DNA from: a virus | IMG/VR virus record: IMGVR_UViG_3300023174_000117 | Span: 1 to 64,000 of that record | Length of the DNA stretch: 64,000 nt | Strand: one strand, 5' to 3' | Part shown: positions 1 to 64,000 of the stretch, piece by piece | Position numbering within the stretch: the first letter of the stretch is position 1 | Layout of the letters: each line of letters opens with the position of its first letter | Notes under the pieces: generated by a model | Seen by the model: the letters and a program-made list of their open reading frames with translations, nothing else | Database searches by the model: none | What the model was told of the DNA's origin: nothing | Made by a program: the position numbers and the translations under genes

Positions 1-4
1 AATA

Positions 5-2281
5 TTACCTCTGTCTGCTCTCTAAAGTTTTCAAAACAGACATATCTTCTCTTCCAAATGGAACGGCCCTGATGTCAGCACCAGACTTTAATATAATCTC
101 ACCTTCAGTAGACTCCATCATAATGGAACCCCTATTTCTCAAAAGCATTGGCTGTTTTGTACCTCCAGATATAACTATGCCGTGCTCCCCTATTGATATA
201 ATATAGTCTGTGCTTGCAGAAGCCTCCAGCCTATCCACTTCTTTTATTTCTGAAGAGTAAAATCCCTTATCCGTAACGTTAACTCTTAGTGTAAAGTTTC
301 CCTTGTTTAATGTTGGAGATGTAGTATTCTCCCCATTATATGTTCCACCTACGTTAAACATTACTTCGCCATCAGACTGGAAAACTAAACTTCTATTATT
401 TTGATCTTTTCCAAGCCACATAACCAATGAGCCTGCAGTATCCAAGACGAGGCTCTTTCCATCGGCATCATCAGAACCAATCGATGCTTCAAGACTTCCT
501 TCAAAGTCTATGTTGGCTGATACACCGCCGGCAGAGTTCTGTCCTGATGTAGAGGTGTCCTGAAGAGATGCCTTATTATCTGTTATCTTTGTTTTATAAT
601 AATTACTTTGTGGTTTATCGGCTGAATCTGAGGCTCCAATTATTTTTCCCGCAACGTATGTATCGCCGCCTGTTTTTACGCCTGGTGGGTCTGGACTGAC
701 AACGACTGTAGAATAAGCAAAGTCAAATTTCTCATCAACATCTTCTTTCGCTACAACTTCGAATGGTCTTCCACCGATACCTAAGAATTCTGGACTTAAG
801 ATTTTCTTATTACCTTCCGAGTCTACTGGAACGAATGTAGTTGGTATATTTATGGCTCTTATTTTGTTTGCAATAAGTCTTTCTGCGACCTCATAAATAT
901 TATGATGCTTTGTCTTATTAATTCTCACATATTCTGAATCTTGATCGGAATAAAAATATGGATTTACATCATTATTTGCAAATCTTATACCTGTATTTCT
1001 AGCGTCGGTTTCTAAATTATTTGGAACCGGATTATTTGACTCATCCCTTAGTGTTACCGGTATATATTTTTTTATCGATGGCGCTGCAGGCCTAGAGGAG
1101 ATGACAGTAGAGTCGGATCCGGATGAATAGTTTACTAGGGTGGGGAACGGCACATTTCCAGTTTTAGATGACTTTGGAACGTGCAATTTCATCACACCTT
1201 CTTTATCCAAATCTAAAACAAAATTATTTTTATTTCCACTATCTTCCGACTTAAATGATTTTGAATTTAGCTGGAAATGGTATCCAACTCCTCTTCTTGA
1301 TTTTCTAACTATATCGATGAAAGATTCGTCATTTTTTGGCAAAGACCTATTTTCATCTGCAAGAACCAAGTATCTATAATTTAAATCCAGCTGAATTCCA
1401 TTTATATCAATTAAGTTTCCCGCAACTATTTCTATCAACTCCTTCTCGGATAAGCCTATTAGATTTGTTGGATCTAGATTCTTTGAAAATCCTTCATTTT
1501 TTAAAAGCTGTTCGATTTGATTTTTATATCTAAGTAATTCATCCTCAAAGCCAGAAAACTGCGAATCCGAAGAAAATTCATTTATAACCATCCTATATTC
1601 TGATAGGGATGGATTTCTAAAAAGTCTTCCATTTGAGTTATTTATCGCAGGATAGGAGCTAAAAAATCCCATTTTTGAAGTCAGGGATAGCAGCTTTTTA
1701 TTGTAATTTAAAGAGTCTAAATCATCTGGTATAATCATGAACTTTGGAGTTCTTCTAACTTCACCCCAAAAGCCTCTTCCACCCGAATTAATAAAAATGT
1801 TGTTATTTGAAATAAACTCTGCAGAGTGCGAACCATTATTAAAGTTAAAAAATAAGCCCATCCCAAAAATATCAGCGAGGGCCATCTCCCTATCTTCTTT
1901 TAGGTGAAGGCTTGGTCCGGAATGAGAGCTGACAATCATCTCTCCTTCTTTTCCCTTCTTGTATTTTCTAGATCCTACGGGAAGATCTGAACTTATGCCT
2001 AAATTTGGATCTATGGAATTTTTTTGAGATAAAGATGGAAGTACGCCAATGATAGAAACTGTTTCTCTTGAATGTTCTCCCAAAAACGCAATTAATACTC
2101 TAGTACCTGGCTTCAGTATATTGATGATGCCATTATTTCCGGCCCCAGTTATATTCGGAAGCGGAACTTGATTGGATCTTTCTGAAGCACGAAAATCACC
2201 GTACTCTACCTCGCAAGTCATATTTTCGGGGTCAACATCTATGATTTTAGCTTCTCTGATAAGCTGTTTTATGCCTGGCAT
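5..2281 (-). CDS. Baseplate central spike-like protein (OB-fold N-terminus)
   Basis: This 758-residue protein is probably the spike or hub component that punctures the host envelope at the centre of the baseplate. Residues 1-85 look like the OB-fold domain of gpV/gp5-type spikes: a short beta-rich segment followed by GTRVLIAFLGE and SIIGVLP. The last 150 residues are a beta-rich repeat (LVMWLGKDQNNRSLVFQSDG, then IVISGG and SIMMESTEGEIILKSGAD) resembling the triple-stranded beta-prism of such spikes. No lysozyme motif is visible in the middle. The gene starts 4 bases after the hub gene ends, with AGGA about 10 bases upstream of ATG. The pairing of a hub gene with a spike gene supports the role. 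The fold is inferred from pattern, not from a search. Confidence 0.6.
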   Translation of the reverse strand: MPGIKQLIREAKIIDVDPENMTCEVEYGDFRASERSNQVPLPNITGAGNNGIINILKPGTRVLIAFLGEHSRETVSIIGVLPSLSQKNSIDPNLGISSDLPVGSRKYKKGKEGEMIVSSHSGPSLHLKEDREMALADIFGMGLFFNFNNGSHSAEFISNNNIFINSGGRGFWGEVRRTPKFMIIPDDLDSLNYNKKLLSLTSKMGFFSSYPAINNSNGRLFRNPSLSEYRMVINEFSSDSQFSGFEDELLRYKNQIEQLLKNEGFSKNLDPTNLIGLSEKELIEIVAGNLIDINGIQLDLNYRYLVLADENRSLPKNDESFIDIVRKSRRGVGYHFQLNSKSFKSEDSGNKNNFVLDLDKEGVMKLHVPKSSKTGNVPFPTLVNYSSGSDSTVISSRPAAPSIKKYIPVTLRDESNNPVPNNLETDARNTGIRFANNDVNPYFYSDQDSEYVRINKTKHHNIYEVAERLIANKIRAINIPTTFVPVDSEGNKKILSPEFLGIGGRPFEVVAKEDVDEKFDFAYSTVVVSPDPPGVKTGGDTYVAGKIIGASDSADKPQSNYYKTKITDNKASLQDTSTSGQNSAGGVSANIDFEGSLEASIGSDDADGKSLVLDTAGSLVMWLGKDQNNRSLVFQSDGEVMFNVGGTYNGENTTSPTLNKGNFTLRVNVTDKGFYSSEIKEVDRLEASASTDYIISIGEHGIVISGGTKQPMLLRNRGSIMMESTEGEIILKSGADIRAVPFGREDMSVLKTLESRQR

Positions 2282-2285
2282 CTGA

Positions 2286-5200
2286 TTATATTCCTGTAGA
2301 CAATGTTACCGAATTACCTAGTGATGTTAGAAGATCTGATGAAGCTTTATCAAGATCTAATAAGCCTATCTCTATAGTTCTCTCAAGAGCATTTATAGAA
2401 AGACCGACATAATTTTCCGACTCTTCCCTTGCTTTAAAAATAGAGGCTTGCTTTGGTCCGCCTTTTGGAAATTGATCTATAATTTTAGAAACATCAACAG
2501 TTTTTCCAGTGGCCCTAAATCTCCCGATATCCTTACTCGAAATGCAGTTTACTCTACTTAATTGAGGATTATCAACTGAGGAGGAGTCTTTACTTAAATA
2601 CGATATTTGTTCTATTATTTGATAATCTTGTATTTTTGGTGCGGTAATTCCATTCGGTAAAACTATCGGTGCCAAATCTTTTGAGTTTCCAATTGGAGAT
2701 ACTGTCCTGACTATAGAACTAACTGAATCATATAGATCGTCGCCAAGTGCCGTAGAGTTTGTTTGAGTCAACATTACAGGATTTAAAAATAATGATTTAA
2801 CGATATCGATTCTCTTCTGGACTTCATTTATCAAAGATGAGTCCTTCCCATCTTTGACGAAACCTCTTATGAGAAGTTTTCTATTTCCGGTTATAATTCC
2901 AGTGGAAAGATCTGTAATCATATTGTAAAATGCTGTCTGATTACCCTTGTAAGACAATAAGGCGTCAACATTATTTTCTGATATTTGTGTTCCAAATGGG
3001 AATATTATGCAACTATCTGGCTCTAATACCCTGTATTTATCATCTCCAAGTGTAGTTCTTACATTGATAAAATCGCCATTTTTCAAAAATTGTTTATTAT
3101 ACTGCTCACCAATTATATCTATTGGTGTTGGTAAATATATGCCTGGAGGATGACCATATTCAAGCGCCAAACTAGTTGTAAATTTAGAGCCTATTGAGAA
3201 TGAATGAGCTACCCTCGTAACATAAAAAAGTAAGCCTTTCGATGGAATATAGACGGTATCTCCAGGTTGATAATATTCATTCCCGGCTAAAGTTACGGAT
3301 CCAGAAAAAATCTTAACTCGCTGCATCATCATGTGTAGGAGCGCCAGTGGCTTGGAGACATATTCTGCGCTATTTGAAAATGGCACGTTTACGGTCTTTG
3401 GCCTATATCCATATTGCCTCCAAAGATCAAAGTCTGTGGCTCCCGCCCAGAACATAAGATTTTCGCCACCATATATGCTTTTTAGAGACTCATCTATAAG
3501 CGAAGCTTGTCCAAAGACATCTATTCTAGTATAGTCTGGAGGACGCTCCTCCATACTCATATCTTCTATCTCTTCATCCTGAATGATATATCTTCTTCCG
3601 GAGCCTGGACCAAGAAGATTTTTAGTATCATCTTCTATTAAGTGGTCAAATAGTGTACTACTAAATGCATCTCCTGACATTAAATCATTTAGTGAAGAAA
3701 CTGCTTTTCGCATGTTTGGCAGGGCGCTACCAACATTCTCCTCAAAAACTTGATCAAAGACATCCTGGTCAGACACTTCAGAGAAGCCGCTAACTAGGTT
3801 ATCATTTATTTGCTCAAGCTCACTTTGCTTTTCAAGGTTTGTTTTTAAAATGGTTACGAGAACATTTCTTCCGGAGATTGCCTTTTCCAGCTCCGCAAAT
3901 ATCCGATCTACCTTCTGAGTTATAACGTCAATATCGACAACCTGCTCGTCATTTCCTGTTGGTAGCTTGTATACCAAATCTTTAGATGTTATGGTCTTTC
4001 CATTATCAAGAGAAAAACCCATAAGAGGATCTATGCCTGTCGTCTTTAAAAATTGCTGTCTTAAACTCTCTATCTTCTCCGCATCTACTTTTAGATACGA
4101 AGAATTTTGACTTAGATTTGTAGATGCAATATCATTCGTAGAAATATCACGAATTAGCTCTACGGCAAGATCATAGTTTGTGCTTCCTGGCTCGCCACCA
4201 AGCCCTCCTGCAGGTTTTGATTCTAGGAAAAATGTACTAAAATCACCAATGAGGTCTGTAATATTTCCGGATGTAGAATCCTTTCTTGAATCAAGAATAT
4301 CAATATCTACAAAAAGATCGAATGTTTTTGTTTCGTTTATTAAGTTAGATGTTCCGTTGGAGCTATATGTTATATCGCTTCCAAATGACTTCTTCTGATC
4401 TTGTCCTAGCCTTACACCAAAGAAGTTTAAGGACGCCTCGCCATAAGAACTGGAAATATTTAATGCCTCATTTATTGTTGGGAGCGGAATGAGTGATGCG
4501 TCCGGATATCTTCCTATGAGTAAGGCAAGTATAACTATTTTTATATTATATGCGCTAATTTCTGCCTTCAGCGAACCAACCCTTGTTTCGAACAATTTAA
4601 ATAGAAAATCCGGAACAATTTTGTTGTTGGTCGTGCTTTGATATTTGTACATTGCATTAAGAACGCTTAGCGGAGTTCTGTTCCATAACGGTGGTCTAAG
4701 CTCCAAGTGTCCTTGAGAATTACAGAAAAATTCAAAACCAGTAACTTCAACTAAATTTGCAATTCTATCCAAAACTGGCATGTAACTGGCCTTGAATAGG
4801 CTAAAGTTCTGTCTCTTTAAATTTAGTGCCGCAAGCTTTATCTCTGTATTGGCATCATAAAGATCTGATATAATTAAGTAATTACTATCTCTATTTAGCT
4901 TAACGTCTTCTATTCTTCTTTGTGATGAAACAATGGACATAGCCCTATTGACATCATAATCTGATGTATTGCCGGGGCCACTAACGCTATAATCATTAAA
5001 AAATCCCTGGTTAAATACTTGAGATACGTCTTGTCCAGTAGATTTTCTTGCTATATTAACTTCTGCATCAATTTGTGCATTTATAAGATTTAACTCAGCC
5101 TGAAGAGTGGCAATAATCATACCTTTCTGTTGTGAAAGCGAAGAGGAACCACCACGCAGCTTTTCTATTTTTGATTTGATTTTATTCTTTTTTTGCCTTA

Positions 5201-7181
5201 ACACTGAAATTTGATTTTTTGAACTCTCCGTAGAAAAGAAATCTCCAGTAAATTGATTTAATGTTTTCTGAGATAATGTAATAAGTCTATATGGTTTAAA
5301 ATTTCCATAATATCTATTTTGATTTCTTATCGAATTTAATATTGATGATAATGCAGAGGTTGGATTAAAAGAACCATCTTTCTTAACTAAATTCATTGCT
5401 TCAAATGCAAGCTTTGTAAACGTCTCTACATTGTATGGCTGACCAGTAACAAGAGTGCTAATAGCGTTTGCAACATCAAGATTTGATACCGCTGAATCTG
5501 AAACCAACATACCATATATCTGTTGCAAATTTCTTTGGTTTGCTAGGCTTGCAGAATCGCTACCACTTTTAATATCAGCAGTTGCCGTAATTACGCCGGT
5601 CTTCCACCTATATATTAAGCCTTGCGGATGCTGAATTATTCTACTTCCAAAGAGAGAACCAGCATCATTATATTGACCCTGATATATATTGGATTCTGTT
5701 GCATTACTTCCGGCTAATATACCAGAATCAAAGCTTAACAAACCGCTTCTTAGAAGCTCTTTATTCTCCTGCAGAAGTTCCGGCGCTCCAGTTAGAATTA
5801 TCTCTCCAGTCTCATCCTTCTTTAGGTCATATGGCGTAAGAGGATCTTCTAAGACACCTCTCGGATCATTAAGTGTTGGATCCTCCATGTACCTAGACCA
5901 TGTTAGCCACTCCATATTGCTGGAGCAAGAAACCTTTATGGAGTTACCACTTGCTGGAGAGAATGTTTCACTAATACCTTTGACAAATCCACCAAAAACG
6001 TGAATCATATCAAAAGAGTCTGATAACTTTCTTATCCTCTTATATGTATCTAAATCTATAAAGTTATTTGTAAATAATCTTTTTTCCGCCTCAAGAATTG
6101 AATCATCTATTTTGAAATAAGACTCATCTGGCGAAATTGCGAAGGATGAATCATTTTTAGATGAATTTTCAACGTACTTATTTCCCTTTACGTAAAAATG
6201 AACGGCGTCGCCGACGTTAATTATTGTTTTACCCAGATAGAATATTCTTAGCCTCTCCCTTATATAATCAACGTCTATTGTTGGATCTAGACTTCCAAGT
6301 CCCGCCAACTCAAAGGCAGAAGAAACTATAAGCGTTGTATCTAAAGGTGGTGTGGTCATAGCACCATAGGCTAAATCATTAAGAAGACCCAGTGTTCCGA
6401 GAAGTGCTTCTCTTATGGCAGTTTCTATATCCTCCTCTATTATGTTAAGAATTCTATAGGGATCCTGTATGGAAAAATCTCCACCACCGCCGGTTGGAGT
6501 AACTACGGAGTTGCATGAAAAATTTGTAAAATTACACAGCTCAATGACACCGGTTCCTGGTCCAGTCTGATAATTATCCACATTATCAGGATCTACAATC
6601 CAAGATGTTAGATAATTTTGAGAAGAAAAAGTATTTCTCCTTAAAACTTTTATGACATCTTCCTTCAATGCATCATAATTAAGGTCTGAAAATGTTGCAG
6701 AAATTAAGTCGACAAATCCTGAAATCTGTTGCTTTCTTCCTGCGCTTGCTATATCCAGATATTTCGCAGAATTCAAGGTATCTATAAATATGTTTAGGTT
6801 TACTTCCCCATATTCATTCATAAAGCTATTCAACTTCGTCAGAGACTCGTAGGCCCTTATTTGATTTACCTTATAAGCAAAGAGGGCTTTTGTGGCTCTC
6901 AAAAGCATTTTTTCAGTACGATCCATCCATTTTAAATCGTTATTTGCACTGAACGTAGAGAAGGCCTTTTTCTTTATAAGAACGGTTGAATTTGGCGATT
7001 GTGCAACAAAAGATCTGTTTTTTGGTTTCGTAGATTTAGCCCTATTTTGATCTAAAAATACAGATACGCCAGATTCGACCAGGTATAGAGGCGAATCTCC
7101 CGTTAGAAGCTTATCAATGGTGCCATTTATTGCACCATCAACATTTCTCTTTAAATCAAGATATGATGGAATATAACTCAT
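2286..7181 (-). CDS. Large baseplate hub protein (gp27/VgrG-like hub domain)
   Basis: This is a 1631-residue baseplate protein. Residues about 1260-1345 carry the typical hub signature: a beta strand with SVTLAGNEYYQPGDTVYIPS, then LLFYVTRVAHSFSIGSKFTTSL and ALEYGHPPG. This is the form found in tail hub proteins that bridge tube and spike. A segment near residues 815-835 (GFEFFCNSQGHLELRPPLWN) is also typical of hub proteins. Residues about 650-720 are a charged helical, coiled-coil-like stretch. The length is far above the 300-400 residues of simple hubs, so extra domains are fused. The start ATG at 7181 has no clear Shine-Dalgarno site and follows a very A-rich leader. It lies between the tail initiator-like gene and the spike gene, as expected for a baseplate. 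Confidence 0.65.
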   Translation of the reverse strand: MSYIPSYLDLKRNVDGAINGTIDKLLTGDSPLYLVESGVSVFLDQNRAKSTKPKNRSFVAQSPNSTVLIKKKAFSTFSANNDLKWMDRTEKMLLRATKALFAYKVNQIRAYESLTKLNSFMNEYGEVNLNIFIDTLNSAKYLDIASAGRKQQISGFVDLISATFSDLNYDALKEDVIKVLRRNTFSSQNYLTSWIVDPDNVDNYQTGPGTGVIELCNFTNFSCNSVVTPTGGGGDFSIQDPYRILNIIEEDIETAIREALLGTLGLLNDLAYGAMTTPPLDTTLIVSSAFELAGLGSLDPTIDVDYIRERLRIFYLGKTIINVGDAVHFYVKGNKYVENSSKNDSSFAISPDESYFKIDDSILEAEKRLFTNNFIDLDTYKRIRKLSDSFDMIHVFGGFVKGISETFSPASGNSIKVSCSSNMEWLTWSRYMEDPTLNDPRGVLEDPLTPYDLKKDETGEIILTGAPELLQENKELLRSGLLSFDSGILAGSNATESNIYQGQYNDAGSLFGSRIIQHPQGLIYRWKTGVITATADIKSGSDSASLANQRNLQQIYGMLVSDSAVSNLDVANAISTLVTGQPYNVETFTKLAFEAMNLVKKDGSFNPTSALSSILNSIRNQNRYYGNFKPYRLITLSQKTLNQFTGDFFSTESSKNQISVLRQKKNKIKSKIEKLRGGSSSLSQQKGMIIATLQAELNLINAQIDAEVNIARKSTGQDVSQVFNQGFFNDYSVSGPGNTSDYDVNRAMSIVSSQRRIEDVKLNRDSNYLIISDLYDANTEIKLAALNLKRQNFSLFKASYMPVLDRIANLVEVTGFEFFCNSQGHLELRPPLWNRTPLSVLNAMYKYQSTTNNKIVPDFLFKLFETRVGSLKAEISAYNIKIVILALLIGRYPDASLIPLPTINEALNISSSYGEASLNFFGVRLGQDQKKSFGSDITYSSNGTSNLINETKTFDLFVDIDILDSRKDSTSGNITDLIGDFSTFFLESKPAGGLGGEPGSTNYDLAVELIRDISTNDIASTNLSQNSSYLKVDAEKIESLRQQFLKTTGIDPLMGFSLDNGKTITSKDLVYKLPTGNDEQVVDIDVITQKVDRIFAELEKAISGRNVLVTILKTNLEKQSELEQINDNLVSGFSEVSDQDVFDQVFEENVGSALPNMRKAVSSLNDLMSGDAFSSTLFDHLIEDDTKNLLGPGSGRRYIIQDEEIEDMSMEERPPDYTRIDVFGQASLIDESLKSIYGGENLMFWAGATDFDLWRQYGYRPKTVNVPFSNSAEYVSKPLALLHMMMQRVKIFSGSVTLAGNEYYQPGDTVYIPSKGLLFYVTRVAHSFSIGSKFTTSLALEYGHPPGIYLPTPIDIIGEQYNKQFLKNGDFINVRTTLGDDKYRVLEPDSCIIFPFGTQISENNVDALLSYKGNQTAFYNMITDLSTGIITGNRKLLIRGFVKDGKDSSLINEVQKRIDIVKSLFLNPVMLTQTNSTALGDDLYDSVSSIVRTVSPIGNSKDLAPIVLPNGITAPKIQDYQIIEQISYLSKDSSSVDNPQLSRVNCISSKDIGRFRATGKTVDVSKIIDQFPKGGPKQASIFKAREESENYVGLSINALERTIEIGLLDLDKASSDLLTSLGNSVTLSTGI

Positions 7182-7203
7182 TATTTTATTTTACTATTTT
7201 TAA

Positions 7204-8118
7204 TTATTTTTTTGATGAAAGGTCACTAAATCTAGATAACGATCTTTGATTTGGATCCTTTTGACCAGATTGATCTTCAACTATTGTTGTTGAAGTTTTT
7301 AAGATATTTGAATCACTTACTGGAGTCGTATATGGAAATGAAAGCGAAGAGCCATATGGAGCATATATAGAGTTAGACTGGACAGGCTGGCCAGACTCGT
7401 TTGTTGGAGACTTATGCCAGGGCATAAAATTATTTCTTTCGCCGACGCTTCTAAGTGCTCTAAAAGAGAAGTTGTAACCGAAATGCCCTGGCTCTTGAGC
7501 TGATTCGGTAACTGAAAAGTCGGTAAAAAAACCTCTATGAATTTCACCCTGAAAACACATATCAACAGAAACTGCGAAAGACGCCAATGTTGGCGTTTGA
7601 GTTCTAACTTGTGAGGAATCACTTGTTGTTATTGCGGTAGGATCTTTTAAAAATTCTATCGTCTCACTAACCGAATTAATTACTTCGGAGACAACTCCAT
7701 CAAAAAGAATATCTCCTGCTGCAACAAGACCTTCTGAAAAGCTGGCCTGAGAAGCTAAGTCGCTCAGTATAGCCCCACTTTCTTCAGCAAGTTGCCTTTG
7801 TCTTTCGAGAAGTATTTTTTTAAATTGAATCTGCTCGTTTCGATAAACACTTCTAAGTATATTTATCGCCTCAATACCTCCAGAGCCGGTTATACCTCTG
7901 ACAGTAAAATTTGTTAATTTCTCTCCCCAATACTGAATAATGAAACCACCAAGTGTTTGTGACTCTTGAATTATTTTGTTATCTGCCCTTGTAACATCTT
8001 GGGGGTTTATATAGAGTGGAATAACCAGTCTTCCACTTGAATTATTAGAAATAACTGTAGAATAATTAACTGGTAATAAAAATTTTATAGTCTCTCTTTT
8101 TATTTTTCCCATGAACAT
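7204..8118 (-). CDS. Baseplate/tail-tube initiator-like protein
   Basis: This 304-residue protein follows the tape measure gene in the reading direction. Its N-terminal part contains IPLYINPQDVTRADNKI, then GGFIIQYWGEKLTNFTVRGITGS. That pattern (IN-P then W-G-E then a T-V-x-G-x-T-G turn) is found in phage baseplate proteins that cap the tail tube end. A charged helical insert is at residues 75-150, and the C-terminal 25 residues are Ser/Asp-rich. Two in-frame ATG codons (8118 and 8112) are possible and neither has a Shine-Dalgarno site. The AT-rich element at 8124-8136 lies directly upstream. The role is inferred from motif and position. Confidence 0.5.
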   Translation of the reverse strand: MFMGKIKRETIKFLLPVNYSTVISNNSSGRLVIPLYINPQDVTRADNKIIQESQTLGGFIIQYWGEKLTNFTVRGITGSGGIEAINILRSVYRNEQIQFKKILLERQRQLAEESGAILSDLASQASFSEGLVAAGDILFDGVVSEVINSVSETIEFLKDPTAITTSDSSQVRTQTPTLASFAVSVDMCFQGEIHRGFFTDFSVTESAQEPGHFGYNFSFRALRSVGERNNFMPWHKSPTNESGQPVQSNSIYAPYGSSLSFPYTTPVSDSNILKTSTTIVEDQSGQKDPNQRSLSRFSDLSSKK

Positions 8119-8123
8119 ATATT

Positions 8124-8136
8124 ATTTATTAATATG
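8124..8136 (-). promoter_or_regulatory. Candidate late-promoter element upstream of the initiator-like gene
   Basis: The minus strand reads CATATTAATAAAT here, 6-18 bases upstream of the ATG at 8118. It matches the element repeated upstream of about ten genes in this window. A transcript starting just downstream would be almost leaderless. Confidence 0.3.
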
Positions 8137-8151
8137 TTTAAAAATTATATT

Positions 8152-9966
8152 TTACCCGTTAGTTAGTCGAGTGCCACTTCTAGCGGCTTGTACTAGACCT
8201 GGAGCTGCATCTATTAAGGACGGCTGTTCTCCTGGAACTATAATTATGGCCTTTCCTTGTGGAATAGCATTTCCACTCATACTTATGTTGTAGACGTTAT
8301 TACCTGCAGTATACCTTTGAGAGCCTCCTGATGGACCAGTCTCTTCTTCTGGACTAAAGTCATATGGCGTGGATAGTTCTTTTAGAAGCCTCTCTGTTTT
8401 ATCGCCATTTCCTTCGAAAAGTGCTTTTGTAGCAATTTCTCTAGCCTCTCCAACTACACCAGATAGCTTGGCCATTCCCTCTCTATATACATCAAACATA
8501 CTTCTTTTATCGCCATCTTCTCCACCAACATATTGCACTCCACCTTCAGATCTCAATAGAGATTCGACCATCTGCTGCTGCAAATAACTTTGTTTAACAT
8601 GCTCTGAGAAGCTACCGGCAGCTATGGCTCCAAGTTTTTCTTGAAGGGATTTAGTCTTTTCTCTGAACTCTTTTCCGTCATTAAGTTGTTCCGCAAGTTG
8701 TGCAGCCCTATCCCTATCTCCTGTTGTTGTAGCCTCATCTATTGATTGAAGTAAGCTTAATGTTTGTTGCTGATCGCCCTGGTTGCTTATGCCGAATACT
8801 CCGGATAACATCTGTTCTTGAGCATAATACTGCTGTTGTAGGGCAGGATTTTTTGCGGCTTCTTCAAGAGTGATTATGGAACCTCCGGTGAAATTTGCGA
8901 TCGTATCCTTCATGGCCTTTACAAGGTCCAAACCGGTCTGTTCCTGCTGTTCTGGGGTCTGGTTCATCATAGAGGCTCTAAATCCAATAGACGCCCCTAA
9001 AACGCCACCGCCGCCGCCAAAATCAAGTCCTCCCTGCTGGAATAGAACATAAGCTTTTCCATAGCTGCTGGCTGCATCCATAAGGCTGTTTGACAAAGTT
9101 TGAGTTAAGCCTGAGGCATTTTCTATACCGATTCCAGCCTCCTTCATAACCTTTGCGAAGCCTTCTAGGGCCGGCTTTGCAAAGTCAACTGTAATGCCTA
9201 ATTTCGAAAATCCGTTTACAGCATAATTTAACGAATTTGATATTTCCTCGACACCGAGGCCAGTTTCTTTTGAAATTTCTTTATAATCGGCAATAGACAT
9301 AATTGCTTCATCAAAAGACATACCCTGCTTATTTACCATCTCATTCAGTCTTTGATAATAAGCGTAAGTATCAAGACCAGAAGTCTCCTGCAGCACGGCC
9401 GTCATTTGCTCTGCTTTTAAAGAAACCCCATCAAGAGTGTAAGAGTAATCTAAGAATTCACTTGATGATGATTTTAAATTAGCTGATAGGAGTTTAAAAG
9501 ATTGCCTAGTCTCCTCCGTATTTATAAACAGACCACCTTTGGTAAGTTCGCTATTTACTTTTGCGATTTCAGATATTCGATCAGTTAACTCTATCGCTTT
9601 TTCAGTTCCATATCCAAAGCTTGCGGCATATTTATAATTCTCTTCTATCAGACCTCTGTATGCCTGCCCTCTTTTATCGACTTCTTCCGCCACTCCAATT
9701 ATCGTTCTTCCAACACCAGTAAAAAGAGTTTGTACTTCTTGTATTGAATTTAAAAATGTTTCACTAAATGGAGTTGAGCCTGCAAGGGTTTTCGTTAACC
9801 CAAGGACTCCAGACATGGCGTTATCTACAGCTCCCAACATATTTCTCATGTTGGAAAAAGTTTTTTCGGAATTAAGCAACATATCTGTCATTGCCGAATC
9901 GAAATTTCCAATATTCTGTATTATTTTGAGAAGATTTGTCTGAATTTCTTCTGCCGCAGTGGCCAT
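8152..9966 (-). CDS. Tail tape measure protein
   Basis: This 604-residue, mostly helical protein follows the frameshifting chaperone genes, the standard position of the tape measure. It has long alanine/serine/glutamate-rich helices, a Gly-rich turn near residue 317 (GGGGGVLG), and a C-terminal domain with a beta segment (NVYNISMSGNAIP). Tape measure length sets tail length at roughly 1.5 angstrom per residue, which would give a tail of about 90 nm; this is an estimate from the family rule. The protein is short for a phage with such large fibre and sheath genes. Its stop overlaps the ATG side of its neighbour by one base, so translation is probably coupled. Confidence 0.7.
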   Translation of the reverse strand: MATAAEEIQTNLLKIIQNIGNFDSAMTDMLLNSEKTFSNMRNMLGAVDNAMSGVLGLTKTLAGSTPFSETFLNSIQEVQTLFTGVGRTIIGVAEEVDKRGQAYRGLIEENYKYAASFGYGTEKAIELTDRISEIAKVNSELTKGGLFINTEETRQSFKLLSANLKSSSSEFLDYSYTLDGVSLKAEQMTAVLQETSGLDTYAYYQRLNEMVNKQGMSFDEAIMSIADYKEISKETGLGVEEISNSLNYAVNGFSKLGITVDFAKPALEGFAKVMKEAGIGIENASGLTQTLSNSLMDAASSYGKAYVLFQQGGLDFGGGGGVLGASIGFRASMMNQTPEQQEQTGLDLVKAMKDTIANFTGGSIITLEEAAKNPALQQQYYAQEQMLSGVFGISNQGDQQQTLSLLQSIDEATTTGDRDRAAQLAEQLNDGKEFREKTKSLQEKLGAIAAGSFSEHVKQSYLQQQMVESLLRSEGGVQYVGGEDGDKRSMFDVYREGMAKLSGVVGEAREIATKALFEGNGDKTERLLKELSTPYDFSPEEETGPSGGSQRYTAGNNVYNISMSGNAIPQGKAIIIVPGEQPSLIDAAPGLVQAARSGTRLTNG

Positions 9967-10382
9967 TAAATTCCTTCCTTGATCATTCTATTTAAATTAA
10001 TAGAGTGCAATGGTAAAGAATTTTGCTCACTGTCAGACTGAGAAGAATCCTTAATTCTTCTTATTGCATCAACGAGAGGATTATTCTTGTAATCTTGATT
10101 TGCAATAATATCTATAAACTCTTCATCTGTAATCTTAGAGTCAAGCTCTTTTTGTTTTCTTGCTTCTTGAACTTTCTTCACGGATTCTGGGTTCCAATAG
10201 GAAGCTATATAATCAGAGATGGTTATCTTTTCTTCCAGTTCATCTGCTTTATCTTTGGCGATATTTGCGCAAAGCCAAGCCCATTGAACAGAAGATATTC
10301 TGTCAAACATAGGATCATCTACATTGCATCTCCAGATTTTACAGAGCTCCCAACGTACCCTATGATGCGGGAGCTCTACTAT
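9966..10382 (-). CDS. Tail assembly chaperone, -1 frame extension (T part of a G-GT type pair)
   Basis: This frame is probably expressed only as a fusion to the chaperone at 10379-10906. From the last A of the slippery run, the -1 frame is open for 24 codons (beginning I-V-E-L-P-H-H-R) before the first ATG at 10310, then runs 114 residues more. The ATG at 10310 has no Shine-Dalgarno site, which argues against independent initiation. The fusion would be 175+24+114 = 313 residues. The segment ELPHHRVRWELCKIW and the following DRISSVQWAWLCAN resemble the T domain of tail chaperones from many tailed phages. It would bind the tape measure while tube subunits are recruited. Confidence 0.75.
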   Translation of the reverse strand: MVELPHHRVRWELCKIWRCNVDDPMFDRISSVQWAWLCANIAKDKADELEEKITISDYIASYWNPESVKKVQEARKQKELDSKITDEEFIDIIANQDYKNNPLVDAIRRIKDSSQSDSEQNSLPLHSINLNRMIKEGI

Positions 10383-10388
10383 TTTTTT
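10343..10388 (-). promoter_or_regulatory. Programmed -1 ribosomal frameshift site (slippery A7 plus stem-loop)
   Basis: The minus strand carries seven A residues (10388-10382) read as AAA-AAA just before the stop codon TAG of the upstream chaperone. Four bases later a stem begins: AGAGCTCCC (10377-10369) pairs perfectly with GGGAGCTCT (10351-10343), with a 17-base loop. A slip back by one base opens the downstream frame through to 9966. A slippery run plus 3' stem at this place between tube and tape measure genes is the classical tail-chaperone arrangement. Confidence 0.8.
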
Positions 10389-10906
10389 ACTTCCTCCATA
10401 TTTAGAAGTCCTACCGACTCTTGAAATACATCGGTATAAAACTTAAATAAAGAATCTACAAGATTTGATTGCAAATTATTTATAAATTCAAGTCTTTCAG
10501 AGAAGTCTTTGTTATGATTATTTATAAATACATCAAAGTCAATTCCGTTGATCTCGCAGATTGAGAGGGCTATCGTTGAATTTTTAAGATAGAATATTCT
10601 CTCGTCTTCTTTTACTCTTGAAACTTCTGTAATTACAAATTTTTGTTGGCTCGTCGTCAAAGTTGACATCTTAAATGAGAATCCTGAGACGGAAAGAGTT
10701 CTCTCAACTCTACCTAAAAAGATTAGCCTTTCCAAATCATTTTGCTGAGAAGTCATTGGTTGACTAACTCTAGTAGTCTCTTTTGACATTTCTTCATCCT
10801 GTTTCTTTATAGCTTCAGGCGAAAACTTATCACCAAGCTTTGCTCTTGCGTTCATTACATCATTTGCGGTTCTGACCGGCACGGATGGTGGCTTTACCTG
10901 ACTCAT
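10379..10906 (-). CDS. Tail assembly chaperone (G-like, zero frame)
   Basis: This 175-residue protein lies between the tail tube and tape measure genes. Its C-terminal two thirds are helical with sequences such as INGIDFDVFINNHNKDFSERL and NLVDSLFKFYTDVFQESVG. It ends with MEEVKK, whose two Lys codons form the frameshift run. The start ATG has GAGG upstream at a good distance. By analogy with lambda gpG, most ribosomes stop here and a minority slip to make the 313-residue fusion. Sequence similarity to named chaperones is not obvious by eye; the call rests on position and the frameshift signal. Confidence 0.7.
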   Translation of the reverse strand: MSQVKPPSVPVRTANDVMNARAKLGDKFSPEAIKKQDEEMSKETTRVSQPMTSQQNDLERLIFLGRVERTLSVSGFSFKMSTLTTSQQKFVITEVSRVKEDERIFYLKNSTIALSICEINGIDFDVFINNHNKDFSERLEFINNLQSNLVDSLFKFYTDVFQESVGLLNMEEVKK

Positions 10907-10949
10907 GAATATACCTCAAGATAATTTATACTCTAAATTTAAAAAAAAT

Positions 10950-10983
10950 AAAGCCACCCATCATAATTTTGAGGGGTGGCTTT
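10950..10983 (-). terminator. Intrinsic terminator after the tail tube gene
   Basis: AAAGCCACCC (10950-10959) pairs with GGGTGGCTTT (10974-10983). On the minus strand the stem is followed by a run of eight T residues. It lies just after the tube stop codon and would limit transcription into the chaperone genes. Confidence 0.85.
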
Positions 10984-11003
10984 AAAATTAATTTTATTTT
11001 TTT

Positions 11004-11609
11004 CTAGTATGCTGCGGAGATTAAGCCGGGGAAATCGAGAGAACCTCTTGTCTTACCGCTATCTGCAGCCAATTCAACAGAGTCCTTCTGAACAGGAACC
11101 TGTCTAGAGCCACCAGTGCCCTGGCTTAGTGCAATTGCCTCTCCGCCTCTTATGGTTGAGACGAATTCGCACTTTACGCCAGCATCTTGAGCTATGGTAT
11201 ATTCGTTAGTCTGGTAGGTTGTACTTAAGCTTTCGAACCAGCAGTTATGATAAGTTGTTATTATTGCGTCATTTCCGGTTCCAGTGGTCTGGTCTATAAC
11301 AACTATATCGAAAGGAATTCTTTGTGATTGAAGATTTCTGAAGCCACGGGAAAAAGATTCTGGAAGTGACAAGCCATCAAAATACATTCTATTTATTCTA
11401 ATCGAGGTTTTTGCAGCACTCTGAGGAACTAATTCAACTATACCGTCTGTTCCAATCTCTGTTATTTCTTTTATTGGTCTATTTTGTGTTTCTGCGAAAC
11501 TTTGAATAGCGCCAACAGGCTCATTATTTACCATGATGATAATCTGGGTGGATAATGAAGATCTTGTAGTTGAATCTAGGGTAGAACCCGTTTTAGGATA
11601 AGCTGCCAT
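11004..11609 (-). CDS. Tail tube protein
   Basis: This 201-residue protein follows the sheath gene and precedes a strong terminator, the usual arrangement for the major tail tube subunit, which polymerises inside the sheath. It is beta-rich with conserved-looking segments: a strand with QIIIMVNNEPVGAIQSF, ITEIGTDGIVELVPQ, and HNCWFESLSTTYQTNEYTIA near residue 125, a pattern common in myovirus tubes (loop, N-C-W/x, then an alternating strand). CGGAG precedes the ATG. Codon choice is richer in G and C than in neighbouring low-expression genes, as in the sheath and capsid genes, consistent with high expression. Confidence 0.8.
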   Translation of the reverse strand: MAAYPKTGSTLDSTTRSSLSTQIIIMVNNEPVGAIQSFAETQNRPIKEITEIGTDGIVELVPQSAAKTSIRINRMYFDGLSLPESFSRGFRNLQSQRIPFDIVVIDQTTGTGNDAIITTYHNCWFESLSTTYQTNEYTIAQDAGVKCEFVSTIRGGEAIALSQGTGGSRQVPVQKDSVELAADSGKTRGSLDFPGLISAAY

Positions 11610-11638
11610 TTAAGTCTCCGAATAAAATAAAATTATTG

Positions 11639-14600
11639 CTAAATTCCGATTTCTATGTCAATCATAACGTAGTTTATCGGATATGCTGGTGTAAATCTTA
11701 GGTATACGTTCCACTGTCTTGGATCTACCTTATCTTTTTCAACTCTAACATTTTCAAAGTTAGTAATCAAACCCTGACTTACAAGTGACGCCATTATTGT
11801 CTTGACTCTTGCGTTCATTAAGCCTTGTGTATTCTGATCCTCGACAGTTCCGATGAATGGCAGCAAGCTATCTCTTAGAACTTGCTTTACCCTGTCTCTT
11901 ATGAACATTACGGAGATTTCTTCATCCTCGATAAAACCAGACTGACTGGTGGTTCTTCCTGCGAGTACTTTTCCACCGCCAGTGATTGGCTGAACAACTG
12001 TTGCACCGACTGCGCCTAGCTGATCTAGAGTTAGTCTCTTGAACTGTCTATCTCTAGTTATTGCGAATCCAGCCAGCTCTTTGAATGTTAGTGGTATGGC
12101 GACATTCTGGGTGCTGGATGTTAAACCACCAGCGGCCGCAGCCATATAGAATCCATGAACGAAGGTATTGCTTCCATTTATGCTGGTAACTATTCTATCT
12201 GGATAGAAGAACACGGCTCTATTTGAGGTGTAGTTATTTGATAGCTTGTAGTCGGCAAGATCCTCTACGTTTCCTCCTAGGACTTCCTCAGGATCGTCGC
12301 CCTGAACTCCCTCTAGAACTCCAATGTCCTCTACTGCAACTTCCTCTGTACCAATGATGGCTGCTGGAGTTAGACCTTCCTGAGCACCGATAAATGCGAT
12401 TCTCTCCTTTCTGTTTGCAATAGTGCTCATGCTTTCGCAGTGCTTTACTGCAGCTTTGAATATGGAGGAGATAGTCTGGGTTGGTAGAGGTACTAGAATC
12501 TGGAAATCTACAGCCTCTAGAGCTTCTAGAGCCTCAAACCAGTTTGTATCAAAGTGATTTGCATCTTTCTCGTCAATATAGGAAATTCTTAGACCATCGC
12601 CTCTCTTGAGGGCTCCGCTCTCAACAACATCCTTATTTAGAAGAATCATTGCCGATAGGTTTGTAGTATCGGATTCGTCTTTGATGAAGAAATTTACATC
12701 TTGACAATCTGCGACGACAACATCCTGATCTATGTTATTTGCAACTACCGCAACTGTATTGTCATTGATTATTTCTGTTATGACGAGCTCTGCTATATCT
12801 GTGGATGGAACACCGCCAAATACGAAGTTGCTGATATCGGAAATCGAGGTGAAAACAGTTCCGGAAGAATTCTCAACGGACTGTAGGACGATTACCTTTC
12901 CGATGTCTTTGCTTGAGAAGTCGACATCAAGAGACTGGAAATATCCTGTGGATGCAGTTATTGTTGCCCCAACTCCCTGAGCTACAATCTTCGCATCTGT
13001 GTTAACTACAGTATAAGAGAATGCGTAGTCTGGGCTGGTTACGAAACTCTGCTGTCCAACTGGGCTTTCTAGCTGAGAATTGTAGAAACCAACTTTGTTT
13101 GGGAATATCTGAGTCTCAACGCCATTTCTTTTTACGAAGAAGTTTACGTTGGTATCGCCATCAGGTCTGCCGGAGGTGAGACCGGATCTTGGTGCAGGGA
13201 TGACAAAGGATACGTCATCTACTTCGCAAGTGCCAGTTCCGCAGCCTGGATATCCGCCGACCCCGCCCTTAACTTCGCTGAAGAGTGTGACGCTGCTTCT
13301 TCTGGGTACGGATGGCTTGCACTGGATTGCAAAAATTCCTGCTGCTCCGTTCTGGAAAGCTAGCTGGGCGCCAAGGGATAGTGTGTTTGTGACACTTGGA
13401 TCTCCATGCTTGGAGTAAAGTTCCTGAGCGCTTGTGAAGAACTCTGGGTCATTCAAATCCTGTTCGGCAACATATCTAACTTCCAGAGAATCGCCGGCCT
13501 TCAAAACTCTTGATTTTACATCGATAAAGAACTTATCACCAACTTCAAATGGAACAGTACCCTCTTTGACGCCAAATACTAGAACACCATTTGTCTCTAG
13601 AAGGGCGTAAGTTAGACCATCCTCAGCGAGACCAAGAACAGGGTCTGCAGCGGCGGTCATTTCGGGGAAGGCTAAGTCAGGGTTCGAAAGAAGCTGTACA
13701 CGAATTCTTCTGGATGAAGTTACAGCAATAATCTTGTATTTTTGAGCGGAGGTTCCGCTGCAGATAAGAAGAACTTTACCAAGGTCTTTGCTCGTAAAAG
13801 AACCATTTCCATCATCATATGGCTGAGTTGGATCCTGAACGAATAGATTAGTTGCTCTAATCTGCCAGTCAACACCACCAACTGGTACGTCAGTTGGTAG
13901 GGTATCCGTTTGGACGGTTACGGTGGTTTCGTCTGAATCAGAATCATAAGTTATATCTGTTATAACTGCGTTAAACTCAGAGTAACCATCTTGTAGACAG
14001 AAATGATCTCCTACAAGGGCTTGACCCTGGGTAATTAGATCTCCTGAGAAGCTGTACTGAGCGGTGGTTCCTGTGGTTACATCTCCTGTTACAGAAACTG
14101 GGAAGGCTAGGCCAAAATCAACGCCGTTTTCCGCAACAATAAAGCCGTCAGAGCATGCGGTTGAGTTGCCAGATACTGCCCCATCAGTTCCAGTGAAGTA
14201 GGTTCCGTGGAAAAGGAATGGCTGACCGCTTGAATCTTTGAGCTGTCCAGAGACTGAGCCAGAAACCGTAAATGTCGATAGACCTGGTATTGGATTTCCG
14301 GAAGAGTCTCTTGTTACTGAGACGCAGCGAACTGTCCATCTCTCTGGAGGTGTATTTGTATCTAGTATAGAGATTAGATCAAAATCACCGCAAGTTCCGT
14401 CGGCGATAAAACCATTACCAACATTTAGAGAGCTTGCAGAATAATTCTTGCCATTCTGGTCTCCGATGCTGGCACCCTGAAGTTCCAAGCATCCTGTGGT
14501 TAGATCGAGTCTAAAGTCGTACTTTCCTTCGAAGGAAGATTCATCGACAGATTGCTCCAAGCCATATAGAGCTGTTCCATTTAGATAGACTTCGGTTCTT

Positions 14601-14848
14601 CCAGATACTACTGGGAATGTGGAAAGTGAGAAATACTTTCCGTCACCAGTTCCGGTGGGGCTGCAGGAAGCAGATCCGTCAAGCCCATTACCTACCGCAG
14701 AATCTACAAGAATTTCTCTCTTCAAGCCTTCGCCCATTACACAAAGAAGCCTTAGGCCACCTGGAATGGAAACGGCTCTAGAAACAACTCTGTCTCTGGC
14801 AAAGGTGCCCGGTTGGGTATATCCACTTATACCTGGAATATTTGCCAT
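11639..14848 (-). CDS. Contractile tail sheath protein (unusually long)
   Basis: This 1069-residue protein is the tail sheath. The C-terminal 250 residues have the sheath signature: NRAVFFYPDRIV, MAAAAGGLTSS, LAGFAITRDRQFKRLTLDQL, DEEISVMFIRDRVKQVLRD, then a final arm ending in PINYVMIDIEIGI. The N-terminus (MANIPGISGYTQPGTFARDR) is also typical. Usual sheaths are about 450-700 residues, so about 400 residues of extra beta-rich domains lie between, probably on the outer sheath surface. CGGAGG precedes the ATG and an AT-rich promoter-like element lies 33-57 bases upstream. Codon usage is of the high-expression type. It contains several Cys-rich stretches (for example GGYPGCGTGTCEVDD), unusual for a sheath. 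Confidence 0.9.
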   Translation of the reverse strand: MANIPGISGYTQPGTFARDRVVSRAVSIPGGLRLLCVMGEGLKREILVDSAVGNGLDGSASCSPTGTGDGKYFSLSTFPVVSGRTEVYLNGTALYGLEQSVDESSFEGKYDFRLDLTTGCLELQGASIGDQNGKNYSASSLNVGNGFIADGTCGDFDLISILDTNTPPERWTVRCVSVTRDSSGNPIPGLSTFTVSGSVSGQLKDSSGQPFLFHGTYFTGTDGAVSGNSTACSDGFIVAENGVDFGLAFPVSVTGDVTTGTTAQYSFSGDLITQGQALVGDHFCLQDGYSEFNAVITDITYDSDSDETTVTVQTDTLPTDVPVGGVDWQIRATNLFVQDPTQPYDDGNGSFTSKDLGKVLLICSGTSAQKYKIIAVTSSRRIRVQLLSNPDLAFPEMTAAADPVLGLAEDGLTYALLETNGVLVFGVKEGTVPFEVGDKFFIDVKSRVLKAGDSLEVRYVAEQDLNDPEFFTSAQELYSKHGDPSVTNTLSLGAQLAFQNGAAGIFAIQCKPSVPRRSSVTLFSEVKGGVGGYPGCGTGTCEVDDVSFVIPAPRSGLTSGRPDGDTNVNFFVKRNGVETQIFPNKVGFYNSQLESPVGQQSFVTSPDYAFSYTVVNTDAKIVAQGVGATITASTGYFQSLDVDFSSKDIGKVIVLQSVENSSGTVFTSISDISNFVFGGVPSTDIAELVITEIINDNTVAVVANNIDQDVVVADCQDVNFFIKDESDTTNLSAMILLNKDVVESGALKRGDGLRISYIDEKDANHFDTNWFEALEALEAVDFQILVPLPTQTISSIFKAAVKHCESMSTIANRKERIAFIGAQEGLTPAAIIGTEEVAVEDIGVLEGVQGDDPEEVLGGNVEDLADYKLSNNYTSNRAVFFYPDRIVTSINGSNTFVHGFYMAAAAGGLTSSTQNVAIPLTFKELAGFAITRDRQFKRLTLDQLGAVGATVVQPITGGGKVLAGRTTSQSGFIEDEEISVMFIRDRVKQVLRDSLLPFIGTVEDQNTQGLMNARVKTIMASLVSQGLITNFENVRVEKDKVDPRQWNVYLRFTPAYPINYVMIDIEIGI

Positions 14849-14880
14849 TATAAAACCTCCGAAAAAAATAAATTACACTT

Positions 14881-14905
14881 CTATTTTATTATTAGTAGTA
14901 TTATA
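14881..14905 (-). promoter_or_regulatory. Candidate late promoter of the sheath gene
   Basis: The minus strand reads ACTACTAATAATAAAATAG (14899-14881). A similar element of the same length, ACTACTATTATTTTTTTAG, lies upstream of the gene starting at 41548, and shorter matches lie upstream of other genes. It is 33-51 bases from the sheath ATG and partly overlaps the end of the upstream gene. Confidence 0.45.
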
Positions 14906-15710
14906 TCTTAGTTAGACTTAATAAATCATCATATCTTAATATTGTAGAGTTTGCGGTATTTCCTTCAAATGGCGAAGATGTGAGATTAGAATCGATATTG
15001 AAAAGTATTTTCTCTACGACATTTTCTATTGGAATTTCAACTCTCCACTCTGATAGAGTTTTGATTGTTATACTCTGAGTGTATACATAATCATTAGCAT
15101 ATGGCTCGGCATTTTCAGAGCCAATATTTAAAGAACTTATAAATAATCCGGATGCTCTTAGGTCGTTCCAAAGAACATGTTGCAATGCAATTGATGTTAT
15201 ATCCACTATTTCTTGCAGCTCGGTATAACTTTCCGAATATATTGCGACATCAAAACCAAGATCCCATCTTCCCGTATAAATTTTATGAGTTGGAACTGAA
15301 ATTGGTCTGCGACCGCCGAAAGAGTCTTCTATATAATCCCTTCTATATTTGTATGTCCCATCTTGATTAAACGATGTTGGTTTATAAGCACCACCGGTAT
15401 GCTTTATTATAATCGCTGGGAAGAATTTTACATCATACCTATAAACATCGCTAATTAAAATTTTTGTAGTATCTGTCGTTTCGAGATCTTTTCCAGTTAA
15501 ATCAACCGTCAGTGGGAAGCCGTACTCATCAGATCTGTAAGTATAAACCGAATCTTTTCTGAAGAGATCTCGGAGATACTGAATGAGCAAGTTCTTTGGT
15601 TGTACGACTGCAACTTGCTGAATAATATTATTTTCAGCAAAGAAATCTGAAAAAACCCTGTGGTCACCGTTAATTCCGGTTCCCGGTAAAGCTTGCTCGT
15701 TAATCGGCAT
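14901..15710 (-). CDS. Probable tail terminator/completion protein
   Basis: This 269-residue protein sits directly before the sheath gene, where tail terminator or tail completion proteins are often found. The stretch GRWDLGFDVAIYSESYTELQEIVD followed by a helix (ITSIALQHVLWNDLRASG) resembles the alpha/beta pattern of tail terminators, which cap tube and sheath before head joining. The C-terminal part has the strand YTQSITIKTLSEWRVEIPI. The start overlaps the previous gene by 11 bases and has only a weak A-rich ribosome site. No family was recognised with certainty. A neck protein is the main alternative. Confidence 0.45.
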   Translation of the reverse strand: MPINEQALPGTGINGDHRVFSDFFAENNIIQQVAVVQPKNLLIQYLRDLFRKDSVYTYRSDEYGFPLTVDLTGKDLETTDTTKILISDVYRYDVKFFPAIIIKHTGGAYKPTSFNQDGTYKYRRDYIEDSFGGRRPISVPTHKIYTGRWDLGFDVAIYSESYTELQEIVDITSIALQHVLWNDLRASGLFISSLNIGSENAEPYANDYVYTQSITIKTLSEWRVEIPIENVVEKILFNIDSNLTSSPFEGNTANSTILRYDDLLSLTKI

Positions 15711-16065
15711 CTTTTTTTGTTTCTTTCTTCTCTCTCATATGGATTGGTATATAACTAAACTTTTCAATATTGATTGCCTGCTCACAGAAGTTTTTTATTT
15801 CCATAATAAGCTTATCAACTTTTGATTTGTCAAATAAATCTGAATTATTAATAGTAATTGTCTTTCGATAGGACAATTCTATTTTAATTTCTCCTGAGTC
15901 AACTTTGCTTAAATCTGAGGCGACAATCTCCATGGAATTATTGTCTTCTATTAGATTTATTTTCTTCTCTATTTTGTTACTTATAAAATCTGATATTTTC
16001 TTATTTATATCATAAAAGATTCCGGATCTTTCTTCTTTTTTCTGACTGAATCTTATGTTAATCAT
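15700..16065 (-). CDS. Small tail-region protein of unknown function
   Basis: This is a 121-residue basic protein (many Lys and Asp) with an alpha/beta pattern: IRFSQKKEERSGIFYDINKK, a helix, then a strand KIELSYRKTITINNSD and a C-terminal helix. Its ATG overlaps the stop codon of the upstream gene, and its 3' end overlaps the next gene by 11 bases, so the set is probably translated as one coupled unit. Position suggests a neck or tail completion role, but no family is recognised. Confidence 0.5.
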   Translation of the reverse strand: MINIRFSQKKEERSGIFYDINKKISDFISNKIEKKINLIEDNNSMEIVASDLSKVDSGEIKIELSYRKTITINNSDLFDKSKVDKLIMEIKNFCEQAINIEKFSYIPIHMREKKETKKDAD

Positions 16066-16658
16066 TATTTAAGCTCAAACTCCTTCATTCCATTCAATAG
16101 TGTGAACTGCCTATTTATTGGTTTTATTCCACTTATCAATATTTCGGAATTATATTGACCGGCTGGAAGTCTGCATTCCCAATATCCATCTTTATCAGTA
16201 CTTATATTTTTTATAAGATCATTATCTTTATCAAAGACTCTGATGGTTGCATTTGTTACCGGCTTCATTGATGTAGTTTTTATATATCCAAAAAGCTTTA
16301 TATTTCCCAACACTATTTTTTTGATTTGTGGCTCTGCCGTCTCCTTCTTTTCTAGTTGGCCATCCTTCCTGTAAACCTTTGGTAACTCATCCGGAGATTC
16401 TGCCCTGGGCATTAGCAATTTTTTTTCAGGATCCTTGCCCTGTTGCTCTTGGTTGAGGGTCAAAGATTTTTGCGCCTGCTCCTGAACGGAAGAACTCCTA
16501 TCTGCAGTATTTTGCCCTTGACCGCTCGATAATTTCAAAACTTTGTTATTTAAAATTTTTACATTGTTATCAATAACATCGATTTTTGATTCTAATTTCT
16601 TTAATAAAGCCGGAAGAGAATAAATTATATCTAACGCAGATTTTTCATCTTCAGTCAT
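16065..16658 (-). CDS. Coiled-coil protein with carboxypeptidase-regulatory-like beta-sandwich
   Basis: This is a 197-residue protein. Residues 1-45 form a helical, coiled-coil-like stretch (LDIIYSLPALLKKLESKIDV). Residues 45-115 are a Gln/Ser/Glu-rich linker. Residues about 118-197 match the carboxypeptidase-regulatory-like domain pattern: GNIKLFGYIKTTSMKPVTNA, then a strand with IRVFDKDN and TDKDGYWECRLPAGQYN. Such domains occur in phage baseplate and fibre-attachment proteins and are thought to aid protein or sugar contact. AGGA lies upstream of the ATG. It follows the giant fibre genes, so a fibre-attachment role is plausible but unproved. Confidence 0.55.
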   Translation of the reverse strand: MTEDEKSALDIIYSLPALLKKLESKIDVIDNNVKILNNKVLKLSSGQGQNTADRSSSVQEQAQKSLTLNQEQQGKDPEKKLLMPRAESPDELPKVYRKDGQLEKKETAEPQIKKIVLGNIKLFGYIKTTSMKPVTNATIRVFDKDNDLIKNISTDKDGYWECRLPAGQYNSEILISGIKPINRQFTLLNGMKEFELK

Positions 16659-16665
16659 GCTATTC

Positions 16666-19600
16666 CTAGATTGTTATGGCATTGGAACTTTCAATTAGAT
16701 TCGAGACGGTTACATATGATGTGTAATTGTCGTAAATCATCTTTGGTGACGGAATATAGCCATCTGGGGCAGAATTAACAGAAATATTATTTGTTGCTAT
16801 AATATTTTGAACGGTTGAATTACTTGAGGCGCCCTGATCCACCACAACCTTTATTATACCATCTTCGGATCCCATGTAGTTAAAATAGCATCCCGTCATT
16901 ATTATATTTCCAAATATAACGTCGGTTGGAAAGCTTCCTGCCGTTGAATGGGTTGCAACTATAGGATTTTCAAATACAGGTGTTCCTGCCGGATTTGCGC
17001 TAAAATCTTGAGGGCCTTCGAAATAAATATTCTCAAATCTAAAATATGGGTTATTTCCATCAGAGCCCAGATCTTGTGTTATACAGAATACAGGAGCAGT
17101 TCCTGAGAAAGAATCATTGGTCTTATAAGAGATGTCTTTAAACATAACTCCTCTTATGATTCTGTCGCTAGAGCTGGCCTCGCCACCACCAATGATGAAT
17201 ATTGATTTCATGACATCAAAATTTGTAGATGTACTATATGGAGTTCCAATGGAGAGAGCATCACCCCTCTTTACAAGGCTTGTTGTTCCAGATCCAGCGA
17301 CGGTTAGGTCAAAATCAATCAAAATTGGCGAATTTACTTCGTATTCACCTTCTCTTATTACAACTTTTGGAGAGTAATAAGAGATATTTGGGAAGATTCT
17401 CGAATAAAAACCAGCATATTTTATTGCCGATTCTATATCTGTAAAGTGCGAATCTGATTGATTATTGGAAACAATAATTTCTTTAGAAATTTTGGAATCA
17501 ATATTGTTGACGAAATATCTTAAATCATAGACCTCTTCTCCATTAATGGATGGGACATATATCGATTCGACATTTCGAATGTAAGCGAGGAAAGCTACGG
17601 ATTGATTTTTATACGAAGAATAAGATTCTGAGATTTCATCCCTAACATCTAAACAACCAAACCTATCAATTGCGACATAGAAGTTTGTAAGCGTATAGTG
17701 CTTGAAGGATTCTATTCCTGAGAAAATATATCTAATTCCATTTACGATTGCAATTCCTGCAGAAACCCCGAAAGAGACATAATCTCCGCCGGCATCAGTG
17801 CCTCTGGTAATTCCCGCTACAGAGCATCCTGTAACAATACCAGAGCTTCTCAATTCATTTCTTGGACCTTCTATATACTTTTCGATAAAATTTGGAGAAA
17901 TTTGATTTACGTCTATATTCCCAAAGGTTCTTTTGTCTATTAGGTTTGGAACACCAACTGAAGTTGGGAAACCGAAAACTCTACCTAGTGAGTTTCCAAA
18001 GATTGAGCGAGATAGATGATAAACATCTTTTTTGTGTTCTTGTTTTCCATATATAATGCATGAGAGATTTGTTACAGGGAGTGATGTGTAATTAACTCTA
18101 ATGGTTAGATAATTTGTTCTATCTGGTGATGGAATATTAAAAATACCGTTTGAGGTTACAGTTACTTTTTCACCATCAATTAAGTTTGAATCAGTTATAA
18201 ACGCATCACCATTAGTATCTATAGTTAATGTGGCAAAATCATCAATCAAATATCCTGATGATATATCGACAATTGATGCAAAAACTGAAGATGATGATAT
18301 TGGCGATGATATTTCTGCTCTCTTATTAAAGAAGACAAAACCGTTTATATCCATTAAAGAGTCGACCATCGAAAAGCCTGAAGTTTCAGAGACTTCTTCG
18401 AAGTTTAATGTATATAATGGAATTGAATTCTTAAAGATATATATTATCGATGTTTCACTCAAACTTCCGGAAAATGTAAAAGATGTTAAGTCAAGATCTA
18501 TATTCTGGGCATCGACATTTAATATTCTGAATGCACCATCATCATTAGAATCAGTGGAGCCGGAGACAACGACAGTATCTCCTACTGCAACGCCATAAGA
18601 AAGAAATGTTCCAGAATTAAGAGAAATTCTTTGGGAAGAAGGGTTCAGATAAGCTGTTGTATTATCGAAGGATAATATTTTGTAAAAATCCTTGAGGAGA
18701 TTTCCATTTAGGAGGACTGGATTACCACTTGCACCATAATATGTTATATCCAATCTTGATGAAAAACCTAGTGAGGTAGTTCCATCGGAATCAGATGCTG
18801 CCGAAATCTTTATAGATCTTTGCTTTATATCTCCAGCTAAATCCGGAACAACGTGGGTCAAGGCCAGCTCATAACAAGAGGCTCTTCTAACCTTATATGC
18901 CATAACTGGAAATTTATTCTCAACAAATTGGGTGTTTATTTTATATACAACCGAATCTATGTTCTGAGAATCTTCCGATAAGGTTGAGTCAAACGTTTCA
19001 AAATCTTGCTCAAGCTCTCCATCGACAAGTATCTTGACTTTGTTATTTAGCGCAGTAATGTTTGAACTATCAAAGCCAAAACTTATAACAGAGGCTGCAT
19101 TTGGATGGGCAACCACTATATCTGGTGTATTTGTATAATTAAATCTTGGTCGAATGGTTGTATTTAGACCGTTGAAATTATTATTCTCATAGGAATTTTT
19201 AAAGACAGATATTATTGCAGTGCCAGATGAATCAGTCTTTATTTGCGCAAAAATACTGATTGTTGATATATTCGAGCCATCCATTTCGAACGATTCTATA
19301 TAATATTCTCCGTCATCTGCGGCATTTGGCGTTCCAGTTAGTCGCACCAAATCAAATTTTGATATACTTTGTATAGGTAAAGTTGGAGTGGAGAGAGTGA
19401 GTTTAGTTACTGATGTAGATGAAATTGAGTAAATAACATCAATTGCAGATATGATGACTAAATTTTTATCATTTCCTTCAAATAGGGACTTTTTTCTACC
19501 AAATCTTATTTGGGCGTTTGAGTTTAGATAAGAAAAGTTATCTCTAATTGATTCGGAATTTAAGGATGCAATATCTTCTATTGCATTCTGCACATCAGAT

Positions 19601-20253
19601 GAGGATGTCAAATCTGATATTGGCTGGCTATTAAAATATATTTGCGATGCAAGGTGCGAATTATTCGTGGAGGATATTGATGCCCCAGAATAATTTATGT
19701 GCTTGGAATATAGATTCTCTGCGAATGTTTGCAGGCTAGACTGTTCAAAGCTTGTTGTTGCCAAATCTGAGCTAGACTGTGTATATGATTCAACAAGGAT
19801 GGATTTTGCATAATGCCTTCCTGTGGCATTTGGATTGATATGCGCAGAAAATAAAATATTCAGCTCATCAATCTTTAATACTATTCCGTCAATCAGGGAG
19901 CTTATTGTTGATATCTGTGATTGAAGAACGTTTGTTGGGAAATTTAATTTTAATTTGGATTCTGAAATTGAAGCAGATTGCGATATGTTATCATCAACAA
20001 TTGGTCCATATATAACATTTGCCTTATCGAGTGCTTCTTTCGATAGGTTCCCCGAAGAGTCGAGTGAGTTTGAGATTCTATCCCCGACAGTTAGCCCTAC
20101 GGCACCCTGAGGATTTACACCCAAGGTCTTCTCAATCTGTATTATTGCAGAGCGTAGAGAATTGAAAAATTCCGACGATATTTCCGTTATACCGTCACGA
20201 ACCACTGGAATTTCAGCAGACGTATCTACTTGATTTGGATATTTTGACTTCAT
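16666..20253 (-). CDS. Giant tail fibre/tailspike-like protein, copy B
   Basis: This 1195-residue protein is a paralogue of the next upstream gene (20250-24488). Both begin with the same module: SKYPNQVDTSAE, then RSAIIQIEKTLGVNPQGAVG and EALDKANVIYGPI, followed by DNI..KLKLNFPTNVLQ. Similarity continues over about 250 residues, including INYSG.NIS-type and SDVQNAIEDI-type segments. The C-terminal third contains a likely right-handed beta-helix: FTDIESAIKYAGFY, SPKVVIREGEYEVNSP, then DLTVAGSGTTSLV, as in tailspikes that bind or cut surface sugars. The ATG overlaps the stop of copy A (ATGA). No catalytic site is recognisable. It is probably an adhesin; receptor unknown. Confidence 0.65.
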   Translation of the reverse strand: MKSKYPNQVDTSAEIPVVRDGITEISSEFFNSLRSAIIQIEKTLGVNPQGAVGLTVGDRISNSLDSSGNLSKEALDKANVIYGPIVDDNISQSASISESKLKLNFPTNVLQSQISTISSLIDGIVLKIDELNILFSAHINPNATGRHYAKSILVESYTQSSSDLATTSFEQSSLQTFAENLYSKHINYSGASISSTNNSHLASQIYFNSQPISDLTSSSDVQNAIEDIASLNSESIRDNFSYLNSNAQIRFGRKKSLFEGNDKNLVIISAIDVIYSISSTSVTKLTLSTPTLPIQSISKFDLVRLTGTPNAADDGEYYIESFEMDGSNISTISIFAQIKTDSSGTAIISVFKNSYENNNFNGLNTTIRPRFNYTNTPDIVVAHPNAASVISFGFDSSNITALNNKVKILVDGELEQDFETFDSTLSEDSQNIDSVVYKINTQFVENKFPVMAYKVRRASCYELALTHVVPDLAGDIKQRSIKISAASDSDGTTSLGFSSRLDITYYGASGNPVLLNGNLLKDFYKILSFDNTTAYLNPSSQRISLNSGTFLSYGVAVGDTVVVSGSTDSNDDGAFRILNVDAQNIDLDLTSFTFSGSLSETSIIYIFKNSIPLYTLNFEEVSETSGFSMVDSLMDINGFVFFNKRAEISSPISSSSVFASIVDISSGYLIDDFATLTIDTNGDAFITDSNLIDGEKVTVTSNGIFNIPSPDRTNYLTIRVNYTSLPVTNLSCIIYGKQEHKKDVYHLSRSIFGNSLGRVFGFPTSVGVPNLIDKRTFGNIDVNQISPNFIEKYIEGPRNELRSSGIVTGCSVAGITRGTDAGGDYVSFGVSAGIAIVNGIRYIFSGIESFKHYTLTNFYVAIDRFGCLDVRDEISESYSSYKNQSVAFLAYIRNVESIYVPSINGEEVYDLRYFVNNIDSKISKEIIVSNNQSDSHFTDIESAIKYAGFYSRIFPNISYYSPKVVIREGEYEVNSPILIDFDLTVAGSGTTSLVKRGDALSIGTPYSTSTNFDVMKSIFIIGGGEASSSDRIIRGVMFKDISYKTNDSFSGTAPVFCITQDLGSDGNNPYFRFENIYFEGPQDFSANPAGTPVFENPIVATHSTAGSFPTDVIFGNIIMTGCYFNYMGSEDGIIKVVVDQGASSNSTVQNIIATNNISVNSAPDGYIPSPKMIYDNYTSYVTVSNLIESSNAITI

Positions 20254-23200
20254 TCTGAAATTCCCAATATTTCAGATAGATTTGTAGACTCAAAAGTTAA
20301 TATAACTTTGCTAAATCCATCTTGTGATGCTGTTGTTGTTAATAGATTAACTAGTAAATAATGCTGGGCAGAACCGGTTGGTTTATATGAACAATCAAAT
20401 GTAAAATATCCTCCGGCCATTGTAATTAGACTATTCAGCGTACCTGAAGATACAACGGTAGTGTAAGTTCCGGAGGTATTACCCTCCTTTATTATAAGTA
20501 CTTCGATCTGAGAGGCTGCTGTAATATCACCTGTAATCTTTACTGATGTCAGTTTCTGTCCGCTCAAAATCTCTATTGGGGTGGAAACGGATTCCGATAT
20601 ATTTACATTAACGAAAGGTCTAGTATAAGCCCCAACTAATGGGGCGTAAATTCTATCCGTAGGAATTATTGCTGGAGACATTATTCCAACAAATAGGGGA
20701 TCATATGCATCAAAGTGATAGGTTGTTCCTGCGCCAATAACTATCTGGCTTTGATAGAACCAATAAGTTTTTGTTATTTTTCTTGCGGTATCGAAGAATA
20801 TATTTGATGTTGTAAGCTGCCCACCAATAACCAAATTATTAGAGATCCTGTCGGTTCTATCATCTGTACCTACAAGTGGGGTCGAGTTACCGATAGATGT
20901 TATATCATTATCTGGAGGAAAGTCACTCGCATCAAAGATAGATGGGCTAGTTATTGGTTCCGCTGAAATTATTACGTTGTTCTGAAGACATACATTCTTG
21001 TATCTAACAGAGGAAGCTAGCGGAGTGAAATTTATTGGAGATAGGAGGGTATTCGAAGTTTTTATATAACAATCTTTTATTGTTATATTTCCCTTATTCG
21101 TTACCGAATCATCCTCCTCCCTTATCTCTAAGGAAGAGAAAGAATAATAATAAGCAAATGATGTAGAAAGTCCAGTGATATCATTTAATTTTGATATGCC
21201 GTCTATATTAAGTTTGAAATCATAATTATTACCGAGAGAATCGTAATTATTAAGATCTAGAACATGTATGCCACCAGTTGTCAGCTCGAAATTCTTAAGA
21301 GTTAAGAATCCGTTATAAAACCTGTCATGAGCAAGTGTTGCGTGAATTCCTGTTTGGTTGAAGCCATAACCTGGAATGGTTATAGCGCCAGCAAAAACAT
21401 AATCACCGTCGGAAGCGGAAATATTATAAAATATCTTTACCTTTGTTGATGTACCTTCCCCGGAGATTGTAACAGGGAAATCTACCCAAAAACCATCTCT
21501 AATTAAGGTGTTATAATAGTTCTTCCTTGTATCATCCTCAGCTATCGTAACTACTGCAAAGTACCAATCAAGTATTGACAACTCAGTAGTAATGTCTATT
21601 GACACCGTGTGTGTTCCGGATTTCATATGAACTTCCGGAGTTCCTGCGGATGGATATATCTGCTGGAATCTTTTTGCATACTTTAGGGCTTTTACTAAAT
21701 CACTAAAGTGTGCCATGCCTGGCTCAGGACTTACAGTTATAGAATTAAGTATCTTTAAGTCTATCTCGTTTATAAACAGTCTCTGATCATAAGAATATAC
21801 AATTCCGCCAGAAAGCTCTATGCTACCCAACAATGCAACGTTCGCATCCTGCCAAGGATAGTTGCAGAGCGGATCGCAAGACTCGAAAATCAGATTTCCG
21901 TCCTGGTCTACCCCTATATATACTTTGTCCGTATCCGCAGAATTAATTGCAGTCGAAATATTTTCAAAATTTTTAAATATAAATTTTCTTCCGCCTACGT
22001 AACAAGATCCAGAGCTTATACTAACTAAATAAATGCCATCTATTCCTACAGATCCTGACAAGACATCTAGACCAAAGATTACGCCGTTACTTCTGAGATC
22101 ATCTATCCCGGGTCGTACAACAGTATCAACGAAACGACTGGATATGTCTCTGTCAGAAATTACACCATAATCTAATTCAGAGAAGAATCTTGGACCACCG
22201 ATTCCACCAACGAGGGAGGATGAAAAGCTATCATAAGCTATGTTGGCTAAGACGAGATTATTATCTCTGTCGATCTTACTGAAGAGATATACAATCGAGC
22301 TGGTTTGTGATGTAGAGCCTATATAACTGTAAAGATCTTCTTTGCTTGGAACATAAACATCAATAGATAGAGCGTTGTTATCGGAAAAGAGTTTTATATA
22401 ATTGTGATTTCCGACTATTTTTATGGAGGGACCTTGATCTAGACTTATGCTAACGTAGCCGTCTGCTGTTTGAGTATAATTAATTGTTGCTTGCTCGACC
22501 CCAAATTTATTATCAAAACCAACCACCGTTAATAGGGAAGAACTTACTAATACAGGCGTCTCCAGCTCTGCGATTGGATTGTAAAAAAAATTTATTTCAT
22601 CGTCAATAAATATCTCAAAGAGTATGCTTCCGAAGGATCCTGCCACCTTTATGAATTCATATTCTGAAAAATCAAGGGTATTATTTAAAATTACGTATGT
22701 TAAGCCATCAACGCTTGTGCTAGGTAAACCTGAAGGTAACTGGTCAGAAGATATTGTTAGTGTTGATTCTGTAACTGCGGATATTCTTAAGGATATGTTG
22801 TATCCAAAACCAAGGATTATTATTATATCCCCTTTCTTCACGCCACTTGTAACAAAGTTTATTGAAGAATCTGTAGTCTCCAATATGTTCAAATTTTGAG
22901 TGAAGCTTATGCTTTGAGTCTTTATTTTTATTGCACTCTTGTTGTGTTCTTTTCCGTTTATCACAAATGATGCAGAGTATTTCCCGTAGATGTTTTTGTC
23001 TTCGCAATAGGAGAAACCAAGAGAATCTATGGCGTCGTCTGTCGATCGAGATATTTTAAAATAAATATCTGTCGAGTCTCCCGTGGCGACATTCGAGCAT
23101 ATTGCTAGCTCTGAACCTCCATGTTCATCATCAGCTCGATATGCTAATACGGGAAGAAGATAAGAATCAAGCTGCTCATTAATATAGGCGATTAATGAGT

Positions 23201-24488
23201 CAAGACTTGTACCAGATAATACAAAGCAATCTATGTTGTACGGAATACCATCATTAATTGATATATTGAAATATCTATTCGTGGCGGTTATTTCTCCGAT
23301 TTTAATTGATGAGGATATTGCGGATGCTGCGCTTGGATCGCAAAACATCACAGTTGACGAGGATGTTAGCGAGTGATTTTGCATTGCGCCAGTCAGCAAC
23401 GATGACTTTGTGTAATTTGTTTTTTGCTTATAATAAATATAAGAGCTGTTAGTTGTAATGTCTTCAGTTACAAATCCAAAAACATCAAAGGATGAAATTT
23501 TTGTAGCGTCTGATGGATTATAATTAACGCCTAATATTTGAAAGGTTCTCTCGACACCATCAGATATAATTGATATTTTATCAGACTTTTCAATTTCAAA
23601 ATCCGGCTTATCTATGTCAACAGACAGCGACATATTAGATATTTTTGAATAAGAGGAGTTTTTAAGAATTGTTACGGATATATTAGATGCAATAAGAATT
23701 CCATACGAAGAGTTGTTCAAATCTAATATATTTGCTTTTCTAACGATTCCGTTTGAGTTGTTGTAATTTTTATAGTTTTCTATTGCAACTATTGGTGCTG
23801 CAACTAGGTCCTCTATTGCGCCTTGAACTGTAGATGATGATATTACAGAACCTGTATTTGCATTGTCAAAATATATTTGGTTTGAATTATGAGAATTGTT
23901 TTCTGATGATATATTTGAACCACTGTAATTTACGTGGGATGATATTATGCTGTCTAATGCGGCCTGAACATTGGAATCGGAGAATGATTTTAATGATTCC
24001 GATGATGAACCTGAAAATGCCGAAGTAGATATTGCGGTTGCTGGATGCCTTGCTGAAGCACTCTTATTTAGGTGAGATGATAAATTTGCGCTAATTTCTT
24101 TAATCTGAAGCTCAAGAGAATCAATTACAGAATTAACGTAAGATACTTGTGCCTGCAGAACATTAGTTGGAAAATTTAGCTTTAATTTATCTTCCTCTAT
24201 GGCTGCAGTTTTTGCGATATTGTCGTTTGTGATTGGTCCATAAATCACATTTGCTTTATCGAGAGCCTCTTTCAATATTGAACCAGACGGATCCAAACTC
24301 TTGGATAGCCTGGACGAGACGCTATTACCTATGGCACCCTGAGGGTTTATGCCTAAAGTTTTTTCAATTTGGATTATTGCAGATCTAATAGAGTTTATGG
24401 AGTCTGCACCTATCTCATTTAAGTTGTTTCTTACTATAGGTAGCTCAGCAGATGTATCTATTTGATTTGGATATTTTGAATTTGACAT
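20250..24488 (-). CDS. Giant tail fibre/tailspike-like protein, copy A
   Basis: This is a 1412-residue protein sharing its N-terminal attachment-like module with copy B (SKYPNQIDTSAELPIVR, SIRSAIIQIEKTLGINPQGA). Central regions are Ser/Asn/Asp-rich beta domains. A beta-helix-like part begins near residue 925 (HFSDLVKALKYAKRF, then EVHMKSGTHTVSIDITTE and ISGEGTSTKVKI). The C-terminal 120 residues form a beta-sandwich-like tip (PTGSAQHYLLVNLLTTTAS). The conserved N-terminus with diverged C-terminal parts is the pattern of adhesin duplication followed by receptor diversification. The start has no strong ribosome site (ATAGAGT before ATG). Similar Ser/Asn-rich fibres occur in many large myoviruses. 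Confidence 0.65.
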   Translation of the reverse strand: MSNSKYPNQIDTSAELPIVRNNLNEIGADSINSIRSAIIQIEKTLGINPQGAIGNSVSSRLSKSLDPSGSILKEALDKANVIYGPITNDNIAKTAAIEEDKLKLNFPTNVLQAQVSYVNSVIDSLELQIKEISANLSSHLNKSASARHPATAISTSAFSGSSSESLKSFSDSNVQAALDSIISSHVNYSGSNISSENNSHNSNQIYFDNANTGSVISSSTVQGAIEDLVAAPIVAIENYKNYNNSNGIVRKANILDLNNSSYGILIASNISVTILKNSSYSKISNMSLSVDIDKPDFEIEKSDKISIISDGVERTFQILGVNYNPSDATKISSFDVFGFVTEDITTNSSYIYYKQKTNYTKSSLLTGAMQNHSLTSSSTVMFCDPSAASAISSSIKIGEITATNRYFNISINDGIPYNIDCFVLSGTSLDSLIAYINEQLDSYLLPVLAYRADDEHGGSELAICSNVATGDSTDIYFKISRSTDDAIDSLGFSYCEDKNIYGKYSASFVINGKEHNKSAIKIKTQSISFTQNLNILETTDSSINFVTSGVKKGDIIIILGFGYNISLRISAVTESTLTISSDQLPSGLPSTSVDGLTYVILNNTLDFSEYEFIKVAGSFGSILFEIFIDDEINFFYNPIAELETPVLVSSSLLTVVGFDNKFGVEQATINYTQTADGYVSISLDQGPSIKIVGNHNYIKLFSDNNALSIDVYVPSKEDLYSYIGSTSQTSSIVYLFSKIDRDNNLVLANIAYDSFSSSLVGGIGGPRFFSELDYGVISDRDISSRFVDTVVRPGIDDLRSNGVIFGLDVLSGSVGIDGIYLVSISSGSCYVGGRKFIFKNFENISTAINSADTDKVYIGVDQDGNLIFESCDPLCNYPWQDANVALLGSIELSGGIVYSYDQRLFINEIDLKILNSITVSPEPGMAHFSDLVKALKYAKRFQQIYPSAGTPEVHMKSGTHTVSIDITTELSILDWYFAVVTIAEDDTRKNYYNTLIRDGFWVDFPVTISGEGTSTKVKIFYNISASDGDYVFAGAITIPGYGFNQTGIHATLAHDRFYNGFLTLKNFELTTGGIHVLDLNNYDSLGNNYDFKLNIDGISKLNDITGLSTSFAYYYSFSSLEIREEDDSVTNKGNITIKDCYIKTSNTLLSPINFTPLASSVRYKNVCLQNNVIISAEPITSPSIFDASDFPPDNDITSIGNSTPLVGTDDRTDRISNNLVIGGQLTTSNIFFDTARKITKTYWFYQSQIVIGAGTTYHFDAYDPLFVGIMSPAIIPTDRIYAPLVGAYTRPFVNVNISESVSTPIEILSGQKLTSVKITGDITAASQIEVLIIKEGNTSGTYTTVVSSGTLNSLITMAGGYFTFDCSYKPTGSAQHYLLVNLLTTTASQDGFSKVILTFESTNLSEILGISE

Positions 24489-24521
24489 ACTCTATACTTA
24501 TAATTTAATATATTGTTGTTT

Positions 24522-24782
24522 TTAATATACTAAATATTTTTCTTTAGAATTAGTTATTTCGTAGCACCCATTTTCAATATTTATATTTTTGTCCGCTTCA
24601 ACGGATGAATTACTTATAGGTAAAATTATGGATGGTTCAAAATTATTATAAGATATAAAGCTAAACTGAGATTCGCTTAAAGACATCATATTTATAACTT
24701 TTTCAGATATTTCATTATAATTTTTGAAAAAATAAGAAATATTAAAAAGAATGAAAATGATTAGAGAGGTATGCTTTAACAT
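24522..24782 (-). CDS. Small protein with N-terminal membrane anchor
   Basis: This is an 86-residue protein with a hydrophobic N-terminal segment (residues 3-20, TSLIIFILFNISYFF) that could be a signal anchor, followed by a polar Ser/Asn-rich tail of about 60 residues. AGGA lies 7 bases before the ATG. It lies with other small membrane proteins (25036-25281 and 28191-28568) and might belong to a lysis set, for example as a spanin-like protein, but no lipobox or family motif is visible. Function unknown. Confidence 0.5.
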   Translation of the reverse strand: MLKHTSLIIFILFNISYFFKNYNEISEKVINMMSLSESQFSFISYNNFEPSIILPISNSSVEADKNINIENGCYEITNSKEKYLVY

Positions 24783-24794
24783 GAAACTTCCTAA

Positions 24795-25043
24795 TTATTC
24801 TAATGATATTGGATCTATCTTAACTTTTTCTATATCAGTTTTATTCATAAGTTCTTTTATTGACTCTATATTTATATCGAAGTAAATCTTGGAACCATCT
24901 TCATCTTCTGATGAAAATTTATTTAAACTGACATTATTATCATTAAAACTATTAGTAATTATTTTAGATAGCTTTTTGTGAATAACCAGGTCTGTTTTAG
25001 CATTTAACTCTGCTAATTTTTTTATTAAAAATTCCTTATTCAT
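24795..25043 (-). CDS. Small charged protein of unknown function
   Basis: This is an 82-residue acidic/basic mixed helical protein (MNKEFLIKKLAELNAKTDLV at the start). The ATG at 25043 is chosen because it overlaps the stop codon of the upstream membrane protein gene (ATGAATAA) and has GGAAGAGC upstream. An in-frame upstream start at 25091 would put 16 residues inside the neighbouring gene and is less likely. No family recognised. Confidence 0.5.
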   Translation of the reverse strand: MNKEFLIKKLAELNAKTDLVIHKKLSKIITNSFNDNNVSLNKFSSEDEDGSKIYFDINIESIKELMNKTDIEKVKIDPISLE

Positions 25044-25281
25044 TTGGCTGCTCTTCCTTTTTTCCAAAATCCGTCCATTTTCTTGCAACATAAGCAGTGA
25101 ATGTGGAAGACATATACATAGTAAGTATTGCTATGTCAACTGGCACAAAAGAAAAAGATAAGTATTTCTCAAATACTGGCGAGAAAGAAACAAGAATTAT
25201 ATTCATGGTTACAACAAGAAAGGAAATTGTTGCAAATGTTAACATCGCATCCTTTCTACCTTTGCTATTTTTAATCCACAT
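25036..25281 (-). CDS. Two-span membrane protein, holin candidate
   Basis: This is an 81-residue protein with two predicted membrane segments: about residues 12-33 (AMLTFATISFLVVTMNIILV) and 44-64 (FVPVDIAILTMYMSSTFTAYV), with a short charged N-terminus and a charged C-terminal tail (RKWTDFGKKEEQPNE). This size and topology fits class II holins, which open the inner membrane at lysis. TAGGAG precedes the ATG at good spacing. No endolysin gene was recognised next to it, so the holin call is inference from topology only. It could also be a small virion or superinfection-exclusion protein. Confidence 0.45.
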   Translation of the reverse strand: MWIKNSKGRKDAMLTFATISFLVVTMNIILVSFSPVFEKYLSFSFVPVDIAILTMYMSSTFTAYVARKWTDFGKKEEQPNE

Positions 25282-25289
25282 AGATTCTC

Positions 25290-27287
25290 CTAGGGGTTCT
25301 TCATGAATGGATATTGATACAGAATATCTGTCTTGTCCATTCTCATTAAATTTAACTTTTGCCTTCCGTACTTATTAAATACAAATCTTTCTCTCGATGA
25401 GTCTAAAACTTCATATATGAACTCAATATCATCAGTGTAATCAAATCGTATAATAACATCACGATCTTTTATTATTGGTTTATATAAGGCTAATGCGGAT
25501 GGTTTGAATTCTTGATTTAGATGCTGATGATCCCCAAGCGCTAAATTTTCTGGGGTCTCATAGAATCTGATGAGAACCCGCTTATCAGCTCTCCTTTGAT
25601 TGATATACTGCTCATATCCACCGACGATGCCCGTTCCAAAGCAGAACTTGCAACTTCTAATTTTAGGATGTTGCCTTCTTAAGGTCACACAACTGCAGGT
25701 TTCTCCAGACCATAGTCTCTTGAGAAGTACACATTTTTCTCCGACATTCTCCATCAGCTCCTCTTCTCTATCGAGAGCCCGCTGATATATATTTACTCCC
25801 CTAAATCCATTATATTCTCCACCAAGATATGTTCCGCAGTCGTTCTTATTGTTTAAAACTTCCCATGGCAATGGCTGGTGATATCCGCAGTGATCTAGAC
25901 CGTCATGGGCCATTTTCTCAAAATCAGAAAAGTCCGGAACAATAAGGCCAACAGCATTGTATTGTCTTCCGGTAGACTCTTGATCCTGATAGGTACAAGT
26001 GCCATAAATAATAACGTTGTTATCATCCTGGCAAGACAGGAACATCTCGACCGGATCCGATGAGTCATGATATGCCGGAGTTGTTCCGGAAAGTCCTCTG
26101 CCACCAGATGGCACCAGAAAATAATTTTCATCAAAATTTATTGAATTATATCTTATTACTTCGGTTCCAACTTTCAACAAACCTGTGGCCGGAAACCCAA
26201 CTACACTCGAAACTTTAATTATAGTGGATTCATCAGAAATCTCTTCAACAAGGGTTGTTGATGATGGCAGATAAAAAATTCCAGGAGAGAGCTCTCCCAT
26301 GCCATCTGTATTCAAAGAGTCCTTGTACGTCTCCATAACTCTAGCGGCAAAGTAATATCCGATTCCAACGGAGAATTCTGACAACGTTGTCTCAAGTATA
26401 GAACTATCTATCAGATACTTTGGTTCAGAATCAAAGATTTTAAGACGATCTTCTGAGTAGTATAGCAAAACATAAATATCGCTATTGTAAAATCTTGAAG
26501 CAGGCTTGGACCAGCTTATATAGAGATCTTTGCCATTTCCAAGGTCGCGAACAGACGTAACGCCCTGAAAGAAACCTACGAATCCACCTTGAGGAAATAT
26601 GTCTGGAAGTGGTACTTCGGTATACTTTATAAAAAACTTAAAGGAGGAAGATAGAATCTTTGAACTTGAATTTGATATTTCATAACGAAGAGTGTATGCG
26701 CCATCTCTCAGGAACTCATCTGGATCTATTGTTATCTCTACGTCACGAAGAGTTACCGAGGTTATGTTGCTACCAATTCCATGAAATCCGTTCTGAAAAT
26801 CACCATTTTTAATTGCATAAGCGCCATTGATAGACACATTAATTGTAGATAAATCAAGATCTTCAGAGTCATCCTTAAATTCCAAAAAAATCCTTTGAGG
26901 CGATACTACATTCGAATTGTTTTCGGGAGAAGAAAAGAAAAGATATGGCTTGTTTTCAATTACTTTGAAAGAATAATTAAAATTATTATATTTTCCTAAA
27001 AAGTTTTGAACCTGTATTTTAACGTTTATTATGGAGTTTTCTTCAAAGTTATTTTCAAGATTTATTACAACCGAAAGGTTATCTCCGACTGGATTTATAT
27101 CAGAATAAATTCCGGCAAACCCCGGCTTAAACTCAGAACCTTCTACTGCAGTTGTTCCGTTTATTTGAACAATCAATGTTGATGAATTGATTCCATTTCC
27201 ATCATCAACAATAGTAAATTCAATTAATGTATCGAGAGGATTTCTTTTGGATCCCTCCGGAGGACTAACTCCAGTTAAAGAAAACAT
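25290..27287 (-). CDS. Virion protein with Ig-like repeats and a Cys-rich GTG/GGY motif
   Basis: This is a 665-residue protein. Residues 1-220 contain two related Ig/cadherin-like repeats, each with an I-N-G-T/A-Y-A...F..GF.GI.S pattern (INGTTAVEGSEFKPGFAGIY and INGAYAIKNGDFQNGFHGIG). The middle part is fibronectin-like. Near residues 525-570 there is a Cys-rich motif: ETCSCVTLRRQHPKIRSCKF then CFGTGIVGGYEQY, that is C-x-C followed by C-x2-C-F-G-T-G-x-V-G-G-Y. It probably binds zinc, and related motifs occur in structural proteins of other myoviruses. GGAG precedes the ATG. A baseplate or neck role is likely from context; exact role unknown. Confidence 0.5.
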   Translation of the reverse strand: MFSLTGVSPPEGSKRNPLDTLIEFTIVDDGNGINSSTLIVQINGTTAVEGSEFKPGFAGIYSDINPVGDNLSVVINLENNFEENSIINVKIQVQNFLGKYNNFNYSFKVIENKPYLFFSSPENNSNVVSPQRIFLEFKDDSEDLDLSTINVSINGAYAIKNGDFQNGFHGIGSNITSVTLRDVEITIDPDEFLRDGAYTLRYEISNSSSKILSSSFKFFIKYTEVPLPDIFPQGGFVGFFQGVTSVRDLGNGKDLYISWSKPASRFYNSDIYVLLYYSEDRLKIFDSEPKYLIDSSILETTLSEFSVGIGYYFAARVMETYKDSLNTDGMGELSPGIFYLPSSTTLVEEISDESTIIKVSSVVGFPATGLLKVGTEVIRYNSINFDENYFLVPSGGRGLSGTTPAYHDSSDPVEMFLSCQDDNNVIIYGTCTYQDQESTGRQYNAVGLIVPDFSDFEKMAHDGLDHCGYHQPLPWEVLNNKNDCGTYLGGEYNGFRGVNIYQRALDREEELMENVGEKCVLLKRLWSGETCSCVTLRRQHPKIRSCKFCFGTGIVGGYEQYINQRRADKRVLIRFYETPENLALGDHQHLNQEFKPSALALYKPIIKDRDVIIRFDYTDDIEFIYEVLDSSRERFVFNKYGRQKLNLMRMDKTDILYQYPFMKNP

Positions 27288-27306
27288 AATTTCTCCACAC
27301 TTATTT

Positions 27307-27323
27307 AGATATTATTAATATCT
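27307..27323 (-). promoter_or_regulatory. Candidate promoter element with palindromic arms
   Basis: The minus strand reads AGATATTAATAATATCT. The seven-base arms AGATATT and AATATCT are inverted repeats around a 3-base centre, and the core ATTAATAATA matches the recurrent upstream element. It lies 20-36 bases before the ATG at 27287, with GGAG between them. Confidence 0.35.
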
Positions 27324-27328
27324 AATGT

Positions 27329-27844
27329 TTACTTCAACTTTTTAAGAAGTTCTTCCTTCTTGGATTCTGCTTCTTCTTTATCTTTTACTTTGTGATATTT
27401 TAGCAGCTTATTTACATATTTTTCGGCTTCTTTTTCCGAACGATTGTTTGCATCAAATTTTATTTGATTTTGAAAAGCCTCAATTTCTTCTGGTCTCTCT
27501 AGATATTTTTTCTTTCTTTTCGTTCTGTCTGTGTCAAACTCTTTTTCTATATGCTGAAATACGTGAGTTAGCTCGTGAACAACATATCTGCATAATATCT
27601 CAAATTTTTCATCAAGCAGTGATGTATTTAGAAACATTTTTCCATCTATTGTCTTTGCAGTAACATCAAGCTTAGAATCAAATGCTATAGAAACTCCATC
27701 TAAATCCTCCGGTTTTCTGTCGTACTCTTCGCAAAGCTCTTTTACTACAGGATCTTTTTTGAGATATTTCTTGACCTTAGATAATATCTTGACTTGATTT
27801 TCTATTGATTCAATCTTTTTTTTCTTCAGTTCTACTACATACAT
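27329..27844 (-). CDS. Zinc metallopeptidase (HExxH)
   Basis: This is a 171-residue protein with a clear gluzincin-type motif, H90-E-L-T-H94 within YVVHELTHVFQH. A glutamate cluster follows about 25 residues later (YLERPEEIEAF, E119-E122), a suitable third zinc ligand. The rest is Lys/Glu-rich and helical, with a final charged coiled-coil-like tail. No signal peptide is seen. The enzyme probably cleaves a protein or peptide substrate in the infected cell or virion. It might act in lysis or virion maturation, but it does not resemble a known endopeptidase endolysin. It overlaps the end of the previous small gene by 35 bases. Confidence 0.7.
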   Translation of the reverse strand: MYVVELKKKKIESIENQVKILSKVKKYLKKDPVVKELCEEYDRKPEDLDGVSIAFDSKLDVTAKTIDGKMFLNTSLLDEKFEILCRYVVHELTHVFQHIEKEFDTDRTKRKKKYLERPEEIEAFQNQIKFDANNRSEKEAEKYVNKLLKYHKVKDKEEAESKKEELLKKLK

Positions 27845-28031
27845 TGTTCTGCATCCCGATTATATATTGTGCTAGCTTTGTACTTTGTTCCAGTTCTGAA
27901 ATTCTTTCGCTTGCCTTACAGATTAAATTTTTCAGTCCAAGAATTTCTAACTCAATTTCGTCAGGCGTCTCTGGCTTTGAGAATCCAAGATAATCAATTT
28001 TGCATTTCTCTATCTTCTTCATGTGTCTCAT
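27810..28031 (-). CDS. Small overlapping helical protein of unknown function
   Basis: This is a helical protein of about 73 residues (EKCKIDYLGFSKPETPDEIE, then LGLKNLICKASERISELEQ). Possible ATG starts are 28034, 28031 and 28022; AAGAGG lies just before the first, so the 28031 or 28022 start is most likely. An open frame extending to 28148 exists but would fully overlap the 62-residue gene and lacks a good ribosome site. It overlaps the metallopeptidase start by 35 bases. Function unknown. Confidence 0.4.
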   Translation of the reverse strand: MRHMKKIEKCKIDYLGFSKPETPDEIELEILGLKNLICKASERISELEQSTKLAQYIIGMQNNVCSRTEEKKD

Positions 28032-28182
28032 CATCCTCTTGAGATTCGGCGCTAAACTTTCCAACACTCTCTGGTGGAGATGATACTGTAATACAAATAT
28101 CTTTAACCTGCTCGGATATTTTATTTTTAAGAAGGGCGCATTCCTCAATGAGTAATTTTAAGTTATTATCTAAAATATTCAT
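27994..28182 (-). CDS. Small acidic-tailed protein of unknown function
   Basis: This is a 62-residue protein with a helical N-terminal half (MNILDNNLKLLIEECALLKN) and a very acidic C-terminus (ESQEDDETHEEDREMQN). The last 38 bases overlap the following small gene in another frame. AGGA lies before the ATG at 28182. Both frames cannot be ruled out; this one has the better start context. No family recognised. Confidence 0.45.
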   Translation of the reverse strand: MNILDNNLKLLIEECALLKNKISEQVKDICITVSSPPESVGKFSAESQEDDETHEEDREMQN

Positions 28183-28190
28183 TCTGAATC

Positions 28191-28568
28191 CTATTTTTTT
28201 GATAAAAAGAATTTTATTTGTTCTAACGTTTGGGATGTGTCACTGGCCAGCTTGTGATAATCGCCAATGATTTTCTTCAAGTCATCTATTCGCTCAGATC
28301 TTAATTGAGAATTTTCTTGCGTTTTTTCCTGAAGCTCTTTTTGAGCATTTATAAGTTCTCTTTCTAGGTAGTTGATTTTTTTCTCATATCTTTCTTGATT
28401 TTGAGTTACTTTCGTCTCAAGTACCTTCTCTTTTTCATTTATGTTTTTTTCTTTTCCAAACATTTTATTTTCTTTATGAATATTCCAAAAGAAAATCATG
28501 GCCGCAATAATTCCCCAAATGCCACCCTTTTCTATAAGCCCAGATATTATAATAGTAAAAGGATCCAT
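28191..28568 (-). CDS. Single-span membrane protein with long coiled coil (BhlA/UviB-like topology)
   Basis: This is a 125-residue protein. Residues 8-30 form a hydrophobic segment (GGIWGIIAAMIFFWNIHKE), followed by a continuous charged coiled coil to the C-terminus (YEKKINYLERELINAQKELQ). This one-span plus cytoplasmic coiled coil layout is that of BhlA/UviB-type holin-like proteins and also of inner-membrane spanins. It lies close to another membrane protein at 25036-25281, so the region may hold lysis functions. There is no strong ribosome site: TAAATAATC precedes ATG, with the recurrent promoter-like element just upstream. The role is inferred from topology. Confidence 0.45.
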   Translation of the reverse strand: MDPFTIIISGLIEKGGIWGIIAAMIFFWNIHKENKMFGKEKNINEKEKVLETKVTQNQERYEKKINYLERELINAQKELQEKTQENSQLRSERIDDLKKIIGDYHKLASDTSQTLEQIKFFLSKK

Positions 28569-28582
28569 GATTATTTACCTGT

Positions 28583-28596
28583 AATATTAGCAGAGT
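28583..28596 (-). promoter_or_regulatory. Candidate promoter element upstream of the coiled-coil membrane protein
   Basis: The minus strand reads CTCTGCTAATATTA, 15-28 bases upstream of the ATG at 28568. The near-identical CCTGCTAATATTA occurs the same distance upstream of the gene starting at 49582. Confidence 0.4.
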
Positions 28597-28656
28597 TTTA
28601 TAGTTATTACTTTTATATCTTTATATAGCAAACTTGAACTTTAAAAGGAGATAATG

Positions 28657-28887
28657 ATGAAAGATTATATTTTTATATTGGCAAGCACATCAGATGTTGG
28701 ACAAATTGATCTGTCGGGCTTGGTCGAACTATACAACCAGGGCAGCCCTTTTGTAAAAGTTTATCCATTTCAGGTTCCGACTCAATGCGACGATACGACA
28801 GTAAGTCTAATGGGAAGGGGATTTGCTTTTAATGCCGGATATAATTCAATCGGAACAATAAGTATGGTAATAGCTGTCAATCCATAA
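28657..28887 (+). CDS. Small plus-strand protein of unknown function
   Basis: This 76-residue protein is one of only three plus-strand genes here. AAGGAG (28645-28650) is an excellent ribosome site; the second of two adjacent ATG codons (28657) has the better 6-base spacing, while 28654 would add one Met. The sequence looks like a small alpha/beta or beta protein (YIFILASTSDVGQIDLSG, ending in FNAGYNSIGTISMVIAVNP). It has no Lys-rich DNA-binding character and no membrane span long enough to call. It converges with the gene ending at 28904, leaving 16 bases. Function unknown. Confidence 0.55.
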   Translation: MKDYIFILASTSDVGQIDLSGLVELYNQGSPFVKVYPFQVPTQCDDTTVSLMGRGFAFNAGYNSIGTISMVIAVNP

Positions 28888-28903
28888 TTATTGTATTGAT
28901 AAT

Positions 28904-29812
28904 CTATATTATTCTTCTGGCTCGAACGTGGCGAAGGCGATTCAGGGCAGGACTTCCGCTGGTCAAATTACTATAGGTTCCAAAGCTTCTTGGTCCAGGT
29001 CTAATGCTGTTCTTGATAAACTTAAGCCTTTCCCTATAGCTGCTTAGCCAAGTACCAAAGTGAGTCTGTAAGAAGTCACCTAAAGCTGGTGGCTGATAAG
29101 AGAGTCCTCCATCGCTTATGGTGAAATCTCTGCCCTTTTCAATTAATGCCTGGGAGGATATTGCAAAAACATAAGCTCCCTCTACAAGAGCTGCGGCAAA
29201 TAACTTGTAAATAACTTCATCGGCAAAAGTAAAACTTGTAAAGAATGGAATCATATTGAATTCAGAAAGGGCCTGACAGAGAAAACATATTAGGATATCA
29301 TCTGAAAAGACATCGCATTCTTCGGTTATGATCTCACCGTAAGAATCGTACATTATTGCGCCAAATTCATCTCTTTTAGGCTTCTTACCTGAATTGCGAA
29401 GTCTTGCCTTAAGAAACTTCAGAAGAACGTTTATGCCTAAAATTTCGGCGTCTGTAAAGTCAAAATTGACATCATCTCCAAGTCTTATAGATCCTGATAT
29501 GGCAGAAGATTCATCAACAACGAGAAACTGAAATACGTTTTGTACAGAGATTCCATTTATTTGTGCAGACCAGCTATCAGTCCAGTTGCCCTTATCAGAT
29601 AATTTTGGAACAGAATATGTATATTGATATAACCCCAATTCAACTCTAGTTATGCCACTAGAAGTAGGGCCAACAATCACATTCCCATTGAGGTCTTTTA
29701 TAGTTATCTCTGGAGTCGAATCGGTATCTGTCGGTAGACCGTCGATACCGTAATATTGAATGGAAAGGATTACATCCTGTCCACGAATTGCTTTGCTTCT
29801 GGTATTTGCCAT
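28904..29812 (-). CDS. Virion structural protein, probably neck or connector
   Basis: This is a 302-residue protein. The N-terminal 100 residues are an Ig-like beta domain (VILSIQYYGIDGLPTDTDST, then ITIKDLNGNVIVGPTSSGIT). The C-terminal half is helical with a distinctive segment, LVEGAYVFAISSQALIEKGRDF then TISDGGLSYQPPALGDFLQ, and a final basic tail (RHVRARRII). I recall this helical pattern from structural proteins of other myoviruses, but the exact function is not known. GCGGAG lies before the ATG, which follows the stop of the neighbouring 110-residue gene by one base, so the two are co-translated. Confidence 0.5.
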   Translation of the reverse strand: MANTRSKAIRGQDVILSIQYYGIDGLPTDTDSTPEITIKDLNGNVIVGPTSSGITRVELGLYQYTYSVPKLSDKGNWTDSWSAQINGISVQNVFQFLVVDESSAISGSIRLGDDVNFDFTDAEILGINVLLKFLKARLRNSGKKPKRDEFGAIMYDSYGEIITEECDVFSDDILICFLCQALSEFNMIPFFTSFTFADEVIYKLFAAALVEGAYVFAISSQALIEKGRDFTISDGGLSYQPPALGDFLQTHFGTWLSSYRERLKFIKNSIRPGPRSFGTYSNLTSGSPALNRLRHVRARRII

Positions 29813-30145
29813 TTATTTAGGCTCCGCTCTTGGTGCAGATATCACTTGTTTTTGTGACTGGGACGAAACTGTGAAGTTATCTATTGTAACGTAATCTTCA
29901 CCACTTAACGTTGTTTTTATTATAACAATATAATCTCCAGCTATCTGGGGAGTAAAGCTATAATAGTATGTAGCAGAACTTGAATCTATGGCTGTTGCCA
30001 AAGCAGGTAGGCCAGGAACCAGGGAGCCGTTTGGTTTTATAATTTTTTCTATCGTCGGAACTTGTCCAACTAGCGGCTTTCCATTTAATGTTACTTGCAC
30101 CGGTATCTTTACCTCGGCCCCAAGCAAATAGCTTCCTAAACCCAT
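29813..30145 (-). CDS. Small Ig-like structural protein
   Basis: This is a 110-residue beta-rich protein (VKIPVQVTLNGKPLVGQVPT, then SATYYYSFTPQIAGDYIVII), resembling the N-terminal Ig-like domain of the next gene product. The ATG at 30145 is chosen because AGGTGA lies 6 bases upstream; a TTG at 30166 is in frame but lacks a ribosome site. It probably is a virion accessory protein encoded with the 302-residue neighbour. No named family recognised. Confidence 0.5.
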   Translation of the reverse strand: MGLGSYLLGAEVKIPVQVTLNGKPLVGQVPTIEKIIKPNGSLVPGLPALATAIDSSSATYYYSFTPQIAGDYIVIIKTTLSGEDYVTIDNFTVSSQSQKQVISAPRAEPK

Positions 30146-30153
30146 GAAATCAC

Positions 30154-30180
30154 CTACTACTATCAATAATTATTAATATA
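30154..30180. promoter_or_regulatory. Bidirectional AT-rich promoter-like region
   Basis: The only divergent junction around the DUF2827 genes. The plus strand reads CTACTACTATCAATAATT followed by ATTAATATA; the minus strand gives TATATTAATAATTATTG. Both resemble the recurrent element found upstream of other genes, so one short region could serve the plus-strand pair and the minus-strand Ig-like gene. Confidence 0.35.
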
Positions 30181-30190
30181 TGAGAAGTGC

Positions 30191-31276
30191 ATGAAAAAAT
30201 TAAAAGTTGGAATTACAACCAGAGATGAGGCAAGTATTTGGTCTAATGGTTTGGACCAAAATATATATTTTCTGTATAAGATGCTTGAAGACATGGGTTA
30301 TGACCCACATTTGATTACAGAAGCACAGAATTCTCTAAAACTTGTCGACATTAAAGTTGAAAAACAGGATGTCTATTCTATTCGAGAGTTTGACCTTGTA
30401 CTTGAAGTAGCTCACCCATTAAGTGAGAAACTTACTTCATATTATAACAGCCTTGGAAAACCATTAGTTTCTATAAAATATGGAAACTCTTTTATGATAG
30501 ATTTGGAAAAATATATTCAAAAAAATGGAGAAAATAAAAATTTTTCTACAGGTGTAAATATCCCATTCCGAAATAGAGAGATTTGGGTTTCAGAACAATT
30601 CTATAAATTCAAGGATTATATAGAAGTTTTAACAAGAACTAACGTCAAAGTAATTCCTTACATTTGGGATTCTTCTATATTAAGAATGTATGATGAGGGC
30701 TTTCATAATCAGGATATGAAAGTTAAGAAAGAAGATTTCAGAAAGTTAGCTATAGTTGAGCCAAACTTAAATATATTGAAAAACTGCATGGTCCCTCTAG
30801 CTATATGTGATATGGCTTACGATAAAAGAAGTGACCTGATCAAGGAAGTTCTTTGCTTCAATTCAAAGTCGATGGATAAAAATAACGTATTTATGAATTA
30901 TATTAAGTGCTTAAATATACATAAGAATAAAATATCTTCCTATGAGGGCAGATACCCATTGTATAAGATATTTAAAAATAACAATGCAAATACGATTATT
31001 TCAAATCAACTTTTTAACGAACAAAATTATGTCTACTTAGAAACGCTTTTTTACAAAAGACTTCTTATTCACAATAGCCCGCTATTTAAAGATGTTGGAT
31101 ATTACTATCCGGAATTTGATGTAAATAAAGGTTCCGACGTATTGATTGAGGCGCTGGAATCATTCGATCAAGTTAAACATATTGATTCTTATGAGGCGAA
31201 ACTAGAGCAAGTTTCTATTTATAATGAGAAGAACCAACAAGTGACAAGAGAACTTATTGAAGGTGTTTTAAAATGA
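30191..31276 (+). CDS. DUF2827 glycosyltransferase-like protein, copy 1
   Basis: This 361-residue protein matches the DUF2827 pattern as I remember it: a start with VGITTRDEASIWSNGLDQN, then VKVIPYIWDSS, LAIVEPNLNILKNCMVPLA, a YEGRYPLYKIF segment and a C-terminal Rossmann-like part with NQLFNEQNYVYLETLFYK and LIHNSPLFKDVGYYYPEF. The layout is that of a GT-B glycosyltransferase, though the DUF2827 function is unproved. GAGAAG lies before the ATG. It overlaps copy 2 by 4 bases (ATGA). Set on the opposite strand among virion genes, it may modify a virion protein, a fibre or the host surface; this is inference. Confidence 0.65.
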   Translation: MKKLKVGITTRDEASIWSNGLDQNIYFLYKMLEDMGYDPHLITEAQNSLKLVDIKVEKQDVYSIREFDLVLEVAHPLSEKLTSYYNSLGKPLVSIKYGNSFMIDLEKYIQKNGENKNFSTGVNIPFRNREIWVSEQFYKFKDYIEVLTRTNVKVIPYIWDSSILRMYDEGFHNQDMKVKKEDFRKLAIVEPNLNILKNCMVPLAICDMAYDKRSDLIKEVLCFNSKSMDKNNVFMNYIKCLNIHKNKISSYEGRYPLYKIFKNNNANTIISNQLFNEQNYVYLETLFYKRLLIHNSPLFKDVGYYYPEFDVNKGSDVLIEALESFDQVKHIDSYEAKLEQVSIYNEKNQQVTRELIEGVLK

Positions 31277-32349
31277 GAAAACTCAAGATAGGTGTGACCT
31301 GCAAGGACTCCTCTAAACTTTGGTCCAATGGTTTAACTCAAAATGCTTATTTTTTAATTGAACTTCTAAAAAAGATAGGATACAAGAGAGTTGATCCCGT
31401 ATCTCAATTTGATGATGCGAAAAAATTTATAGAAGAATATGAAATACTCCATTTAAATAAAGACACGATCACAAATTATGATCTTATTATTGAGGTTTGT
31501 TATTCCGTTACTGATAACCTATTAGATTATGCAAAAAAGAAAGGTATAAAGGTAATAACGATTAACTACGGCAACATCCTGATGTTGATGCAGGAGGACT
31601 TAGTTTTAAATCCAAAAAGCAATCCTGCGGTTAATAGAGGCGGATTAGACTCTTGGATCTCTCCACACTTTGAGTTTTCAAAAGGATTTGTTGAGACAAC
31701 ATCAAAGGGAAGGGTTGAAATCTGTCCTTATATTTGGTCTCCAAAGATATTTAACAAATATTGCAAAACAAATAATTTAGATATTTTTTATAAAGACAAA
31801 GCAAACATAAACAAAGTTGGAATATTTGAATCAAATATAAACATAATTAAAACATGTATTTATCCTCTAATTTCTTTGGAGAAGTTAGAGAGAGAAGATA
31901 AAAATATAATAAAGGAAATCCTCATCTTTAATGCTGTACATCTGAAGGATAACCCTAAATTCAAGGAAATAACATCAAATTTTGATATATTTTTAAACAA
32001 AAAAATATCGGCAGAGGGAAGATACCCACTGCCGAATATGTTGGCGAAAGGCTATGTTGGAATGATTCTCTCTCACCAATTTTATTGCGATCTAAATTAT
32101 CTAACTCTAGAAGGATTTTATTCTGGTCACCCCGTAATTCATAACAGCGAATTCTGTAAGGATGCTGGATATTTTTACGAAACATTTAGTGCGGATAGCT
32201 GCGTATCTCAAATAAAGAAGGCCATAGAAACTCACGATGAAAATATAGAAAATTATAGAAAATCGGCCAAAGAAGTTATATTTAAGTTCTCCGCAGAGAA
32301 TCCAGAGAACATAACAAAATATAGATATCTTATAGATAATATCAGCTAG
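31273..32349 (+). CDS. DUF2827 glycosyltransferase-like protein, copy 2
   Basis: This 358-residue paralogue of copy 1 keeps the same landmarks: KIGVTCKDSSKLWSNGLTQN, ICPYIWSPKIF, VGIFESNINIIKTCIYPLI, AEGRYPLPNML, then LSHQFYCDLNYLTLEGFYSG and HNSEFCKDAGYFYETF. Spacing of these blocks is preserved, so it is a true tandem duplicate that has diverged over most of its length. Translation is coupled to copy 1 by the ATGA overlap. Its 3' end overlaps the 3' end of the minus-strand gene 32342-32683 by 8 bases. Two copies suggest two substrates or a heterodimer; neither is shown by the sequence. Confidence 0.65.
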   Translation: MRKLKIGVTCKDSSKLWSNGLTQNAYFLIELLKKIGYKRVDPVSQFDDAKKFIEEYEILHLNKDTITNYDLIIEVCYSVTDNLLDYAKKKGIKVITINYGNILMLMQEDLVLNPKSNPAVNRGGLDSWISPHFEFSKGFVETTSKGRVEICPYIWSPKIFNKYCKTNNLDIFYKDKANINKVGIFESNINIIKTCIYPLISLEKLEREDKNIIKEILIFNAVHLKDNPKFKEITSNFDIFLNKKISAEGRYPLPNMLAKGYVGMILSHQFYCDLNYLTLEGFYSGHPVIHNSEFCKDAGYFYETFSADSCVSQIKKAIETHDENIENYRKSAKEVIFKFSAENPENITKYRYLIDNIS

Positions 32350-32683
32350 ATTTCATATATTTGACAATAACTACGGATGTTCCTGGCAGCCAACGATTGA
32401 AATTTCCATCGTATAAAACGAAATCAAATCCATCCAAAGATGTTTTTTCTGAAAAATCAAAGTCATGAGAAGCTTTTAATCCGTTGACAAAAACTTCTAA
32501 TGATGAACTTACAAAGCTATAGGAAGTAATGTAGCTATATTTTCCAGGAAGAACTTGTTTTGTTATATCCTCGGTGATGTGTATGACACCGTTTATTTCA
32601 GTTCTTATTACGCTATTTCCATATGGCGTATTTCCTTCATCCGTAACTGAAAAATTTCCAGATGTTATATTAATTATTGCCAT
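32342..32683 (-). CDS. Small beta-rich structural protein
   Basis: This is a 113-residue protein, beta-rich, with a segment SLEVFVNGLKASHDFDFSE that resembles the C-terminal domain of the 918-residue fibre (GLEVFVNGNLLRPVF). It probably is a small fibre tip or trimming domain on its own. It is encoded just after two small genes on the same strand and overlaps the previous gene by 14 bases. Its 3' end converges on copy 2 of DUF2827. Confidence 0.5.
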   Translation of the reverse strand: MAIINITSGNFSVTDEGNTPYGNSVIRTEINGVIHITEDITKQVLPGKYSYITSYSFVSSSLEVFVNGLKASHDFDFSEKTSLDGFDFVLYDGNFNRWLPGTSVVIVKYMKSS

Positions 32684-32993
32684 CTATTTCCTCAAATACC
32701 TCTAAAAATGGTGCATTTGGAACTTCGTTGTTTATAGGAAATCGCATAGCATCATCTGGATTCGTATAAATATCGTTGGCTTGAACAAAATTATCAAAGT
32801 GATATTTGAACGCAAAGTCTTTATAAGCGGCAATCCATTTGTTTAGTCTTAGCAACTGCTGCCTTGTCTCCGAAGAAAGAGCTTCGCTATGGTCTTGCAG
32901 TAAAAGCTCTTCAAATGGCTTGTAATAAAAATTTGCATCATTTTCAGCACGCTCTTGACAAACCCTGTTCTTTGATTTGACATAAACAGGCAT
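32670..32993 (-). CDS. Small protein of unknown function
   Basis: This is a 107-residue mainly helical protein (CQERAENDANFYYKPFEELL, then LLRLNKWIAAYKDFAFKYHF). The ATG at 32993 is chosen over a TTG at 33008 because GGAGG lies 7 bases upstream of it. It starts just after the stop of the 116-residue gene. No family recognised; the location suggests a virion accessory role. Confidence 0.5.
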   Translation of the reverse strand: MPVYVKSKNRVCQERAENDANFYYKPFEELLLQDHSEALSSETRQQLLRLNKWIAAYKDFAFKYHFDNFVQANDIYTNPDDAMRFPINNEVPNAPFLEVFEEIDGNN

Positions 32994-32994
32994 A

Positions 32995-33345
32995 TTAGGC
33001 CCTCCCAATTCTCTCTAAAAAGCTTCGAGCCCTGTCCGAAGGATGCATTGCGGAAAATTCAGTATTTTCTTCGGAAGTTATTCCGGTTGAAGATGGTCCT
33101 TCCTGCCCTGGTTTATTCTGTTCACTTATGGACTCAAGAATCGGAAGTATTTCAGAGTAGACCTCCTCTCTAACTTTCCCATCATATTTGACCATAATTA
33201 CTTTATTTAAATCGTTACAATCATCATTCAATATATCCTTAAGGCAGTCCAAATAACCTTCTGAGTAAGAAACAGCCTTACTACTTTCACTTTTTGCATT
33301 TTTTATTTGCGAAATTAAATTTAATAACTTATCTCTAGCATTCAT
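32995..33345 (-). CDS. Small acidic protein of unknown function
   Basis: This 116-residue protein starts at the ATG at 33345 (MNARDKLLNLISQ), which has AGGAG at good spacing. A longer in-frame reading to 33432 would add a hydrophobic N-terminus, but that part is only the translated terminator stem and leader of the fibre gene, so it is not used. The protein has a helical N-terminal half and a Ser/Glu-rich linker near residues 75-100, ending in a short helix (HPSDRARSFLERIGRA). Function unknown. Confidence 0.55.
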   Translation of the reverse strand: MNARDKLLNLISQIKNAKSESSKAVSYSEGYLDCLKDILNDDCNDLNKVIMVKYDGKVREEVYSEILPILESISEQNKPGQEGPSSTGITSEENTEFSAMHPSDRARSFLERIGRA

Positions 33346-33402
33346 ATTGACTCCTAGAATATAAGTCTTAATTAGTAATAGGGCGAATAATAAATAAAAA
33401 AA

Positions 33403-33429
33403 GAGGGGGTGAGAAAAACTCACCCCCTC
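33403..33429 (-). terminator. Strong intrinsic terminator after the coiled-coil fibre gene
   Basis: GAGGGGGTGAG (33403-33413) pairs perfectly with CTCACCCCCTC (33419-33429) around a 5-base loop. On the minus strand the stem is followed by eight T residues. It sits 31 bases beyond the fibre stop codon. Confidence 0.9.
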
Positions 33430-33459
33430 CATCAGATTAAAACAGCTTTATTTTGCCAA

Positions 33460-36216
33460 TTAGGCGATTGCTTCTGTACCGACTAGGTTATAGCGAACCT
33501 GAATCTCGTCACCATTGGTGAGCTTGAAGGGGAATGCTATACCGAAGGTATCGGTGCCTACGTCGGAGTAGAAGAGGTAATCACCATTGAGACCAGAGAA
33601 GGAGATAGAGCTTGGTGCAGAGATAACCTTGATGGCTCCAAATGCATCAAACACTGGTCTTAGGAGGTTACCGTTTACAAAGACTTCGAGACCAGGTACG
33701 AATACGAATGGTGCAGACTGAACGATGTCAGGTCCGAAGTTGAATGTATAGGTCTTCTTGAGAGCGGATGCAGTGTCAAGATTGATGTTAGTTGCAGCGG
33801 AAACAGAAGAGAATCCACCAGAACCAACTCTAGCCATAAAGACCTTGGTAGCAGTGTCAGCAGTAATTGAAGCTTCAGCGGAGGCGATGGTGCTTTCGGC
33901 ATCAGATAGTCTTGCTTCGATAGAAGAATCGACGGAAGCGCGAGCAACCTCTTCATCGGAGAGACGGCTGGTTAGGGATGAATCACCAACTTCTCTTGCA
34001 GACTCTTCGGTAGAGAGGCGTGTGGTGAGAGATGTGTCACCAGAAGCTCTGGTAGACTCTTCGGTGGAGAGACGAGTCTCTAGAGAAGTATCGGCAGAAG
34101 CTCTTGTGGAAACCTCGGTAGAGATACGACCAGCGAGAGAGGCATCGGCAGATGCTCTTAGAGATACTTCGTCAGAGAGGCGACCAGCGAGAGATGCGTC
34201 AACAGAAGAGCGAGTAACTTCCTCAGAAGAGAGACGGGTTGTGAAGGAAGTATCAGCAGAAGATCTGGTAGACTCTTCGGTAGAGAGACGGGTCTCTAGG
34301 GAGGTGTCAGCAGAAGCTCTTACAGATGCTTCGAGGGTATCAGCAGATGCACGAACAGACTCTTCAGTGGAGAGACGGGTGGTTAGAGAGGAGTCGCCAG
34401 AAATTCTGGAAGACTCTTCGCTGGAAACCTGAACGGCGAGTGAAGAATCGGCAGCGGCTCTGACAGAAGCTTCGACAGAATCTGCAGAAGAGCGAGCAAC
34501 TTCCTCAGAAGATAGGCGAACGGTTAGAGAAGAATCGCCTGCGCTTCTTAGGGAGACCTCATCAGAGATACGACCCATTAGAGAGGAATCTGCAGAAGCT
34601 CTGACAGAAGCCTCAACGGAGTCGGCAGAAGCTCTTACGGAAACCTCGTTAGAGATTAGAGTAGAGAGAGATGTATCTGCTGTAGCTCTGGTGGACTCTT
34701 CGGTTGATAGTCTGGTTGTGAGAGAGGTATCTGCAGCAGCTCTGGTAGAGGCTTCGGTGGAGATTCTGGTATCAATGCTGCTTACTAGACCGGAAAGTTC
34801 GTTGTAGTCTGCGAACTTAACGAGAGAGTAGAGCAGACCGAGTGGGCCCCAGGTAGAGATGGTTAGATCGCCATCAACTTCGGAGACGACAACATAAGCG
34901 TCGTTACCGTCCTTGACGTAGTATGCCCAACCTTCCATTACTGGAGTGCCACCTGCTGAAATAACAGAGTTATAAGCAGTTACATCACCAGCAGCAACTG
35001 GAGTTGCGGCACTCATGGCGGACTCTAGAGCGCTTACAGTGGCGAATGAACCCTTCCAGGTTACACCGGCAACCATACCAGCTTCGATGATGCTAACTCT
35101 GATACCTAGAGAGCTGTCGCCTGCAGTCCTGGAGGACTCTTCGGTGGAAACTCTGGAGGTTAGAGAGGTATCAGCAGAAGCTCTGATTGAAGCCTCAAGA
35201 TCGTCAGCAGATGCACGAGTAGAAACCTCATCGGAGATACGAACGGCGAGAGAGGAATCACCAGCGGCTCTGACAGAAACCTCGTCGGAGACAAGGGCTG
35301 CGAGAGAAGAATCTGCAGTAGAGCGAGTGGCCTCTTCAGAGGAAAGACGGGTGGTGAGAGAGGTGTCGGCAGAAGCTCTTACAGAAGCCTCGGTGGAGAG
35401 GTTTGCAGCGAGAGAAGCATCGCCAGAAGCTCTTGCAGAAACCTCATTGGAGATGCGGCCAGCGAGAGAAGCATCGCCAGAAGATCTTAGGGAGACCTCA
35501 TCGGAGATACGGCCAGCGAGAGAGGTGTCAGCAGAAGTTCTTGCGGAGACTTCGCTAGAAACGAGTACGGCGAGAGAAGAGTCGGCAGAAGAACGAGTTA
35601 CTTCCTCAGAAGAAACGCGAACGGTTAGAGAGGCATCGGCAGAATCTCTGACAGAAGCTTCTACAGAGTCTGCAGAAGAACGTGCAACTTCTTCAGAAGA
35701 AACGCGAACGGTGAGAGAAGAATCGGCAAGCTCTCTGGTGGACTCTTCAGTAGAGAGGCGAACAGTGAGGGATGAATCACCAGCAGCTCTTAAGGATACT
35801 TCGTCGGAAACGAGAACGGCGAGAGAAGAATCTGCAGAAGAACGAGTTACTTCCTCAGAAGAGAGGCGAGTGGTGAGGGAGGTGTCAGCAGAACCTCTTG
35901 TAGAAACTTCTACGGAGAGGCTGGACTCTAGAGATGCATCTGCGGAAGCTCTGACGGAGACTTCGACAGAATCTGCAGAAGCGCGAGTAGACTCTTCGGT
36001 AGAAACTCTGGAGGTTAGAGAGCTATCAGCAGATAGTCTGGTGGAAGACTCTGCGGTCATTACTGACTCTACGGAGCTCTTATCAGGTACGACGTTCCAG
36101 TCTACTGCTAGTGCGCCAGTTGCGTCAATTGTAGTTAAGCCACCGGTGCCAAGACCGGAGCGCTCCTCAAGTGTGATCTGGTCACCTGAGATTTTGGTAT
36201 TAAAGGCTCTTGCCAT
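33460..36216 (-). CDS. Repetitive coiled-coil fibre protein (11- and 18-residue repeats)
   Basis: This is a 918-residue fibre. Residues about 50-375 and 475-780 consist of near-identical repeats of type SADTSLTTRLSSEEVTRS (18 residues) and SADSVEASVRA (11 residues). The 18-residue unit equals an 11 plus a 7, the spacing of hendecad and heptad coiled coils, so a long trimeric alpha-helical shaft is likely. A globular insertion lies at about residues 378-470 (EGWAYYVKDGNDAYVVVSE). The C-terminal 135 residues are a beta-rich tip with FVPGLEVFVNGNLLRPVF. AGGA precedes ATG, codon usage is of high-expression type and a strong terminator follows, so the protein is abundant, possibly a head fibre, whisker or tail fibre. 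Which one is unknown. Confidence 0.7.
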   Translation of the reverse strand: MARAFNTKISGDQITLEERSGLGTGGLTTIDATGALAVDWNVVPDKSSVESVMTAESSTRLSADSSLTSRVSTEESTRASADSVEVSVRASADASLESSLSVEVSTRGSADTSLTTRLSSEEVTRSSADSSLAVLVSDEVSLRAAGDSSLTVRLSTEESTRELADSSLTVRVSSEEVARSSADSVEASVRDSADASLTVRVSSEEVTRSSADSSLAVLVSSEVSARTSADTSLAGRISDEVSLRSSGDASLAGRISNEVSARASGDASLAANLSTEASVRASADTSLTTRLSSEEATRSTADSSLAALVSDEVSVRAAGDSSLAVRISDEVSTRASADDLEASIRASADTSLTSRVSTEESSRTAGDSSLGIRVSIIEAGMVAGVTWKGSFATVSALESAMSAATPVAAGDVTAYNSVISAGGTPVMEGWAYYVKDGNDAYVVVSEVDGDLTISTWGPLGLLYSLVKFADYNELSGLVSSIDTRISTEASTRAAADTSLTTRLSTEESTRATADTSLSTLISNEVSVRASADSVEASVRASADSSLMGRISDEVSLRSAGDSSLTVRLSSEEVARSSADSVEASVRAAADSSLAVQVSSEESSRISGDSSLTTRLSTEESVRASADTLEASVRASADTSLETRLSTEESTRSSADTSFTTRLSSEEVTRSSVDASLAGRLSDEVSLRASADASLAGRISTEVSTRASADTSLETRLSTEESTRASGDTSLTTRLSTEESAREVGDSSLTSRLSDEEVARASVDSSIEARLSDAESTIASAEASITADTATKVFMARVGSGGFSSVSAATNINLDTASALKKTYTFNFGPDIVQSAPFVFVPGLEVFVNGNLLRPVFDAFGAIKVISAPSSISFSGLNGDYLFYSDVGTDTFGIAFPFKLTNGDEIQVRYNLVGTEAIA
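33890..36060 (-). repeat. Intragenic repeat array encoding the coiled-coil shaft
   Basis: DNA repeats with 54-base (18-codon) and 33-base (11-codon) periods fill 33890-34790 and 35095-36060, separated by the unique segment encoding the globular insertion. Copies are similar but not identical, so drift and recombination have both acted. The array also produces long spurious open frames on the other strand. Confidence 0.8.
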
Positions 36217-36467
36217 TTGATTAATTCCTAAATATTGAAAGTAGTTACTCTATAACTATCTCTGTAACTGCAACTATACTTTGAACTTTGAGAATCATTA
36301 TTTGATTCTAGTGTTGCCACTTATTATTGAAAAAAATAATATAGTTTATTTCCAAATATTATTTTTCGCAACATAATCTTTCAATAAAAGACAAATCTTA
36401 TTAATTACAAAAATCCAATCACGGCTATTATGCCAATGTTACATAAATATTAGTAGATTTTAAAAAA
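36217..36467 (-). promoter_or_regulatory. Intergenic leader of the fibre gene with promoter-like element
   Basis: This 251-base gap is the longest in the window. The minus strand carries TCTACTAATATTTATG at about 36461-36446, matching the recurrent promoter-like element, near the end of the upstream gene. If transcription starts there, the fibre mRNA has a leader of over 200 bases. A second possible signal nearer the gene is TTGCAG and TTATAGAGT around 36250-36275, with spacing unlike a standard sigma-70 promoter. No open frame with a ribosome site was seen. Confidence 0.35.
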
Positions 36468-36701
36468 TTAATTTCTATAAAGCATTTTTTTAATAACTCT
36501 AACATGATTATCGAACTTACAAAAATCGCTGTTCAGATATTCGACAGAGTATTTTGGACCAACATCCTCCGAATCTTTGAAGATAAATTCGAATTTTCCG
36601 GATGGAGTTTTTCCGCACTTAATTAACTCTAGACCTTTCATTGCTAAAAATGCCGCCAACGAAAGATCTGATGTTATAAATTTCTTGACTTCATTATCCA
36701 T
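36468..36701 (-). CDS. DUF5659-like small protein
   Basis: This 77-residue protein has the pattern I associate with DUF5659: FITSDLSLAAFLAMKGLELI, then a GKFEFIFKDSEDVGPKY strand pair, and a C-terminal basic helix (HVRVIKKMLYRN). Members are small phage and bacterial proteins with unknown function. The ATG has only a weak AAGAG upstream; a copy of the promoter-like element (TCTACTCATATTATAG) is about 30-45 bases upstream, so it may have its own transcript. It lies between the capsid and fibre genes. Confidence 0.5.
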   Translation of the reverse strand: MDNEVKKFITSDLSLAAFLAMKGLELIKCGKTPSGKFEFIFKDSEDVGPKYSVEYLNSDFCKFDNHVRVIKKMLYRN

Positions 36702-36729
36702 GTAATATTACACTCTTTATGATAGTAAC

Positions 36730-36746
36730 TATAATATGAGTAGAAT
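36730..36746 (-). promoter_or_regulatory. Candidate promoter element upstream of the DUF5659-like gene
   Basis: The minus strand reads TTCTACTCATATTATAG, differing from the version at 36446-36461 by few bases. It lies about 29-45 bases before the ATG at 36701. Confidence 0.35.
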
Positions 36747-36791
36747 TGCACAACCACAGGGATATATTACCAGTAATTATACAAATTTAAT

Positions 36792-37031
36792 CTATTTGTC
36801 ATCATCTTTTTTATCTTGATATACTTCATTATATAGATTATTGCTTGGCTCAATTCCATTTAATTCTTCTTCAACATTGAATATATCGCTAAAATCACTC
36901 TCTGTAGATGTAACTGAATCTGGAGGTACATAATTGGTATCTCGGCGATGCTTTAGTCCGCCAGGATCTGATGACTTCTTCTGAACCAGATTTTTAAAAA
37001 CTAACCTATTTTTTAATCTTGCTTTATTCAT
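36792..37031 (-). CDS. Small protein of unknown function after the capsid gene
   Basis: This is a 79-residue protein with a basic N-terminus (MNKARLKNRLVFKNLVQKK) and an acidic C-terminus (NLYNEVYQDKKDDDK). The ATG at 37031 is preferred, with GGGGG upstream; an in-frame TTG at 37052 would lie against the capsid-gene terminator stem. Function unknown; it may be a small capsid-associated protein. Confidence 0.5.
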   Translation of the reverse strand: MNKARLKNRLVFKNLVQKKSSDPGGLKHRRDTNYVPPDSVTSTESDFSDIFNVEEELNGIEPSNNLYNEVYQDKKDDDK

Positions 37032-37054
37032 TTTCTTTAACCCCCAAAACAAAT

Positions 37055-37077
37055 AAAGGGGGCTTTTGGCCCCCTTT
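37055..37077 (-). terminator. Intrinsic terminator after the major capsid gene
   Basis: AAAGGGGG (37055-37062) pairs with CCCCCTTT (37070-37077) with a short T-rich loop; on the minus strand a TTTATTTGTTTT tract follows. It lies 23 bases past the capsid stop codon. Confidence 0.85.
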
Positions 37078-37099
37078 AAGTGTTCCTGACTAAATTAGA

Positions 37100-38122
37100 T
37101 TAGGCAGAGACGGTGCCAGTGGCGACGCCACGGGGGTTGACGATACCGATACCAATGATCTCGGAGACAACCCAACCGAGCTTGAGCTGCTTGGGCTCAT
37201 CGGCGGGGAGGACTTCGATGTCCTGGCGAACTGGCATGACACCAACTAGCTCTGGCTCTGCGGTTGCGAAAGCCTTGCCAGCGGGAACGATCTTGGAGAC
37301 GATGATATCGGCGCCGAAGATCTGGCCATAGAGACCGGTCTGTAGAATCTCTCTCTGGGTGACTGGATCAACCATTGAGCTACCTGCTGCACCAGCGGAC
37401 TCCCAGTTTAGGATGTCGGTGAACTCATTGATGTTGAGGAAGTACTTAGAGGTAACGAGGTCCCAACGATCGATCTGACGCTTGAGGTTGAGCATACCGT
37501 CCTTGGCGAGCTGGCCGAGTCTGGAGCTTACATCGAGGGTCTGAGAATCGTTCTCGCCGCCCTTGGAGGTGTCACCGGCGAAATCTAGGGCTGCGAAGAC
37601 GTTGGCATCTTCCTGAGCCTGGATTTCCTGGCGAGCCTTCTGCTGAGCACGGTCAACGATGTTGAAACGACGACGCTTGACTTCAGCAATACGGACGGTG
37701 GGGTTAGAGACGATTTCGAACTCTGGAACTGTGACGCGATCACCGAATACACGGCTTTCTGGAGCAGAACCATTGGAGGAAACGACTACTGCGGCTACGT
37801 CGATATCACGATCGTAGACTGGTAGTGCGCCCTGGGGTAGAGGATCAACGACGAGGGCCTTACGACCAACGCCCTGATAGTCTAAGTTGCGGCGGATGGG
37901 GGTAGCCATAGCCTGACCTAGAGCAATCTTGCCCTCCTGGGTCATGAGAGCCTGCTTGATCATATCGTCTCTCTGGTCATCGCTTAGAGATGGAGCAGAA
38001 GCGACAACAGAGTTGGATGGCTGAAGCTCTTCGATGATAGATGCGTATTTTACGATCTGCTGAAGTGCCTCTTTTACGTTGCTGGCGTTTAGTTCGCCAT
38101 GAGTATTGAAGATGTTAGACAT
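37100..38122 (-). CDS. Major capsid protein (HK97 fold)
   Basis: This 340-residue protein is the main shell subunit. The N-terminus is a helical region, followed by RNLDYQGVGRKALVVDPLPQ, a strand-turn typical of the HK97 E-loop/N-arm junction, then FEIVSNPTVRIAEVKRRRFN, LNLKRQIDRWDLVTSKYFL, and a C-terminal A-domain with GADIIVSKIVPAGKAF and VMPVRQDIEVLP. Codon use is strongly G/C-biased relative to neighbours, with AAGGAG before the ATG and a strong terminator after, as expected for the most abundant virion protein. The protein may be trimmed at its N-terminus by the prohead protease; a site is not obvious. Confidence 0.88.
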   Translation of the reverse strand: MSNIFNTHGELNASNVKEALQQIVKYASIIEELQPSNSVVASAPSLSDDQRDDMIKQALMTQEGKIALGQAMATPIRRNLDYQGVGRKALVVDPLPQGALPVYDRDIDVAAVVVSSNGSAPESRVFGDRVTVPEFEIVSNPTVRIAEVKRRRFNIVDRAQQKARQEIQAQEDANVFAALDFAGDTSKGGENDSQTLDVSSRLGQLAKDGMLNLKRQIDRWDLVTSKYFLNINEFTDILNWESAGAAGSSMVDPVTQREILQTGLYGQIFGADIIVSKIVPAGKAFATAEPELVGVMPVRQDIEVLPADEPKQLKLGWVVSEIIGIGIVNPRGVATGTVSA

Positions 38123-38149
38123 TTTTTTCTCCTTTTTATCCTTATTTAA

Positions 38150-38776
38150 TTACTTAGACACGCCTAAGAGGTAGACAGCGTAGTATTCTGGGGTTGCGAG
38201 TGATGCACCGGTTGCAGCAGCGGCGGTGGTGCTAACGAGTGAGCTATCAGCAACAGTATTGACGAATACTGCGACCTGTGGACCGGAGGAAGCGGTGGAG
38301 AGAAGACCGGTTGAAGAAACAGCGTAGAGCTTGGTGTTAACGGAAGCTGGTAGAGCGCCGAAAGCATCTGCAGTTACGCCATATAGACCTGGCATGGACC
38401 ATAGGGTGGCCTTGCCGGAAGCGAAGAAGGTCTTTGGACCGACGACAACAGCGCCAGTGGCGCCAGAGACAGCGTAAGCGCCAGAGACGAAGCCGGTGCC
38501 CTGACCTGCGGTGCCGCCAATGACGGTGCCGTAGAGGGTGCCATAACCGCTGGTGCCTTCATCGAGGAGGCCGTATAGCTCGCCTGCGGCGGGCTGACCG
38601 GTGGTTAGCTTGACGTCTGGAGCGATAGAAAGACCGCCAGCGTCAGCAGCGTAGTAATCGCCAGAAGCGACAGTCTCAAATACGCCAACTTCACCGCCAA
38701 CGAGGGAGGTTACAGTATCCTTAAGATCGTACTGGCCGAGGGGTAGGTAGCCAGGATGTAGTGGTTTTAATGCCAT
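38150..38776 (-). CDS. Capsid decoration or accessory protein candidate
   Basis: This is a 208-residue Gly/Ala/Thr/Ser-rich beta protein (LYGTVIGGTAGQGTGFVSGA, then VSGATGAVVVGPKTFFASG) without charged domains. It directly precedes the capsid gene, has a strong ribosome site (TAGGAG) and the same high-expression codon use. Small beta proteins in this place often decorate the capsid, though the length and Gly-rich make-up could also fit a capsid-associated adhesin. No family recognised. Confidence 0.55.
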   Translation of the reverse strand: MALKPLHPGYLPLGQYDLKDTVTSLVGGEVGVFETVASGDYYAADAGGLSIAPDVKLTTGQPAAGELYGLLDEGTSGYGTLYGTVIGGTAGQGTGFVSGAYAVSGATGAVVVGPKTFFASGKATLWSMPGLYGVTADAFGALPASVNTKLYAVSSTGLLSTASSGPQVAVFVNTVADSSLVSTTAAAATGASLATPEYYAVYLLGVSK

Positions 38777-38792
38777 TTGTTACTCCTAAAAG

Positions 38793-41090
38793 TTAATTAA
38801 AAAACTGATTAATTGTCTGCTTAATTAGATCTGAAACTTCGGTTTTATTTTGAGCTTCTGCCACCTTCAATAGTTTGTTTAAATAAGCGTGGGTTTCTGC
38901 ATATTTTGACCGAAAATTGCCACTAGGTGTACTGAGAGCGACAGCCTCAGACTTAACCTGTTGCTCTAAACCATTCTCCACTAATCCGCCGTCGCCCATG
39001 GCTTCTGCTAGATAGGTAGATTTTGGATGGGCTTCTAAAAGTAAATCGTATCCGGTTTCCTCTTGAAATCCATACAGATCTTTTAGGTCTGTCTTTTGAG
39101 CTTTTGGCTTCTCACTATACATACTATCTAAGCCTGCATAATAAGATTTTGTTAATTTATCCTTAAGGTCCTTTACGGCATCCTCGTGGTAAGTTATTCT
39201 GTCTTTTGACAAGGCGAGCTTGTTCATAGTTGAACTCTTTTTATTAATAGAATCTGAAAAATTATTTTGATAATCTGAAGATTTACTCATGCTAAGACCA
39301 TCATCAGAAAGCGATTCAGAAGAAGAGCCTCCGCCTCCTTTATACTTTTTAATTAATTTTTCAAATGCCTTTTGTTCAGGTTCATTCTTAAAAAGTTTTC
39401 TTAATGGGCTGAGTCCTGAATTTATAGACTTAATGATGTCTCTTTTAAGATCTCCCTCATTTTTTATTCCATTGTTGTAGCAATATTTTATTGCTGCAGC
39501 AATTCTTCCGTTACCATTGAGTGGTTTTCCTACGGCATTGGGGACTAATCCGGACCCATCTGGATCTACGAACGCTGTAAAAGTTGGAGAAGAAAAGAAC
39601 GGATTTCTGCCGTCCTGAAAGAAAAGTATAAATTTGGGTGGGATAGAGGGTTTCTTAGTAGTTATATCAACAGTATGTGTCGAACCATCAGAAAGAGTTA
39701 CTGTTCCAGAGATGGCATTTCCGGAAGAGGTTCCAGAACCATCAGAATAAGGTTGTCCGCCGCTTGAACGACCTCCTCTTTCCACTGCTTCGGTTGCAAG
39801 ATTCATAATAATTGATTTTGCTGCATTAAAGTTTGTTACTATGCAAGAAAATGCTTCTGAGACGGTGACGGAGAAGCCACCGTTTATCTCTTCCGGATTT
39901 GCCTGAAGATGGTTTGCAAACTCAAAAATAGATCCGCTACCAGTTCCGCCAACCTTATCTATAAGCTCCCCATAATTTCTAACAAATTCTTCTGTAACAC
40001 TTCCTGATGTCATGGAGCTCATTTGATTTATTTTCTGGAGATCCGATGACAATGCCATCTTTAAGGACTCTGCCCTTGTTCCTGAAATGGTGTCGATTGA
40101 ATCGAGACAGCCCTGTGATTGAACGAGGTACGAGGATATCTTCTCTCTCTTTGATTGTGTTGCGGAACTAAAGTAATAATAAATTGCCCCTATGGATCCG
40201 AGAAATAGGGTTGTTGAAAATATTGCTTTCATAGAGCTGATTGTAAACAGATCTCTAAATGCCTTGCTTAAATCACTACGAGCCAACTCTCTATCTTGTT
40301 TGATTTTCTTGAGTAATTCGGCTTCCTTAGCTTCCTGAGTTAACTTTTGTATTCTTTTTTGCGCTTCCAAAGCTTCGGGAGTTAGCTTTCCATCAGCTCC
40401 GGTCTCTTGCGCTTTGGGCTTAAGATCGTCTATCTCTTTTTGTCTTGCCGCAGCCTGCGCTTCTGCTTCGGCCTCTGCCTTTGTCGTAGTCTGCGCAGCA
40501 TCGGCTCCTGGCTCAGCGACAGTACGGGTGGGAGGTGTTACAGATGGGGTGGGTGCTCCGGCTGCCGAATCAGCTTCGCTCTTTATTATTTTTGAAAGAT
40601 CAGGATCTGCAAAAAACCTATAGGCCCTCTCTATCTTTCCTACTTTTTCTGGAGTAAGTACGTTGGATATATTACCTACATCGCTCTTCATTATATTTTG
40701 AAGATCGATGTATTCGCCTATAGCATCTCCAGCAGAGCCAAAACTATATTTCGAACTCGCAAGTTGGTTGAGTTTTTCTACGACTTCGGTACTTGATCCA
40801 TCTACACCTTTAAGGCTTTCGAGGCCGGGCTTTATAGATGCTTGTGTTGCTTTATCCGACAAGAAATTTACAAAGTTTCTGTATGGCGGCAGCCTTGTCG
40901 TATTAAAAACAGCTTTTTCTGCTGGCGTTAAGACGCTCCAATCTTTTGCAAATATTTTTGCAAATTCTTCAATAAAATCAAAAATAGCACTCGCTTCACC
41001 AGCACTCTTAGCAAATCCTTGACGAGTTCTCTCACTCATTTTTTTCACAAAGATATTGAAAACTTCGGAATGATTAGTTTTGGTTATCAT
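38793..41090 (-). CDS. Large head-region protein with a membrane segment
   Basis: This is a 765-residue protein. Residues 1-175 are helical, 176-275 are Ala/Glu/Gln-rich with coiled-coil character, and residues about 284-308 form a hydrophobic segment (AIFSTTLFLGSIGAIYYYF), rare for a virion structural protein. After it come Ser/Gly-rich and charged helical parts. The start ATG overlaps the stop of the previous gene by one base. A DNA-ejection protein carried in the capsid that inserts in the host membrane is possible, but so is a non-virion membrane protein. No enzyme motif was seen. Confidence 0.5.
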   Translation of the reverse strand: MITKTNHSEVFNIFVKKMSERTRQGFAKSAGEASAIFDFIEEFAKIFAKDWSVLTPAEKAVFNTTRLPPYRNFVNFLSDKATQASIKPGLESLKGVDGSSTEVVEKLNQLASSKYSFGSAGDAIGEYIDLQNIMKSDVGNISNVLTPEKVGKIERAYRFFADPDLSKIIKSEADSAAGAPTPSVTPPTRTVAEPGADAAQTTTKAEAEAEAQAAARQKEIDDLKPKAQETGADGKLTPEALEAQKRIQKLTQEAKEAELLKKIKQDRELARSDLSKAFRDLFTISSMKAIFSTTLFLGSIGAIYYYFSSATQSKREKISSYLVQSQGCLDSIDTISGTRAESLKMALSSDLQKINQMSSMTSGSVTEEFVRNYGELIDKVGGTGSGSIFEFANHLQANPEEINGGFSVTVSEAFSCIVTNFNAAKSIIMNLATEAVERGGRSSGGQPYSDGSGTSSGNAISGTVTLSDGSTHTVDITTKKPSIPPKFILFFQDGRNPFFSSPTFTAFVDPDGSGLVPNAVGKPLNGNGRIAAAIKYCYNNGIKNEGDLKRDIIKSINSGLSPLRKLFKNEPEQKAFEKLIKKYKGGGGSSSESLSDDGLSMSKSSDYQNNFSDSINKKSSTMNKLALSKDRITYHEDAVKDLKDKLTKSYYAGLDSMYSEKPKAQKTDLKDLYGFQEETGYDLLLEAHPKSTYLAEAMGDGGLVENGLEQQVKSEAVALSTPSGNFRSKYAETHAYLNKLLKVAEAQNKTEVSDLIKQTINQFFN

Positions 41091-41548
41091 TATTCTTCGT
41101 CCAAAATTTCTTGAATGGTTCTTTCGATTTGATACGCTAATTTGATATTTCCGGATATTGCGGCATCATAAGCCAAGGTTCTTAGCTCGTCCAATACCTG
41201 ATCTTTTGCATCATCCTCTTCCCAATCTGCAGTGGGATTTGGACCAAAATTGCCCGCATACGGATTGTCTTTGTGAGCCATCAGAAAATCTTCTTGAGTG
41301 GACTCTCCGTCATCAGCGGAGGAAGTTAGTCCAGAATTTTTTATTGCTTTGCTTGCCTCATTTACGGCATTGGTGAGATCCTGAACCTGCTTTGTTTTTT
41401 CAACAAGACCTGATTGAGCACTTTTATTTATAGCATAATTTCCAGAAGAAAGTTTCTGAATATTATTTAAGATTGTCTTTTCAAATTCTGAAAAAACTTC
41501 GCTATTTTCCCAGGCTCTTCTATCTTCCTTGGCCCAAAATTTAGACAT
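41090..41548 (-). CDS. Small acidic head-region protein
   Basis: This is a 152-residue acidic helical protein (MSKFWAKEDRRAWENSEVFSE at the start, AYQIERTIQEILDEE at the end) with a Ser/Asp-rich middle. CGGAG precedes the ATG. An AT-rich promoter-like element lies about 22-43 bases upstream, so it may head a transcript with the following membrane-segment gene. Function unknown. Confidence 0.5.
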   Translation of the reverse strand: MSKFWAKEDRRAWENSEVFSEFEKTILNNIQKLSSGNYAINKSAQSGLVEKTKQVQDLTNAVNEASKAIKNSGLTSSADDGESTQEDFLMAHKDNPYAGNFGPNPTADWEEDDAKDQVLDELRTLAYDAAISGNIKLAYQIERTIQEILDEE

Positions 41549-41569
41549 AAAAACTCCGTATCCAATTTA

Positions 41570-41591
41570 CTAAAAAAATAATAGTAGTTTC
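41570..41591 (-). promoter_or_regulatory. Candidate promoter element upstream of the 152-residue gene
   Basis: The minus strand reads ACTACTATTATTTTTTTAG (41588-41570), the same length and pattern as the element before the sheath gene. It lies 22-40 bases before the ATG at 41548. Confidence 0.4.
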
Positions 41592-41610
41592 AAAGATGAA
41601 GAAAAATAGG

Positions 41611-42309
41611 TTATAGTAAGAGAAATTCTAAACTTCCTATTGTTGCTGATGGTGGACCAGTACAAATTGCAACGCCGGGATGATTTTCGGTTGGTTGTTT
41701 TGATGTTAACATTCCATCAAGACCGATGTATAGCGTTGCATTGAGTGGATAAATTTGAGTTGTATCAAACTGGTCTGATGCGTAGATACCTCTTTGATAA
41801 TGAATTGTAACTCTTCCAGATGATATCGTGCTATCGTCGCCTGGTTTTGTTGCGACTCTATAAATATAATTTACAACAACCTTGTAACCATCAAACGCAC
41901 CGTCTCCATCATAATCATGATTTAATGGCGTTCCGGCCGGGACCGAAATAATTCCGTTGACATAATTTAAGAAGACGGATACGCTGGAGGTAAAGCTTGA
42001 TTGAATAATATGCGGATGTTCTAGGGGAGAATTTACATCGGTTATATTTACCCTGTTTCCATTTTCATCTATAGCAATGTTATTATCAGCAACTTCAATT
42101 TGAACAATCTCATCTATCTGGGCTTTTGTAAAAGAAGTGGTCCTTACATCATCAATAATTCCTAGTGGCGCAGTTCCATCCGACACACCAGCCACTATAT
42201 CATTTCCAATTAGTTTTAGTTGAGCAAACATACCTGGTTGAAATTCCGCAGTGGGATCAACAGGTAAGCTCATAGGCATTGCGTTACCGGAGTGAATTAC
42301 TTTTAACAT
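41611..42309 (-). CDS. Beta-rich virion protein with calcium-loop-like motif
   Basis: This is a 232-residue beta-rich protein (QPGMFAQLKLIGNDIVAGVS, then IGSLEFLLL at the end). Residues about 145-158 contain HDYDGDGAFDGYK, a D-x-D-x-D-G loop like those that bind calcium. AAGAGG precedes the ATG. The gene lies within the head module between acidic proteins, so a capsid-surface or decoration role is likely. No family recognised. Confidence 0.5.
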   Translation of the reverse strand: MLKVIHSGNAMPMSLPVDPTAEFQPGMFAQLKLIGNDIVAGVSDGTAPLGIIDDVRTTSFTKAQIDEIVQIEVADNNIAIDENGNRVNITDVNSPLEHPHIIQSSFTSSVSVFLNYVNGIISVPAGTPLNHDYDGDGAFDGYKVVVNYIYRVATKPGDDSTISSGRVTIHYQRGIYASDQFDTTQIYPLNATLYIGLDGMLTSKQPTENHPGVAICTGPPSATIGSLEFLLL

Positions 42310-42335
42310 GAGTCCTCTTCTTAATAATAAAAAAT

Positions 42336-42365
42336 AATAAAGGGGAGAAAAATCTCCCCTTTATT
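42336..42365 (-). terminator. Intrinsic terminator after the acidic head protein gene
   Basis: AATAAAGGGGAGA (42336-42348) pairs with TCTCCCCTTTATT (42353-42365) around a 4-base loop. A T-rich run follows on the minus strand. It ends the protease/scaffold/acidic protein unit. Confidence 0.85.
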
Positions 42366-42386
42366 ATACTCATCGGGAAACTTTTA

Positions 42387-43010
42387 TCATCTATTGATCT
42401 TAGTTATAGCATCCCTTACCAAAGAAGCAGCCTTGAGGTCTCCAGAATCAATTAGATCTGAAGCCATCTTAACTAATTCACGAACAACGTTCTTGCGAGA
42501 AGCGGCCTGCTTAACGATATCAGTTCTGATCTCTGAAGCAGTGACTCTCACTAGATCTGCGGCAAATCCCTCGCCCTTGGCTCTTAGACTTGCCTCAATC
42601 TTTCCTAGACCCTTCATTAGATATACATCTCTTTCGGAGGCTTCAGCATAATGAGATAGAGAGTCATCGGAGTCGTTCATAAGATCGTCATCCATATAGT
42701 CTGCCATGGAATTCATATGTCCGTCTAAAGAGTCGTCATCAGCATCAGATGACTCATCAGATAGAAGGAAGTCAGAAGAATCCCAAGACTCGTCTGAGGA
42801 ATCAGAAGAATCATCTGATAGATCCTCGTTTGAATCTAGAGCAGAATCATCCATATGATGCATCATTTTGTCAGAAGCATCGTCATCAACATGATGGACC
42901 TTCTTATCAGAAGCATCGTCATCAGCATCCATATGCTCTGGATGTGAGGCGGACTTAATTAGTTTTAACATTTCCTGGGCGATAGTGTCGCCAGCGTATT
43001 TATTAAACAT
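42387..43010 (-). CDS. Highly acidic head-region protein with His/Asp/Ser repeats
   Basis: This 207-residue protein has a low-complexity acidic region at about residues 20-120, with repeats of DDDASDKKVHHVDDDASDK type followed by runs of S, D and E. The C-terminal 80 residues are helical and basic-acidic mixed (ADLVRVTASEIRTDIVKQAA). AAGGAG precedes the ATG and codon use is of high-expression type. It follows the protease-scaffold gene, so it may be an internal scaffold or core protein that is digested. His clusters could bind metal; this is inference. Confidence 0.55.
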   Translation of the reverse strand: MFNKYAGDTIAQEMLKLIKSASHPEHMDADDDASDKKVHHVDDDASDKMMHHMDDSALDSNEDLSDDSSDSSDESWDSSDFLLSDESSDADDDSLDGHMNSMADYMDDDLMNDSDDSLSHYAEASERDVYLMKGLGKIEASLRAKGEGFAADLVRVTASEIRTDIVKQAASRKNVVRELVKMASDLIDSGDLKAASLVRDAITKINR

Positions 43011-43020
43011 AATTATCTCC

Positions 43021-44943
43021 TTATTCCCAGAGCATCTTTAGGATGTCGGAAGATGACTTGGATGGTGATTGCTCAGAGGACTCAACACCAACATTAACTC
43101 CACCAAGATCTGTTGCAATCTTTACGGAAGAAATAGACTTTGCGTTAGCTACGCTTCTCTTGAAAGCTTCGAAAGCACGGTCATCGAAGTCCATGATGTC
43201 ATCGACCTGCTTGTCTAGAGCAGTCTTGCTCATGCCAATTAGGCCTTTCTTCTGCATTTCAAGGGCGACGTCAAAAGCTCTGCGGAGCTTTAGCTTGTAG
43301 ACTTCGCGGTCCTGATCAGCCTTCTTTGTGGAGAATGCCTCGGAAACAATTTCCTTTAGAGAGGCGGTCTTCTTCTCTTTTGCGTCATCAGACTTCTCTT
43401 CTTTGGGCTCTTCCTTCTTCGAAGCCTTTTCGGACTTCTTTGGCTCCTCGTCCTTCATCTTCTTTGATTTTGGAGCCTCTTCCTCCTCTTCGGCCTTACC
43501 CTTAGCCTTAGATGGCTTTGCTGGGGCCGACTTTGCAGCAGGAGCCTTCTTCTTTGCAGCCTGAACAAGAATCTCTTCTCTTCTTGCTCTTCTTAGATCC
43601 ATGGCCATAGAGATTAGGTCTTGAACTTCATCATCGGAGTCGTCAGCCTGACCAATTATGTCGTGCATGTCGTGAGACATGTCGCCAACTTCGGAGCTCA
43701 TGTCGGAAGAATCGTCAGCCATGGTCTGATAGTCTTCTGCATAAACGACCTTTGCGGTTTTGGTCATAACCTGAGAAAGGGAGGATGCCATCTTGGTTAG
43801 TGCTGAGGTCTGACCGAGAGCTCTATCTGCATCTCTTAGTGAGTCACGAGCAATCTTATTGAGATCTGCAACGTTCTCAGAGGATAGTCTATGAGCATTC
43901 TCATAGGTCTCTGCGATCATGGCTAGCTCGTCAGCAGATTCATCCAACTCTGCAAGAGCAACCTTAAGCTGCTGAGAAATCTCTCTAGAGAGCTTGACTT
44001 CCTCACCACCAGACTCAACGTCTGCAGCGCCCTGGTCTGCATCAATATTGACAGTTACCTTGCCGCCGCCCTCAATCTTGCCGAGTGCATCTCTAGCCTT
44101 GGCGACTGCCTCTTCGATTGAAACGAGAGCGTCCTCAACAGTCTTCTTAGGGGAGTCATCGCCCTCATCAGACATCTCGGGAGCTTCACCGGCAGGAGGA
44201 GCCATTGGTGGCATTGGTGGCATTGGAGGAGCGGGTGGTGCGCCAGCCTCTGGACCCATTGGGGGTGCTGGTGGCATCTCCTGTGCGCCCTTTAGAAGCA
44301 TAGTTACGTGATCTAGGCCGCTAGCTCTGATCTGCTTGCAGACTTCCTGACCATACTCCTTGCTGGTGAACCAATCCCAATTCTGGGATAGCTCGTCACC
44401 GAAGATTTCGGAGCCAGTTGCGGCGATAACACGCTTATCGCCAGCAAAAACCTCAAATACTGCGGCAGACTTGTTGATCTGACCGGATGGGGCTGGGGCC
44501 CAGCTTAGCTTGGTGGAGAGGGCTGGACCTTCATAAGAAGCTCTCTTCATCTTCTCTTTTAGCTGCTGATCGCCGGGGAACATACCCTTGTCACCACCCA
44601 TCTTGCCATCCTGATGCATCTGCTTGTCTTCATCGAATGGGAAGGGCTCAGACTTAAAGGTTTTTGGCTCAGCACCCTCAGAGGCGCCCTGGAAGTAAGC
44701 AAGACGGCGAAGTCTTCTTTCCTCAAGCTGGGCTCTGCTGAGCTTCTGCTTGATGTCCTGGTCTCCTGGGAAGCTGCCTTCGGCGCCGCCCATCTTACCA
44801 TCCTGATGCATCTGCTTGTCTGCCTCGAAAGAGAAGGTCTCTTTCTTGAAGGTTGCTGGCTCAACGGCCTTATCAGAACCACCCTGGTGATAAGCTAACT
44901 TTCTTCTTAGCTCAGCACGCTTTCTTAAACTAGACTCACTCAT
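43021..44943 (-). CDS. Nested scaffold protein from an internal in-frame start
   Basis: Codon 404 of the protease gene is ATG (44943-44941), preceded by GGAGG with 5-base spacing, one of the best ribosome sites in the window. It would yield a 640-residue scaffold (MSESSLRKRAELRRKLAY at the start) without the protease. Downstream of this point codon choice shifts to the more G/C-rich high-expression type, while the protease part keeps the AT-rich low-expression type. Such separate expression from an internal start is known for lambda Nu3 within gene C and lets the phage make much more scaffold than protease. The product is inferred; no direct proof is possible from sequence. Confidence 0.7.
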   Translation of the reverse strand: MSESSLRKRAELRRKLAYHQGGSDKAVEPATFKKETFSFEADKQMHQDGKMGGAEGSFPGDQDIKQKLSRAQLEERRLRRLAYFQGASEGAEPKTFKSEPFPFDEDKQMHQDGKMGGDKGMFPGDQQLKEKMKRASYEGPALSTKLSWAPAPSGQINKSAAVFEVFAGDKRVIAATGSEIFGDELSQNWDWFTSKEYGQEVCKQIRASGLDHVTMLLKGAQEMPPAPPMGPEAGAPPAPPMPPMPPMAPPAGEAPEMSDEGDDSPKKTVEDALVSIEEAVAKARDALGKIEGGGKVTVNIDADQGAADVESGGEEVKLSREISQQLKVALAELDESADELAMIAETYENAHRLSSENVADLNKIARDSLRDADRALGQTSALTKMASSLSQVMTKTAKVVYAEDYQTMADDSSDMSSEVGDMSHDMHDIIGQADDSDDEVQDLISMAMDLRRARREEILVQAAKKKAPAAKSAPAKPSKAKGKAEEEEEAPKSKKMKDEEPKKSEKASKKEEPKEEKSDDAKEKKTASLKEIVSEAFSTKKADQDREVYKLKLRRAFDVALEMQKKGLIGMSKTALDKQVDDIMDFDDRAFEAFKRSVANAKSISSVKIATDLGGVNVGVESSEQSPSKSSSDILKMLWE

Positions 44944-46152
44944 TATATCCTCCAAAACTGACGATAACATTGATTTGTTAAAATGATCATTTTCTTCTTC
45001 TGCTGCAAACTTAGATACTGACGCTTTTTTTGCATCCCAAGTATTATCTGGAATCACTCCTCCAGCCTGAAATTCATTTGAATCGCTAGGTGAAGCAATT
45101 AGTGAGCCAGAAGCGCCAGTATAGTCTTTAACGTCAAAATCATCAGATCCTACCAAGCCAGTTATTGGATTTGTAGTTTGTCCTGATGTAAAATTTTCCA
45201 TATTCTGTGGGGAGCCCTGTACAACTGGGGCGTCTGTGGATGCAACTTTTAATAAATTATTCTTGGTTAAGAAACTTGTGATGATTTTCTTTCTCTCTGT
45301 TATGGAGCAACCTTCATCACCACAAGCTGTCTTGACTATCGTGTTTAGATGCTGAGCTTGCTCTGAAGATAGGCTGCCCAACATTTCTTCGAAATTATCT
45401 ACACCATAGTTTACGAATTCATCACGATAGCTTTTTAGCGATGCTATACACTTCAATAGGACCGCACCAGCTTCCGCAGGCTGAACAACAAGAGAGTATT
45501 CAATTGGCTTCAATCCAACGTTTATTTCGCCCCAAGCAGATCTCTTTGTGACATGATCACAATATTCTTTTGCGGTCTTTGCTTTATTTCCACATTCGGA
45601 GCAAACAGATACTTCTACTGCGGTTCCCATCGAACCATATCTTACTATACCTGTCTCAACTTTCTTTGCCAAATCAGCATAATTTATGCGATCTAGAGCG
45701 CAGAGGCCAACGACCTGTTTTAGCTTTTCGTCGTAATGAGTATCTAGAATAATTCCTCTTATACCATCAACAGAATCTGAGATATGATCCTTGCATAGAG
45801 GTTTTCCAATCCAATCTCTTGCGGCTTTTTTAAGCTCTGCTTCGGGGAAAATATCGGAATTGCTGTTTTTGTGTGGGCGAACGTTACCGTGCCATCTCCA
45901 GTTGTCATCAAAGTATCCCCAAGCTCTTTCTCTTCCAACCTTCTTGAGATCTCCCTTTTCATCTATAAGGGCTGACTCGGCGGCCTTAATGAATATAATA
46001 GAGAAATAAAGAAAGTCATCTGACTTTGGGGCTATAGACTTAATTTCGTGAGCAAGCTTCGTCATGCGATCCACAATGACTGGATCAGCAAGAACTGCTT
46101 CGCTACTTAAAGGAGTGATCTCCGAGGAACTGTATCCTACTTTTTTAAACAT
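43021..46152 (-). CDS. Prohead protease fused to scaffold
   Basis: This is a 1043-residue protein. Residues about 60-235 form a capsid maturation protease: H123 in WIGKPLCKDHISDSVDGIRG and S174 in GIVRYGSMGTAVE are the likely catalytic His and Ser, and the fold ends with INVGLKPIEYSLVVQPAEAGA, typical of prohead proteases. A Cys/His motif (C184-x2-C187-x10-C198-x-H200) follows the Ser and probably binds zinc. Residues 404-1043 are the scaffold: two tandem repeats, a Pro/Ala/Met-rich linker (APPMPPMPPMAPP), coiled coils and a Lys/Glu-rich stretch. AGGGAA precedes ATG. The protease would digest the scaffold after shell assembly. Confidence 0.75.
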   Translation of the reverse strand: MFKKVGYSSSEITPLSSEAVLADPVIVDRMTKLAHEIKSIAPKSDDFLYFSIIFIKAAESALIDEKGDLKKVGRERAWGYFDDNWRWHGNVRPHKNSNSDIFPEAELKKAARDWIGKPLCKDHISDSVDGIRGIILDTHYDEKLKQVVGLCALDRINYADLAKKVETGIVRYGSMGTAVEVSVCSECGNKAKTAKEYCDHVTKRSAWGEINVGLKPIEYSLVVQPAEAGAVLLKCIASLKSYRDEFVNYGVDNFEEMLGSLSSEQAQHLNTIVKTACGDEGCSITERKKIITSFLTKNNLLKVASTDAPVVQGSPQNMENFTSGQTTNPITGLVGSDDFDVKDYTGASGSLIASPSDSNEFQAGGVIPDNTWDAKKASVSKFAAEEENDHFNKSMLSSVLEDIMSESSLRKRAELRRKLAYHQGGSDKAVEPATFKKETFSFEADKQMHQDGKMGGAEGSFPGDQDIKQKLSRAQLEERRLRRLAYFQGASEGAEPKTFKSEPFPFDEDKQMHQDGKMGGDKGMFPGDQQLKEKMKRASYEGPALSTKLSWAPAPSGQINKSAAVFEVFAGDKRVIAATGSEIFGDELSQNWDWFTSKEYGQEVCKQIRASGLDHVTMLLKGAQEMPPAPPMGPEAGAPPAPPMPPMPPMAPPAGEAPEMSDEGDDSPKKTVEDALVSIEEAVAKARDALGKIEGGGKVTVNIDADQGAADVESGGEEVKLSREISQQLKVALAELDESADELAMIAETYENAHRLSSENVADLNKIARDSLRDADRALGQTSALTKMASSLSQVMTKTAKVVYAEDYQTMADDSSDMSSEVGDMSHDMHDIIGQADDSDDEVQDLISMAMDLRRARREEILVQAAKKKAPAAKSAPAKPSKAKGKAEEEEEAPKSKKMKDEEPKKSEKASKKEEPKEEKSDDAKEKKTASLKEIVSEAFSTKKADQDREVYKLKLRRAFDVALEMQKKGLIGMSKTALDKQVDDIMDFDDRAFEAFKRSVANAKSISSVKIATDLGGVNVGVESSEQSPSKSSSDILKMLWE
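44530..44907 (-). repeat. Tandem 60-66-residue repeat in the scaffold
   Basis: Two copies encode RRKLAYHQGG and RRLAYFQGAS, each followed by a variable link, then ADKQMHQDGKMGG and EDKQMHQDGKMGG, then FPGDQ and a basic helix. The core is nearly identical, so the duplication is recent or under constraint. The repeats open the nested scaffold. Confidence 0.75.
44949..44953 (-). promoter_or_regulatory. Internal Shine-Dalgarno GGAGG deciding the scaffold start
   Basis: GGAGG on the minus strand lies 5 bases before the in-frame ATG at 44943, inside the protease gene codons for Leu-Glu-Asp-Ile. Confidence 0.7.
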
Positions 46153-46176
46153 TAAAATTCCCTGTTATTTTACAAA

Positions 46177-46368
46177 CTATTCTTCTAAATTAGTTGAAAA
46201 TTTTTTTTGTGTAAAAAAATCACTTGATTTTTTATAATCAGGATTTTCTGAACATCTGCAGACGCTTCTATCGTTTATTATCAGTAACTTATTACCGCAA
46301 TTCTCGCAAACTTCTGAGGAATCTTCAACGGAAGTAGAGTTTGTTGTATCTCCGTATTTCAAAAACAT
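46177..46368 (-). CDS. Small zinc-ribbon-like protein
   Basis: This is a 63-residue protein with a four-Cys cluster: CENCGNKLLIINDRSVCRCSE (C-x2-C, 13 residues, C-x-C), suited to one zinc. The rest is polar. AGGTGA precedes ATG. It sits between the DUF192-containing gene and the protease gene, so it may be a small virion or assembly protein. Function unknown. Confidence 0.55.
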   Translation of the reverse strand: MFLKYGDTTNSTSVEDSSEVCENCGNKLLIINDRSVCRCSENPDYKKSSDFFTQKKFSTNLEE

Positions 46369-46375
46369 TGGTCAC

Positions 46376-48520
46376 CTATTTTGTTAAAACTTTTTGATTT
46401 AAAATATTTTGAGAAATATAATCAATAAAATTATTTATATTGTTCTCAAGATCTTCGGTTGATTTGGAAAACTTCTCTGTATCTTCAGCTAGTTTTGCGA
46501 TAAATACTTCTGGCTCGGATATTTTATCGACAAGCGCAAAGATCTCCTCAACAACATCGACGTATTGAGAGCAGGAAATCGTCAAAGAGTCTATTTTTTC
46601 TGATACAGATGAGATATCTTTAATCTCGTTCATTATCTGTAGAGATGATTTGATGACAGATAGAGCGTCAAAAACTCTTTTTGCGTTTCTTCGGCAAGAC
46701 TGCTGATAAGCACCTTTGTAGGTTTTTATTAATTCGGGCTTATCTTTTATTTTTGAGAATTCTTGATTATTAGCTTGTAGCTTATCTAATACGATTGAAA
46801 CTAAATCTAAAGATTTTTTTAATTTCAAGTAAGCCTTTTTTGCCTCAGACTTTATGGAATCTGGAATAGGTATTCCAGAAACTTTCTTGAATTCCGCCGA
46901 AGAGATGTATCTAAAGTTTTTGCCACCAAATCTTTCGGACGCAACTCTTATGATCTGGCTTGGTTCTAAATCATTTGATATTGTAAATACCTCGCTGGCC
47001 CAAAGATCAGGATGAACCAAAAGCTCTTCTTCAGCCCTCTTCAGAATAAGCTTCTTTAAAAGATCTGAATTTTCTATATTTCTAGTTGCGAATACAACTT
47101 TATCTCCGGAAGCAATGCTTTTGTTTAATTCATAAATTATTCTTCTTGCTTCAGGATTCGTGTTGCTTTCTTTTGCCATAAAATTAGAAAAGCTACCCAA
47201 TTTATTTGGGATAACCGAATAATCTTTGTATTGACCCACCTTGGAAAGAAATTCTTTCAATCCGATAATCTTGGAGGACTCGCCTTTGCTAGATAGGGAA
47301 GATTTTTTAAATATCTTTATTTTTGCATCCTTATCGAAGATGATTTGATCAAAATCAAAGATAGAAACATTTGAATTAAAATCACTGCTAGAAGCAATTT
47401 TAGATAGGGGAGGGATGGAGAAAGGACTGGTGCCACTAATTATATCGTAATTTTTAAATTCAATTTTTTTATTTGAAAATTTTGTTATACGATGATAAGT
47501 TGGCCTATCAGAAGTCAGCTCCTTTGTCGAAGAGTACTTCTCAAACTGTTCGCCATTTACTGAGGATACAGTTATTTTATCGCCAACATTTATTCCTAAT
47601 TTATCGGAAGTTTCTCCGAGAACTTCCAGAACGCATGAAATATTCGCTGCACCAAAACTGCCGATTGTCCCCGGAATAATATTCTTGCAGATCTTCTTTA
47701 TCTTATTGTCTGCATCGATAAAAATTATGTCAATTGGAAAATCCACTGTCCCCATGTGATACATTACATCTTGAGGCCTGTCGTATGGGAAAATCAGACC
47801 GGAACCATATTTTAATCTAGGGTAAGTTTGAAGTCCTGCAATTTTGTCTTCTATATTTGATGCAACGTCACAAATAAACCAGGCTTTTCCATCGAGACTT
47901 TTTGAGTCAGATATTTCTATTGATGCGACCTTTGAAATCTCATTCTTCTCTACGTAGTAAAGACCATCATTATGATCGCTCTCTTTTATTTCAAAGCCTA
48001 ACTTGCTGAGATAATCGACAGACTTCTTATTTGCATTTACAATAACACCCTTGCAGACTGGTCTCGAATACTGACTGATGTTGAAAAAAATTCTTTTTTG
48101 ATCTTCTGGTGTAAAATCCTCAAGATTAATTAGGAATCCGGAAAACTTCTTCATAATGGGAGAATTCCTCAGATCAATTCTTAGGAAATCATCTCCTCCC
48201 TTTGAAGAAAATTTAATCACAGAGTCGCCTACATCATTACCGGGGTCTATGTTGTAGGTGATTACAGTTCCATATTTACCTACAGATGAGCTTATTTTCT
48301 GCAGAGTCTTCTGAAAAGAATTTTTTGACAAGCTCAAAGTTACGTCAGGATCTTGATCTGAAACATCACTGATATGGCCTTGCTCATAGGAATCCACTGG
48401 AGAAAATGGTACTCCGGAATCATACCTTATTTCGCTTCCATGCTCTTTTTGGGTGGCAGTTTCGAAATTTTTATTTCGCTGACTTTCCAATGTTAGTAAT
48501 GATTCTGAATTTTTGCGCAT
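46376..48520 (-). CDS. Large protein with a DUF192 domain and a HAD-like region
   Basis: This is a 714-residue protein. Residues about 213-320 match DUF192: IAGLQTYPRLKYGSGLIFPY, then VDFPIDIIFIDADNKIKKIC, then SCVLEVLGETSDKLGINVGD. Residues 387-396 (IFDFDQIIFD) and 474-480 (KVVFATR) have the order of HAD-phosphatase motifs I and II, but motif III is not clear, so that domain may be degenerate. Residues 155-190 (KKSVDYLSKLGFEI) look like the end of an acetyltransferase fold. The C-terminal 150 residues are helical. AGAGGC precedes ATG. It lies between the portal-side gene and the protease; a head assembly role is inferred. Confidence 0.55.
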   Translation of the reverse strand: MRKNSESLLTLESQRNKNFETATQKEHGSEIRYDSGVPFSPVDSYEQGHISDVSDQDPDVTLSLSKNSFQKTLQKISSSVGKYGTVITYNIDPGNDVGDSVIKFSSKGGDDFLRIDLRNSPIMKKFSGFLINLEDFTPEDQKRIFFNISQYSRPVCKGVIVNANKKSVDYLSKLGFEIKESDHNDGLYYVEKNEISKVASIEISDSKSLDGKAWFICDVASNIEDKIAGLQTYPRLKYGSGLIFPYDRPQDVMYHMGTVDFPIDIIFIDADNKIKKICKNIIPGTIGSFGAANISCVLEVLGETSDKLGINVGDKITVSSVNGEQFEKYSSTKELTSDRPTYHRITKFSNKKIEFKNYDIISGTSPFSIPPLSKIASSSDFNSNVSIFDFDQIIFDKDAKIKIFKKSSLSSKGESSKIIGLKEFLSKVGQYKDYSVIPNKLGSFSNFMAKESNTNPEARRIIYELNKSIASGDKVVFATRNIENSDLLKKLILKRAEEELLVHPDLWASEVFTISNDLEPSQIIRVASERFGGKNFRYISSAEFKKVSGIPIPDSIKSEAKKAYLKLKKSLDLVSIVLDKLQANNQEFSKIKDKPELIKTYKGAYQQSCRRNAKRVFDALSVIKSSLQIMNEIKDISSVSEKIDSLTISCSQYVDVVEEIFALVDKISEPEVFIAKLAEDTEKFSKSTEDLENNINNFIDYISQNILNQKVLTK

Positions 48521-48529
48521 AAGTAGCCT

Positions 48530-49582
48530 CTAGATATGTTTCTTTAGTTCTTCTAAAACAGCCTTAATAAAATAACCATCTTTTCCGTTTAATATATTCT
48601 TAACAAGAGCGATACTCGTTCCGATTGCTGCACCGGCAGGAGTTTTCTTAGCAACCATCTCGGATACATTAAGGTTGGATATCCTACCTCTTATGTTGGC
48701 CCTCGCCTTATTCCTTGAATTCATAGAAAACTTAGAAATCATTATCATGATGATTTTTGAAATTTGCTCGCCAACCGTCTTTGGATCGGTAGAAACAACC
48801 TGAGCCTCCTTGAGAAGTCCTATGTTAGATACGACCTCTTTATAAGCCAACTCCTTTGCCTTGTCTAGTGGTAATCCTGAGTCAAAATGCTTTCTAATTG
48901 ATTTTGAAAAATCCATGGAAAATTTTTGAATCTTTTTACTCGAATCAGGCATATCAGACATATATATCTTGTATATATAATCTATATATAGTGACTCATA
49001 AGATATTTTTTCAACTTCAGCATTTTTAACAATTAAGAAATTTAAAAAATCAGAAAGAACAACGTTACCGGAGACATCCGATACGTTTTTTAGATTGTGT
49101 AGAGTATTTCTGATATCATTGCTTATTTTTTCATCATCCTCAATGGATGTTTTTAGATTATACATATCCGGCGTTATTTTGGGATTAATCTCCGCCGGGA
49201 GTCCCGAAGAAACTGGATAGGAGTCTCCAGGCATAATAAACCCAAATCTCCCTCCATTCTCAGTGTTGCTTTCATCGCCCCCAACGAGAGAGGGTATGTT
49301 TGCAAAATCAACTAATTCATCTGCAGGTCTAGAGCTGTATGATGTCTTTTTTATCTTTTTTTCGGTCTTGCCAAAGCCAGGCTTGTTCACCATCTCGCTC
49401 ATAGTATGAGCTTTATACTTCTTTGGTTTAAAGCTTGTTTTTCCATCTCCATCCGGATCTTTCAGCTTTCCCTTTCCCTGAACTAAGTCGGTAATTGTAA
49501 AAATTACCTCCTTTCCAGATGGAGATTTTGTTTTATAAAGAGAGGTTGTGGCAGAGCCATTGAAAGCTTTCTTGTTATTCAT
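48530..49582 (-). CDS. Head-region protein of unknown function
   Basis: This is a 350-residue protein. The N-terminal third is basic and polar with DPDGDGKTSF (a calcium-loop-like D-x-D-x-D-G). The middle and C-terminal parts are helical (SYESLYIDYIYKIYMSDMPD; EQISKIIMIMISKFSMNS). The ATG at 49582 has no Shine-Dalgarno site and lies about 12 bases after a copy of the promoter-like element (CCTGCTAATATTA), suggesting a very short leader. It follows the portal gene, but no portal-adaptor motif is seen. Confidence 0.5.
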   Translation of the reverse strand: MNNKKAFNGSATTSLYKTKSPSGKEVIFTITDLVQGKGKLKDPDGDGKTSFKPKKYKAHTMSEMVNKPGFGKTEKKIKKTSYSSRPADELVDFANIPSLVGGDESNTENGGRFGFIMPGDSYPVSSGLPAEINPKITPDMYNLKTSIEDDEKISNDIRNTLHNLKNVSDVSGNVVLSDFLNFLIVKNAEVEKISYESLYIDYIYKIYMSDMPDSSKKIQKFSMDFSKSIRKHFDSGLPLDKAKELAYKEVVSNIGLLKEAQVVSTDPKTVGEQISKIIMIMISKFSMNSRNKARANIRGRISNLNVSEMVAKKTPAGAAIGTSIALVKNILNGKDGYFIKAVLEELKKHI

Positions 49583-49594
49583 AGTTTTTATTTT

Positions 49595-49607
49595 AATATT
49601 AGCAGGT
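49595..49607 (-). promoter_or_regulatory. Candidate promoter element upstream of the 350-residue gene
   Basis: The minus strand reads ACCTGCTAATATT here, nearly the same as the element at 28583-28596. It is 13-25 bases before the ATG at 49582 and lies just past the start of the preceding intergenic gap. Confidence 0.4.
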
Positions 49608-49609
49608 TG

Positions 49610-51262
49610 TTAAGCTGGAGTTGGAGGCTCCCCGCCCGCAGGAGAAGATGACATTCCTGGCAACCCGCCTCCACCACCAGCCGCTGGTTCTGCGGGAGTG
49701 ACTTCTTCTGGTGGCTCCGGTATTGCTTTTTCTGGGTCAAGAGACAGTAGTTCCGATAGTCTCATGTTTCCAAGGATGCTCTTTTCCTTGTTTGTAATTG
49801 CTTCGTGAATAGCCTCTTCTCTTAATCTCTTTTGCTCTTCTTCGTAGCTTAGACCCAAGCTTCTGCATAGAGTCTGAACTGAGATTTGCTTATTACCAAC
49901 ATAATTACCTAAGGTTTGGACGTAATCATTCAAATCGTATAGATTCATATGGTTGAAGTCGATAGAAGGAACTTGAAGTCTTTTTTCGCCATCAACATAT
50001 TCAAAGAAATCTTGAAGCTCGCACATTGGGGCGAAAATTTTGCGCTCCAACCATTTTTTAATCATATTTCGGAATATATCATAACGCTGCCTTAGGACTT
50101 CAAGACCAACAGAAGATGAGGCATAGGATGCTCCCTCTTGATCAAACAATGCCTTTGGTGCCATAAGCCCATTATACAAGTTATTCATAATAAACTCTAA
50201 ATCCGAACCCACATCAAGTGTTGCGCCGGAGAATCCAACTCTAGCAATATCGACATTATTATGAGTGACAATTTTGAAATCTTTGTCGTATTGAGCTTCC
50301 TCAAGAACCTGTCTAAAAGCCTCAATGTCATTTTGAGTTGGTTTGTATTCATCACCGCCAAGCTTGACGAGAGTTATAGGGTTAATCATTCCGTCGGCCT
50401 GAGCAAATTTTGATTCACGAATTTTATCTAAAAGCATCAAGTCTTTGTAAACAGAAACGATAATTGAAGTACCCCTTATATCATAAGGTGAGCTTAGGAG
50501 TTTTAGGTGTGATACGTTAAATGTATCAAGTGGAATATTCTGATTTCTTCTCACATAATCAAGAATATGTGTTGGTAACTTGGATTTTATAACCGCATCC
50601 GATGGATCGCTAGAAGTCGCCAGTCTTTTCAGTGTGGCATCTGGCATGAGAGAAACTATAGTTTGGTCACCTATTACAGACTTTTTAACATGCACATAGT
50701 CTGGATTTAAGATAGTTATTCTTTTCCATGTTCCAGATGCCTGATCTAGCTCGGAATAAGGAAAGACCTCTCCAAGCTTCCAATACTCCAAAGCAACACC
50801 ATAAACTATTGAATAAAGATCGATTTTCTCAGACCACTCCAAGAAAAACTGCTGAACCTTTTTATTCTTGCAAGAGATGTTTATTTTGCTTAGCGGATAA
50901 GATGAGTGGAGGTTTACTGCGTTTCTAACGATTGGATTGGTATCGTAATAGATACGATTCCAAGAGTTCATCGTTACGCGATCTCTTGGCAAATTTAGAT
51001 TTGCAAGCAAGAATAGGGGCGAGAAAACATCAGGTGCCATACGATCTGTGTCGTGTGTTGTTTTCAAAGGCCCCATTGGGGAAGCGATTGAGCCCTGCTT
51101 TTTGAAGTTAGTGCTATGAGCAATTGCCGCATTGGGAACTAAGCTTGATGCCTCAGCTTTGTTAACAACTTCTGAAATTTGTGCCCTTCTAATCTCGCTA
51201 AGAGACTCGGAGGCATATTTTGAAATTTGAGATTCAGATGGCGGCCTACTAACTCTTCTCAT
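49610..51262 (-). CDS. Portal protein
   Basis: This 550-residue protein follows the large terminase gene and matches a myovirus portal: the start region SPLFLLANLNLPRDRVTMNSW, then IYYDTNPIVRNAVNLHSSYP, YGVALEYWKLGEVFPY, ITILNPDYVHVKKS, a helix with LEFIMNNLYNGLMAPKAL and LEVLRQRYDIFRNMIKKWLE, and a C-terminal helical crown. The last 45 residues are Pro/Gly/Ala-rich, as in the 511-residue gene at 56859-58394. The portal forms the dodecameric DNA channel at one capsid vertex. AAGGATG precedes the ATG. Confidence 0.85.
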   Translation of the reverse strand: MRRVSRPPSESQISKYASESLSEIRRAQISEVVNKAEASSLVPNAAIAHSTNFKKQGSIASPMGPLKTTHDTDRMAPDVFSPLFLLANLNLPRDRVTMNSWNRIYYDTNPIVRNAVNLHSSYPLSKINISCKNKKVQQFFLEWSEKIDLYSIVYGVALEYWKLGEVFPYSELDQASGTWKRITILNPDYVHVKKSVIGDQTIVSLMPDATLKRLATSSDPSDAVIKSKLPTHILDYVRRNQNIPLDTFNVSHLKLLSSPYDIRGTSIIVSVYKDLMLLDKIRESKFAQADGMINPITLVKLGGDEYKPTQNDIEAFRQVLEEAQYDKDFKIVTHNNVDIARVGFSGATLDVGSDLEFIMNNLYNGLMAPKALFDQEGASYASSSVGLEVLRQRYDIFRNMIKKWLERKIFAPMCELQDFFEYVDGEKRLQVPSIDFNHMNLYDLNDYVQTLGNYVGNKQISVQTLCRSLGLSYEEEQKRLREEAIHEAITNKEKSILGNMRLSELLSLDPEKAIPEPPEEVTPAEPAAGGGGGLPGMSSSPAGGEPPTPA

Positions 51263-51265
51263 TTT

Positions 51266-54112
51266 TTACATCCTTCTTGTCACATGAGCCAGGACTGGTT
51301 TTGGCATAACAGTTTCGCTATTATTTATACCTGGTTTAATAGTAAAACCTTTAGTTAAATCAAATTTATATGCCATATAGGCATACATAAGTGCCATAAG
51401 ACCGTCGTTAGGCGAATTACCCTTTATATATGTTTTTATCGGCTGACCACCAACAACTCTGATGGATGATTCCATAGACGTGCAATGATCGATGAGCCAT
51501 TCAATATACTCAAAGCTTTTCCACGGAAATCTTATCTTTCCTTTTCTAAAGTTATCAAAGATTTCTTCAACCAAAAGATCTTTATTATAAGAGACTATCA
51601 ATTCGTCATCTCTGAATTTCAGAGGCTTTAATAAATTTCCGCTTCCCTGGGCGCCTAAAAATTTATCGCCATAATGCCTTTGAAGATCATGAACAACGTC
51701 CTGACCAAAGAACCAGTCAGACACGCCGAGTTTTACCCCAAATCTTTTATACATCTCATTTATTGTCTCTTTCTTATAATCAAAGTCTTGCTTCTTTAAT
51801 TTATGGGCATGCTCAACAAGAAGTGTTCCGTCGGGCATAGCAGAAAGAATAACAACACAGGAGTATGACTGACCCACGTTGGAGGAATTATCATCGTCTT
51901 TGCCACCCCAGTCAACTCCAAGATAAGTTGTCTTTTCTCTGGGCAAAATCCTTTTGGCAAGAGAACGATCTGCATCTCGGCATTTTTCATATATTTCAGC
52001 CCTAGTTATTGGAAGTCCCGCTCCAGAGAAAAATTCTCCAACAACCTCGTTCTTATAAATCCTATCTGTCTGAAGTGGGTTATTTTCAGGCATAAGGTTT
52101 AGAATATTTTCTTTTGTAAAGTAAGGGATATATAGCTGATTTATATGAAAACCTACGAATTTACAATCCTCTGATTTTCTTGAGGCTACCCACATGCCGT
52201 TTTCAATTGCATCTACTTTATTCTGTTCGCAGGAACAAAGTGGACACTTTATTGTGTAACCGGAGACCCAGATGTCCAACCAGTCTCTGCTTTCGGGAAG
52301 ATAAAAAGGATAAGTCCCTTTGCAATTCTTGCAGCCAAGATGATAATATCTCTGATCAGACATATCCCACATGGATGAGAAATAACTATTCTTTTCCTTT
52401 GGTGTTCCAAAGTAAACTTGAACGCCAGTGCCAACAGGACCATATTTTGCTGCGGTCAATATTTTTGTTGCGTTTCCAATTGACTGTGCAAACATGTCCT
52501 GACAATTGCTGACTACTATTCCTCCAAGATTTTTGCTAGTTTTTGAAGTAGTTACGATAAAATTGTGGTTGTCCTCAACCTCAATATCATAAACAACTTC
52601 TTTGTAATCTAATTTTATTATTTTATCAACAGATGTGACACTAGTTACAAGTTTTCCTTCATTCCATTCATATTTATCATTATCAGTGTTTAGAATTTCA
52701 TATGATATATTGTCATGAACATATGGAGAAATTAGTTCGGATAACTTCTTAAAACTATCCTCATTAAAATATATTGAATAATACTTCTTATCCTTTTTTG
52801 CACCAGAAAGATAAGATTTGTAGTGACAATCTATTCCAAGTGACTTAAATTTTTCAACGAATCTTTTCTGTGAATCTTCATCAAAAGAACGGGTTGATAA
52901 ACACACAGAGCCGGATTCACCCCATTTTTTAACGCTACCATTATCCATAAACCATATGGCAATACCTCTTTCATCAAGGCTATCCAAAACCCATTGAGGG
53001 CAACTAACCTTATTCTTTGGTAAAGCCGAATTCAAGCCAAACAACTTGGTAGTAAATTTGATGGCCGGCTTTTTACTAAAGCCATTTTCTTCTATTGTAG
53101 CAATACTAGAATCAAAAAATGATGCCTTCCACTTGCAATAATTTGATTGTGATTCTCCATGAATCACGCTCATCCTGTATTTTCCATTTCCACTACTTGC
53201 AATGGAGCCGGCGCCAAGAAATGAACCCAAAACTATTTGTAATTGATCAGAATTTAAATTTCTAACGAATGTTTTTGTGGCCGGGGAGGACATTATCAGG
53301 CTTCCGATCGTGAGATTTTCCGCCATAATCCAGCCTTTAGTTGTTAAAAATTTATGATTTGGCGTACATCTGACTACCCTATTTCCAAGATGTAGCTCTA
53401 ATAAACTTCTCTCGCCTCTATTCCAAGCATTTTTAATCTTTTTAAATTCAAAAGACTTCAATTCTTCATTGTAGCTTTTTACAAATGGAAGTTGCTCACC
53501 TTTTGTAAATAGGTCAAATATTTTTCCTATTTCTATTTTTCCAGAATCAGTCTCTATAAATGTGTTGTATGGAAAGCATTCATCAAAAAAGATAGCATCA
53601 ACGGTCATACCACGAATTCTGTCTGCATCTTCACCAATACTATCTATCCATAAAGTTCCGTTATTAAACTGCTTCATGGTTAGATTGTCTGCTGCGTTCG
53701 TTGATTTTAGCTTGTTCTTTATTAGAAAGTTATCTTTTGATGTTCTTATTAAGCTTTCTAACTTATCCTGAGAAAAACGCTTTACGAAATGAAGGGCGGG
53801 AAAGGCATGAAGAACCTTCATATTTTGAAACATACCACCATTTGTAAAATATAGATCTAAGGCGGCGGCCATCATAGTGGCACCAACCTGTCGACCCTTT
53901 TTGATTACAACTGGTTTCCCAATCTTCTGAGTTGATTGCAGACCTATATATCTATAAATGTCAACCATGAATTTCCAGCCGTTACCAATAATTCGGAACT
54001 CCTCTCCATCGAGTCTCAAATTATTTTGGATAAAGTAGGCTGGGTCTAAATCCAGAAAGTTGCTTTTTATATTATCAAATAGTTCTTGCTCTTTCTTTTT
54101 TAATTCATTCAT
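51266..54112 (-). CDS. Terminase large subunit with intein (GpA-like, zinc finger)
   Basis: This 948-residue precursor would splice to about 590 residues. ATPase: Walker A-like KKGRQVGAT (residues 71-79), lacking the usual Lys after Gly, as in lambda gpA-type enzymes; Walker B VDAIFFDE (171-178). After the intein come the coupling segment QVYFGTPKEKNS, a zinc finger (C594, C597, C623, C626/C628), and a nuclease domain with YLGVDWGGKDDD, a central DWFFGQD and SPNDGLMALMYAYM. Its zinc finger resembles that of GpA-type terminases. It drives DNA packaging with the portal. The ATG has no clear Shine-Dalgarno site. Confidence 0.88.
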   Translation of the reverse strand: MNELKKKEQELFDNIKSNFLDLDPAYFIQNNLRLDGEEFRIIGNGWKFMVDIYRYIGLQSTQKIGKPVVIKKGRQVGATMMAAALDLYFTNGGMFQNMKVLHAFPALHFVKRFSQDKLESLIRTSKDNFLIKNKLKSTNAADNLTMKQFNNGTLWIDSIGEDADRIRGMTVDAIFFDECFPYNTFIETDSGKIEIGKIFDLFTKGEQLPFVKSYNEELKSFEFKKIKNAWNRGERSLLELHLGNRVVRCTPNHKFLTTKGWIMAENLTIGSLIMSSPATKTFVRNLNSDQLQIVLGSFLGAGSIASSGNGKYRMSVIHGESQSNYCKWKASFFDSSIATIEENGFSKKPAIKFTTKLFGLNSALPKNKVSCPQWVLDSLDERGIAIWFMDNGSVKKWGESGSVCLSTRSFDEDSQKRFVEKFKSLGIDCHYKSYLSGAKKDKKYYSIYFNEDSFKKLSELISPYVHDNISYEILNTDNDKYEWNEGKLVTSVTSVDKIIKLDYKEVVYDIEVEDNHNFIVTTSKTSKNLGGIVVSNCQDMFAQSIGNATKILTAAKYGPVGTGVQVYFGTPKEKNSYFSSMWDMSDQRYYHLGCKNCKGTYPFYLPESRDWLDIWVSGYTIKCPLCSCEQNKVDAIENGMWVASRKSEDCKFVGFHINQLYIPYFTKENILNLMPENNPLQTDRIYKNEVVGEFFSGAGLPITRAEIYEKCRDADRSLAKRILPREKTTYLGVDWGGKDDDNSSNVGQSYSCVVILSAMPDGTLLVEHAHKLKKQDFDYKKETINEMYKRFGVKLGVSDWFFGQDVVHDLQRHYGDKFLGAQGSGNLLKPLKFRDDELIVSYNKDLLVEEIFDNFRKGKIRFPWKSFEYIEWLIDHCTSMESSIRVVGGQPIKTYIKGNSPNDGLMALMYAYMAYKFDLTKGFTIKPGINNSETVMPKPVLAHVTRRM
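52505..53578 (-). other. Intein within the terminase large subunit
   Basis: A 358-residue protein intron interrupts the terminase right after the Walker B Asp-Glu. Block A begins with Cys (CFPYNTFIET, precursor residue 179), block B contains T250-P-N-H253, block F is VVYDIEVEDNHNFIV and the C-terminus is VVSN followed by extein Cys537, so splicing rejoins FFDE to CQDM. The penultimate residue is Ser rather than His. A LAGLIDADG-type endonuclease region is present, but the catalytic Asp before Gly is replaced in both motifs: LGAGS (A301) and MDNGS (N391). The element can probably splice yet no longer home. Confidence 0.9.
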
Positions 54113-54124
54113 AGAGACATATTA

Positions 54125-54697
54125 CTACTTTTGAATTGGCATCGCATGATTATAATAATCTGCGATATCATCCCCCTGCATTGGATCTACTTCCAATTGT
54201 TTATAAACTATAGGTTCTCTGGCTGATGGGATCTTACTTTTGATACTTGCGACAAATCTCTTCAGTTTGTCGAGATCTATCTTGAGCTGATCCATATCTG
54301 AGAAATTATCACGACATCTCTGAATGACATTTAGCTGATCTAAATGTGGCTCGCTTGAAAGCATATCTGAGATGAATTTTTTTATCTCATCAACCTTTCT
54401 AACTTTATCGCAAATACAAGATGCACCCTTGCCGCAGGAGCACTCCTTGGAAGCGGTCTTGCTATTGGTTTCTTCAGAACCTTCCTTTATGTTTGTGAAG
54501 GTTTCAAAGCCAACTCTGCTCATGATATCCTTCATTTTATCTTCAATTGTTGCGAATTTTTCATTTCTGTGAAAAACTCCAGGTGGAGGCGGCGGCGCAA
54601 CATTTGCAATCTTTGGAAGATTCTTGGCAAAATTGTCTAACCAATCAACGGTTATGTTGTATTTCTCAACCTCATCTGTTCTTGTTATTTTTGTCAT
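54125..54697 (-). CDS. Cys-containing protein of unknown function next to terminase
   Basis: This is a 190-residue protein. Near residue 85-95 it has KECSCGKGASCICDK, a short C-x-C...C-x-C cluster that may bind metal, flanked by a Pro-run (APPPPPGV) and a C-terminal helical part (QLNVIQRCRDNFSDMDQLK). It lies 13 bases before the terminase start and after the 298-residue gene. It could be a packaging cofactor, but no family is recognised. Confidence 0.5.
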   Translation of the reverse strand: MTKITRTDEVEKYNITVDWLDNFAKNLPKIANVAPPPPPGVFHRNEKFATIEDKMKDIMSRVGFETFTNIKEGSEETNSKTASKECSCGKGASCICDKVRKVDEIKKFISDMLSSEPHLDQLNVIQRCRDNFSDMDQLKIDLDKLKRFVASIKSKIPSAREPIVYKQLEVDPMQGDDIADYYNHAMPIQK

Positions 54698-54714
54698 TTT
54701 AAGTCCAATAGGTA

Positions 54715-55611
54715 TTATGAGAAATAATTTTTTATAAATTCAATTCCGTAGTTTTCCTCTCCAGACTTCTCGGGGTCATGAGAGAATGTTCCACGATCTT
54801 TGAAGATTGGAAAGCCGCTATCCATAACAACCTGCATTATAGAGAGTTCGTCTCTCTCAGTTAGATCATATTTTTTCTTTAGAAAATCAAATACTTGCTC
54901 GAAAGGCTTTCCTCCGGCAACAACTGAGTTTATCAATATTCCAGATATTGCTCTTTCAAATGGAGTTACTACAACTCTTAGCTTTGGAGAAAATGCTTTC
55001 TTCTCCATGGCTTCGTCGCCAATCATTTTGTCATAAACAATTTCTATAGATTCGTCCATGCCCTCAAAGGCTTCCTTATCTAGGCTGGCGCTCTTTTTCA
55101 TGCCCTTCAGCTCTGATTTTAATTTTGTCAGATGGTCTTTTAGGACTATAAGATCTTTCATGATCGAAACTCTTACTTCTTCGAGTCTCACGACATCTAA
55201 AATGTTATCCATATCCTTTTTTATTGCCGATGAAATTTCTTTGTTTATACCATCGAGGAATCTTATTGCTCTCTCGCAACCAAGAGTGCTCTTTCCATCG
55301 TGACTTGGAATGCCACCTGGATACATGGATTCAACATATTTCATAAAGCTCTTTACGTTATTATTTTCTTTCCAGTCTTTGATAAAATCCTCTGGTGGAT
55401 GATCCATTACAACAGATTCCTGGTCATCGGCCGAATTTACAAGAGCATCGCTTCCTGGAATTTTCTCTTGGAAGACTATCTCTTCTACCTTTACGGGGTT
55501 TAAGCCTGAAGAATCCTCTGCGTAAGATACCTGAGATGTTTGTGGATTTGCTCCCGAAGAATCTTTTAATTCTTCAGAAAAAGCTACGACATAAAAATTG
55601 TTATCTTTCAT
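54715..55611 (-). CDS. Helical protein of unknown function
   Basis: This is a 298-residue protein. Residues 1-60 are Ser/Glu-rich; residues 75-180 are helical (NVKSFMKYVESMYPGGIPSH, then VSIMKDLIVLKDHLTKLK), and the C-terminal part contains VVVTPFERAISGILINSVVA and a final FIKNYFS. GGAG precedes the ATG. It is part of the tight run of genes leading into terminase, so an assembly role is likely. Function unknown. Confidence 0.5.
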   Translation of the reverse strand: MKDNNFYVVAFSEELKDSSGANPQTSQVSYAEDSSGLNPVKVEEIVFQEKIPGSDALVNSADDQESVVMDHPPEDFIKDWKENNNVKSFMKYVESMYPGGIPSHDGKSTLGCERAIRFLDGINKEISSAIKKDMDNILDVVRLEEVRVSIMKDLIVLKDHLTKLKSELKGMKKSASLDKEAFEGMDESIEIVYDKMIGDEAMEKKAFSPKLRVVVTPFERAISGILINSVVAGGKPFEQVFDFLKKKYDLTERDELSIMQVVMDSGFPIFKDRGTFSHDPEKSGEENYGIEFIKNYFS

Positions 55612-55623
55612 AAATTCTCCACT

Positions 55624-56022
55624 TTATGGTAAAAGACTGATAAGTCCATAATAAACTGTTCTAATATTATCATCGGCATAATATGGTAACGGATAAGAAT
55701 GGGTTGGGTTAGAAGTGTTGCCGACATACATGTGGGGATAAATTGGGCTTCCGTCCATAGGTATATTAGCAGAATTATTACTTGAGACACCCTCTCCAAA
55801 CTTACAATCAACAGATTTCTTTTGCTCTAATATAATATTTGCATAAGGACAAGCCCTGCCATCTTCTGCATTTAAAACATATACTCTTTGATTATATTCC
55901 TTATGTGCCTCTGTATCCTCAGAGTTCAAAGGAATCATTTCAAAGACTGATTTTCCAACAGACTTACAGGCTCCAGGTATCTGAAGCCCAAATGGACAGG
56001 TTTTTATCTTTCCTCTTAGCAT
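55624..56022 (-). CDS. Small four-Cys protein of unknown function
   Basis: This 132-residue protein has Cys at positions 9, 19, 58 and 73 within TCPFGLQIPGACK and RACPYANIILEQKKSVDCKFG, a spacing that suggests one metal site (zinc or Fe-S) built from two Cys pairs. The C-terminal half is polar (YVGNTSNPTHSYPLPYY). The ATG has no ribosome site, and an AT-rich element lies 20-31 bases upstream. Function unknown. Confidence 0.45.
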   Translation of the reverse strand: MLRGKIKTCPFGLQIPGACKSVGKSVFEMIPLNSEDTEAHKEYNQRVYVLNAEDGRACPYANIILEQKKSVDCKFGEGVSSNNSANIPMDGSPIYPHMYVGNTSNPTHSYPLPYYADDNIRTVYYGLISLLP

Positions 56023-56041
56023 TTTTATAAATTACCAAAAT

Positions 56042-56053
56042 ATATTAATATAT
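56042..56053 (-). promoter_or_regulatory. Candidate promoter element upstream of the four-Cys gene
   Basis: The minus strand reads ATATATTAATAT, a weaker match to the recurrent element, 20-31 bases before the ATG at 56022. TATAAA also occurs at about 56025-56030. Confidence 0.25.
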
Positions 56054-56067
56054 TGTTAAAATTTTTG

Positions 56068-56844
56068 CTATGACATATAGTCTAGAAGCAGACCCTTCCG
56101 TATTATATATTCTTTGTATGGACCAACGAGAGGAATTTTTTTGTAAAGTCCCATCTCTTTTATATAAAAGAATGTGGCCTCCGGATCTATCATCATTGCT
56201 TTGTTTATCTCGGAAGATTTTGAAAAGTCATCAGTATCGTTCTCGTCTTCTTTAGAATATATATTTTTAGAATAATCTATTATATCGCCATGAATATTAA
56301 ACCCCATCTTAACGGCAAGATGTATGGCCCTAAATATTCTTCTTTTGTCGTTACCTATAGATATTCTTGCGGGACATGGGGTTCTGATTATTTTATCGGA
56401 AATATCTCGAAGTCCTAGCTCGGTTGGATCGTAAATCTTTTCAGAGAAGAAATCTTGATGCATACTGTTTATTGTAAAATCTCTTGAAAAAGATTCTTTA
56501 AATTTTATTTTTTCAGGATGGTTCTGATTAACATAATCAGAGGCATTGGAATAAATTACATTGGAGCTAAAATCATAATTTTTTAACTCATCAAGTATAG
56601 ATACGTGCTTATCTTTAAACATCTTGAAAGTTTTATTTCTTATCGATGCAAAAAGAATGGATAGTCTGACGCAATCATTTGACATAGTTGTTATATCAAA
56701 GTCTTTTATTTCATCAAATGATAAACCTGAGCAATAATCTCTTACGGCGCCCCCAACGAGATATGGTTTACCAATAAGATACTCTCTGTGAAGCCGAGTC
56801 AGCAGCGAAAAGTCTTCGTAATTCTTTTTGTAGAAATCCCCCAT
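56068..56844 (-). CDS. tRNA nucleotidyltransferase/poly(A) polymerase-like protein
   Basis: This 258-residue protein has the class II nucleotidyltransferase head: YLVGGAVRDYCSG (residues 28-40), the catalytic D48-x-D50 in KDFDITT, then SRDFTINSMHQD (120-131), LGLRDISDKIIRT and DKRRIFRAIHLAVKMGFNI. These are the motifs of CCA-adding enzymes and poly(A) polymerases, which add nucleotides to RNA 3' ends. At 258 residues it is short: the C-terminal RNA-binding body and tail of bacterial enzymes (usually about 400 residues) are mostly missing. AAGGAT precedes the ATG. In a structural cluster this enzyme is unexpected; repair of cleaved tRNAs is a possible role. Confidence 0.75.
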   Translation of the reverse strand: MGDFYKKNYEDFSLLTRLHREYLIGKPYLVGGAVRDYCSGLSFDEIKDFDITTMSNDCVRLSILFASIRNKTFKMFKDKHVSILDELKNYDFSSNVIYSNASDYVNQNHPEKIKFKESFSRDFTINSMHQDFFSEKIYDPTELGLRDISDKIIRTPCPARISIGNDKRRIFRAIHLAVKMGFNIHGDIIDYSKNIYSKEDENDTDDFSKSSEINKAMMIDPEATFFYIKEMGLYKKIPLVGPYKEYIIRKGLLLDYMS

Positions 56845-56858
56845 TTCTAATCCTTAGC

Positions 56859-58394
56859 CTATGCCGTTGGAGCGGGCGCTGGTGTTGCTGGCTGGCCTGA
56901 AACTGGCGCTGTAGCTGCCGCCGAGGGTGCTGCCGGTGTCTCGACCGCCTCAGCCCCTTCGGCGCCTTCCTGAGCCTCTTCAGGCTCGGTTTCGGATGGC
57001 TTGCCTCCAGAGGCCAACTCCATAATTGCACGATTATTAGATAACATACCAAGCATCTTGGTTACTCTAACTAGTGCATAAGAGTAAGAATCGATGAGCT
57101 TACTCTGAGCTTCTGATAGCTCAGGGAACATTGATGCGATACCTATCTTATCTAACATAATATCGAATTCCGCCAAGAATCTGATTACCCTTCGATCGGA
57201 TAACATTCCTGCTATTTGCTCTAGCTTTTTGGAAGCATCATCTATGTTTACCGATGTTCCAAGAACTTTATCATATTCATTTGGCATAGGTCCCGGAAGT
57301 GGAGCAACCTCTTTTATCATTTCTTCGCCAACAGTTTCGTTCTGACGATCTTGACTTCTCTTTTCTGCAGCGATTTGCTCTGGAGTTTTTTCTGGTGATT
57401 CATCTGTAGCGACCGGAGCAGCAACTGGCTCTGTAGGAGCTGATGTCGGAGCGGTAACGACTTCTGGGGAGGCTGTCTCTTGAGCAAACTTTTTAAGTAT
57501 ATTTGCGCCATCGGAAAAACCTATCTTCTGGAGCTGATTTGCGGCACCAAAAGACAAGTCTGATGCAGTAGAGTGCAACCTTACTTTGCCAATTTGAACG
57601 TCAAGCTTATGTAGAATCTCTGAAATTTGCTCATATTTATCGGGATCGACAAAATCCTCGCTTTCCTTGAGAATCTTATCCATTCTTCTCCAGGCTGTGT
57701 TGAACTTTTTCTTCCAGGTCTTATAGGAGGTCTTCATCTCAGCCTTATCCCTGGCGTCGTTCACAGAATTCTCAAAGCTATGCGCAGAGCTTAAGGCTGT
57801 ACCATAATCGCGATCACCGCTATAAGAATCAGTTCCATTCATTGGTAAATAGAAGGATGCTTGCTTTTTCATATTTTCAGTCCCATTCTCATTGCTATAT
57901 TTTTTATTATTACCATCATTATAATATTTTACCCATCTTTTAAACTTCATTCTTTCTTCGGGATCTTTTATTTTCAATGATGTTTTTTCTAAAGACTCTG
58001 GATAAGAATATTTTCCCTCATAAAAATTTGAATAAATTTCCTTTACCAATTCAGACCAAGCCATTAGATCATATTGGTTTTGATATATCTCAAAAATTCT
58101 CTGTCCAGATGTGTTGGGATAAGCACTCTTGACCATGTTTTTTTCTGCAGAATCTACTCTAGAATGATAAAGCTGAGAAAATACTAGATGATAATAGTCT
58201 GCAATGGTTTTGTAATCTTCGGAATTCCCTCTATTATCCCAACTCTTCTTTACAATAGATTGATCTTTAATGCCGAGAAGATCTGCGGCAAGTTTTATTT
58301 TTGCAAAAAAAGAGTGGTCTTTTTCGCTCTTAATTTCATATGAATCCAGATTCAAGATTTCTTGATCTAAAAATTTATTAAAATTATCATTCAT
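56859..58394 (-). CDS. Large head-region protein with Pro/Ala-rich C-terminus
   Basis: This is a 511-residue protein. Residues 1-320 are helical and basic-acidic mixed with DKYEQISEILHKLDVQIGKV-type coiled coils; two Pro/Ala/Glu-rich linkers follow, and the last 45 residues are Pro/Ala/Glu-rich, as in the portal C-terminus. Residues near 385-450 have a small domain with LGTSVNIDDASKKLEQIAGM and DIMLDKIGIASMFPELSEAQ. Start and end overlap neighbours by a few bases. It is probably a structural or internal head protein; function unknown. Confidence 0.5.
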   Translation of the reverse strand: MNDNFNKFLDQEILNLDSYEIKSEKDHSFFAKIKLAADLLGIKDQSIVKKSWDNRGNSEDYKTIADYYHLVFSQLYHSRVDSAEKNMVKSAYPNTSGQRIFEIYQNQYDLMAWSELVKEIYSNFYEGKYSYPESLEKTSLKIKDPEERMKFKRWVKYYNDGNNKKYSNENGTENMKKQASFYLPMNGTDSYSGDRDYGTALSSAHSFENSVNDARDKAEMKTSYKTWKKKFNTAWRRMDKILKESEDFVDPDKYEQISEILHKLDVQIGKVRLHSTASDLSFGAANQLQKIGFSDGANILKKFAQETASPEVVTAPTSAPTEPVAAPVATDESPEKTPEQIAAEKRSQDRQNETVGEEMIKEVAPLPGPMPNEYDKVLGTSVNIDDASKKLEQIAGMLSDRRVIRFLAEFDIMLDKIGIASMFPELSEAQSKLIDSYSYALVRVTKMLGMLSNNRAIMELASGGKPSETEPEEAQEGAEGAEAVETPAAPSAAATAPVSGQPATPAPAPTA

Positions 58395-58623
58395 CTTTAG
58401 TTACTTTTATTTTTTCCTTCAAAGAGTCTAGCTTATGTAAAAAATCTGCAACATGTTCTTTTCTATGATCTGTAATATTTGTTTTTCTTATTTGCTCTGA
58501 TATATTATCTATGAGCAAATTTAATATATGAGAAGGGCATTCAGCTTTTATATTGGTATTATCTTTAATCCAATTTTTAAAAGCAAAAACAGTATCTGTA
58601 TCCTTTGCGCTTATCTTTGCCAT
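58387..58623 (-). CDS. Small helical protein of unknown function
   Basis: This is a 78-residue helical protein (AKDTDTVFAFKNWIKDNTNI, then EHVADFLHKLDSLKEKIK). Its ATG touches the last base of the small-terminase-like gene, and its end overlaps the next gene by 8 bases, indicating translational coupling. No family recognised. Confidence 0.45.
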   Translation of the reverse strand: MAKISAKDTDTVFAFKNWIKDNTNIKAECPSHILNLLIDNISEQIRKTNITDHRKEHVADFLHKLDSLKEKIKVTKDE

Positions 58624-59321
58624 TAAATATTCTCGCTGCTAACATCTATCAAATAATTATTATATTCTGGCGAATCATAATTTAATTGCTGCATTCTTTT
58701 GTTCAATTTTTCCATAAATACTAAAATTAGTGATGGTTCCATCTCCCTAATGAGATCAAGCATTACCTCTTTGAGTATCTTTACCTGCGAATCTACAACT
58801 TGAACGCTAATATTATGCTCAATCTTTGTATCTGCAACACCCTCAACATATTTCTTCCAATCCTGCATTATAGCTCTCATGGCATTTAAATATTCAAGAA
58901 AAACCTTATCATGCTTGGTGCTCCCGCCAGCCATTATTGTGTTGTAATAAAATTCAAGCCTTGATGAGATTAGCTTTTCCATTTCAAGAAGTTTTCTGGA
59001 AACATCTATTTCATTGGAAACAATTTCATCTAACTTCTTCTGATATTCGGAAGAATTAACGACAGCAAGACGAGCCTCATGAGAGGCCGTCTCTTCCTCA
59101 TTCATCTTTCTTCTATTTTTTATATCTTCGAGTAGGTCACCTTTTATGTCTAAATGCTTTGACCTAAAGGTTTGCAAGCTCATATAAGATATGTGATATC
59201 TCTTGTTTTTCGGATACTTTGATTTTAACCAGGCCTCGACATGTTTGACCGAATCACCATTTAGAAGTTTTTTTATAATTTCTTCTTTATCTGGATGTCT
59301 AGAGATCTTGTTCTCAAGCAT
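58623..59321 (-). CDS. Candidate terminase small subunit
   Basis: This 232-residue helical protein begins with a possible helix-turn-helix: RHPDKEEIIKKLLNGDSVKH then VEAWLKSKYPKNKRYHISYM, a pattern seen in small terminase subunits that recognise phage DNA. A long helical middle (VSRKLLEMEKLISSRLEFYY) fits the oligomerisation domain. It is upstream of the large terminase by several genes, but small and large subunits need not be adjacent. GGGAAG precedes ATG. The match is by pattern only. Confidence 0.45.
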   Translation of the reverse strand: MLENKISRHPDKEEIIKKLLNGDSVKHVEAWLKSKYPKNKRYHISYMSLQTFRSKHLDIKGDLLEDIKNRRKMNEEETASHEARLAVVNSSEYQKKLDEIVSNEIDVSRKLLEMEKLISSRLEFYYNTIMAGGSTKHDKVFLEYLNAMRAIMQDWKKYVEGVADTKIEHNISVQVVDSQVKILKEVMLDLIREMEPSLILVFMEKLNKRMQQLNYDSPEYNNYLIDVSSENI

Positions 59322-59336
59322 TACTTCTTCCCAAAA

Positions 59337-59365
59337 AAAATAGGAGGTTATTTACCTCCTATTTT
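59337..59365 (-). terminator. Intrinsic terminator after the 134-residue gene
   Basis: Stem AATAGGAGGT (59339-59348) pairs with ACCTCCTATT (59354-59363), extendable by two A-T pairs, with a 5-base loop. On the minus strand it is followed by eight T residues. It lies 20 bases past the end of the 134-residue gene and just before the small-terminase-like gene. Confidence 0.85.
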
Positions 59366-59384
59366 ACTTTAACTTATGTTAATT

Positions 59385-59789
59385 TTAGTAACCAACTTTC
59401 GTTTGTAGTGAAACGCTCCCACCTGGAACTATGGAGCCGTCTTCTCTCTTGAATCCCTGAGAGTAATCATAAATTTTTCCGGTTATTGGATCTGCAACGA
59501 CGCCATCAGAAACTCTAATGGCACCTTGGCCGGGTCTGTCTGGGGAAGATCTTGTTGAGAGTGGTCCCATGGTCTCTGGTTTTTTGACATCGACCTTTGG
59601 CTGATTCTCTCCAGGGGTAGGATATTTCGAAGATTCTGGTGGTACTTGAAGCTCTTTCTTCTTGACAGCATCCTCTCTAGTACCATAATTGGTGACTACT
59701 GGATTTGGAGTCTGAAGAAAGCCGGATGGCTCTATCTGAGATTCTTTGTATATTCCGGCAATTTTTAAAAGCCTATTCTCTCTCTTCAT
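59385..59789 (-). CDS. Pro-rich protein of unknown function
   Basis: This is a 134-residue protein with many Pro, Lys, Ser and Gly residues (TPNPVVTNYGTREDAVKKK; RPGQGAIRVSDGVVADPITG). Little secondary structure is expected apart from the C-terminal part, GGSVSLQTKVGY. AGGA precedes the ATG and a strong terminator follows, so it may be made in quantity. It could be a small virion linker or decoration protein. No family recognised. Confidence 0.5.
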   Translation of the reverse strand: MKRENRLLKIAGIYKESQIEPSGFLQTPNPVVTNYGTREDAVKKKELQVPPESSKYPTPGENQPKVDVKKPETMGPLSTRSSPDRPGQGAIRVSDGVVADPITGKIYDYSQGFKREDGSIVPGGSVSLQTKVGY

Positions 59790-59800
59790 TTTGAATCCTA

Positions 59801-61360
59801 TTAGTTAAAGAAAATTTTGCTTGTAGTGAAACCAACGCCATCTAGAGACTCTAGGTTTTCAGCCTTAGATCTGTGCTTTGGAACTGGCCTTCCATTCTTA
59901 TCGAAGTCTATCTTGCTTAAAGGTAGGCCGAGCTTGGGACAGAAAAGTTCGATAGAGTTTGCTGTTTTTATTAAGTCCCCTCTCTTTAGCGCTTCTTTTA
60001 CAAGAGAGTCGTCAGAAGTTTTTGATGCATTCTTGATTAAAGATTGGAAGTCATTTAGCGCAATCTTGAATCTCTCTGGTCCAAACTTGTCGCTAATGAT
60101 GGTTAAGGCATCCTCTGCAAGCTTATAATCAGAAATTGCTACTGCTGCAGTTATTTTGTCGAATAGCTGAGAGTAGGAAAGCTTGTTTAGCTCGTCAGAA
60201 TCTCTGAAGAATGGAGCGCTCTTTTCAGAGATAACGCCCGCTTCCTTTGTGAAGCTCTGAAATCCAGAGTGAGAGAAATCGTAAGACTTCTTGTTGAGGG
60301 TGTAGAACTTAGATGGAAGATTTACTAGGTCACCAGAGACTTCGACTGGAACTACAACGTCCTCATATCCTGAGGTGGTTGGTATTCTGGCCGCAAAAGC
60401 AAGTCTGTTCTTCTCAGATGAGGCAAGCTTAATCTGTGGATTAAAGGCCCCTATTAAGGTTAGTTCGGAGAAAACTACTCTAGAGGCTTTCTTCACTAAG
60501 TGCTCTGGAAGTCCGGATGCAGATGCTGTCAAAACCTCTTCGACATCAATCATATCTTTTAGTGCAGATGGAGTTACAGGAACATAGTCAGTTACACGGT
60601 ATGATGCTCTCTGCTCCTCAAAATCACTTCTTGCGGAAGCCTTCTTATTCAGGGACTGTGACTTAAGCTCAACAAGTAGGGCTTCTTTTGTGATCGGCTC
60701 TAGGGAGTCTCCGGAAATAAAAGCCTTTGGTGGTGTAACTACGCCATTTGAAATCTGAACTGGAATTTTAACAGAAGATGTTGTAAAATCAGAATTCTTA
60801 TAGGAAGCGCTGCAAAGAATGAAGTGCTCATTTCCACCAACGATATCAATTGAAGCTGGAGGAAGGTTTGCGGACGATAGCTCAATTGAGGTTAGCTTTT
60901 CTGCTTTTTTGATGAGATTCTTATCATAGGTTCCAAAGGATTTGTTGGCACCGAGTGAGAATATTCTGGAGAAAGCGTTTACTGTATCGCTATCCTCAGA
61001 GAGTGAAACTGGGGCGGCTTCATCAGAAGCTCTCTTGGAGTGATAGGTTTTGTCAGATGGCTTGACGGAGGCGAATCCTTCAGGAAGGAGATCGTTTAAC
61101 TCATATCTAAAAGCAGAATTGCCGTTAGAAAAACCATACATCTTGTTATAAAGATCTGCTATCTCTTTCTGTGAAATTACGGGCTGCTTGCTGGCAACCT
61201 TAGTTAGGACATCCCTCATGTTTCCAATAAGCTGATCAGAAGGATTGCTCTGAGAAGATACTTCTAGTCTGTTGATTACATAGGATGTTGGAAATTTCTT
61301 TCCATTATCCATTTTATCTAGAGCACTCTTTGCTGTTTTTATTAATTTAGATAATGACAT
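59801..61360 (-). CDS. Large virion-like protein of unknown function
   Basis: This 519-residue protein is rich in Ser, Lys and Ala, with a repeated beta module: IELSSANLPPASIDIVGGNE...VKIPVQISNGVVTPPKAFIS near residues 155-215, and a related SELTLIGAFNPQIKLASSEK...VVVPVEVSGDLVNLPSKFYT near 300-350. The two modules look like a duplication. AGGTGA precedes the ATG. High expression is suggested by moderately G/C-biased codons. Virion location is likely; function unknown. Confidence 0.5.
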   Translation of the reverse strand: MSLSKLIKTAKSALDKMDNGKKFPTSYVINRLEVSSQSNPSDQLIGNMRDVLTKVASKQPVISQKEIADLYNKMYGFSNGNSAFRYELNDLLPEGFASVKPSDKTYHSKRASDEAAPVSLSEDSDTVNAFSRIFSLGANKSFGTYDKNLIKKAEKLTSIELSSANLPPASIDIVGGNEHFILCSASYKNSDFTTSSVKIPVQISNGVVTPPKAFISGDSLEPITKEALLVELKSQSLNKKASARSDFEEQRASYRVTDYVPVTPSALKDMIDVEEVLTASASGLPEHLVKKASRVVFSELTLIGAFNPQIKLASSEKNRLAFAARIPTTSGYEDVVVPVEVSGDLVNLPSKFYTLNKKSYDFSHSGFQSFTKEAGVISEKSAPFFRDSDELNKLSYSQLFDKITAAVAISDYKLAEDALTIISDKFGPERFKIALNDFQSLIKNASKTSDDSLVKEALKRGDLIKTANSIELFCPKLGLPLSKIDFDKNGRPVPKHRSKAENLESLDGVGFTTSKIFFN

Positions 61361-61367
61361 TTTTCAC

Positions 61368-61856
61368 CTAGATATATTTTTTTAATTCTGGAAATGTATT
61401 GATGAGGGATTCTTTCTTTGTAACTGGCTGCTCAGAAAGCAATTCTTTAACGAACTTTTCGTCAGAACCGGCTTTATCTAAAATAGCGGACTTAAAAATA
61501 GAAATATCCTCTCCGGAGAAACCAAAGTCTTCAGAAGAGAATCTATGTATTGGGATATTTTTATAGGCAAGTGTTACATTACAATTGTCATAATCTGATG
61601 CTACAACCCAATCTCCAGAAGTTTTATAATCAAATTTTGGATCCGAGGCTCTAACCAAAAATTTCTTTCCATCAACTTCAGATAAGGTCCAGAGACCGTC
61701 ATAAGGATTATATGGGCTGTTGGTGATCCTCACCATACCAAAAGCAACCTTCTCAAAACCAATGTCATCAGTTACCTCAACGATTGTTTTATCGTTGAGA
61801 TCCCTGGATTGTTTTTGTAATAATTTTATTAAAATATTGTCAAGATTGCTTGACAT
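61368..61856 (-). CDS. Small virion-like protein of unknown function
   Basis: This is a 162-residue protein with a beta-rich middle (GLWTLSEVDGKKFLVRASDP, then GDWVVASDYDNCNVTLAYKN) and helical ends. A good ribosome site (TAGGAG) precedes the ATG, and a promoter-like element plus an inverted repeat lie in the 93-base gap upstream. It probably begins the transcript that continues into the 519-residue gene 8 bases later. No family recognised. Confidence 0.5.
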   Translation of the reverse strand: MSSNLDNILIKLLQKQSRDLNDKTIVEVTDDIGFEKVAFGMVRITNSPYNPYDGLWTLSEVDGKKFLVRASDPKFDYKTSGDWVVASDYDNCNVTLAYKNIPIHRFSSEDFGFSGEDISIFKSAILDKAGSDEKFVKELLSEQPVTKKESLINTFPELKKYI

Positions 61857-61877
61857 AAACTTCTCCTAGGTAAACAA

Positions 61878-61929
61878 AAATCTATTTATTAATAGAACTA
61901 ATATCTATTGCCTGGTTATAAATAGATTT
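61878..61929 (-). promoter_or_regulatory. Intergenic region with inverted repeat and promoter-like element
   Basis: AAATCTATTTA (61878-61888) is the reverse complement of TAAATAGATTT (61919-61929), with 30 bases between. The minus strand between 61897 and 61885 reads TTCTATTAATAAA, matching the recurrent element, 29-41 bases before the ATG at 61856. A further TATAAATA occurs on the minus strand near 61950. The repeat could be an operator or a weak RNA hairpin. Confidence 0.3.
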
Positions 61930-61949
61930 GAGAATTAATGTCATTATAT

Positions 61950-62387
61950 TTATATAGTTTTCTCTTTTATTTTATCCATTTCTTCCAGAAGAATCTGTAT
62001 TTTGGGGTTTGTCTTGCAAATCTTTTTTAATTTTTTAAAGATTCCACCATATCTTTTTTTATCATTCCTATAATCAAGATTCCCTCTAAGAGCCTTATGA
62101 ACTGCGGACTGAGTGATGCCAAGAGACTCTGCGATTTGATTTTGTGTTTTTCCAACCAGAACCATATAGAGAATTTTTCTTTGGTGCTCAGTTAAAAAAT
62201 CACCGTTTATGATTTCATAAACCTGCTCTAGGAGCTCAGACCTTAAGTCTACCAAATCTTCTGATAATGAATTTTCAGCCAATACTCCGGCTATACCTTT
62301 ATCTTCTGAAAAATTATTTAACTTAGACTGATCAAAAGAAATCTCAACAATTCTATGTTGATAATTCTTGCTTTTATTTTTTTTCAT
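61950..62387 (-). CDS. Sigma-region-4-like helix-turn-helix protein
   Basis: This is a 145-residue protein. Residues 65-103 (LTEHQRKILYMVLVGKTQNQ, then IAESLGITQSAVHKALRGN) have the pattern of sigma-70 region 4 or LuxR-type helix-turn-helix domains: an entry helix, a turn, then the recognition helix. The N-terminal 60 residues are acidic and may contact RNA polymerase or a partner; a basic tail follows. ATG at 62387 is chosen because GGAG lies 6 bases upstream, rather than the GTG at 62393 overlapping that site; the ATG overlaps the primase stop (TAATG). It is a good candidate for a phage late transcription factor, though a plain repressor is possible. Confidence 0.6.
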   Translation of the reverse strand: MKKNKSKNYQHRIVEISFDQSKLNNFSEDKGIAGVLAENSLSEDLVDLRSELLEQVYEIINGDFLTEHQRKILYMVLVGKTQNQIAESLGITQSAVHKALRGNLDYRNDKKRYGGIFKKLKKICKTNPKIQILLEEMDKIKEKTI

Positions 62388-63151
62388 TACCACTCCAAGG
62401 GAAGAATTTGGTTTACTTCATTAAAAAAATCCTCTTTTGCTTTTCCAGAATTTAAAAAATATTCCCCTGCATCTTTATAACCTGACGGCAAACTCAGAAA
62501 CCTAAGTTTCGCACCCTTGCTTATAAATTTGTTATAAATTTGAGAAGATGATTTTTTTCCACCATCATCCATATCTAGAAAAAATGTAATCTTATCGGTA
62601 TATCTTGACAACTTGATGAAGTGATTCTTTGAAAACGCAGTTCCACACACAGCCACTGTGTTGGTTATACCGGAATCAAACATACTCATTTGATCAAAAT
62701 AACCCTCAACAACAAAAACATTTTGATTTAGTAGAATTTCCCTTCTGGAGAGTCCCAAACCAAATAAATAATTTGTTTTTTTAAACTTGCTATTTTTGTA
62801 CTTCGGAATGTCGAGAATTGTCCTTTCTCTCTCAGACAACATGGTTCTTCCGGCCAAACCTACCGGGTTCCCATACTCATCACGAATAGGAAAGATGATG
62901 GAATAATAATCGGAAAAATCACTCGTTCCGTCATAGTTCATCATTCCAATTTTTTTCAGAAAATCTTCTGATACATGCTTACATAAGGTTTTTATATTTT
63001 TTGGAAAAAAACCTAACTGATATGTTTTAAAGATGTCGGTAGAGATCTTCCTCTCATCAAAGAGATAATCTTTACCTACCTTTGTTTTCTTTAAATTTTG
63101 ATGACAAATATCGATTAATTTATTTAGTTCCGAAAAATCATTCTGAGTCAT
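62387..63151 (-). CDS. Short DnaG-type primase (Toprim), without zinc domain
   Basis: This 254-residue protein is a primase catalytic core. Residues 30-130 match the DnaG N-terminal part of the core (TYQLGFFPKNI, IIFPIRDEYGNPVGLAGRT, YKNSKFKKTNYLFGL), followed by the Toprim domain: VVEGYFDQMSM with E149, VAVCGTAFSKNH, and FFLDMDDGG with D193 and D195. Bacterial DnaG is about 580 residues; here both the N-terminal zinc-binding domain and the C-terminal helicase-binding domain are missing. The gene just before it encodes a two-zinc-ribbon protein and overlaps it by 14 bases. The enzyme would make RNA primers for phage replication. Confidence 0.8.
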   Translation of the reverse strand: MTQNDFSELNKLIDICHQNLKKTKVGKDYLFDERKISTDIFKTYQLGFFPKNIKTLCKHVSEDFLKKIGMMNYDGTSDFSDYYSIIFPIRDEYGNPVGLAGRTMLSERERTILDIPKYKNSKFKKTNYLFGLGLSRREILLNQNVFVVEGYFDQMSMFDSGITNTVAVCGTAFSKNHFIKLSRYTDKITFFLDMDDGGKKSSSQIYNKFISKGAKLRFLSLPSGYKDAGEYFLNSGKAKEDFFNEVNQILPLEW

Positions 63152-63503
63152 CTTCTTTCTCTATTGCCAAGACATTTGGTTTTATTTTTTCCATCGCATG
63201 AACCATCATCTCACTAACCTGAATTGTACAATTCTTGGTCTGACAGTCCTTGCCATATGGAACACCATTAATTACGGTGGTTTCAACCCTATTGTTGCAA
63301 TTAGAGCAATTAAAAGTAAATGCTTTGTTCTTTGTCTTCATGAATATATCTTTGTTTCTTCGCATGGAAGATTTTGTATATTCCGAAACATTAACTATCT
63401 CTTCGTCACATTTTCTACAGATTACCTGATTTGAGTCCAGATCGAGCGAACCTTCCGTCATACCATCTGATTTCTTACATCTGTTGTTACAATTTAAAAG
63501 CAT
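63138..63503 (-). CDS. Double zinc-ribbon protein
   Basis: This is a 121-residue protein with two four-Cys sets: C5, C9, C29, C32 and C66, C69, C87, C92, each able to bind one zinc. They are separated by a basic helix (YTKSSMRRNKDIFMKTKNK). GGAG precedes the ATG. It overlaps the primase by 14 bases, so the two are probably translated together; it might supply the missing primase zinc domain or act as a separate transcription or replication factor. No family recognised. Confidence 0.6.
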   Translation of the reverse strand: MLLNCNNRCKKSDGMTEGSLDLDSNQVICRKCDEEIVNVSEYTKSSMRRNKDIFMKTKNKAFTFNCSNCNNRVETTVINGVPYGKDCQTKNCTIQVSEMMVHAMEKIKPNVLAIEKEDDSE

Positions 63504-63506
63504 ATG

Positions 63507-64000
63507 TTACTCCGAATCTTCGAGTGCGGATGAATCCGACGCAGAATCTTCATCATCATGAACTGATGCAACTGGACCCTCTCCGGAGAGATATTTTTCT
63601 CTACATGCTTCTTCAAGCTGGATTAACTTTGTATTATCATCCAGATAGTCAAGAATAGCTTGCTTTCCATTAAATTTTTCTTGCCCAAGAACATAGGTTT
63701 TGTTATTTGGCCTATCAACGAGTCCCATCAGGATTGCTAGATTTAGAACTTCTTCATTTCTATTTACAATACCTTTTGTATATTTGATTGTATAGATAGC
63801 CTCTCTATATGGTGCTCCCACTTTATTCTTCTGAATCTTTGCTTTGACCTTATGACCGACTATCTCTTCATTTTCATCTTCGACCCGGTTGTCCGCACCT
63901 CCCATGGGAGCCATGTTAATCATAACACTGCAGGCATGTTTAAGTGCCTTTCCTCCTGGCGAATCCTCGGGATTCCCATACATAACTCCTGGATTTACTC
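63507..64000 (-). CDS. RecA-like recombinase, C-terminal part (cut by window edge)
   Basis: The frame is open to the right edge of the window, so the N-terminal part is missing. The visible part has the RecA C-terminal core: GVMYGNPEDSPGGKALKHA, then a strand (CSVMINMAPMGG), VGHKVKAKIQKNKVGAPYRE and AIYTIKYTKGI, followed by the C-terminal domain with LNLAILMGLVDRPNNKTYVL. It ends in an acidic tail (DDEDSASDSSALEDSE), as in bacterial RecA. It would catalyse strand exchange in recombination-dependent replication and repair. An ATG at 63983 is an internal Met, not the start. Confidence 0.85.
   Translation of the reverse strand, partial: VNPGVMYGNPEDSPGGKALKHACSVMINMAPMGGADNRVEDENEEIVGHKVKAKIQKNKVGAPYREAIYTIKYTKGIVNRNEEVLNLAILMGLVDRPNNKTYVLGQEKFNGKQAILDYLDDNTKLIQLEEACREKYLSGEGPVASVHDDEDSASDSSALEDSE

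Follow-up and report, generated by a model that had tools for sequence, protein, structure and literature searches.

A conserved internal ribosome site in a phage head protease gene and the candidate scaffold protein that it would start

In our study, one gene of a large phage was found to carry two starts in the same reading frame, and it most probably encodes two co-terminal proteins, a weakly started fusion of protease and scaffold and a strongly started scaffold of 640 residues, in the manner of lambda C/Nu3 or herpesvirus UL26/UL26.5. The parts of this reading that were drawn from sequence are both starts, their conservation, a step in codon usage, and the presence of the C-terminal domain in a gene of its own in Bacillus phage G. 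The gene lies in a stretch of 64 kb (hereafter the window), which is part of an 87.6-kb virus record. Its frame was unbroken in every relative spanning the region, and the split form was never seen there. The genes of the portal, the major capsid protein (MCP), and an intein-bearing GpA-like ATPase terminase are near neighbours, and the gene order portal-...-protease/scaffold-...-208-residue gene-MCP was kept in the relatives. The features of the gene, in window coordinates, were as follows.

43021..46152, minus strand: whole gene (protease, linker and candidate scaffold), 1043 aa in a single unbroken frame
46160..46163, minus strand: weak AGGG resembling a Shine-Dalgarno site, before the full-length start; its duplex energy is -4.9
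45418..46023, minus strand: head maturation protease domain, residues about 44-245, from PHROG and phage G gp19 matches and an alignment of 27 proteases
45784..45786, minus strand: His123, invariant in the alignment of 27 proteases, presumed catalytic
45631..45633, minus strand: Ser174 in GSMGT, invariant in the same alignment, presumed nucleophile
45553..45603, minus strand: CxxC-x10-CxH putative zinc site, residues 184-200, from sequence motif and alignment
44944..45255, minus strand: linker of variable sequence and length (mean identity 22%; 32-179 aa across the relatives)
44949..44953, minus strand: internal Shine-Dalgarno GGAGG, followed by a 5-nt spacer, ATATA
44941..44943, minus strand: internal start ATG, codon 404 (A of the codon at 44943), a start codon in 48 of 48 sequences
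43021..44943, minus strand: nested candidate scaffold reading frame, MSESSLRK..., 640 aa, co-terminal with the full gene, from codon step, helices and the separate phage G gene
44539..44943, minus strand: two tandem copies of a motif of about 67 residues, with which the nested product begins, from alignment
43138..43326, minus strand: C-terminal conserved domain, residues about 943-1005, common to phage G gp21, from profile match and hhalign

The presence of a tail sheath gene suggested a myovirus. The sheath gene (11639-14848) is unusually long, with 1069 residues, and its sheath match is confined to the last part (residues 895-1067 with the best family). The intein within the large terminase gene (51266-54112) contained a LAGLIDADG endonuclease. 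Two adjoining DUF2827 genes (30191-32349; E 4e-62 and 3e-71) were found on the plus strand amid an otherwise minus-strand structural block. A 714-residue gene (46376-48520) lies between portal and protease, is present in 46 of 50 relatives, and contained a DUF192 domain (E 2e-18), which is odd in a head gene.

The original prediction placed an internal start at codon 404, with GGAGG 5 nt upstream of an ATG in frame within the 1043-codon gene, and this was confirmed. Among 43 genes listed in the window, with 309 internal in-frame ATGs, codon 404 was the sole case of an in-frame GGAGG-N4-9-ATG inside a gene. The Shine-Dalgarno duplex energy at this codon was -9.3 kcal/mol, better than that of 42 of the 43 gene starts, including the start of the MCP gene (-8.9). 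The phage uses Shine-Dalgarno sites at 19 of 43 gene starts (energy of -5 or better), as against 12% of the internal ATGs. A second Shine-Dalgarno-ATG pair at codon 524 (-11.5) was considered as a further conserved site and rejected, as it was absent from the conserved start-like columns of the alignment.

The codon usage of the gene was found to change close to the internal start. The GC3 was 0.33 before the site and 0.51 after it, with the best change point at codon 428. An MCP-like codon log-odds score, controlled for amino acid and referred to the MCP gene and its neighbouring 208-residue gene, rose from -0.50 to +0.14 with the change point at codons 411-425 (t = 9.5, vs at most 5.75 in 300 permutations), and of the other genes scored only the MCP, the 208-residue gene, and a tail-fibre-like gene were above the candidate scaffold part. 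A step exactly at the ATG had been predicted; the step toward capsid-gene usage proved to be real, but it begins about 7-25 codons after the ATG. In the relatives, GC3 after the site was higher than before it in 42 of 46, and the pooled profile went from about 0.30 to 0.38-0.50 at the site, whereas by whole-part averages the step was missing in a few (L005, L086, L095, and L098). The change point of a single sequence fell within 40 codons of the site in just 19 of 46, and the step is therefore a trend of the family, clearest in the window's own group. Such a step would imply high production of the 640-residue product and, like the stronger Shine-Dalgarno energy of the internal site (-9.2 vs -4.9), is in line with more of the short form than of the fusion.

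Besides the tandem repeats (consensus KRAELRR..AY.QGG..EP..FK.E....DKQM.Q...MGG..G.FPGD) and the conserved C-terminal domain, residues 404-1043 were found to contain long helices, a stretch rich in proline, and another that is charged and of low complexity. This agreed with the coiled-coil and low-complexity character claimed for the product earlier, since the predicted model, of low overall confidence, showed long helices (668-694, 717-751, 758-804, 840-873, and 924-968) separated by disordered stretches. The mean AlphaFold pLDDT rose from 45.5 with 7 sequences to 56.8 with 43, and only the scaffold helices and a central domain were confident. The product had no match among the PHROGs or, by fold, in the PDB, and nothing significant against T4 gp22 and lambda Nu3. 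Neither the 1043-codon gene nor phage G gp21 was found described in the literature searched, which covered few subscription papers.

In phage G, the protease gp19 and the protein gp21 (486 aa, given no function in its record) are separate genes between the portal and the MCP gp27, with gp20 intervening. The C-terminal domain matched gp21 and the corresponding protein of L142, a contig with a protease 80% identical to gp19, with i-E values of 2e-15 and 4e-12 (43.2 and 32.7 bits, the best shuffled control of this search being 5.8 bits), and hhalign of the domain to gp21 gave 5e-8. When the single 1043-residue protein was used in a structure search, gp19 and gp21 were both among the top matches; thus the single gene of the window has two counterparts in phage G. 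The start of gp21 was rejected as the equivalent of codon 404, the N-terminus of gp21 aligning with residues 404-478 no better than shuffles.

We infer from its position and codon usage, and from the gene that stands separately in phage G, that the 640-residue product is a scaffold. It is less probable, at perhaps a long chance, that the internal start is real and the product is a permanent internal or core protein of the virion or an ejected protein, the scaffold being another gene such as the acidic 207-residue gene at 42387-43010. The 640-residue product indeed matches no proven scaffold sequence, and the 207-residue gene is adjacent and has a strong ribosome site (-8.2) and fairly MCP-like codons (-0.09). 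The long helices and low complexity of the product and the high production that its codon usage would imply speak for a scaffold instead, as does the fusion to a protease between portal and MCP, where a scaffold or core protein is usually found, as has been established for lambda, P2, and the herpesviruses (PMC8508860, PMC12474303). The 207-residue gene is Asp/Ser-rich and conserved, and follows immediately after the scaffold. It is possibly a second core or scaffold protein, and the scaffold role could be shared by it or belong to it, which we count against the scaffold reading of the 640-residue product.

Conservation of the GGAGG and the ATG in relatives had been set as the condition on which the nested gene would stand or fall, and a Shine-Dalgarno sequence and a start codon were retained in every sequence, even where the protein had changed. 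Eight relatives came from a first scan, 69 loci from an alignment scan, and none from a scan of genome contigs; after removal of near-duplicates, 48 coding sequences spanning the site (window included) were left, in 43 clusters at 60% codon identity. A start codon at the site was found in all 48 (47 ATG and one GTG), and a Shine-Dalgarno sequence likewise; the exact GGAGG was present in 46, with GGGAG in L104 and GAGG in L102. In L034 the Met404 was substituted by Lys, yet an ATG was present one codon later, a slide of 3 nt, and in L128 position 404 was Val, encoded by GTG. In three distant relatives (L135-L137), Gly-Gly replaced Glu-Asp with GGAGG retained in another codon phase, spelled GGA GGA in L135 and GGA GGC in L136 and L137, vs the main group, where it runs across three codons (xTG GAG GAx); the ATG of these three holds the same position ahead of the conserved KRA motif. 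The codon of Glu401 was GAG in 44 of 44, as against 37% GAG among the Glu codons of the protease part, and its synonymous conservation was 4.6 SD over expectation. The 48 sequences share ancestry and the counts are not independent trials, a caveat from which the codon-phase and slide cases are free.

The mean Shine-Dalgarno energy was -9.2 at the internal site, -4.9 at the protease start, and -2.9 at other in-frame ATGs, and of the 15 columns in which 60% or more of the sequences have a start-like codon, that of codon 404 was the strongest. Residue 460 was rejected as a second conserved start: its mean energy was -7.6, but a start-like codon was present in only 28 of 44. A trough of mRNA structure was found at the site (MFE -5.2 vs -11.4 kcal/mol at other ATGs, weaker in 47 of 48) and, at -30 to -15, a local dip rich in AT.

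Internal initiation at codon 404 is thus very likely, and the evidence of selection on the ribosome site itself appears unusually clear. A GGAGG that serves as a programmed ribosome pause between domains and aids folding, with Met404 incidental, would suit a site at a domain boundary, between the variable linker and the next conserved stretch; this is highly improbable when a start codon stands at suitable spacing in all the sequences, with GTG as its sole substitute and an ATG kept through the 3-nt slide, and when the structure trough and the codon step are consistent with initiation. A constraint on the protein mimicking a ribosome site would account for Glu401 and Met404 as almost invariant residues of the main group, but it has practically no likelihood, being contradicted already by L034 and L128, where a start codon is kept with Lys or Val at 404, and by L135-L137, and standing against the exclusive use of GAG for Glu401.

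The protease part was consistent with the zinc-binding protease that had been claimed, the CxxC-x10-CxH cluster being a putative zinc site. Residues 96-243 matched head maturation proteases (phrog_18299, 1.1e-12; phage G gp19, 5e-20), and in the alignment of 27 proteases, among them the enzymes of phage G, BcepSaruman, Rhodococcus E3, and Finch, His123, Ser174, and Cys184/187/198 did not vary. Because the conserved His, Ser, and CxxC...C are all present, the protease is assigned on its sequence to the zinc-motif head proteases of giant phages (phage G gp19, PHROG 18299). The zinc motif is not unique to the 1043-residue protein, and was also found in the proteases of phage G, Burkholderia BcepSaruman, and Rhodococcus phages. 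A weak motif likeness was seen to T4 gp21 (N-x-N) and HK97 gp4 (G-x-S-x-G and ES...PA), with E of 0.003 and 0.09 in a search of six sequences; it points towards proteases of that kind, but at this motif level it is not significant enough for placing the protease in the T4 gp21/HK97 gp4/herpes assemblin superfamily. No PDB match was found by sequence or by fold. Related proteases of actinophages also have internal starts (codon 589 in Myrna, 735 in Alice, and 449 in E3), which were rejected, as they were not conserved among themselves. In L001 (5297-9547), whose protein is 95% identical to that of the window, an intein of about 374 residues (TIGR01443 and TIGR01445 matches) sits in the conserved HKN-N-x-DIFPE motif of the protease domain, the window copy being without it. 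The linker after the protease, despite its variability, was in frame and without a stop in every relative examined, and a linker that is never interrupted suggests that the protease-scaffold fusion product is also needed.

In the mechanism that we propose, the weak first start would give minor amounts of the 1043-residue fusion, and the strong Shine-Dalgarno-ATG at codon 404 would give the 640-residue scaffold in excess. The C-terminal domain of the scaffold would guide the MCP into a procapsid, and the fusion would co-assemble via the same domain, so that a small number of protease copies would be taken in. Once assembly is complete, the protease would release itself and degrade the scaffold, which would make room for the DNA. 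The logic is as described for lambda C/Nu3 and herpesvirus UL26/UL26.5 (PMC8508860, PMC12474303); for the present gene, the protein amounts, scaffold activity, co-assembly, and cleavage are what we infer. The arrangement probably sets the amounts of fusion and scaffold during head building. It provides a candidate scaffold for a broad group of large aquatic phages and, via the shared domain, for phage G. As gene callers give the long protein alone, they would overlook an abundant head protein in each of these phages.

Phage G is like the window phage in having a homologous protease and C-terminal domain in the same order, whereas its genes are two and separated by gp20, and here they are fused and nested. 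Tentatively, and with rather less than even confidence, a two-gene ancestor as in phage G might have become fused, so that the scaffold carries the protease into the procapsid; the scaffold's ribosome site would then have been kept or rebuilt at least twice independently, as proposed from the GGAGG in two codon phases, that of the main group and that of L135-L137.

The short form of the herpesviruses is made from its own transcript, whereas here it would start in frame at a ribosome site inside the gene. The likeness to UL26/UL26.5, in which a long protein joins an N-terminal maturational protease to a C-terminal scaffold and a co-terminal scaffold is made separately (PMC12474303), is one of gene layout. 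The lambda C/Nu3 arrangement claimed in the original prediction held for the gene logic, co-terminal protease and scaffold in one frame, but not for membership, as no sequence relation was found: hhalign and hmmsearch against lambda C, represented by its last 278 residues only, and Nu3 were not significant. In lambda, Nu3 starts within C in the same frame and is co-terminal (Shaw and Murialdo 1980 as cited in PMC8508860); C (4418-5737) is annotated as an S49-family peptidase, and Nu3 (5132-5737) encodes a scaffold of 201 aa vs 640 aa here. Phage P2 likewise has protease and scaffold in one gene, gpO (PMC8508860), whereas a nested second product is not annotated in its record and gpO gave no profile match. 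In T4, the protease (gp21) and scaffold (gp22) genes are separate, and the annotated internal start of gene 21 gives a shorter protease and not a scaffold. In HK97, a domain of the MCP serves as scaffold (PMC8508860), unlike the nested gene here. Taken by sequence, the comparison supports a known nesting arrangement in a new form, with a protease/scaffold gene that appears to stand outside the lambda protease family.
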